NCBI GenBank assembly: GCA_029907355.1 | Contig: JARYLZ010000029.1 | Location: 1 to 33,794, forward strand | Direction: 5' to 3' | Length of the DNA: 33,794 nucleotides | DNA from: Bacteroidota bacterium | GTDB lineage: Bacteria > Bacteroidota > Ignavibacteria > SZUA-365 | Shown: piece by piece, positions 1 through 33,794 of the stretch | Layout of the letters: each line of letters begins with the position of its first letter | Numbering within the stretch: position 1 is the first letter of the stretch | Notes under the pieces: model-generated | Told to the model about the DNA's origin: nothing | What the model saw: the letters and a program-made list of their open reading frames with translations, nothing else | Database searches by the model: none | Program-made: the position numbers and the translations under genes

Positions 1-2
1 GT

Positions 3-50
3 CCCCTATACCTGCAGTCGCTCCCCGCCCGCATCTTCGAGACGCACTGA
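3..50 (+). CDS. possible 3' end of an upstream gene (partial)
   Basis: An open frame enters from the left edge and stops at TGA 48-50, just before the NHL gene. Only 15 codons are visible (ending RIFETH), so no product can be named. It is listed because the spacing to the next start, 15 bases after the stop, is what an operon would show. It could be chance. Confidence 0.25.
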   Translation, partial: PLYLQSLPARIFETH

Positions 51-65
51 GGCTTGTTGAGCGGC

Positions 66-983
66 ATGTCGCCCCGTGCACTCGGTTTCCTTTGCGCTAT
101 CGCTCTGGTGGGCACGCCTCGACTTCACGCACAGGACGGAGCGGTCTTCGCGGAGGATTTCCGCTTCGGTTCCTTCACCCGGGCCGTGCGAATCGAGGCC
201 GACCCCTTCGGCTGCGTCTACGTGAGCGACGCGGGAGCCCACACGGTCGTCAAGTATAGCCCCGATGGGACCATGCTCGCCACGGCCGGCGGACAGGGCT
301 GGGGCATCATGCAGTTCGACCATCCCGCCGGCATCGACGCCCGGCTCGGCATCACGGTCTATGTCGCCGACCGCGGCAACAACCGCATCGTGCGCCTCGA
401 CCGTTCCCTCGCCCCGATCGGGACGTTCTCGACGCGTGACGACCCATCCGCGGGACTGTCCTTCGGTGACCCGCTCGACGTCGTCATCACGAAACGCGGT
501 GATCTCCTCATCCTCGACGGCGAGAACGTGCGCATCGTCGCCACAACCGGCTTCACCGCGGCCGAAAAGGCGTTCGGGGGCATCGAAGCAGGCCCCCTGC
601 GCCTCCGAAAGCCTGTCGCCATGGCACGAAGCGAAGACGACCGGATCTTCGTGCTCGAACCCGACCGCGTCCTCGTTTTCGACGTCTTCGGGAACCCCCT
701 CTTCTCCTTCGCGTATAAGGTTTTCGAAGACGCGAGGGGAATCGCCTGCCGGGATGACCGTATCGCCGTCGTCACCCCCACGGAGCTGTTCCTCTTCACG
801 ACGGAAGGGGAGCTCCTTCAGCGCGTCGCCCGTGAGCGCTTCGTCTTCGCCGGCACGACGGGAACGTTCGAGGACGTCGCCCTCACGGGCACGCGGCTCT
901 ACCTTCTCACCGCGCAGTCGGTACTGGTGTTCCCCCGCATTCCATCACTCAATTCTTCGGAGGATTTATGGCATACGGATTGA
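66..983 (+). CDS. secreted NHL-repeat beta-propeller protein
   Basis: A 305-residue protein begins with a signal peptide: MSPR, then a hydrophobic stretch (ALGFLCAIALVG) ending at LHAQ, suggesting export. The body carries NHL-type repeats, for example VYVSDAGAHTVVKYSPDG and VYVADRGNNRIVRLD within residues 50-125. This pattern folds as a beta-propeller and usually binds proteins or ligands rather than catalysing a reaction. The ATG at 66 is preferred over an in-frame TTG at 54 because it starts the signal peptide cleanly. Its 3' end overlaps the ssb start by 16 bases, so the two may be co-transcribed. The exact role is unknown. Confidence 0.75.
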   Translation: MSPRALGFLCAIALVGTPRLHAQDGAVFAEDFRFGSFTRAVRIEADPFGCVYVSDAGAHTVVKYSPDGTMLATAGGQGWGIMQFDHPAGIDARLGITVYVADRGNNRIVRLDRSLAPIGTFSTRDDPSAGLSFGDPLDVVITKRGDLLILDGENVRIVATTGFTAAEKAFGGIEAGPLRLRKPVAMARSEDDRIFVLEPDRVLVFDVFGNPLFSFAYKVFEDARGIACRDDRIAVVTPTELFLFTTEGELLQRVARERFVFAGTTGTFEDVALTGTRLYLLTAQSVLVFPRIPSLNSSEDLWHTD

Positions 984-1405
984 ACAGGGCGCAGCTGATC
1001 GGGCGGGTCGGCACGGACCTGGAACTCAAGTACACGGCGAACGGCATACCGGTCTGCAATTTCCGCCTCGCGACGACGATGCGCTACAAGACGCAGGATG
1101 CAGACGCATCCACGGATCGGACGGAATGGCACAACATCGTCGCGTACCGCAAGGCTGCGGAGATCATCAAACAGTATGGGAGGAAAGGCGGCCTCATGTA
1201 CATCGAGGGGAAACTGCAGACGCGGAGCTGGGACGACAAGAACCACCCCGGCGTCAAGCATTACATGACCGAGATCATCGTAGACGATTTCATGTTCCTC
1301 GAACCGAGGGGGAACGGAGGCGCGGAACCCCCACCGGTTGTCGACACCGATGATATGGAACGAGGTACCCCGCTTCCTCCCGAAGGGGAAGACCTTCCCT
1401 TCTGA
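968..1405 (+). CDS. ssb: single-stranded DNA-binding protein SSB
   Basis: A 145-residue protein with the bacterial SSB architecture. The N-terminal OB-fold opens with LNRAQLIGRVGTDLELKYT and contains RTEWHNIVAYRKAAEII and MYIEGKLQTRSW. A Gly/Pro/acidic linker follows, and the C-terminal tip is EDLPF, the acidic tail that recruits replication and repair proteins. SSB coats ssDNA as a tetramer. The start is fixed by GGAGG at 959-963, five bases before the ATG. The length is slightly below the usual 160-180 because the linker is short. It looks like the chromosomal housekeeping copy. Confidence 0.95.
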   Translation: MAYGLNRAQLIGRVGTDLELKYTANGIPVCNFRLATTMRYKTQDADASTDRTEWHNIVAYRKAAEIIKQYGRKGGLMYIEGKLQTRSWDDKNHPGVKHYMTEIIVDDFMFLEPRGNGGAEPPPVVDTDDMERGTPLPPEGEDLPF

Positions 1406-1428
1406 TAATGCGTGTCTCGACAAGTCAG

Positions 1429-1455
1429 GCGGCGCGTTCCTCCGGATCGCGCCGC
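1429..1455 (+). terminator. stem-loop after ssb
   Basis: A perfect 8-bp inverted repeat (GCGGCGCG / CGCGCCGC) with an 11-base loop starts 23 bases after the ssb stop. No strong T-run follows, only TTCGCGTTT, so it may be a weak or factor-assisted terminator or an mRNA-stabilising hairpin. Confidence 0.4.
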
Positions 1456-1972
1456 TTCGCGTTTCCGGGGCTTGTATATGCTTTGTTTCAGCTCTGAAAC
1501 CGCATCTCTGCGGCCGGGCGGGTACGGCACTAAAAAACCGCTTCTCTGCGGATCGGCCGCATGTGTGACGGCGTCAGCGCTCCATTACGACCCCAGAAAA
1601 CAGCAGTCGAATGGACTTCCCAAGTCTCCGCACAAGTCTCCGCACAGGAGGGCATGTCCTTCGCTGCAGAACCGGGGTAAGGGAGTGGCGGGGGAACGCG
1701 ATATCGAACAACCTGCCCCGTCGGGCACGCCATCGCGAAACGCGCTTCGACTTCGCCGAGCAATCGCACTCCATGCGTGGAAGCGTGGGGCGTACAAGCG
1801 CGGAGCGGGTCGAGGGCAATCGCCGTCCACACGGGCTTGCCGGCAACAGCAGGGCTGTGCATGCCTCAGCGCCGCACGGATGCCGGTTCCCGGGCAAACC
1901 GTACTCCCTCGTCTCGTTTGGGAGCGTCAACCGGTGAAACGACAGCCGGTCCTGCCCGCCGCAGACCCGATG
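1456..1972. other. gene-free stretch between ssb and tRNA-Val
   Basis: About 500 bases of GC-rich DNA without a credible gene. The open frames here are rich in Arg/Pro/Cys and lack ribosome sites. Visible structure is limited to the two small hairpins at 1498-1551 and a tandem 12-base duplication (AAGTCTCCGCAC twice) near 1622-1645. Confidence 0.5.
1497..1551. repeat. pair of near-identical short hairpins
   Basis: CCGCATCTCTGCGG at 1500-1513 and CCGCTTCTCTGCGG at 1538-1551 differ by one base. Each folds as a 4-5 bp stem with a small loop and is preceded by A's. They are 38 bases apart, between ssb and the tRNA. Function is unknown; they could be processing signals or a small interspersed repeat. 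Confidence 0.4.
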
Positions 1973-2001
1973 TTGACTCGTGTCGCCGCCGAACCTACAT
2001 T
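1973..2001 (+). promoter_or_regulatory. sigma70-type promoter for tRNA-Val
   Basis: TTGACT (1973-1978), a 17-base spacer and TACATT (1996-2001) lie immediately upstream of the tRNA. Predicted transcription would start about 2008, so only a few leader bases precede the mature 5' end. Confidence 0.65.
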
Positions 2002-2010
2002 TGCTCTGGA

Positions 2011-2085
2011 GGACGCTTAGCTCAGCTGGTCCAGAGCGCACGCTTCACACGCGTGAGGTCATAGGTTCAAATCCTATAGCGTCCA
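2011..2085 (+). tRNA. tRNA-Val, anticodon CAC
   Basis: A complete cloverleaf of 75 bases. The acceptor GGACGCT (2011-2017) pairs with AGCGTCC (2078-2084), with discriminator A at 2085. The D arm contains AGCTCAGCTGGTCCAGAGC. The anticodon stem CACGC/GCGTG encloses loop TTCACAC, giving anticodon CAC (2046-2048), which reads GTG. The T arm is ATAGG-TTCAAAT-CCTAT. The 3' CCA is not encoded and must be added after transcription. Confidence 0.95.
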
Positions 2086-2092
2086 CGGAATA

Positions 2093-2117
2093 GGCCGGTT
2101 GAAAACCGGCCTTTTTT
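2093..2117 (+). terminator. Rho-independent terminator of tRNA-Val
   Basis: GGCCGGTT (2093-2100), a three-base loop, AACCGGCC (2104-2111) and six T's (2112-2117) make a canonical intrinsic terminator eight bases after the tRNA. Confidence 0.85.
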
Positions 2118-3124
2118 CGTTCCCGACCTCGAGCAACACTCATTGAGTAATGCCTGGAGCGCTGGGAACTTCATTCCAACCTTGCGGCATGGCAACGGCG
2201 GGGCGTCGCACGTTTTTCAACGGGTCATACATTCGTAAGGCAGAATTCCTCTTTCAGTAACAAGGATCACCCCCTAAGCGGCACCGCTCCGAAACGAGAT
2301 CTATATACAACTCCGTATACATTGCTCATGGATATTGGTAGAATTCTTCATGGCATAATACTGTACAAGGGAAACACTCGTTCCAGAAAATTTCCCACTG
2401 CAAAAACGGAAACGAGATGCAACGTGAAATGCTTATTCCCTGGTGTGATGAAATTCACTCATGCTGAAAGAAAGAAGGTTTCTCGATTCAAGAATGGAGT
2501 GCCTCATGTGTTGCCTAATGCTAGGAATGGGAACACAAGCTCACTTGGATATGTTCCAAATCCGTTTGCATCCCTTGAGTTCTGATAAGACACACAATGA
2601 GCAGGAGACTGACGCACAGGCAAATCCATCCCATCAACCCATACCCAAGCAGGGTTATCGTGGGCACCAGGAGAATCTCAGGCACATCGATTCATACTCC
2701 CACAGGCTCACCGTTGCGTATGCCCATCGATGCGCTCCTGGGGTATTTCCCGATGTCTCGAAGGGAGAGCCTCTTCTGTGAGTTTGCGCGCAGGTATGCG
2801 TTGAAATCGGATTCTTTCACCCGCTGTTCAGAGCAGTGATCAAGCTCCCCGGTATCTCTTAAACCGTGAAAGATGCAAACAGCCCGCCCCCCGGCTCGAG
2901 AATGGCATTGTGTATAGGACTGCCCGAATACTCGGACGCCGGATGGTTGATTTACGATCCTCTTTCAGCGGTTGGAAGGAACGTCCGACTCCATGCATCC
3001 GCTCAACCCCTCGTTTCGGGATGGTCATCCGATGAATACCGCCGATATGTATAAGACACCGCTCCTATCCATGATCCGATCGGACGTGTCGCTCCGTGCT
3101 AGAAGGTTTGCAATTCGGCCGGCA
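2118..3124. other. gene-free stretch, start of the accessory strip
   Basis: About 1 kb downstream of the tRNA with no credible gene on either strand. Short open frames such as 2322-2585 lack ribosome sites and protein-like composition. The region lies next to a tRNA, a common integration site, but I found no copy of the tRNA 3' end and no integrase gene. Confidence 0.45.
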
Positions 3125-3571
3125 TTAGTAGAAAGTGACGCCGCTCTCGAAAGGGTCTACCAGCTCATCAATTTCTTCGTACATACCGGTGCCCTGCGGA
3201 ACGAGACGAAGGCTTGGATCACTCACCAGACCCATGATGGTTCTCATGACGAGGTTAAGTTTGTACCGCCTGCCTTCTTCGTCCGTGAAATCGATGCCGG
3301 GCATGAGAAAACGCCGCAAATTGACGCGGCCTTGGAGGTCCTGGATTGCCTTTTCAGGGTCAGTATCCACCTCGATCCCGAGGGCAATACGTTTGCCGTA
3401 GGCGATTCTCAGCCTCGCGGTAATATCCTCAAGCAGAACCTCGCGCAGGCGCGGCTGGTCGGGCAGCAGCCAACAGCACTTGACGGCTTGTTCGCCTTCT
3501 TTCACTTCGATGCAGTCCGTGGCGAGCAGTTCCACCGTCGAACCGTCGAGCATGTGCGCAGTGATAGTCAT
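3125..3571 (-). CDS. hypothetical protein with sigma54-type promoter
   Basis: A 148-residue protein of unknown family, beginning MTITAHMLDGSTVELL. It is soluble and mixed alpha/beta in character, with no Cys clusters and no membrane segment. Acidic patches such as EVDTDPEKAIQDL and a C-terminal MYEEIDELVDPFES are visible. The start at 3571 is chosen because AGAGGTG lies a few bases upstream; longer versions lack a ribosome site. A near-consensus -24/-12 promoter lies about 120 bases upstream, and an inverted repeat beyond it could bind an activator. It stands alone as a single-gene unit. Being expressed from a sigma54 promoter in this locus suggests, but does not prove, a role in the CRISPR-linked regulon. 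Confidence 0.65.
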   Translation of the reverse strand: MTITAHMLDGSTVELLATDCIEVKEGEQAVKCCWLLPDQPRLREVLLEDITARLRIAYGKRIALGIEVDTDPEKAIQDLQGRVNLRRFLMPGIDFTDEEGRRYKLNLVMRTIMGLVSDPSLRLVPQGTGMYEEIDELVDPFESGVTFY

Positions 3572-3690
3572 GGGACACCTCTTTGGAGTTATACAATGGT
3601 TGCTTTTCTCGATCGACCGGCACGAGCCCACATCGGTATCGGCCTTCTCGTACCGCGTGTGGTTCACGGTCACCGAGTCATGTATTTAGT

Positions 3691-3707
3691 CAGCATATTC
3701 CGTGCCA
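3691..3707 (-). promoter_or_regulatory. sigma54 (-24/-12) promoter
   Basis: On the minus strand the sequence reads TGGCACGGAATATGCTG. The GG and GC are separated by exactly 10 bases, matching the consensus TGGCACG-N4-TTGCW at all but one or two positions. Transcription would start near 3682 and run into the 148-aa gene. Confidence 0.7.
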
Positions 3708-3759
3708 TCATTAGGCTGGAACGTTGCCGTTTTCCCCTTACCCGACCGGTGATTTCAGC

Positions 3760-3777
3760 CCGGCAGATCCTTGCCGG
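3760..3777. promoter_or_regulatory. inverted repeat, possible activator site
   Basis: CCGGCA-N6-TGCCGG is a perfect 6-bp dyad, centred about 62 bases upstream of the -24 element of the 3571 gene. Sigma54 activators bind such dyads upstream of their promoters. The same half-sites were not found upstream of the other candidate promoters. Confidence 0.35.
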
Positions 3778-4509
3778 AACTCTTTCGGAGAACTCTTCCA
3801 GAAGGTGAAAGTGATGTTACGCTTCATCTATAAACAGCACCCAATGGGTTCCCGATTACCGTCATCACTCCCCCTGCCGGGGGATGCTATGCTTCTCGTG
3901 CCCCGGCCGCTCGAGTGCCTTGTCCGCAGTTCCGTGAATACACGACGCGATGTGCCAAGGCGTGCGCATACCGGCGTTTGAATTCTGCGGGATTCACAGA
4001 GGCAGGAGCAGGCCGATCCGCTGACGAGGCTTCGGCGGCGCGATTCCCAATGACTGCCCGGAACGAAACGGCTTAGCTCCACCTATACTCGGAGAAAACG
4101 ATTCGGTACAAAGGCGCGGGCGTTTTGCGGTAGAGTCCCATCCGCATGAGCCGAAGCGAGAGAGCAACAATTCCCTGCGGGCCTGCACGGTCATCGGCGC
4201 ACCGGCGCAACCCAATGGGCAGGGAATCCGGATGTCTCGGTGAACAGCAGAACACCCGCATGATTGGCACTGCATTCAATATTCTTGGGCCGTGGGGAAT
4301 GCCGGTTCGCGTTGCGCTCGATGGGTTGGTGCGTTCATTATTCCCATCGCGCGGTCGGACGGCATACATTCGCAGGGCGGGCACCGACGTTCCACATCGG
4401 TTGCTGCACCGCCGAATTCCCCGTCTTCTCCCCATGCTTTTCTCCAGGGAGGAGCGGCATATTCCGGAGCGGGGTAGTCTCCTGGTTCCCCGTTTCCTCC
4501 TGCGCTCCG
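3778..4509. other. gene-free stretch
   Basis: About 730 bases with no well-supported gene. A minus-strand frame at 3994-4275 begins with Cys-rich MQCQSCGCS but lacks a ribosome site and reads as Arg/Ser/Pro-rich, so I do not call it. A small palindrome, CCCC-TGCC-GGGG, lies near 3880. Confidence 0.4.
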
Positions 4510-4860
4510 TCAGCGCGTAATCCGGATTTTCGAACGGATCAGTGCCATGACATGGTTCTCGTTCACCCTCTCGTCGCAGAAGCGGCACGCGTCGAGTTTG
4601 ACGATTCGGCTCGCGATATCCGTGGAATCCTCGCGCAGCTCCTCCGCAGCGCCGAGGGTATAGATGCAAACGACGCGTCCGCACCGGTCGCAGTAACCGG
4701 CAAGTGCGCGCGAGCGCATGAGCAGGCCACGGCACTTCTCGCAGAGAAACGGCCGCGGGATTCTTTCCACGAAATCGCCGGCGTCACCCTTCCCGTTCAA
4801 GCACACGCCCACGGCAGAGCCGCAGAGCGTGCAATAGGCAACCACATACTGTTTCTCCAT
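4510..4860 (-). CDS. zinc-ribbon protein with four CxxC pairs
   Basis: A 116-residue protein with Cys pairs at C10-C13, C40-C43, C57-C60 and C92-C95, enough for two zinc-ribbon modules. It has no catalytic domain, so a nucleic-acid- or protein-binding adaptor is the most that can be said. The start at 4860 follows a strong GGAGGGAGGG. A second protein in the window (27544-27936) has the same four pairs at nearly the same spacing, and a decayed third copy lies at 8774-9148. A sigma54-type promoter about 70 bases upstream suggests inducible expression. It appears monocistronic. Confidence 0.75.
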   Translation of the reverse strand: MEKQYVVAYCTLCGSAVGVCLNGKGDAGDFVERIPRPFLCEKCRGLLMRSRALAGYCDRCGRVVCIYTLGAAEELREDSTDIASRIVKLDACRFCDERVNENHVMALIRSKIRITR

Positions 4861-4929
4861 GTTTCCCTCCCTCCGGCAGAGGACTCTTGCCTTTCTCTGA
4901 GTAATGGATTCTCCGATCAAATTTTCTTG

Positions 4930-4947
4930 TTGCAAACAGTATGCCAC
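4930..4947 (-). promoter_or_regulatory. sigma54 (-24/-12) promoter of the zinc-ribbon gene
   Basis: The minus strand reads TGGCATACTGTTTGCAA with GG-N10-GC spacing, very close to the sigma54 consensus. Transcription would start near 4921, giving a leader of about 60 bases before the ATG at 4860. Confidence 0.75.
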
Positions 4948-4983
4948 GTTATTTCCACCCTGCGAGACGAGCGGAATGAAAAA

Positions 4984-5038
4984 CGGGCTTGTACTTTCCA
5001 GAGGGAAAGGAGGAAAAACCCCTGGATTTCCAAGCCCG
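4984..5038. repeat. inverted repeat upstream of the zinc-ribbon promoter
   Basis: CGGGCTTG (4984-4991) and CAAGCCCG (5031-5038) form an 8-bp inverted repeat, 38-92 bases upstream of the -24 element. An inner CTTTCC/GGAAAG pair is also possible. It could be an activator site or a structured remnant; nothing else was found in 4948-5366. Confidence 0.3.
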
Positions 5039-5366
5039 CTTATTCAATGGCCATGCATGGATGCCGATTCGAACAGGATGGTATAGCCGTTTCCCGGCTT
5101 TCCTGTATGCCCTCACATTGGTTCAATACAGTGTTCGTACGGCGATCCTCCCAATGTCTAACGCGGATGGGCAACGATATGATGCGAATCGGACAATCGC
5201 CGTTGTGTTACCCTTTTACCATAGGCATCATCGAAAACGAGATGTTTCCGAGGTTTGCGGCATATACACATCTCGGGAGCCCCGTTGCAGAGATATCTTC
5301 CTCCATTCCTCATCTCCGTCAATCTGCTGCCAGGGATTCCGGGTTGCAATACCGGTCTTACCCTGT

Positions 5367-5672
5367 CTATAAAAACCACCGGACCTTTCTCCCTACGCGT
5401 ATTTTTCTCCCCACGAGGAACAAATTCGCCAGGTGCTCCAGATACTTTTTCGATACCTGCACCGCGGTCACACGGATATACGATGCATTTCGAAAATCCA
5501 GGAGCTCGTACGCGACTTCGAAGGAAATGGGCTTTTTTTCTTCATGGAAATGGAAACACCCTTTCACAACGCCTTCGGCGAAGTCCCATTCGTACAACTC
5601 GAACTTCCCGAAGCCGTCCAAGAAACGGTTAACCTTCCGGACGACGAACAGTTTCGTGAACGCATGGAACAT
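5367..5672 (-). CDS. hypothetical protein, likely 3' part of an interrupted gene
   Basis: A 101-residue frame beginning MFHAFTKLFVVRKVN, with protein-like composition (ELYEWDFAEG, CFHFHEEKKPISFEVAYELL) and a basic C-terminus. Its ATG has no clear ribosome site. Directly upstream in the same frame, separated only by a TAA and six codons, is a 28-codon ORF at 5691-5777 that also looks coding. The simplest reading is one gene of about 135 codons, downstream of ecsC, broken by an in-frame TAA. The family is unrecognised. Confidence 0.5.
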   Translation of the reverse strand: MFHAFTKLFVVRKVNRFLDGFGKFELYEWDFAEGVVKGCFHFHEEKKPISFEVAYELLDFRNASYIRVTAVQVSKKYLEHLANLFLVGRKIRVGRKVRWFL

Positions 5673-5690
5673 GGCGTTGCTCGCAGCAGG

Positions 5691-5777
5691 TTATAGAGTT
5701 GCTCGCTCTTCCGAAGCGGCTCTCTCCTGATTCTTTTTGTCGGCAATGTCGAGGAAGTGCGCCATCCTATCCGGCAT
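5691..5777 (-). pseudogene. 5' fragment of the interrupted gene downstream of ecsC
   Basis: A frame starting MPDRMAHFLDIADKK ends at TAA 5691-5693 after 28 codons. The frame then continues open into the 101-aa ORF. The N-terminus is amphipathic and lysine/glutamate-rich, as in a real protein start. It begins 54 bases after the ecsC stop, so it was probably cotranscribed. Two separate short genes are an alternative. Confidence 0.4.
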
Positions 5778-5831
5778 CTCGTTAGGAGAAAAATTTCATT
5801 TGCGGAATGGGTATTCCACGGATGGGCGGGA

Positions 5832-6500
5832 TCACTTCCGCGAGGAGCCGAAAATTTTCTTAGCAATCTTTCCAACCAACCTGGTAGAGGACGCGTCTAT
5901 TGCCCCTCCAATGATTCCGCCGACGAACGGCACAGCCTTGTGTAAATTCACAGCTCCTTTTGTACCGAACTTCGTTAAGAGGCGAAAACCGACCTTCTTA
6001 TTTATGGCGATGATTATTCTGGCCGGAATCTTCTTCAGGAGTTTCATGGGAAGTTTTTTCCCGACTGTTAACCAGATTTTTTTCAACCCGGTGAATGCCG
6101 ATTCCCCGCAAAGGCAGACGTACACGAACGTCCTCACGATGTCGTTCTCCGGATGATAACCGTACATGCAAGCGATCACGATACCCGTCTGCAGGTGGAT
6201 AAACGTCACGCTCGCGAAATTTGTCGGGAGTGTAATCGGGAGAGTCGGCAGACCGCCCAGGCCGGTAATGAAACCGCACGCGCCGCTCTTGAAAACCTGA
6301 CGGCGGATGAATCGGTCCACCTTCTCATCCATCGTTCCCTCTCCGGCAAGGCATTCTTCCGCGATTTCTTTGGCGGATTTAAACCATTGGGAACCATGGG
6401 CGGCTTTGCCGTAGAGCCAATCCAAGGCTTTCATCAGGATATGAGAGTTTCTTTCGTCCCTAAGGTTATTCGAGTTTTTCCGTTCTTTGACATGTGTCAA
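5832..6500 (-). CDS. EcsC-family protein
   Basis: Up to 222 residues. It matches the EcsC family (named after Bacillus EcsC) through ALDWLYGKAAHG, FITGLGGLPTLPITLPTNFASV, VYVCLCGESA, the conserved KVGFRLLTKFGTKGAVNL and a C-terminal AVPFVGGIIGGAIDA. Two hydrophobic Gly-rich segments (about residues 75-95 and 190-205) suggest membrane association; biochemical function in the family is poorly defined. The start is uncertain: TTG at 6500 gives the longest form, while ATG at 6434 starts MKALDWLYGK close to the conserved domain. Two tandem sigma54-like elements lie at 6582-6620. The interrupted ORF pair at 5367-5777 follows on the same strand. Confidence 0.8.
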   Translation of the reverse strand: MTHVKERKNSNNLRDERNSHILMKALDWLYGKAAHGSQWFKSAKEIAEECLAGEGTMDEKVDRFIRRQVFKSGACGFITGLGGLPTLPITLPTNFASVTFIHLQTGIVIACMYGYHPENDIVRTFVYVCLCGESAFTGLKKIWLTVGKKLPMKLLKKIPARIIIAINKKVGFRLLTKFGTKGAVNLHKAVPFVGGIIGGAIDASSTRLVGKIAKKIFGSSRK

Positions 6501-6581
6501 TCCCTCTTCTATGAGAACTCGGTAAAACCTTTCGAACCTTCCGGCGAACGCCCTTTTCTTTTCCGTTCTCTTTCTTATTGA

Positions 6582-6620
6582 ATCTACAAATACTATGCCA
6601 AGACTACAAATATCGTACCA
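6582..6620 (-). promoter_or_regulatory. tandem sigma54-like elements upstream of ecsC
   Basis: On the minus strand two copies of one pattern lie 20 bases apart: TTGGTACGATATTTGTAG, then TTGGCATAGTATTTGTAG. Both have the -24 GG and correct spacing, but TTGT in place of the usual TTGC at -12. They may be variant sigma54 promoters or tandem regulator sites separated by two helical turns. Confidence 0.45.
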
Positions 6621-6661
6621 AATTTTTTATTAAAACACAATAGGTATATCGGCTTCGAACT

Positions 6662-7000
6662 CTATTTCCCGCGAAATAACGCCGTTTTTAACGATATTTT
6701 GGAGCGGATGGACAAATATTTTTTCTTTAAAAAATTCCGGCGCCTCTTCCATTTTCCCCAATTACCGGATTCGCTCTGTTTGAGCCGTCCAAGAGTTCCT
6801 TTTCTCTCTACCTCTTCGCACCGGTTCTCCTTTGTGGGAATAGGGCGGGAAAAAGCATCGCTCAATACCGTTCGTTTTCGGTAAAGTGCGAGCACACCGA
6901 ATAGGAGCAGCACGCCGCTGCATGTGATCTGTTTGGGAATCCCCTTAAAAGCGAGTTTGAAGCGAACAACAGGCCGCTGAAGGGACGGCCGCTCTTTCAC
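6662..7000 (-). CDS. possible small membrane protein
   Basis: A 112-codon frame from a GTG at 7000. It has one hydrophobic segment (CSGVLLLFGVLALY, about residues 27-40) flanked by Lys/Arg, then a very basic tail. No ribosome site is evident and no family is recognised. It resembles in design, not clearly in sequence, the small membrane-type proteins at 28.4-29 kb. It may be a decayed relative or chance. Confidence 0.25.
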   Translation of the reverse strand: MKERPSLQRPVVRFKLAFKGIPKQITCSGVLLLFGVLALYRKRTVLSDAFSRPIPTKENRCEEVERKGTLGRLKQSESGNWGKWKRRRNFLKKKYLSIRSKISLKTALFRGK

Positions 7001-8773
7001 CGGACACTGAAACAGGGCTGTTGTGCGACAGATTTCACGAGGGAAAGCGCCCGTAACGGACGGGCCATATGGGTGGAGCTTGCCGGTGGGAAAACCTCTC
7101 GTTCAATGGAGGGTGGACCGTTCCCGCAGGCGTCCCTTCCTTTCCCTCGTTTTCTTTCCCGCTTGCTCGTCCTATATGTTTTTCCCTCGCAGCCTTTGCC
7201 GACTCTCGGAGGGGCAGGACAAGCGTACCTATCCTCTCTCAACGGGAAATATCCGCGATGCGCATCATGGTGAGAACGTGCGATGCTCACCGCCTTCTGG
7301 GCCTCGGCCGCCCCGAAGAAATGGCGGGGATCATGAAATTCCGTGAGGTCGAACGGATTACTGTGCGGAGGGACCCCTTCCCTTTTCCCGAACCCCGGCC
7401 GTAGCTGCTTTCGATACGCCGGTTTCCGTTCTCGTTTTCTTTCCCGCGACGGGCTGGGTGCATACTGGTTAGAGCGCATTCCCGGCCCGATGGGGCGGCT
7501 GCCTTTTTCGTAGCCCGCAAGGCGGTAGCGGTTCATGGCAGACGAAAAGATCCGGCAGGAGCCCGTTCCGCCGTGTGGCACCGGGCATTCGAATATTTCT
7601 ACTCCTCCACAGCCTCGCGGTGCGGTATTCACCTTCATCTTCGCTGAGTAATCTTTTCCGCGTGAGTTCTTTTCCATTTTCCCGACACGTTTCCCGTCAT
7701 CGACCTCATTGCCGGGCATCTTGCCGCAAGGTACTGTAGGCAGGCTTGCCGGCATGCCGCTCGCGCAATGGGCGTATCCCCGTATGGGCCTTACGGGCCG
7801 GTTTTTTCCTCGTTATGGACTGGTCGTGCCTATCGGTACTTGTGTCCGCCGCTTGGGAGAAGCGCCTCCCCGTTGCTCTTATCCTGCCGAAAACGCCCGA
7901 AACGGCAATCGGATTCCTCGGTGCGTCTGGTCGCCCGTTTTCTTCTCTTTCCCTTCCCTTTCTTCCTTTCCCCTGCTCCCACTCTCTCGCCCTCGGGAAT
8001 TTTTTACCAGCACACATTATTCCAACGCCGCTATCCCCATTGTACACGTTTTCACGCGCATCTCAGTCTCGGGAAAGGTGTCTTTGCGTTCCTCTTATAC
8101 CGGCCTTTCGACTTTCATGTTCCGGATCCATGATGATTTATCAAAGACTATTTATGTCCGTATCAAACAATGATACCGTTTGGGCTGGTGCATAATAGCC
8201 TGATGCGGTGATCGTATCCTCACAATCGTTTTCCCATGTTTTTCAAGATGGGAGAAGAGAATACGTGCCAGTCTATGCATCGGGGCCTTCCCCGCATTCG
8301 TATTCTCTTTCCTGGGATTTACAGATGCATACGAGAGCATGCGTACGAGACCGATTTCCGGATAAAGAAATCGCACGCGTGAGATGGTGTAACGAAGCGT
8401 CGCAATAGCTTGAGACCCGTCGAAGGGGGGGTATGGGCCCCCTCTTCCCATCACGCAACGATTGCACGACATACCACCTACCGCCGGCATACGACAATGC
8501 CTGCATAAACGATTACAAGTCCGACGTACCGGTAAGAGCATCGGGGCAACCTGCCTCGGGTAAGACCGGCCGAATTGTCCGCGTCACGATTTCACCATGG
8601 CATGGCGGGCCTTTGCCATAATTCTCATGGTTGCATTGTATAAGCTCTCTCTGGCTTGGGTGAGTTCAACACGGTAAAGAATCCCCTATTCCGTAAATGT
8701 AGATCTTTACCGCTTACCCGATTTGTGTTGTGGTTACAACAGAGGAACGTGTCGGGTATCCTTTTTCGCCGTC
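7001..8773. other. gene-poor stretch, probably decayed accessory DNA
   Basis: About 1.8 kb in which I can support no gene. Open frames on both strands are Arg/Pro/Ser-rich and lack ribosome sites. A frame fragment on the minus strand near 8500-8545 encodes a hydrophobic run (YVGLVIVYAGIVV) ending at a stop, possibly a remnant of a small membrane protein. No insertion sequence, transposase or long repeat was seen. Confidence 0.4.
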
Positions 8774-9148
8774 TCAATCCATGTGATCGGTTTTGCCGGC
8801 ATTAGGGAGTTTCTTTTGCGGTCGGAATTGAAGATCTCCGAGTTGTTTATTCCCGCAACGGCGACATTCGTCGGATACAACGATTCTGTATCCAATGGGT
8901 ATGAGATCCGGCATACCCTTTTCCAACAAACAGCGCGTAATACCTGTTACCACAAAGTACGTAAATATCTTACCGGTTTTCGAGCATAATAGATAAATAC
9001 CGCCCTCACTCTCCGGCTTTGCAGGCATTGTAAACACATGTAGGAGGGTGAAAATCATTTTCCAAAACATGTTCGGCCAACGATATGGTTCTGCTTTTTC
9101 ACAAACGGCACAGAGTGACATATGCGCCGCATGAATATGCTTGTTCAT
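8774..9148 (-). pseudogene. decayed third copy of the zinc-ribbon family
   Basis: The 124-codon frame begins with LCAVCEKAEPY (first CxxC) and ends with RIVVSDECRRCGNKQ. The latter aligns with RIVKLDACRFCDERV of the intact zinc protein at 4510-4860. The second pair (YMCLQCLQSRRVRAVF) is present in the sequence but in a different frame. The third pair has lost its second Cys (LCSKTGK against YCDRCGR). This is the pattern of two compensating frameshifts and substitutions in a former gene. It lies 35 bases from the terminal CRISPR repeat and has no promoter left upstream. Confidence 0.55.
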
Positions 9149-9183
9149 TTGCTCACTTCATATTGAATGACCACCCATTAACC

Positions 9184-12100
9184 GTCATAATTCCACTATG
9201 GTGCGATTAACAGGTATCCTCGGACTATGACCCGTCAATACCCCCGTACTGGGATCACAATTCCACTATGGTGCGATTAACAGCCCCGGTGAACAGTTGC
9301 TCGAAGTGATTCTGTTCACCCGTTATCACAATTCCACTATGGTGCGATTAACAGTGGGGAAATGTACGACGTAACGGTTGCCCCCAAGAGGAATCACAAT
9401 TCCACTATGGTGCGATTAACAGGCGGCCCAGGCCGCACTAGAAAAGTCCCGGTGCTACATCACAATTCCACTATGGTGCGATTAACAGTGGTCACGAAAG
9501 CTGATGATGGCGTTGTCGAATTCACATTTATCACAATTCCACTATGGTGCGATTAACAGCGCGGGGGTTAGCGGTTGATAAATCGCTTCGGATCGTCTTA
9601 TCACAATTCCACTATGGTGCGATTAACAGGAAGCTGCTCTTCGGTCAGACGACCGACGAGCGGCAACATCACAATTCCACTATGGTGCGATTAACAGGGA
9701 ATGTGGAGTATAATCTCACATATCCCCCAGAAACACATCACAATTCCACTATGGTGCGATTAACAGGCAGGAGCCCGTCATGCAGATTCGCTCCGGGAAC
9801 TATTCCCATCACAATTCCACTATGGTGCGATCAACAGGGGGAAAGTCCCCAGGAAGGGGAAGGAAACAATGAGGTCGAATCACAATTCCACTATGGTGCG
9901 ATTAACAGTGCCGCACCGATCCTCTTCTGAGGTCGGCCGTCCGGTAGGATCACAATTCCACTATGGTGCGATTAACAGCGATGGACTGGTTGCAGAGAGT
10001 CGATGAAGACACCCGGCAGATCACAATTCCACTATGGTGCGATTAACAGACATGCGCCGTGATTACACGACGCAGAGCGGTCCCTCCATCACAATTCCAC
10101 TATGGTGCGATTAACAGACCGTCCAGATAGGGACGGATGTGACGGAGTTCACCATATCACAATTCCACTATGGTGCGATTAACAGTCATCCGCAAGCTCT
10201 ATGAGACGCCGATCTATGGAGCACGATCACAATTCCACTATAGTGCGATTAACAGTATTTTCGTAATAGTTCACCAAACGAAAAATCAAGGAGAAATCAC
10301 AATTCCACTATGGTGCGATTAACAGTACGGGTCGCGGCGGTAAGAAACAGACCGGACCAAAAAATCACAATTCCACTATGGTGCGATTAACAGTTGTCCT
10401 CCTTTTTTGAATAACTTGTTTTGAATAAAAATCACAATTCCACTATGGTGCGATTAACAGCCCATTGATGCCTACCTCAATCTCCTCCATTCATGGCATC
10501 ACAATTCCACTATGGTGCGATTAACAGTCGATATCGATCCTCTGGATGACGAATATACCTATTAATCACAATTCCACTATGGTGCGATTAACAGCTTAAT
10601 GGGGAATTTTACGTTAACGTCAGCGGGATACTATCACAATTCCACTATGGTGCGATTAACAGGGGCCGACGGCGAGAAGCACGGCCTTGTGGGCTTCGTA
10701 GAGATCACAATTCCACTATGGTGCGATTAACAGTTGTGGGATATCGAACGTACCCGCCGCGGCCTTCCGGCGATCACAATTCCACTATGGTGCGATTAAC
10801 AGTGATAAGACCGGCAGCAATGATTCGCTGCCGAGTCTCAATCACAATTCCACTATGGTGCGATTAACAGTGCAAACCGCTCAAACCGCCGGTCAAGTTC
10901 CCTCCAAATAATCACAATTCCACTATGGTGCGATTAACAGGAGGTGCGCATGGCACGGAAAAGCTCTCCTTGCAACGGATCACAATTCCACTATGGTGCG
11001 ATTAACAGAGATTCTAAAGGAGGTAAAAATGGACAACGAACAAGTAATCACAATTCCACTATGGTGCGATTAACAGGCAGGCGGGCAAGTATAGCGAACT
11101 CAAACTCAACATTATCACAATTCCACTATGGTGCGATTAACAGGCTCTACTACGGAAAGGAGAGGGAGCCGATAGGTCCATTATCACAATTCCACTATGG
11201 TGCGATTAACAGTGCCGCGTCCTGTCTGGATTGCGGCGCGTGAGCATTGCATCACAATTCCACTATGGTGCGATTAACAGTCGATCAGGAGGGATATCAT
11301 GTGCTTCTCTTGGTCATCACAATTCCACTATGGTGCGATTAACAGCCTTCGCATACTGGTGCTGGCGCGAGGCGTACCTGCTCTATCACAATTCCACTAT
11401 GGTGCGATTAACAGCCACAATACACCCTGTGGAACATCGAAGTTACTCGCCGATCACAATTCCACTATGGTGCGATTAACAGGCATATTCCCCCTATCAA
11501 GCCCTCGAGGCCGTCCTTGCATCACAATTCCACTATGGTGCGATTAACAGTCCTGCTGATAGGCCCCTTTAGCGCAGGTCCACGCGACTTATCACAATTC
11601 CACTATGGTGCGATTAACAGCTGAATATATCCAAAGCCGCTGTTCGAAAATCTATAATCACAATTCCACTATGGTGCGATTAACAGATATTTTTTCAGCG
11701 CGTCAAGTTCTTCGTGCTTGAGCGCGAATCACAATTCCACTATGGTGCGATTAACAGTTCTCTTGGTCACTCCCGAGGAACAAGCGCTTCTTTCAGATCA
11801 CAATTCCACTATGGTGCGATTAACAGCGGCCACTCTTAAATTCAACGGAGGATGCCATGATCAATCACAATTCCACTATGGTGCGATTAACAGGGTAGAT
11901 TGGTTCAGCATCCCGGCCTTCCATGTATGAATCACAATTCCACTATGGTGCGATTAACAGAAGAGGGGAGTACGATGTGATGGATGCGGATACGGGCGAA
12001 TCACAATTCCACTATGGTGCGATTAACAGTGAGTCTAGGTTTTTTAAAGAACTGGGCTACAATACCGTATCACAATTCCACTATGGTGCGATTAACAGAT

Positions 12101-13063
12101 AGATAATTCGGAAGATAATGCGGAGCCTGTCTGCCAATCACAATTCCACTATGGTGCGATTAACAGGGCGGGGGAAGTTCGTCCCGTGGCGACGCCGTCA
12201 TCATCGCATCACAATTCCACTATGGTGCGATTAACAGCAAGACATATGCAGGTCAAGACATACGGGAGACAGGCCGATCACAATTCCACTATGGTGCGAT
12301 TAACAGTGGCCCCCGGCCTCGAGTTTACTGCCGAAATCAATGGATCACAATTCCACTATGGTGCGATTAACAGGGCGCCGAATCTTGGGCGGGAACCTCT
12401 CTTGGATCAAGTCGATCACAATTCCACTATGGTGCGATTAACAGTGTCCATCCAGATTCGAACGGCCTCAACTAGACCGGGAAAATCACAATTCCACTAT
12501 GGTGCGATTAACAGATGTCAAGGCTGCGGGACAAAAAAAACACCGCCTACCATCACAATTCCACTATGGTGCGATTAACAGTGAGGGGAAGGAAGAAAAT
12601 AAGGTTGAGGTGGCTACCTATCACAATTCCACTATGGTGCGATTAACAGCACTGATAAAATGCTTGACTATTCTTTCCAGCCGACTACTATCACAATTCC
12701 ACTATGGTGCGATTAACAGGGATCGTTGCCCTATATAGAGTGGTCGCCCGGCGGGATATATCACAATTCCACTATGGTGCGATTAACAGACTCTGATGGG
12801 CGAGGCCGTAGGCTACGCGGGCGGCTACATCACAATTCCACTATGGTGCGATTAACAGCTCTCGCCGGATAACTACGAGCTCTTCCCTGTGGAACGATCA
12901 CAATTCCACTATGGTGCGATTAACAGCTATGGATACGTGGTCACTACGTCGCGCGTGCTATCGGTATCACAATTCCACTATGGTGCGATTAACAGTGGTT
13001 TTGGCGGCCGAATCCGGAAACAAAATTCCCGCCATCACAATTCCACTATGGTGCGATTAACAG
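9184..13063 (-). CRISPR. CRISPR array, 57 repeats and 56 spacers
   Basis: The 30-base repeat on the plus strand starts ATCACAATTCC and ends GCGATTAACAG; spacers are 35-41 bases. I assign minus-strand transcription for three reasons. The reverse complement resembles repeats of the AATCGCACC...GGAATTGAAA class, giving a predicted 8-base crRNA tag AUUGUGAU. The first plus-strand repeat (9184-9213) is degenerate at two positions, as at a leader-distal end. And cas2-cas1 with a short AT-containing leader lie at the other end. In the minus orientation AUCGCA can pair with UGUGAU, including one G-U pair, to form a hairpin for Cas6. Two other repeats carry single changes (9808-9837 and 10226-10255). 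Spacers are strikingly strand-biased; see findings. Confidence 0.98.
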
Positions 13064-13172
13064 AGTTCAAATTCAGCCTATTTTCCCAAAAAATCAAGGT
13101 GTTTTCGACCTAAAACGTCGTCGACCCCATAAGCGGTGAGAAACCCGGGGGGATCGACGGCAGATTATGGCC
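13064..13172 (-). promoter_or_regulatory. CRISPR leader between cas2 and the array
   Basis: 109 bases separate the cas2 stop from the first (leader-proximal) repeat. On the minus strand the half nearest the array is AT-rich. The half nearest cas2 contains an imperfect inverted repeat (arms 13119-13128 and 13149-13159, CGTCGACCCC against GGGGATCGACG) that may terminate or attenuate read-through from the cas operon or mark integration. No clear -35/-10 pair was identified. Confidence 0.6.
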
Positions 13173-13439
13173 TTAGAGAAAGTTGCTCGGTCCTTCTTCT
13201 CTCTTACCGAGCTGTTTTTTCACGACATAACTCTCGTCAGGGAGGATGTAGATGATCAGTGAGTCGCCTTCTTCCTCTTCGACATACCGCCTTACTTCCC
13301 GAATGAGCCCTTCCAACTGCTTCTCCGTCAACTCGCCCTCGAACACCGACCTCTGTTTCCACGTCAGGTATCGGCGCATGACTTTAAGGGTTTTCGGGTT
13401 ACGCTTGATGGCGACATCGTACACGGCAATGCAGTACAT
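13173..13439 (-). CDS. cas2: CRISPR-associated Cas2
   Basis: An 88-residue protein with the Cas2 ferredoxin-like fold signature: MYCIAVYDVA with Asp8 of the YDV motif, VMRRYLTWKQRSVFEGELTEKQ, and the SLIIYIL strand. Cas2 forms the central dimer of the Cas1-Cas2 integrase. It lies 27 bases after cas1, with GGGGAAAGGAA as ribosome site, and directly precedes the leader, the usual order for an adaptation module. Confidence 0.95.
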   Translation of the reverse strand: MYCIAVYDVAIKRNPKTLKVMRRYLTWKQRSVFEGELTEKQLEGLIREVRRYVEEEEGDSLIIYILPDESYVVKKQLGKREEGPSNFL

Positions 13440-13466
13440 GGCAGGCCGTTCCTTTCCCCATCTTCC

Positions 13467-14543
13467 TCACCACAATGCGGCGAACGGTTTGTATTCCTCG
13501 TCCCCCAGGAGATGCTTTACCAGCTTGTAGCACTCAAGCCGGATCAGGCGCCGGTACGAGACGGCCCTCCCCAACCCCCGGTGCTCGACGACGGTTTTCA
13601 TCTTCTCCTCGAACGCCTCCACGACGGTTTTCCTTCCCCTGTCGTTGAGCAGGCAGGCCCCGTTCTCCCGCCGGAAATCCTCCGGCCCAACCATCTGCCG
13701 GTTGACCAGAGAGAACACGAGGCGGTCGGCGTACAGGGGTTTGAAGACCTCGGCGATATCCAAGGCCAGCGAATGCCGCCTCGCGCCCGGCTCATGCAGG
13801 TACGAGAGCGTCGGGGAGAGCTGGGTCCGGTATATCTCGGAGAGGCAGGCGGAGTATACCAGCGCGTTGCAGAACGAAATGAGCGCGTTCACCTCGTTGT
13901 CCGGCGGGTGCTTGACGCGCCCGCGGAACTCGAACCGGCCCTCGAGGACGGCGGGGAACGCCTCGTAGTACGCCGCGCGGGCGGAGCCCTCGACGCCGCG
14001 GAGCTCGGGGATGTCCTCTGCGCTCCCCGCGGCTTCGACCGCCGCCTCCACCCGCTCCCTCTGGGCAGTGCACGCGCGGCCGCGGTTCTCATAGTAGCGC
14101 AGGGTGCGCGCCATGTTCCGCACTGCGCCCGCGACGAAGACACGCGCCAGGGCAAGCCTCTTCCCCGGATCCAGGCAGTGCGCCGCCTGGGCGAGCAGGA
14201 GCTTCCCCGCGTGCAGGTACTCGCGCGGGTAGTAGCTCCCCGCATATTGCCCGTAGTGCGTGTAGACGTGCAGGGGGATGGCCGCCTGCCCGAGGAACCG
14301 CAACGCCTGCGCGTTCAACGTGATCGAACCGAACACGTGCAGGGAGTCGACATCCGCGATGGGGATGCGCTTCGCCGTCCCTGCGGCGCCGTCCTCGCCG
14401 CGGAGGTCGATGACTTCCTCGTCCGCCGTGTCCGAGGGGGTCTCGTAGCCCGGGACATACGAGGAGTCGCGGGGGAGAAAAGCAATCGTGTTGTCCCGGC
14501 GGTGTATCGCGCCGGTGGAGAAAATATAGTAGGGTCGTTTCAT
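13467..14543 (-). CDS. cas1: CRISPR-associated Cas1 integrase
   Basis: A 358-residue Cas1 of the I-B-like type (MKRPYYIFSTGAIHRRDNTI). Predicted metal ligands are E185 (RGVEGSAR), H250 (SYLHEPG) and D262 (LALDIAEVFKP), all present, so integrase activity is expected. Compared with usual members of about 330 residues, an acidic/Gly-Ala insertion occupies roughly residues 34-60, between the YVPG strand and IADVDSLHVFG. No reverse transcriptase domain is fused. GAGGAGG lies just before the ATG. Confidence 0.95.
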   Translation of the reverse strand: MKRPYYIFSTGAIHRRDNTIAFLPRDSSYVPGYETPSDTADEEVIDLRGEDGAAGTAKRIPIADVDSLHVFGSITLNAQALRFLGQAAIPLHVYTHYGQYAGSYYPREYLHAGKLLLAQAAHCLDPGKRLALARVFVAGAVRNMARTLRYYENRGRACTAQRERVEAAVEAAGSAEDIPELRGVEGSARAAYYEAFPAVLEGRFEFRGRVKHPPDNEVNALISFCNALVYSACLSEIYRTQLSPTLSYLHEPGARRHSLALDIAEVFKPLYADRLVFSLVNRQMVGPEDFRRENGACLLNDRGRKTVVEAFEEKMKTVVEHRGLGRAVSYRRLIRLECYKLVKHLLGDEEYKPFAALW

Positions 14544-14600
14544 CGTGTCCTCCTCATATTCTTCCGTTTTCGTTTTCTCACCCGTTTCCCGTGTTTCCCT

Positions 14601-15056
14601 TTACGCGCGGCAGATCGGCGCGACGGGACAGCGCGAACAACTCGGCGCCATGCCGTTCCTGGGCGGCGGGGCGGGAAACGCCGCCGTGCGCTCGATGGCT
14701 GGGAGAACCGTGCGCTCGAGCTCGCATTCCTCCTCGCCGTTCGGCGTGAACACCGCCGCCGTCTCGCCCGTCTCGTCCACGCATTCAATGGTTCGGACAG
14801 GAACCCCCATCGCGCGGAGCGCACGCGCAACGTACGCGGCCTGCAACGCCGCGCCGTCCATCTCGGAAGAGGGGCAGCGGATGACGGCATGGGCGCGTTC
14901 TGCGTCGACGCGCAGCAGCCCGTCCACGAATGCGGCTTCGCCATCGTCGCTCCGCGCGCCCGGCATGAGGCCTTCGCCGTCGCACACGATCCCCGCGGCG
15001 AGGAACCACAACCTGCGCGGGCACACAGCCGCAGCCCGAAGGAGTTCGCTACGCAT
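14601..15056 (-). CDS. cas4: Cas4-like protein, nuclease motifs degenerate
   Basis: A 151-residue Cas4 homologue. The four Fe-S cluster cysteines are recognisable: C12 in the CPRRLWF motif and C140, C143, C149 in the C-terminal CSRCPVAPIC. Cas4 normally trims prespacers and selects the PAM with a RecB-type D...ExK...QxxxY core. Here the region after D45 reads LLRVDAERAHAVIRC, with no ExK, and the Gln motif is LQAAY with shifted spacing. The protein is short for the family (usually 165-200). It may be a non-catalytic prespacer-binding subunit. It overlaps the end of the 275-aa gene by 8 bases and precedes cas1 by 57, so it belongs to the adaptation operon. GGGGAGG precedes the ATG. Confidence 0.8.
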   Translation of the reverse strand: MRSELLRAAAVCPRRLWFLAAGIVCDGEGLMPGARSDDGEAAFVDGLLRVDAERAHAVIRCPSSEMDGAALQAAYVARALRAMGVPVRTIECVDETGETAAVFTPNGEEECELERTVLPAIERTAAFPAPPPRNGMAPSCSRCPVAPICRA

Positions 15057-15876
15057 GGCAAACCTCCCCGAGGATCCGGGCGGGCCTGCCGCACCCTCCC
15101 TCGCCCAACCGCCAGGCCGCGCGAAGTTCCCCCACTACCCGCCGCAGGCGGGCATCCGTCGACGGGTCGACCGGAATTTCGTTTCCCAGGGCGGCTTGCC
15201 GAACGGCCATGACCACGGCGGCCTCGAGTTCCCCCAACGATTGGTTGTGCCGCCAGTGCCAATATGGACCACAGCCGACCCCGGTGGTGTGGCTTTCTGT
15301 ATCGGGTGTTTCTCTATACGAGGTGATGCTCATGACCTCGTACGCCGAACAGCCTGTTTCCTCGCCGTAGGTGATCTTCATCACGTTCATCCCGTTCGCA
15401 CAATAGGTGAGAACGGCTCGCCCGTACTCCTCGTATTCTTCCTGGGCGGCCACCGGTCCGCCCCAAACGGCAGCGAGAGAGGTCACGGCGAGGCCGTGCA
15501 CCCATCGCTTGTTCACGCGCGTGTACTTCGGCCCGATGACGCCGTGAACGCGCCGTTCCGGCGTAACCAGCAGGTGAAAGCCCTCCCTCCCCGCCGTCAC
15601 GCCGAGCACGGCGCCGCTTAGCTGTTCGAACCTCGCGCGCGCCTCTCCTACCGAAATCGCCGGATCGAACTCCCCGCCAAGAAACGAGGTGAGGAACGCG
15701 AGCACCCAACCGGCGACCCCCTTTGGTCCTGGGATGACACCCGTGAACACGGGGAGGGAACCGCCCGTGGAAAAGACGACCGAATAGTCGTCCTTCCCTT
15801 TCCGGACCTGCATCTTGTCGAGAGGCACCCGGATAAGCTCGTCGTCGAATGCGCATTTCATGTCGAGAATGGACAT
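15049..15876 (-). CDS. unrecognised 275-aa protein heading the adaptation operon
   Basis: A protein starting MSILDMKCAFDDELIRVPLDK that I do not recognise. Visible traits are a Gly-rich hydrophobic stretch (PKGVAGWVLAFLTSFLGG, about residues 50-68) and a conserved-looking central TPERRVHGVIGPKYTRVNKRWVHGL. A Cys/aromatic cluster (GVGCGPYWHWRHNQ) and a helical C-terminus follow. AAGGAGAG precedes ATG 15876; longer upstream frames lack ribosome sites. Its stop overlaps the cas4 start, so it is translationally coupled to cas4-cas1-cas2. That placement makes an adaptation role plausible. It could instead be a remnant effector; no catalytic motif is evident. Confidence 0.7.
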   Translation of the reverse strand: MSILDMKCAFDDELIRVPLDKMQVRKGKDDYSVVFSTGGSLPVFTGVIPGPKGVAGWVLAFLTSFLGGEFDPAISVGEARARFEQLSGAVLGVTAGREGFHLLVTPERRVHGVIGPKYTRVNKRWVHGLAVTSLAAVWGGPVAAQEEYEEYGRAVLTYCANGMNVMKITYGEETGCSAYEVMSITSYRETPDTESHTTGVGCGPYWHWRHNQSLGELEAAVVMAVRQAALGNEIPVDPSTDARLRRVVGELRAAWRLGEGGCGRPARILGEVCHA

Positions 15877-15912
15877 GCCGTCTCTCCTTTTTTTCGTTTC
15901 GGGGAAAAGGAA

Positions 15913-15930
15913 AGAACAAGCACTATGCCG
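15913..15930 (-). promoter_or_regulatory. sigma54-like element upstream of the adaptation operon
   Basis: On the minus strand the sequence is CGGCATAGTGCTTGTTC. It has correct spacing for -24/-12 but TTGT at -12, the same variation seen upstream of ecsC. Transcription would begin near 15905, about 30 bases before the ATG at 15876. Confidence 0.35.
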
Positions 15931-16041
15931 GTTTTTACGGTTGGCGATAGAAAGGGTAAAACCGCTTTTTTCGTGTCGAAATGCACGCTGGGCGCGCCAA
16001 GCGAAGTCTTCGCACGCCCCGCGTTCCAAGCGCGATTCGCA

Positions 16042-16058
16042 GGGCATCAAGTCTGCTT
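16042..16058 (+). promoter_or_regulatory. sigma54-type promoter of the CARF nuclease
   Basis: GGGCATCAAGTCTGCTT shows GG-N10-GC spacing and near-consensus -24 and -12 boxes. Transcription would start near 16068, leaving a leader of about 130 bases before the ATG at 16198. The intergenic region 15877-16197 is otherwise gene-free and serves two divergent operons. Confidence 0.5.
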
Positions 16059-16197
16059 TACACCCATAACCCACCAATGCAGCGGGTGGCCGCAGCGTGG
16101 AGGAAAGCATGGGAAAACCGTATTGCCTATTTTCGGCAAGGGGTATTCATCCTTCTCCCCATCAAGCCGCCAATGTACCCAGAACCGGAGAGGGGCC

Positions 16198-17136
16198 ATG
16201 CCGATGGACGCGTTGATTTCCCTGATGGGCGAACAGCCGATGCCGGCGCTTCTCCCGGCCAGGTTTTTAAAGGCCCCGAGGAACATTCTCGTGACTTCGG
16301 ATGAGTTCCGCAGGCGGGTGGAATACGTGAGCCGATTGATCGATGGCGCGGAAATTGTCGAGGTCGAGCCCTACGACCTCGAAGGGGCGTACCGGAAAAT
16401 CCGGGACGTCCTCGAGGGTTCGCGCGAGCCCGCTATCAACATGACGGGTGGGACGAAGATCATGGCGCTGGCGGCTTTCCACGCGGCGGGGGACAGGAAG
16501 TGCCGGCTCGTGTACATGACGACCGCGGGCGGCGCATGCACCCTCTCGTCCTACTACATCGGGAGGAAAATTATCCGGCTCGAGTCATCCGAGCCGCTCC
16601 CCGAACTGATCACGATCGACGACTACCTGCGCGCGCATCTGCCGGGGTACAGCATACGCCGGCCGGAGACCAGAGAAGACGGGACACTGCTTCCAGGGCA
16701 CAAATTCGAGAAAGAAATCGCGCGCATCTTAAAATCTTCAGGCTTCGAGGTGCTCATTGGGGTTGAACCGGAGGGAATGGAAAAACAAGAGGAAATCGAC
16801 CTCGTCGTGCGCCGGGGAAACGTGGTCGGCGTGGTCGAAGTCAAAGTCCATCGCCATGATAAATACGGCAAACCGAAAATACATCCAGAAGAAGCCTGGC
16901 ACCCGAAGCGCGGCTATGAACAACTCCTCGCACTCTGCGCAAGGGAATACCTCGGCCTGGAAACGAAGAGAATATTCATCACCGACTATAAAAACGAACC
17001 GGAAGTGCGGACGTTCGGCGACGGGCATGGTATCCGGACCATCGAGCTCTGCTCCTGTTTCGGCGGTTCTTTCCCGCCAGGGGACAAGAGCGACGAGTAC
17101 AAGCTCGTCCGTGAGATGAAGACAGCGCTCACCTAA
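16198..17136 (+). CDS. CARF-domain nuclease, Card1/Can2-like (DUF1887 type)
   Basis: A 312-residue protein. The N-terminal CARF domain (about 1-145) contains INMTGGTKIMALAAF (80-94), the ligand-binding signature of CARF proteins that sense cyclic oligoadenylate. The C-terminal PD-(D/E)xK nuclease (about 165-290) shows E171, D201 in QEEIDLVV and E214-x-K216 in VVEVK, a complete catalytic set. By analogy with Card1/Can2 it should cut nucleic acid when cOA made by Cas10 binds. The start at 16198 follows AGAGGGG; longer upstream versions lack a ribosome site and family similarity. It is divergent from the adaptation operon and 129 bases upstream of the sensor-less sigma54 activator. Confidence 0.85.
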   Translation: MPMDALISLMGEQPMPALLPARFLKAPRNILVTSDEFRRRVEYVSRLIDGAEIVEVEPYDLEGAYRKIRDVLEGSREPAINMTGGTKIMALAAFHAAGDRKCRLVYMTTAGGACTLSSYYIGRKIIRLESSEPLPELITIDDYLRAHLPGYSIRRPETREDGTLLPGHKFEKEIARILKSSGFEVLIGVEPEGMEKQEEIDLVVRRGNVVGVVEVKVHRHDKYGKPKIHPEEAWHPKRGYEQLLALCAREYLGLETKRIFITDYKNEPEVRTFGDGHGIRTIELCSCFGGSFPPGDKSDEYKLVREMKTALT

Positions 17137-17265
17137 CGTGGGGGAGCGAAACGAGAGGGATACCGGGCGGTATGTTGTTCCGTCTTCCTCGATCACAATT
17201 TCTTTTCATAAAATAAATTTTTCTTTATATTCATTACGGTTTCCATTCCTCAGAGAACAAGGGCG

Positions 17266-18234
17266 ATGGTTGAATCGGATCACGATCTCTTTTTTCCCCG
17301 CTCCGTGTTGGACGAGGCAAGGCGCGTCGCAGAGTGGAATTGTGGGAAATCGGCGCCTGATACATTCAATATCCTCATCCTCGGCGAGTCCGGGACGGGC
17401 AAGGAGAGGCTCGCAAGGTTTATCCATGACGAATCCGTCAAGCACGATAAAGGGGGGGGCAAGTTTCAGGTCATCCACTGCGCCGGCCTGCCCTCCTCTC
17501 TGCTCCAAGCCGAGTTATTCGGCCACGTGAAGGGGGCATTCACGGGAGCCGTGAAGGACCGGAAAGGGCTGATGGCCGAGGCGGAGGGCGGTACGCTGTT
17601 CCTCGATGAGATCGGCGATATACGGTTGGAGGACCAAGCCGTCCTCCTCCGCGTCATCCAGAAACGGGTCTACACGCCTGTGGGGAGCAACGTCCCAAAG
17701 ACGTTGGATGCCCGTATCATTACGGCGACGAACAGGGACCTACCCCGTGACGTGAAAGAGGGCCGCTTCCGGGAAGACCTCTTCTACCGGATCCAACAGT
17801 TCACCCTCCGTCTCCCCCCCCTCCGCGAGACGCCCGACATCCTCGAGAGGATGGTGGACAAACTCTCACGCAATTTCGGGTACACGCTCACGGAAGGCGC
17901 AAAGCGGATAGCGCTCACCTATGGATGGCCCGGCAATAAGCGGGAGCTGGAGCACGCCCTCCGCCTGTTCCGTCTCTACCAGCAGGATGGCCGCGTGGGT
18001 GAGAACATTCTCCGCATGTACTGCGAACGGCACAACACACTGCCGCAGGATTCCTCCCCGAGGGGCACCGTACCAGCGGGCTTTGTCCTCCCGGACTGGC
18101 TCCGAAAAAGGGAAAGGGAATGGGTTGAGCTCGCCATGGAGCAGGCAGGCGGCATCCAGCGAAAGGCGGCTTCGCTCCTCGGCGTTTCGCCGCAGAACCT
18201 GAGCAATCGGCTCAGGAGCCTCGGCCTTCGCTGA
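17266..18234 (+). CDS. sigma54-dependent activator without sensor domain
   Basis: A 322-residue bacterial enhancer-binding protein reduced to AAA+ and HTH. Visible are Walker A GESGTGKE (40-47), the sigma54-contacting GAFTGA (90-95), Walker B TLFLDE (110-115), the arginine-finger region FREDLFYRI, and a Fis-type HTH at the C-terminus ([22 protein letters not shown]). It lacks any N-terminal receiver, GAF or CARF domain, as in PspF, so control must come from a partner or from expression. It follows the CARF nuclease on the same strand and ends 21 bases from the convergent csx2. AT-rich DNA at 17200-17240 may hold its own promoter. Confidence 0.9.
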
Positions 18235-18255
18235 CAGCGGGCCATGGAAGGGGTT

Positions 18256-19416
18256 TCACGAGCGCAGGCGCGCGATGGCGAGCGCGCACACTTCCTTGAC
18301 TCTCTCGACGGCTTTGCCGGCCCGTATGGCAGACCAATGCATACCCGCATGGTCGATGTCGTTCCTCAGGGAAGTAATCTGTTCCCACTCGTATCGGATC
18401 TGCCTGTCCTTTTCCCCTGATCGTCCACGCGGCTTCTTGAGCAGTTCGCTCAACAGATTCTGCCCCGTCACTCTATCGTTCTTGTCTGCCGGATTGAGGC
18501 CCCGATCGAGACAGAACCAGGTGAGGTAGGACTCACGGGCAAGCGTGACCGCCTGGACGTAGCGCTCGGTGCTGATGTACTCCTCGATGATGGCTGCCTG
18601 TGCGGGGAGGCTTTCCCGCGCATATATGCTGATGCCGGCAGGCACGCACATGGAGCCGTACCGCCCTAACGATCTCTCGAGGATAACGGCGAAAGGCATG
18701 AGATGTGGCGGCATCGTATCGATGGGTTTGCCGGATTGCGTCTCCCTGGCGAGCTGACGCGCGGCTTTCAGTGATTCAGCGGGCCGGATGAGCGCAAGCG
18801 CAGCCGTGAGGTGCTCGAGCGTGCCGGCGACGGCTTTCAATTTTCTCAGCTCCTTAACGGGCTCCTTGCCGACGGACTCTGCGACGATGTCGCGGAGCGG
18901 TCGAGCGTCTCCATAGCGGATGATGATATCCGCGGCGTTCGACCAATCGAGAAGCCGCAGGAAGGACGTGCAATCGACGATGGGCGCGACGTTGCTCTCA
19001 TCCCTCCCCTCATAAGCGCCATAGACAATGCGCTCGACCGTTAGCCTTTTGCTCGTGCGGAGGAACGCACAGCACGCAAGCGCGATCAAGGGTTGGGAGC
19101 GGAAACCGTGCGTGATATCGACGATGAGCGGTTTGTCGCAGGGTATTTCTCGCAGGATGCCATCTGCGGTGTCCCATAGGCCCTCCTCCGAAGTCGCAGG
19201 ATGGGAGTCGATGACGGTGAAATCACCGATCGCCTCTGCGAGGGGTTCGCCGTGTTTCTCGACGGCCTCTTCCGTCATCACGGCGAACACCCGATCGGGC
19301 GCGAAGAACCGCACGAGGGCTTCCGCGACATACCGCGTGGTATGCGTTTGGGTAACCCAGCGGTACGTCGTTTCTTGGTATTCCCCGATGCCGATGAACG
19401 TCAAGAGATTTCCCAT
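18256..19416 (-). CDS. csx2: Csx2/TM1812-family CARF-HEPN ribonuclease
   Basis: A 386-residue protein of the TM1812 (Csx1-like) family. The N-terminal CARF domain opens LLTFIGIGEYQETTYRW and carries the family hallmark VDITHGFRSQPLIALACCAFLR. The LLDWSNAADIIIRYGDA segment joins it to a helical C-terminus. The HEPN catalytic RX4H motif is present as R351-NDID-H356. Family members are non-specific RNases activated by cyclic oligoadenylate, causing dormancy or abortive infection. It is the last gene of the csm operon, 10 bases after csx3. No csm6 is present, so this protein probably fills that role. Confidence 0.88.
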   Translation of the reverse strand: MGNLLTFIGIGEYQETTYRWVTQTHTTRYVAEALVRFFAPDRVFAVMTEEAVEKHGEPLAEAIGDFTVIDSHPATSEEGLWDTADGILREIPCDKPLIVDITHGFRSQPLIALACCAFLRTSKRLTVERIVYGAYEGRDESNVAPIVDCTSFLRLLDWSNAADIIIRYGDARPLRDIVAESVGKEPVKELRKLKAVAGTLEHLTAALALIRPAESLKAARQLARETQSGKPIDTMPPHLMPFAVILERSLGRYGSMCVPAGISIYARESLPAQAAIIEEYISTERYVQAVTLARESYLTWFCLDRGLNPADKNDRVTGQNLLSELLKKPRGRSGEKDRQIRYEWEQITSLRNDIDHAGMHWSAIRAGKAVERVKEVCALAIARLRS

Positions 19417-19426
19417 ATCGGCAGCC

Positions 19427-20374
19427 TTACAGGAGGAATCCGGCGCAGAGGTCCACCAGCATTGTCGGAACCATCACAGGATTCCCACGTTCGAGCGGCC
19501 CGATTTCGAACAACGGCGGACTTTTCCGGGCGACCCGCCGGGCCTTGTGCCGAACGGAACGGATTTCCGCGACGACCGTCAGGCCGCTCGCCGCAGCTGC
19601 CCCGCGCCACTCCGATAACTCTCTCTCGTCCGACCCCACAATGACCGCATGCGTACACTCGTTGAGGATGCGCTGGTTCCGCCGGTCGATCTTCCCCCCG
19701 CAGTCGACGAAAACAAGCGACTTCGCTTTTGCCAACCCACGAATGTCGCGGGCCGCATTCTCCGCGTGCTCGTCGTCGAATACTTTTTTGACTCGGATGA
19801 GTTTCGCTTCGTTCGGAGGCATATCGCCGAACCAATCTCCCTCGCCGTCGGGGGCGCTCCGGTAGAGGAAGATTTCCCTTTGGAAGATTTCGGGCCGGGC
19901 GCGTTTCTTTATCGCGTCCCGCAATGCCCGCATGAGGACGGATTTCCCGCGATGAGGCGGCCCGACGATGGCGATAACGCGGCCTTTCCCCTCAGGCGGT
20001 GATTCGCCGCCTTTCCTCTTCGTGTGGCGGTGCCTCGGCCGGAGGGCATTGATGATGTCATTGCCGATGATATCCCCGACAAAAGGCGGTTCCGGCGCGT
20101 GCGACTCCACCACGACGGCGCCGATCCTCGGGTCGTCCACCGCCACCCAGGTGGCGGGGTGGCATAAGTGGATCAGCGTCCCATACAGCCAGATAGGTCC
20201 TTTCCCCGAGAGGACGACCCCTTTCGACCAGTCGATCTTTTTCGGCAAGCGGACCGATTTCAGGTCTTCCGGTGCAATGTTGCCGTCGCCGCCGATAAAA
20301 AGATCGACGAATTGGAACGCCTTCCCTGATTCCGTTGTACCCTCGCCGACGAATGTGATTTTCAGGTTCTTCAT
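19427..20374 (-). CDS. csx3: Csx3 (Crn3-type ring nuclease) fused to a P-loop ATPase domain
   Basis: A 315-residue fusion. Residues 1-105 are Csx3: KITFVG, GVVLSGKGPIWLYGTLIHLCHPATWVAVDDPRIG and VVVESH. H72 and the DPR motif (81-83) correspond to residues conserved in family members that cleave cyclic tetra-adenylate. A P-loop domain follows, with Walker A GPPHRGKS (138-145), a Walker B-like SLVFVDCGG and a C-terminal Rossmann-like half (THAVIVGSDERELSEWRGAAAASGL). Csx3-AAA fusions are known; the role of the ATPase part is unclear. It would switch off the cOA signal. ATG 20374 is preferred over an in-frame TTG; the gene starts 5 bases after the csm5 stop. Confidence 0.88.
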   Translation of the reverse strand: MKNLKITFVGEGTTESGKAFQFVDLFIGGDGNIAPEDLKSVRLPKKIDWSKGVVLSGKGPIWLYGTLIHLCHPATWVAVDDPRIGAVVVESHAPEPPFVGDIIGNDIINALRPRHRHTKRKGGESPPEGKGRVIAIVGPPHRGKSVLMRALRDAIKKRARPEIFQREIFLYRSAPDGEGDWFGDMPPNEAKLIRVKKVFDDEHAENAARDIRGLAKAKSLVFVDCGGKIDRRNQRILNECTHAVIVGSDERELSEWRGAAAASGLTVVAEIRSVRHKARRVARKSPPLFEIGPLERGNPVMVPTMLVDLCAGFLL

Positions 20375-20379
20375 CGCCG

Positions 20380-21843
20380 TCAAGCTCCCGATTCAAGCGG
20401 CCGAACAAAGCGAACCGCCTTGACCTTCTTCTTCTGCTTGTCGAAGTCGGTGATTTCGACAATGATGGTTTCTCCGAGTTGCCTCGAGTTCGGGTTCACA
20501 CCAGAGCATGGGATACGCACCGTCTCATATCCCGCGGCGTAGAGTTCGACGAGAATGGGCTTCCTCGAAATATCACGGACAAAGGCGGGGATGTCTTTCG
20601 TATTGCTTGTGATCTCGTCCAGCTTTTGAAATTGGACTTTCGCTTGTTGAATATCAGCAATCGGCACCTTCACCGTTTGTTCATGCTCCGGCTCTTGTTT
20701 CACCGTTATACTGGTTTTTGCGTATTTCTCGACTTCTTCGGGTTTCAGCAGACGAAGGAGAACCCAGCCTGTTGGGTAAAAGGGCTCGTTGTGTTCGAAA
20801 ACGATTTTACGAGTTTTCGGGAAGGGGAAACCATGACGTCCAAGTCGCATTCTCCGTTGTTCCATTATTCTCCTCACGCGCTCGAGTTCTTCCTCTGTAA
20901 GGAAATCGCCGGTCATCGCTTTCCACCCGGATCCCCAGGCTATGCGTAAAATAGCTTTGTCGCATGCTTCGCGAGATGCGAATTCGCTAGCGAGGGAAAG
21001 GAGATTCGAGATTGTCTTTTTATACTTTGGGAGATTCGGGTTCTGTAATCGTTCGAGGTAGTCGTTTTCGGCCTGAAGGAGTTTAAGGGAGTGTGTGTTC
21101 AACTTCCGGCATATCGACATCATGTTCTCAACCTTATCATGGAATTTTAATTCGGATACGGCTCGCTCATTCTTATAAAGGAATGTCGATATCTTGATCT
21201 TTCCCATCGAACGAGCGCCCGGTTTTAGGCATTCAGCGTATATTCTCATAGGATTGTTTCGAACCTGTTTCCATGTGCATGTTGCACCAATCGGATCGGA
21301 CATATTCAACACCCTCGTCTCATAGAGCCCAAGTGCGTGATCGGGGAAATAAACATCTGAAACGAGAAGTACCCTCATGTCGTTGTGATTGGGGTCGCTC
21401 CCGAATGTATTATTGAATAGATTCTTGAACTTTTCCGGTAATTCTTCGTCATTTAGGGATGGTCTTGCCGCCTTTTTCATCCTCGACACACCGATGGCTG
21501 TCCGCATTGCTCCTTTTATCGAACTCCCCGGAATATACACGCGGCCATTGCCGTCTCTAATGAACTCTCGAATTACCTGAGAATAGCAGACCTCGTTATA
21601 AATCCTCTTTCGGGGGATATCACGGAGTACATTTTGCGGGTTGCCGTGTGGATCGGTGAATTCGTTAATACACTCGCGATGAGCCCTCAACCAACCCATG
21701 ATTTCCGCGTAGGTGCATATATATGTTCGCGATCCATCCGTATAAAAATCATAATTTCTCTGCAGGGCAACACCGTTCCCCACGTGTAAAGGGGTAAGGA
21801 CTTCAATTACGCAGACGGATATATCGATCATTTCATTGCCCAT
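20380..21843 (-). CDS. csm5: Csm5, type III-A RAMP subunit
   Basis: A 487-residue Csm5. The N-terminal RAMP domain contains VIEVLTPLHVGNG and the family motif VYIPGSSIKGAMRTAI. A long helical middle (about 215-330) and a C-terminal domain follow. Csm5 caps the crRNA 3' end of the Csm complex and helps its maturation. Start 21843 is supported by GGAGG six bases upstream, lying within the end of csm4; an ATG at 21855 is less likely. Only one base separates the csm4 stop from this start. GC content is visibly lower than in csx3 downstream. Confidence 0.93.
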   Translation of the reverse strand: MGNEMIDISVCVIEVLTPLHVGNGVALQRNYDFYTDGSRTYICTYAEIMGWLRAHRECINEFTDPHGNPQNVLRDIPRKRIYNEVCYSQVIREFIRDGNGRVYIPGSSIKGAMRTAIGVSRMKKAARPSLNDEELPEKFKNLFNNTFGSDPNHNDMRVLLVSDVYFPDHALGLYETRVLNMSDPIGATCTWKQVRNNPMRIYAECLKPGARSMGKIKISTFLYKNERAVSELKFHDKVENMMSICRKLNTHSLKLLQAENDYLERLQNPNLPKYKKTISNLLSLASEFASREACDKAILRIAWGSGWKAMTGDFLTEEELERVRRIMEQRRMRLGRHGFPFPKTRKIVFEHNEPFYPTGWVLLRLLKPEEVEKYAKTSITVKQEPEHEQTVKVPIADIQQAKVQFQKLDEITSNTKDIPAFVRDISRKPILVELYAAGYETVRIPCSGVNPNSRQLGETIIVEITDFDKQKKKVKAVRFVRPLESGA

Positions 21844-21844
21844 C

Positions 21845-22843
21845 TCAACCTCCATCCTTTTGCAGGAAGTATGGGATACTGAATGCCTGCATGTAGCGGA
21901 ACACCGGATGATGGATTTGAGGGTGGTCCTCACGCCCAAGGACAATCGGACAGCACCCTTTCGGCTCCCTGTTGTCCCGAAAAACGAGCACAGAACCTTC
22001 CCGGAATGCGCGAACGCGCCTTCTGTGCAAGGTTTGCATTCCAAGTGACGTAACCCATCCTCCCCGTTCCTCGATTTCGTAGTATGATTCTTTCGGGAGA
22101 AGGGAATTTATTTCCTCACTGGCCGGTATATAGAGCGAAAGGAGGAGTGAGGAGTTGCCGTTTACCGCTTCGGGGATGGATATGGTTTCCTCTTCGAAAG
22201 TAAATAGCCCCTTCCCACAGGTTCTGTCTGCACCGATACCTTCATCTGCCAAGAAGCCGATGCATGTCCGGAGAAGTTCCGCATTCTGCCGGTCGAACGT
22301 ACGGGCAAGAAAATAAAGCCCTGAATCGCTACGGAAGAATGTCTCTGAAAAGTAGAACAATTCCGTGCTGTTCGTTACGCGGTCGATCACGACGCGAGGA
22401 ATTTCCCTCGTAACGTACACACCCTTGCAGTCATCATGTTTCAGCTCCGATTCCAGAAAGAGGAAACCGGATTCCGAGGATATTTCCTCTAATCCAACTT
22501 CTTTCCCGCTTGAGTTCAATACACGAGCCAGGAGACCAAGACTCATATATGCTGCTTTTTTCAAACGCTTATACTCAACAGCGCCGTCGTGAATTCTCCA
22601 TGCGAACGGCATTGGGAAAAAGAGCACATCGCGCACGAACGGAAAACACGAAGAGACGAGAATGTTTCCCGACTTCATTAACTCCCCGACACTCGCACCG
22701 CCGTAGAGTTTTGCTGCAGCCGAACAGAGCGCACCGAAGAGCGCATCGGACCTGAGACGCGGTTCACAGCTTTCCAAACCGAACCCATCCACACCGAGAT
22801 GGTATCCTGACTCGAATCGAAGACGGAAGAGAGTGCATTCCAT
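21845..22843 (-). CDS. csm4: Csm4, type III-A RAMP subunit
   Basis: A 332-residue Csm4 (Cas5 group). It begins CTLFRLRFESGYHLGVDG with the conserved RLRSDALFGALCSA. It carries ELFYFSETFFR, SGLYFLARTF and the Gly-rich loop DEGIGADRTCGKGLF (about 210-225). Csm4 holds the 5' tag of the crRNA and contacts Cas10. The start lies 4 bases after the csm3 stop with GGAG overlapping that stop, indicating translational coupling. Confidence 0.93.
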   Translation of the reverse strand: MECTLFRLRFESGYHLGVDGFGLESCEPRLRSDALFGALCSAAAKLYGGASVGELMKSGNILVSSCFPFVRDVLFFPMPFAWRIHDGAVEYKRLKKAAYMSLGLLARVLNSSGKEVGLEEISSESGFLFLESELKHDDCKGVYVTREIPRVVIDRVTNSTELFYFSETFFRSDSGLYFLARTFDRQNAELLRTCIGFLADEGIGADRTCGKGLFTFEEETISIPEAVNGNSSLLLSLYIPASEEINSLLPKESYYEIEERGGWVTSLGMQTLHRRRVRAFREGSVLVFRDNREPKGCCPIVLGREDHPQIHHPVFRYMQAFSIPYFLQKDGG

Positions 22844-22847
22844 ATTG

Positions 22848-23612
22848 TCACTCCGTATGCTTCAATTCTGCCGGGATACGCTGCATTAAGGTCTCGTCGT
22901 CCTCCCAATCCTTCCTCGAAACGTAGTGTTCTCTTGTCTTTTTCCGTACCCGATTGACGGTGATCTTGATTTCACCGCTACCGCGGGTACCCTTACCACC
23001 GAGGTAATCGTTCTGGAGAAGTATCATGCTCCGGAAAAGCAAATCAAGAAGCTCCTCTCTCACATCGCCCTCATAAACATTTACAATCATCCTCATGATG
23101 AAACGTGAGCCCGCCGGGACACGCTCCAGTTGTCGCGGCATTGCTTGTGAGGTAATCCTGTCGATGACAACTTCCGTTTTCACCTCGGTGTACGGCATAT
23201 CCGTATTGCCGGAGTTCCGCAACTCTTCGGCGCTGTCCTCCGTCAACGGTGCATCGCGAACAATGAGGCGCGAAGTCGGCTGACGTTCATTTTCTTTCAT
23301 TTTTTCCGGGAGTGTCCCGAACAGCTTCGGAATAAGGCAATTATTACTGATTTCGAGATATGGCCCTACTTTAATATACTTGCCCATCGCACCGCCGAAC
23401 TTACCATCCATCCTCTCAACGAGGCATCTCATTTTCCCTTTCAAGGAAGAGCCCGGGATATACGGTTCACTTGTCAATGGGTTTCTGACAACCGTTGCGT
23501 CCGCTCCCCCAATGGATGCACCAACGTTGGAGCCTCCGATGTGGAGTCCAGACACAGCAGTGATCCACCCTTCGACGAGTATTTTCTCATTCAGCTTGAC
23601 TTGCTCGTTCAT
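22848..23612 (-). CDS. csm3: Csm3, backbone RAMP and target-RNA nuclease
   Basis: A 254-residue Csm3 (Cas7 group). The motif GASIGGADATVVRNPLTS with D38 matches the catalytic Asp that cuts target RNA at 6-base intervals. YIPGSSLKGKMRCLVERM follows, and the Gly-rich loop GGKGTRGSGEIKI lies near residue 215. RNA cleavage should be intact. Start 23612 follows GGAGGAAATTAAC; upstream in-frame starts fall on the ribosome site itself. One base separates it from the csm2 stop. Confidence 0.95.
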   Translation of the reverse strand: MNEQVKLNEKILVEGWITAVSGLHIGGSNVGASIGGADATVVRNPLTSEPYIPGSSLKGKMRCLVERMDGKFGGAMGKYIKVGPYLEISNNCLIPKLFGTLPEKMKENERQPTSRLIVRDAPLTEDSAEELRNSGNTDMPYTEVKTEVVIDRITSQAMPRQLERVPAGSRFIMRMIVNVYEGDVREELLDLLFRSMILLQNDYLGGKGTRGSGEIKITVNRVRKKTREHYVSRKDWEDDETLMQRIPAELKHTE

Positions 23613-23613
23613 G

Positions 23614-24039
23614 TTAATTTCCTCCATTTGCACGGTGGTAAGCTAATATCGCTTCGAAGAACGCAGCGAAATTATCGAAACGTTTCCGTTGATTATGGTA
23701 ATCACGTTCTTCGAGAACGGTTTCGATTGCTTTCGAGAGAATTTTACCGAGTTCGTCGGCAGCTCTCTTTTCATTGTCGGTTTTTCTCACCTTTGCATAA
23801 GCAAGTCGAGGCTTCAATAGGGCAACATCCGTCTCAAAATTCTCCTCGTCTTTTTTCATTTGGATTCTCTTTACCTCGCCGTAAGCGTTTCGTATTTGCG
23901 AGCTTGTGAGCTTACCTGCCAAGTCTTTCCCACATCCCTCAGCAAACTCGATCGCTTCTTTTGTGAGGCCTTCGCGAATCCATTTCGGCGTCATTTCCAA
24001 GCCGACTTTAAGGTTTTTAATAACGTTTTCATCCGGCAT
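23614..24039 (-). CDS. csm2: Csm2, small subunit of the Csm complex
   Basis: A 141-residue helical protein. Its core, LTSSQIRNAYGEVKRIQMKKDEENFETDVALLKPRLAYAKVR, is the characteristic Csm2 segment, and a FAAFFEAILAYHRANGG tail ends the protein. Csm2 lines the groove that receives target RNA. Start 24039 follows GGAGAG. The first 11 bases overlap the end of cas10, so the two are translationally coupled. Confidence 0.92.
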   Translation of the reverse strand: MPDENVIKNLKVGLEMTPKWIREGLTKEAIEFAEGCGKDLAGKLTSSQIRNAYGEVKRIQMKKDEENFETDVALLKPRLAYAKVRKTDNEKRAADELGKILSKAIETVLEERDYHNQRKRFDNFAAFFEAILAYHRANGGN

Positions 24040-26509
24040 TTCCGCTCTCCTTTCTTGTGAAATAATCAATAAGCGTTGCGAGTATGTCTGTGTATTCGAT
24101 TATGTCGCTATTACCGTTCCTGTTCAGGAAAAGTTGTTCGGAAAATTCTTCGATTGCCTTTTTGATTTTTTCCTGTTCACTATACATCATCTCCATTCTA
24201 ACGAGAAAATAACAGGCCCTCCATCTCCAGGGTCCCCAAGCCCCGTTTCTTTTATATTCATCGTGTATCGTGTAGAGCCGTCCGACGACAGCTCTTCTCA
24301 AGGCATCGTTCTCCGGCTCGGTAACGATAAGTGATGAAAACCGTTTTGCCCATCCGCTGATCATCGCATACATATCCCACGTCATCGGCTTACCGAACAG
24401 GCAAAATGAATTTTTCTCCGGTCGGAAAGTTTTCGCTGACTCTTCCGCATCACCTGCCAGGCGCGCAGCTTTGATGAGAGGGTAATCTTCTGGAATAACC
24501 GCAACTCCACCCGATATACTTAAATATGGATGGTGTCCCGTAAAACGACTGAACTCGTTCTTGATCCAAAACGCCGTGTCAGGAATTACGTTCCATTGGC
24601 CTACGATAAAGAGGTCGTCACCTCCTGCATAGACGATCTCCAATGCTTCTTCTAAACGGGTTCCATCGCTCGAATCCGAGATCCCTCTTTGTATATCCCA
24701 TCTTTTATCTCTTAACCGATTGAGGTAAGAAGAAAAGAAGAAGTCCATCATCCGCGAAAGCTGGACAATTCTCGAAAGCGACGCATTACTTCCGAAACCT
24801 TCGCGGAATACTTTTCCGAGATTGTCGACGTCCATGCGAAGGACACCGATGCGATGAATACCAAGGGCTTCTTGAGACAACTCCTCAAATTCCTTGCCGG
24901 TTGTCCAATCTCCGCCGTAGAACTGCCAGCCTGCTTTTCTCGAGCGGTTGAGTAAAGGGGTAAAATCATCATCGTTAAAAAGTGCAATTGACGAGAAATG
25001 CGACGCTCCGTGGTAATCTTCTTTGAGGTCGCTTTTCTTCAGGATTTTCATCGACCATGGATCGAGAAGGTAATGTCCTTCGTCCCCTTCATCACTCTCG
25101 ATCGCGATTGCCAGACCACGGCGAAGGTTCATCCCTAATTGTTGCGAGAGGCGCTGTTCTTCAGAAAGGAAATAGCCTTTCAAAGCGGGTATACCTTCTT
25201 CGCCCGTTTCCTCGTTCACTGAATAGATAATGAGGTTTTTCTCACTCATAAGCGATGGTACTTCATATCGGGTATAGCCATCCTTATCGACAGATTCCGT
25301 CGCGCGCTCGATGTCGGAACGGAGACATAATTCCCTGCCGGTGGCGGTGCACGTCACGACGTCGCCGGCCGGCGCCTGGGGCAAAAAGAAGGAAATGTCG
25401 TTGAGTTTGGAAGAAAATCGCCGTTTCTTCATCCGACCGAGAATATCTTCCGCCTCTTGCCATTTCTTGGTGATCTTATCCGAATCGAAATCGTTTCCCG
25501 TCAGAGTGCACGCCGCCCAGATGATCCCGATAGAACTCCCATACCAATCGTAGAGCTTGTCTTCAGCCATTTTCATGATTGAGGATATCCGGGCTTTCGA
25601 TTGTTCCAGCTTGGGCAGGAGAACATAGAACTTTCCCCCGCTCGCATAGATGAGATTGGCTCGCGTCAGACGGAATTCTTTCAACACGAGAGAAGCGCAT
25701 TCGAACAGGATCCTCTGCAGGAGGAAGGATCTCCCTTTTAACGCTTTAAGGGCACCTTTATGTGCGATATTGTAAATGAACCTTTGTATACCAGTGAGGT
25801 CGCCGCAGACGAGCAGGTATCGCTCTTCATCCCGTTTCCGGACAATATTTTCGTCTATATTCGACGCAAGCGTTTCCATGAGGAAATCATACATACAGAC
25901 GGATATTGCTGCAGTTAATCTCGAGTGCTCGTAGAGTGATATATCAGGCACGGAAATGTACGCTGCAGAAGGAATGCACCACATGTATTTCTCGAACAGA
26001 TAGAGGAATGTATCTGGGTCAGCCATCGTCATCGACCGGATTTCTTTCTCGAATGCATCCCATTGCGTCCGGTAGTCTTGCATCAATTCCTGATGGCTGT
26101 ACTGTTCTTCTGTTTTAGGGAACCGGTACCCCTGCGGAGTGAGCCTGCATATCGGTTGTACGTAAACCTTTGGTTCATTCTCGTTGAGACGGATTCCCGA
26201 AAAGACACAGCGTAGAGCTCTTTGGGGGTGGGGTTCCTTTTCCTCACTCCTTTCCTTGCTCGAGAGGTTGTCCGCTTCGGAAACGATTGCCGCGAGAACT
26301 TTCAACGGGGCTTCGAGTGAAGCCGCCTGAAAATCTTTCTCGTGATGGAAACGAGCTATTTCGGACACCCTTCTGTCGGACATGATGTTTCCGACAAAAG
26401 CAGAAGAAAGAAACGCATGCTTGTAATCTTTCAGCTCGGTGCTGCGCTGGTAGAATTTTCCAATGTCGTGGAACAGTGCACCCCAGAAAAGAGCTTCACG
26501 ATCTTCCAT
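24029..26509 (-). CDS. cas10: Cas10/Csm1, DNase and cyclic-oligoadenylate synthase
   Basis: An 826-residue Cas10. The N-terminal HD domain has H14-D15 in GALFHDIGKFYQRS and a second RFHHEKDF, so ssDNase activity is expected. A Palm1 region with GDLTGIQRFIYNI follows. Palm2 carries the cyclase motif GGDD at residues 629-632 (IVYAGGDDLFIVG), required to make cyclic oligoadenylate. The C-terminal helical domain contacts Csm2. Start 26509 follows AGAGGA. The gene overlaps cas6 by 14 bases and csm2 by 11. Base composition drops sharply relative to cas6. Confidence 0.96.
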   Translation of the reverse strand: MEDREALFWGALFHDIGKFYQRSTELKDYKHAFLSSAFVGNIMSDRRVSEIARFHHEKDFQAASLEAPLKVLAAIVSEADNLSSKERSEEKEPHPQRALRCVFSGIRLNENEPKVYVQPICRLTPQGYRFPKTEEQYSHQELMQDYRTQWDAFEKEIRSMTMADPDTFLYLFEKYMWCIPSAAYISVPDISLYEHSRLTAAISVCMYDFLMETLASNIDENIVRKRDEERYLLVCGDLTGIQRFIYNIAHKGALKALKGRSFLLQRILFECASLVLKEFRLTRANLIYASGGKFYVLLPKLEQSKARISSIMKMAEDKLYDWYGSSIGIIWAACTLTGNDFDSDKITKKWQEAEDILGRMKKRRFSSKLNDISFFLPQAPAGDVVTCTATGRELCLRSDIERATESVDKDGYTRYEVPSLMSEKNLIIYSVNEETGEEGIPALKGYFLSEEQRLSQQLGMNLRRGLAIAIESDEGDEGHYLLDPWSMKILKKSDLKEDYHGASHFSSIALFNDDDFTPLLNRSRKAGWQFYGGDWTTGKEFEELSQEALGIHRIGVLRMDVDNLGKVFREGFGSNASLSRIVQLSRMMDFFFSSYLNRLRDKRWDIQRGISDSSDGTRLEEALEIVYAGGDDLFIVGQWNVIPDTAFWIKNEFSRFTGHHPYLSISGGVAVIPEDYPLIKAARLAGDAEESAKTFRPEKNSFCLFGKPMTWDMYAMISGWAKRFSSLIVTEPENDALRRAVVGRLYTIHDEYKRNGAWGPWRWRACYFLVRMEMMYSEQEKIKKAIEEFSEQLFLNRNGNSDIIEYTDILATLIDYFTRKESGNAG

Positions 26510-27344
26510 TTTTTTCCTCTCCTTCTTTTTCTCTATCCCTCCCCGTGCTCTCTTCCCACATGCCGAAGCCCAGGCTGTTCTTCTCGCCGAGGCCGCAGTC
26601 CCAGGCGGTTTGCAGAAGGGGCGGGTCACAGCGGAGCACGAACGGGAACACGAAACCGCGCACGCGCGTCTCGCCCGGACGCCCCTCGCGGACGGTCACG
26701 AGCCGCGAGAGCTTGTCCCAGCCGCCCTTCGTTTCGGCGTATGCGGACTCCGGCTCCACCAAACAGCGCAGAGGCTCATGCAGGGGACCGTTGACGATCT
26801 CGTGCTTTCGCAGGAGGTTCATCGCCAGCCCCTCCCCAAAGCGCGGGTCATCCGGCCGCAGGTAACGTATCCTGCCGGTCTCCCGGTCCTGGACCGACAC
26901 CGTCAGGGGGGAGCGCGCCACGCAGGCGAGGGCTTCACGCCACTCCGGCGGAGGCGCGACATCCACCTCGGCGACCGAGAACGACGCCCGTTCCCTCACG
27001 TCGTTCAGGACGATGCGGCTGTTCCGGAACAACCCGAGGACGACGGCGCGCACGAAGGTCTCGTGCATGGGGGATGCCACGATGAGCCGGAGGCGCGGCC
27101 GTCCGTACCAGCGCAGGCGGCCGTCGGACAGGACGGGCCTCCGATCGGACCAGAGCCACGAGAAGGCGAAGAGCTTGAGCCTCCTGCCGTTGGAGGATTC
27201 ATACCCCTCGTCATGGAGGAACGCGGCGTATTCCGGCGCGCTCCGCGAAAGGAGCGCGTACATGGCGCCCGCCAGCAGGTATTGGTAATTGACCGGGACG
27301 CTGGTGTCCGCGCGTTCCGGCCTCAATGTCATGACGAGCCGCAT
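26496..27344 (-). CDS. cas6: Cas6, crRNA-processing endoribonuclease
   Basis: A 282-residue Cas6. The N-terminus (MRLVMTLRPERADTSVPVNYQYLLAGAMYALL) and FLHDEGYE, with the likely catalytic His, match the family. The C-terminal Gly-rich loop is CGLGEKNSLGFGMWE. Cas6 cuts the repeat RNA to leave the 8-base 5' tag. GGAGGG lies upstream of ATG 27344. It opens the effector operon, and its DNA is much more GC-rich than the overlapping cas10. Confidence 0.92.
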   Translation of the reverse strand: MRLVMTLRPERADTSVPVNYQYLLAGAMYALLSRSAPEYAAFLHDEGYESSNGRRLKLFAFSWLWSDRRPVLSDGRLRWYGRPRLRLIVASPMHETFVRAVVLGLFRNSRIVLNDVRERASFSVAEVDVAPPPEWREALACVARSPLTVSVQDRETGRIRYLRPDDPRFGEGLAMNLLRKHEIVNGPLHEPLRCLVEPESAYAETKGGWDKLSRLVTVREGRPGETRVRGFVFPFVLRCDPPLLQTAWDCGLGEKNSLGFGMWEESTGRDREKEGEEKNGRS

Positions 27345-27436
27345 GTCCGATATCCCTCCGCGATGAGTCTGGACCGCCTCTCCCTCCGTGCCGCCGACGG
27401 GCACCGGCGCTCGAGCAACGGGATATGTGGTCCGAT

Positions 27437-27463
27437 ATTATGGAATAGCCCGGGAAGTTTCAA
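27437..27463 (-). promoter_or_regulatory. possible sigma70-type promoter of the cas6-csm operon
   Basis: The minus strand shows TTGAAA (27458-27463) and CATAAT (27437-27442), separated by 15 bases, slightly short for a strong promoter. It lies in the 199-base gap between the zinc protein and cas6. No sigma54-type element was seen in this gap. Confidence 0.3.
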
Positions 27464-27543
27464 GAACGCGGATGGGGCCGCAGTCCGGGCGTTTCGACGG
27501 CTCCTGCGGGGCACGATCGCCGGCGTCGTGTGCGGTTGTGCGT

Positions 27544-27936
27544 TCACTTCGTTTCCTCCCCGTCCGCATGCCCCGCATCGGCTCCCACAGCATCCGGGGC
27601 TTCCCTGCCGCCACTCTGCGGGAGAAGCGTGCTCCGCAAGAGGATTGTTCCCTTCGCCTTCCCGCACCGGTTGCACCCGTCGGCGAAGAGGATCCGCTCT
27701 TTCTGCTCGGCCTCTTCGCCGGTGGGTTCGGCGACGTCGAGCCGCTCCGTGACGCCGCGGCATACCGTGCAATAGAGGGCGTACACGCCGGGACCGGTAA
27801 CGGTGAGGCATTTCGGACAGAAATGCCCGAATATCTCTCTCGAGAACGTCGGCTCCCGGTCCGTCACTCCGACCGCGCGGCAGGCCGCGTTGAGGCAGGT
27901 ATAGACATAGATTTTCTTGGCGCACTCCGTCAGCAT
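27544..27936 (-). CDS. zinc-ribbon protein, second paralogue, upstream of cas6
   Basis: A 130-residue protein with Cys pairs C14/C19 (CX4C), C40-C43, C56-C59 and C88-C91. The order and nearly the spacing match the 116-aa protein at 4510-4860, so they are paralogues. A Gly/Asp/Glu-rich tail follows. GAGAGGA precedes ATG 27936. It sits between the small membrane-type genes and cas6 on the same strand and may share their transcript. No enzymatic motif is present; a nucleic-acid-binding or adaptor role is a guess. Confidence 0.7.
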   Translation of the reverse strand: MLTECAKKIYVYTCLNAACRAVGVTDREPTFSREIFGHFCPKCLTVTGPGVYALYCTVCRGVTERLDVAEPTGEEAEQKERILFADGCNRCGKAKGTILLRSTLLPQSGGREAPDAVGADAGHADGEETK

Positions 27937-28007
27937 GGTATTCCTCTCGTGTAAGGCAGATGTATCCTTCCGTTCGATTCTTCTGGTATTCCTCTTCCAC
28001 GCACCGC

Positions 28008-28289
28008 TTATTTGTGCATCTTTACCCCGTGGCTTGCGGCGCGGTCGTTCCGTACCGAAGAACCGCCTTCTCTCAAAGCGTGGCGGGACGGCGGGAACCT
28101 CTTCGTATCCCACCCGTCTTCCCCGAAGGGCCCGCAGAGAAACCTCGGCATTGCAGGTTCCGTCGTGAGGAAAACCAGGAGATGGGAAATGTGCATACCA
28201 CCCATATCGTCGCCGGTGCGAAAACGCCAATACTCGATCGTCACTTTGCCGTTCGGCATTTTGGTTATGTGTTTTTTCCAGAACATCAT
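28008..28289 (-). pseudogene. decayed small membrane-protein paralogue
   Basis: A 93-codon frame. It opens MMFWKKHITKMPNGKVTIEYW, closely related to MKKRMTKKPNGNETVEFW of the next gene upstream. LVFLTTEPAMPRFL aligns with VLLLTRNPALLRPL of that gene, but the region between is shortened. The C-terminal half (WDTKRFPPSRHALRE) looks out of frame. The ribosome site is weak. It is probably a degenerate copy, though a short functional protein cannot be excluded. Confidence 0.4.
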
Positions 28290-28417
28290 GGCGTCTCATG
28301 CGATTGGTTACCATGGGAAGAATACGGGTGCGAAACTCGACACCGGCATTGCTGATACCTCGAGAAAGAGTCCTCGTTTACCGAAATTCCATTCCCTCTC
28401 GGCACGATCAGGTCCCC

Positions 28418-28640
28418 TTACGCTCCGAACAGTTTTTTCATGAAAGACCCCGCGCCGCCACCGAAGAGGGCGAGTAGAGGCCTCAGCAAAGCAGGGTTCC
28501 GCGTGAGGAGGAGAACCCCTGCGGAGACGGCAAAACAAGCAGACGGCCAATACGGCGCTGCTGTTGATACGAAGACCCCAGAACTCGACGGTCTCGTTGC
28601 CGTTGGGTTTCTTTGTCATGCGTTTTTTCATGAAGAGCAT
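28418..28640 (-). pseudogene. small membrane protein with frameshift at a T4 run
   Basis: AAAGGAT precedes ATG 28640 (MLFMKKRMTKKPNG...). The frame encodes a polar N-terminus and then the start of a hydrophobic segment, SSAVLAVCLF. At the TTTT run (plus-strand A's 28532-28535) removing one base continues into AVSAGVLLLTRNPALLRPLLALF and GGGAGSFMKKLFGA, ending at TAA 28418. The corrected product is about 73 residues, a convincing one- or two-helix membrane protein homologous to the neighbours at 28289 and 28962. The cause could be a sequencing error, a mutation or recoding. Confidence 0.5.
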
Positions 28641-28767
28641 CGTTCTATCCTTTCGTCCAATGGTGTCTGCGATTCGTCCCGATTTCCCCGTCGATGACGA
28701 GCATCGTTTTTCCGTTCCTTCGTAACGACCGTCCTTTGGCGACGCACGCTCAATTCGGTTCGTCCCA

Positions 28768-28962
28768 TCAATCCTCATCAAGAACCTCGAGGATAGTTTT
28801 GATTATCGAGGTACAGAATTTCCCGCCAGAGAAGAGGATAATCGGCAACAGCACGGCGGGATTTCTCGTGGCAAGAAACCTTCCTATTTTCCACCCGATT
28901 CCGACTGAAGCGGCGAGGATCTCGAGAACATCCCAATCCGGTTCTTTCGTTTGCTTTGTCAT
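28768..28962 (-). CDS. small membrane-associated protein
   Basis: A 64-residue protein, MTKQTKEPDWDVLEIL..., with an amphipathic first half and a hydrophobic stretch (NPAVLLPIILFSGG, about 35-48). TRNPAVLLPIILF matches TRNPALLRPLLALF of the frameshifted gene downstream. GAGAGGTG precedes ATG 28962. It is the first gene after the regulator-facing intergenic region and seems the only intact member of its family here. Small membrane proteins beside type III loci can be effectors that disrupt the membrane; that is inference only. Confidence 0.6.
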   Translation of the reverse strand: MTKQTKEPDWDVLEILAASVGIGWKIGRFLATRNPAVLLPIILFSGGKFCTSIIKTILEVLDED

Positions 28963-29069
28963 GGTTTCACCTCTCATCTAACTCTTGTGTGCGGAGGCCG
29001 TTTCCGAAGTGCATTTCGTATTCCAATCCGCCGTTCGATTTTCTTTTCCTTCATTCTGACACTTCTCTT

Positions 29070-29090
29070 AGTATCATCTCCCATGCCAAA
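29070..29090 (-). promoter_or_regulatory. sigma54-like element upstream of the small-protein cluster
   Basis: The minus strand reads TTGGCATGGGAGATGATAC. It has a strong -24 box and the right spacing, but -12 is TGA rather than TGC. It lies about 110 bases upstream of ATG 28962, in the 267-base region divergent from the CARF-sigma54 regulator. Confidence 0.35.
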
Positions 29091-29229
29091 AAGAAAAGCT
29101 CGATTTTTATTGGATTTTAAAGCAGTTTTTCAGGCCGAATCATCGTGCATCAAAATCACTTGATCCCTTGTAAAGGATTTTTTTCAGACCATCGGCGTTC
29201 CGAAGCATCCTGATTAGCCGGGAGCATCC

Positions 29230-30729
29230 ATGCATATTTTCCTCAGTTTCGTCGGGACAAACGATCCGTTTTCCACGAAAGAGACGGGCAGGAAGGGGCA
29301 GGGGCCAATCCTGAGGCTGCTCGAGGAGTTGAAACCGGACCGCGCCGTCTTTTTCTGCACGCCCTCCCTCCAATCGCGGTGCGCGGAGCTGGGGAGCGTC
29401 GTCCGCGATCTCCACCCTTCAATCGGGCTTGAAATCGTCCCAAGCGGGCTTGAGGACCCGACCGACCATGCGGCGATCATGCGTTTCCTGATCACGCATG
29501 TGCAGAAAGTCCGCCGGGCTCACCCCGACGCGGTTTTGACGGCGTCGGTCACCTCCGGGACGCCGGCAATGCACGCCTGCTGGCTGTACGTTTCGTCGGC
29601 GCCGGAGCTCCGCCTGCGCCTCGTGCACATTCGCGAACAGCGTTTCGTCACCGCCGACAGGCCGCACATCCAGGAAATCCGGTGGGACCCCGGCCGCCTG
29701 ACCGTTCAGTCGGCTGACACCATGGCTTTCATCCCATCGGGCGGGGCCATCGTGCCGGACCCCTTCGCCGTCGCCTTGGAGTGCAGCATCATCGGGGAAC
29801 ACCCGTCCCTGCGGGAGTGCATACGGCTCGCGGCCCGCTATGCGGCTTCCGGGAGCCTGCCGGTACTCCTCACGGGGGAGAGCGGAACGGGGAAGGAGTT
29901 GTTCGCGAGGTTCATCGTCCGCATGAGCACGCGGAACGGGAAACCTTTACTCCCCGTCAACACCGCGACGCTCTCGGGGCAAACGGCCAACAGCGAACTG
30001 TTCGGCTACAAGAAAGGGGCATTCACGGGGGCAGAGAGGGACAAGGATGGGATCTTCCAAACGGCGGACGGCGGCACGCTGTTCCTCGACGAGATCGCCG
30101 ACCTCCCCCTCGATACACAGGCCTCGCTCCTCCGGGCGATCGAATACGGCGAGGTGAGGCCTGTCGGGGCAACGGAAGTCCAGACCGTGGACGTGCGCAT
30201 CCTCGCCGCGACGAACAAGGACCTCGAATCGCTCGTCGAAGAGGGGAAATTCCGTCAAGACCTGTTCGAGCGGTTGAATGTCGGGACATTGGTCCTGCCG
30301 CCGCTCCGGGAGCGCGCATCGGACATCCCCTTCATCGCCGACGCGCTCCTCGCGAGGATCAACAGGAACGGAGGGAAGAACAAGCGCATCACCCCCGCGG
30401 CGATGACTCTCCTCTCGGAAGCCTCGTGGGCCGGCTCCAACGTCCGGGGCCTGAAGAACGCGATCGAACGCGCGTGGCACGTCTCCGAAGGCGACGAGAT
30501 CGATACGGTGCACCTCGACATACCGGAGGGGAAAAGGCGGGCAAGCGAAGGGTTGCTCAAGCCGCTCGGCCCCGGCTTCAGGATGGAAGACCAGCTGAAC
30601 GCCGTCCGCGACCACTACTATCACCTCGCGCTCGAGAAATCGGGGGGCAACTGCAGCGAGGCGGCACGGATGCTCGGCCTCACGGCCGAGGCGGTCCGTC
30701 AGTGGAAATCGAGGCGTGCGGCAGGCTGA
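29230..30729 (+). CDS. CARF-AAA+(sigma54)-HTH regulator, RtcR-like
   Basis: A 499-residue enhancer-binding protein. Residues 1-170 form a CARF-like sensor: IFLSFVGTNDPF at the start, RAVFFCTPSLQSR, and the ligand-loop TASVTSGTPAMHACW (104-118). The central AAA+ domain has Walker A GESGTGKE (216-223), GAFTGA (263-268) and Walker B TLFLDE (283-288). A C-terminal HTH ends SEAARMLGLTAEAVRQWKSRR. RtcR has the same architecture and controls RNA-repair genes, but no rtcA or rtcB is nearby here. Its neighbours are CRISPR genes, so the ligand may be Cas10-made cyclic oligoadenylate. GGGAG precedes ATG 29230. It is divergent from the small-protein cluster. Confidence 0.88.
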   Translation: MHIFLSFVGTNDPFSTKETGRKGQGPILRLLEELKPDRAVFFCTPSLQSRCAELGSVVRDLHPSIGLEIVPSGLEDPTDHAAIMRFLITHVQKVRRAHPDAVLTASVTSGTPAMHACWLYVSSAPELRLRLVHIREQRFVTADRPHIQEIRWDPGRLTVQSADTMAFIPSGGAIVPDPFAVALECSIIGEHPSLRECIRLAARYAASGSLPVLLTGESGTGKELFARFIVRMSTRNGKPLLPVNTATLSGQTANSELFGYKKGAFTGAERDKDGIFQTADGGTLFLDEIADLPLDTQASLLRAIEYGEVRPVGATEVQTVDVRILAATNKDLESLVEEGKFRQDLFERLNVGTLVLPPLRERASDIPFIADALLARINRNGGKNKRITPAAMTLLSEASWAGSNVRGLKNAIERAWHVSEGDEIDTVHLDIPEGKRRASEGLLKPLGPGFRMEDQLNAVRDHYYHLALEKSGGNCSEAARMLGLTAEAVRQWKSRRAAG

Positions 30730-30747
30730 CCATCCGGGCGCGCGGTC

Positions 30748-32406
30748 TCAGAAACCGACCTGCACGAAACCCTGCAAGCCGAGACGCAGGGCCGCTTCGT
30801 TGCACCCATGGTGCTTGAGGACCTCGGCACCGACCTCCACCCCAAAAGGGCGGATGTTCATCCGGAAGAAGAAGCCGCCGAGGAAGTACGGCCGCGCGTT
30901 GCCGTTCCCCTGCGCAGCCTGATCCTCCCCGTATCCCGCGGCGATGCGGAAGGCTCGGTGCCTGACGAGCGAGACCGCGGCTTCCCACGAGGCCGGAGCG
31001 TTCCCCTGGGCGGATGCCGCCTGCGTTCCCTCGCCACTTTGCGCGGCCGCCGCGCCCCGCCCCGCGATGAGCAGCGCACCGGAAATCTCGAGGGCGGATG
31101 AACGCGAAAGAGACGTGCAGGCCGCAAGCGACACGGACCAGAGGCGCGAGCCGAAACCGACGGTGCCCGTGAAGTCGGACAAATCGCCCTGCAGATAGCG
31201 CACGCCGAGCCCCGCCCGGAACGTGAACGGGCTCGCGCCGCCTGCATGCGGGATGGTCGCGCCGCTCTCGTCGTCGTCGCGGGAATGCGTGTCTTCGCGG
31301 CGCCTGCCTCCGCCCTCGTCGGTCTTTCTGTTTCCGTCGCCGTCGCGGCGGTCTTCTTCCTTCTTCACCCACTCCCACTGCACGCGTTCCTCCCTGCGCC
31401 GTTCGCCGGACGCGATCGTGCCGTCGTCGCTTTTCATGACCGGCACGCCCGCCAGCGGTTTCCCGTACGGCAGTGCCGAGGGAACGCTCTCCCACGCTTC
31501 GGCAATGTTTTCGACCCCGACCCTCAAATACCCCAGAGTCTCCTCGCCGAAGCCGAGCCGCGCCGGCCCCGCCGTCTCCGCGAGGTAGTACCTGAAGCCC
31601 TCGAACTCCAGGTACCACGTGCGGGCCCTCCCCGCGGGCGGCTCTGCGCTCCGTACGGCCGAGAGGACATGGTCGCGCGTCTTGAGGAGGACGATGTCCG
31701 TTGCGGGAACGAGGTAACACATGATGGAGGCGAACAGCATGCTCTTCGTGTCGCAGTCGCCGAAGCCGGCGCGGAGTGTGAGCGGCGGCGGCATGGCTCC
31801 GCCCATTTCCTTTCGCCTGTCGGAGAACACCGGAATGCCGTAGGGGATGTCCTGCACGAACTTCATGGCGAACTCGATCCTATCCATCCGCGTGTCGCAC
31901 CCCTCGGACGCCAGCGTGGTCACGATCTGCTCGGCGATCGGCCGCCCGTAATCGGGCGCATAGAAGGCGACAGCCGCCGGGTAATCGATGACGATTGTCC
32001 ATCCTTCTTGCCGGAAAAAGCCGTCCTCGAGCGATCTCCTCATGCGGCGCCGCTCACGCTCCGAGAGATATCCCAACCACGCCGAAGGGATCCCGAACCG
32101 GTCGATATCGCGAAGCATTTGCTCGGCGTCGAAACGCAGGACCGCTTTCCGCGTCTTCTCCCGGTGGTCGCGGAACGTGTACTCGACGATGAAGTCGCCG
32201 CCCTCGACCCGCGTCGCGTAGCGGACGTGGCCGTTCTTGCTGAAGCTCTGCGGACGGACAGCCACCTGAGCGCGGACCGAGGCCGTGAGAGCGAACAGGA
32301 CTGCCATGATACAGGCGAGGGGGCGGTAAGCGGCGCGAGCGCGTTCCTCCCTCCCACGCGCCGCCGCTCCCAAGCCCCACGCCCGATTCGATTTCCTTTG
32401 AGCCAT
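30748..32406 (-). CDS. secreted transglutaminase-like protein with outer-membrane-type C-terminus
   Basis: A 552-residue protein with a hydrophobic signal segment (LACIMAVLFALTASVRAQ, about 30-47). Residues 150-260 show a transglutaminase-like core: FGDCDTKSMLFASIM with C218 as candidate nucleophile and H246 in RDHVLSA. A charged low-complexity linker (EEDRRDGDGNRKTDEGG, about 345-385) leads to a C-terminal region of alternating strands ending in Phe (GLQGFVQVGF), as in outer-membrane beta-barrels. AGGAGA precedes ATG 32406. The gene is convergent with the CARF-sigma54 regulator and shows no visible tie to CRISPR. Confidence 0.65.
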   Translation of the reverse strand: MAQRKSNRAWGLGAAARGREERARAAYRPLACIMAVLFALTASVRAQVAVRPQSFSKNGHVRYATRVEGGDFIVEYTFRDHREKTRKAVLRFDAEQMLRDIDRFGIPSAWLGYLSERERRRMRRSLEDGFFRQEGWTIVIDYPAAVAFYAPDYGRPIAEQIVTTLASEGCDTRMDRIEFAMKFVQDIPYGIPVFSDRRKEMGGAMPPPLTLRAGFGDCDTKSMLFASIMCYLVPATDIVLLKTRDHVLSAVRSAEPPAGRARTWYLEFEGFRYYLAETAGPARLGFGEETLGYLRVGVENIAEAWESVPSALPYGKPLAGVPVMKSDDGTIASGERRREERVQWEWVKKEEDRRDGDGNRKTDEGGGRRREDTHSRDDDESGATIPHAGGASPFTFRAGLGVRYLQGDLSDFTGTVGFGSRLWSVSLAACTSLSRSSALEISGALLIAGRGAAAAQSGEGTQAASAQGNAPASWEAAVSLVRHRAFRIAAGYGEDQAAQGNGNARPYFLGGFFFRMNIRPFGVEVGAEVLKHHGCNEAALRLGLQGFVQVGF

Positions 32407-32806
32407 TGCCGATCTCCTGCCGATTCCTTTTCCCTTGGAAAATCAACTATCGTACCGACTCGAAATCGGGCGGAAAACGGCGATCGATACCGCAGGCCTC
32501 CAAGGAAGATCGGAACGGTTCCAAGATGATTGGGAATGATGGGGAAAGCGTCACCAGGGAATTACCAGGCCCTCTCGGCCGGTGGAGTGGACCGCAGGAC
32601 AAGTGGTTCCGGTACGCAGAGGAACTTCAACGGAGAAACCGAAGCATCCTCATGCCGTTATTTTCTATTACTCGGATACTTCGTGCTTTCTCGAGCTTTT
32701 CCACCGCTTCGTCTCAGTGCCGTGCCTGCCGGTCACGGCGAAACGTCGGGAACGGCGAACAGCAGAGAACGCAACGGGAGCGAGGTGGTTCGGGTCCCTT
32801 CGGCGT
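32407..32806. other. gene-free stretch between the secreted protein and the nucleotidyltransferase
   Basis: 400 bases with no supported gene, promoter or terminator. Frames here are shadows or Ser/Arg-rich. It should contain the promoter for the gene at 30748-32406, but I could not locate it. Confidence 0.4.
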
Positions 32807-33706
32807 TTACGGCGTACTGCGCTTCTCGTCTTCCCAGAGGACTTCCCCGAACTCGCGGGCCAAGAAGGCCTCGACGGCGGGAATGTCCTCGCGGCTCGTC
32901 AAGTCGGGCACATGCTCCGCCGCAGGCACAGCCCGCATGGAGCAGGGGTGGTCCTTCACCATCATGCTGATCGCGGTGGGGAGTTCCCGTTCGCCGCGGT
33001 CGGGACTGAACGGGCAGCGCTCGAGGTACTCGCGCGCGAGGGGGAGCGGGAGCTTCCAAAGGTTCATACTGACGGCGGGTTTCGCACCCGCGGCTTCCAG
33101 GCGTGCGATGTCGTCCGGGGAGGGCTTCTCGATGATCCGCACGAGACACCCCTGCGCGTCCTTCACCGTGACGCCGAAACGGGACACGCGTTCCGGCGGG
33201 TAGCCGAGAGCGGAGAAGTCGTAGTCCGCCCACGCGCCGGCATACGGGCTGGACGCGAGAGCGCGGAAGGCGGAGGCGGAATACAGATTGTCGCCGTTGC
33301 ACACCAGGACGCAGTCCCCTGCCCAATGCGGCCGCGAATCGATGGCGCGGAGGGCGGCGTCCGCCGTGCCGAGCGGTTTCTGCCTCCCTTTTGGTATGGG
33401 TTGGACGACGTACGAGAGCTCCAGGCCGTGGTAATGGTTCCCTCGGTCGCGTCGCCCGTACACGGCGCGCACGTCGCCGGCTTCCTCCCCGACGACGAGC
33501 ACGACATCGCGTATGCCGGCCCGCCGCGCGTTGAACAGCACGTAGTCGAGGAACGGGCGCCGGGCCGGGCCGAGGTTGATCATCGCCTTCGAACTGAAGC
33601 TCGGCGGCGAGCCTGTCTCTTCGCCCCATGAGCGCTTCATCCGCGAAGAGGCGCCTGCCGCGAAAATGACGAGGGAGGGGAACACAGGGACTGCTTGGGC
33701 GTTCAC
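32807..33706 (-). CDS. sugar-nucleotidyltransferase-like protein
   Basis: About 299 residues from a GTG at 33706. SLVIFAAGASSRMKR near the N-terminus is the GxGxR-type nucleotide-binding motif of NTP-transferases (GlmU/GalU/MobA fold). FLDYVLFNARRAGIRDVVLVVG, an acidic CNGDNLYS metal site and IIEKPSPDD also fit. It probably makes an NDP-sugar; substrate cannot be told. GAAGAGG precedes the GTG. The frame is open back to an ATG at 33793, one base from the window edge, so a longer form is possible. It is unrelated to the CRISPR locus. Confidence 0.8.
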   Translation of the reverse strand: MNAQAVPVFPSLVIFAAGASSRMKRSWGEETGSPPSFSSKAMINLGPARRPFLDYVLFNARRAGIRDVVLVVGEEAGDVRAVYGRRDRGNHYHGLELSYVVQPIPKGRQKPLGTADAALRAIDSRPHWAGDCVLVCNGDNLYSASAFRALASSPYAGAWADYDFSALGYPPERVSRFGVTVKDAQGCLVRIIEKPSPDDIARLEAAGAKPAVSMNLWKLPLPLAREYLERCPFSPDRGERELPTAISMMVKDHPCSMRAVPAAEHVPDLTSREDIPAVEAFLAREFGEVLWEDEKRSTP

Positions 33707-33794
33707 GGCCTCTTCACCGCTCCGTTTTTCCGCTGCCGCGCGGTTTGCGCCCGCACTTCCTTTCGACTGCCATGCGCGCGTATTCCCGCGCATA

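Follow-up and report, generated by a model that had tools for sequence, protein, structure and literature searches.

The spacers of a type III-A CRISPR array in a Bacteroidota bacterium carry a real one-way coding bias, such that the predicted crRNAs would be predominantly antisense to coding mRNA. The bias is probably due to the known survivor selection for transcript-complementary spacers in a presumably RNA-targeting III-A array. It is a pronounced example of something already described, not an anomaly or a new mechanism. The window, that is, the whole stretch of 33,794 nucleotides analysed here, corresponds to contig C95 in a draft genome of 3.25 Mb and 98.9% completeness.

The type III-A locus

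Judged by its profile matches, the locus in the window is a complete type III-A (Csm) system with its own Cas1 and Cas2, in agreement with the type III system recognised in an earlier, sequence-only reading of this DNA. Csm1 to Csm5 all score above the NCBIfam cut-offs and are encoded on the minus strand: Cas10/Csm1 at 24029..26500 (TIGR02578, E 1e-169), Csm2 at 23614..24045, Csm3 at 22848..23615, Csm4 at 21845..22843 and Csm5 at 20380..21900. Cas6 (26496..27404, minus strand, profile matches) and Cas1-Cas2 adjoin the array. Cas2 (13173..13439, 88 aa; TIGR01573, PF09827) and Cas1 (13467..14543, 358 aa; TIGR03641) are both on the minus strand, and Cas1 is type I-B-like and free of any RT fusion. 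The same genome also encodes a type I-G system, divided between contigs C156 and C110, with Cas3g, Cas8g, Csb1-Csb2, Cas4g-Cas1g, Cas2 and an array of 58 repeats and 57 spacers.

On the minus strand of the window, a degenerate Cas4-like protein of 151 aa (14601..15056) was recognised by weak Cas4 matches and by alignment. It retains the iron-sulfur cysteines, but the HEVKKS nuclease motif reads HAVIRC, so that the EVK motif of active Cas4 is lost, and its Pfam Cas4 score (18.4) lies below the cut-off of 22.7. The protein is possibly a nuclease-dead Cas4 in the III-A adaptation module and, given the missing HEVKKS motif, PAM-directed orientation has probably been lost or altered; the motif loss is also relevant to how PAMs are selected. 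Immediately 5' of the cas4-like gene lies a minus-strand gene for a 279-aa protein (15049..15888) with zero matches in Pfam, NCBIfam and PADLOC; co-transcription of the two genes is possible. An ancillary set at 16060-20374 and 29230-30729 comprises, by profile matches, a Can2/Card1-like protein with CARF and PD-(D/E)XK nuclease domains (16060..17136, plus strand), a CARF-HEPN ribonuclease (Csx1/TIGR02221; 18256..19416, minus strand), a Csx3-AAA ring nuclease (19427..20374, minus strand) and two sigma-54 activators. CARF models match the N-terminal part of the RtcR-like activator (29230-30729), and the second (17266-18234) is matched in its C-terminal part alone.

Direction of the array

Repeat detection recovered the same coordinates as the sequence-only reading, with 57 repeats of 30 nt and 56 spacers of 35-41 nt at 9184..13063. 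Transcription of the array on the minus strand, also predicted by that reading, is well supported by four features of the sequence. Both cas1 and cas2 are minus-strand genes that read toward the array. The leader (13064..13172, minus strand) shares by eye the pattern GTCGACGA...TTTT...CCT-GATTTTTT with the leaders of the related loci L008 and L009. The repeat most distant from cas1 and cas2, at 9184..9213, is the only one to carry two mismatches, as befits a degenerate, leader-distal terminal repeat. Finally, the repeat, which reads CTGTTAATCGCACCATAGTGGAATTGTGAT on the minus strand, shows homology to the GTTTTAATCGAACCATTGTGGGATTGAAAT-type repeats found 3' of related cas1 genes, whose position relative to cas1 is the same as in the window. 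Spacer 56 (12996-13033, minus strand) is then leader-proximal, and the crRNA handle predicted from the minus-strand array is ATTGTGAT.

Coding-strand bias in the array

Searches with the complete array among phage and plasmid records, in the genome itself, in its family and order and in 395 genomes of the phylum found no protospacer; every match was to this array, to one similar to it, or due to chance. Wobble-degenerate peptide patterns searched in viral contigs and a tblastn of concatenated peptides gave nothing either. The strand of the targets was therefore inferred from codon usage, with models built from 19 gene sets (called genes of the host, of relatives in its order, of phages and of other bacteria). 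Codon scores were summed over frames and the models were mixed with weights fitted blind to strand. Since held-out gene fragments of spacer length were assigned to the correct strand 63-86% of the time, single spacers are not callable but the whole set is. An initial codon model, for which longest ORFs alone had served as training set, was contaminated by antisense frames; its strand accuracy was 63%, and it was set aside.

Across model sets, the crRNAs that would be antisense to coding sequence make up an estimated fraction of 0.91-0.97 (95% limits 0.66-1.00; sign-flip p 0.0006-0.003). With the expanded codon mixture, 42 of the 56 spacers scored plus-sense and the estimated fraction was 0.97 (0.74-1.00; sign-flip p = 0.00055); when the weights were refitted for each array, it came to 0.91 (0.66-1.00), 0.93 and 0.94. 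The sign was identical in 19/19 single codon models. Order-3 Markov models put the fraction at about 0.75-0.79. Scoring both strands by codon usage against shuffled spacers had been proposed with the sequence-only reading, and shuffling the letters inside the spacers abolished the signal (sum 3.2 +/- 9.3, versus 32.2 observed). No bias was seen in the genome's own I-G array (0.47 plus-sense, 0.19-0.75; estimated antisense fraction 0.53-0.57 across model sets), and the difference between the two arrays had a permutation p of 0.0037. A signal independent of codon models, a Shine-Dalgarno sequence followed by ATG and an open frame, occurred in 7 spacers on the plus strand and in 2 on the minus strand, versus about 1.9 and 1.6 in shuffles.

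The antisense direction of the crRNAs claimed by the sequence-only reading thus agrees with codon usage, and the coding bias supports RNA targeting by transcript-complementary crRNAs. Its wording of nearly all spacers facing one way is compatible with the data, although the codon models from which the fraction derives set its lower limit at 0.66-0.74. The plus-strand open frames offered as evidence do not discriminate, given that counts are nearly equal on both strands: 55/56 spacers contain one on the plus strand and 54/56 on the minus strand, with totals of 121 and 110 in this array and of 343 and 333 over all biased III-A arrays. Open-frame counting was accordingly dropped as a strand test. 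As for individual spacers, number 18 (10394), described as reversed, has indeed the most negative score (-2.9), whereas number 19 (10461), called ambiguous, scores plus (1.5), and numbers 11 and 40, taken for sense frames that run into a stop, score the opposite way (-1.1 and -2.4).

Along the array, 26/28 spacers were positive at the two ends and 16/28 in the weaker middle (spacers 15-42). The newest spacers (43-56) and the oldest (1-14) were each positive in 13/14 cases, and no age gradient of the bias was found, so that there is no sign of old spacers being continually purged.

Other III-A arrays and DNA-targeting controls

A Csm1 search in the 395 phylum genomes pointed to further III-A loci; ten out of thirty were analysed, six of them with a detectable array. 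The array on contig C2 of genome G352 was added through its similar repeats, and the six-spacer array of G035 was omitted as too small and uncertain in orientation. The orientation of each array was taken from the homology of its repeats and from the position of cas1. The antisense fraction was 1.00 (0.92-1.00) in G186, 0.94 in G352, 0.90 in G127, 0.88 in G368 and 0.83 in G037, and these five genomes pooled gave 0.96 (0.86-1.00, n=137), a pool from which G023 was left out after its result had been seen. The III-A locus of G023 showed no bias (0.46, n=39), and pooling it together with the others and the array of the window gave 0.89 (0.80-0.97). The G023 array may serve another effector, considering that there are five Cas1 matches in that genome and that the Cas1 of the locus groups with type I Cas1s.

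Thirteen type I or unassigned arrays pooled at 0.51 (0.44-0.59, n=545); among these controls, L008-L010, L013 and L014 are I-B or related by their effectors, L012 was typed by its Cas7, and the remainder by their gene layout or the absence of a Csm1 above the cut-off. The start-site signatures behaved in the same manner, with 14 on the mRNA-sense side versus 4 on the crRNA side in the biased III-A arrays, and 15 versus 16 in the type I or unassigned arrays. The antisense bias therefore recurs in RNA-targeting relatives, and DNA-targeting arrays pool without bias. Two individual type I arrays leaned the opposite way to type III: L010:11469-18042, with crRNAs preferentially sense (antisense fraction 0.27, p 0.011), and L013:10102-12499 (0.12, p 0.017).

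The bias tracks the RNA-targeting effector and not the Cas1 lineage, given that the Cas1 relatives with I-B-type effectors have arrays with no consistent antisense bias and that the III-A Cas1s do not form one clade (monophyletic in 0/200 bootstrap trees, in a poorly resolved Cas1 tree).

Origin of the bias

The most likely account is survivor selection. Ordinary Cas1-Cas2 would take spacers from invader DNA, presumably in both orientations, by analogy with Thermus. Csm and its cyclic-oligonucleotide effectors would be triggered only where the crRNA of a spacer is complementary to a transcript, so a wrong-way spacer would bring no gain in infection, its carrier cells would leave no descendants with that spacer, and the surviving arrays would retain spacers antisense to coding sequence. 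Selection during infection, which we infer to be the cause, also predicts an equal bias in new and old spacers. What is observed is the bias of the array, the unbiased I-G array, the recurrence in other III-A loci and the lack of RT in this genome and in several of theirs. The failure to find any protospacer, the weaker middle of the array, the unbiased G023 locus, a bias near 95%, above the published average of 65%, and the poor resolution of the Cas1 tree speak against this account.

Four other explanations were weighed. The true bias might be smaller, about two to one as in the published type III average, with codon models overstating it. Single codon models do range over 0.66-0.98 and Markov models give about 0.78 (0.59-0.94), but the best-fitting codon models lie at 0.87-0.98, the 0.96 (0.86-1.00) of the other genomes is a replication, and 42/56 would be expected in only 0.15-0.5% of cases at a true 65% (with model accuracies of 0.66-0.75); a smaller bias seems to us rather unlikely. 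Oriented acquisition without RT, in which Cas1-Cas2 with the Cas4-like protein or host factors would make strand-specific, transcription-linked insertions, is less likely still. The near-completeness of the bias, its equality in newest and oldest spacers, the loss of the HEVKKS motif and the similar bias of several RT-less III-A loci would all fit it; on the other hand, no Cas4-like homologue was detected in the examined stretches of the other biased III-A loci, I-B-type loci with related Cas1 show no consistent antisense bias, and both Thermus (PMC7515739) and the RT-less systems covered by a review (PMC9048733) acquire without bias toward transcript-complementary spacers. That RT-less III-A modules in general orient nearly all spacers at insertion through transcription, rather than reverse transcription, is likewise improbable.

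A PAM-like or end-sequence preference commoner on one gene strand of the targets would place the origin of the bias in target genome architecture. Spacers do start with TG on the plus strand more often than expected (11/56 versus about 3.2, p 1.5e-4; 9214-13033). However, a TG start does not go with a stronger bias (mean score 0.40, versus 0.62 for the other spacers, of which 33/45 are positive), letter shuffling abolishes the signal and strand-skewed motifs would presumably yield a partial bias only, so that TG ends are ruled out as the source and target architecture in general is very unlikely. A TG start on plus corresponds to CA at the 3' end of the spacer in the crRNA, and may stem from a preference for certain ends when spacers are trimmed or integrated. 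The capture of spacers from RNA by RT-Cas1 or a separate RT is the least probable explanation, and is largely refuted. RT-Cas1 type III systems do exist, and frames of 740-790 aa with RT and Cas1 occur in some genomes of the same phylum (e.g. G152, G016 and G188), but a search of the whole 98.9% complete genome with the RVT_1 profile (PF00078) found no match, as the sequence-only reading had supposed, and its Cas1 is a plain protein of 358 aa. The genomes G127, G037, G368 and G352 likewise lack RVT_1, as does the III-A contig of G186. At most genes, moreover, RT-Cas1 systems are themselves free of strand bias (PMC9048733).

Survivor selection needs no new machinery. The sequence-only reading had offered oriented acquisition or the purging of useless spacers; the latter is the already published selection, and the former is unnecessary for the bias.

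Comparison with known systems

Artamonova 2020 (PMC7515739) found that in RT-less Thermus type III systems both strands supply spacers before selection, that the protective spacers show a strong bias, and that cells with transcript-complementary spacers survive phage. After phage infection, the III-A/III-B arrays of Thermus thermophilus resemble that of the window in lacking RT and in that their phage-derived spacers are nearly all transcript-complementary, and selection has been shown there to be the cause; the Thermus data are fresh, mapped spacers, whereas ours are the coding signals of a standing array with no known targets. Vink 2021 (PMC8482600) reported a coding-strand bias of 65% across type III and of 88% in Moraxella III-B. 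The direction is the same here, but the array of the window and the five III-A genomes are estimated near 95%, and the estimate was made without protospacers and with a type I control from the same genome. The rarity of 42/56 at a true 65% places this array on the high side, and the published average may be diluted by wrong orientation calls or by arrays shared with type I systems. The RT-Cas1 type III-B system of Marinomonas mediterranea, which acquires spacers in either orientation (PMC5576922), is like the window a type III system with its own adaptation genes; unlike it, the window has no reverse transcriptase.

The strand bias of RNA targeting can hence be read from a standing array without a known target, with a DNA-targeting array of the same cell as control. 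Several RT-less III-A arrays are biased near-completely, well above the 65% database average, so that the shares of selection and acquisition can be asked array by array.

III-A spacer 29 (11144-11182) and I-G spacer 48 (L007:4368-4403) match one coding motif, LYYGKE and LYYGRE respectively, and the two systems may therefore have met related elements. Within the I-G array, spacers 17 (L007:2092-2130) and 35 (L007:3415-3452) derive from homologous genes (YSAETDKPVR and YSAETDKPIR) in opposite orientations, which is direct evidence that this array holds both.
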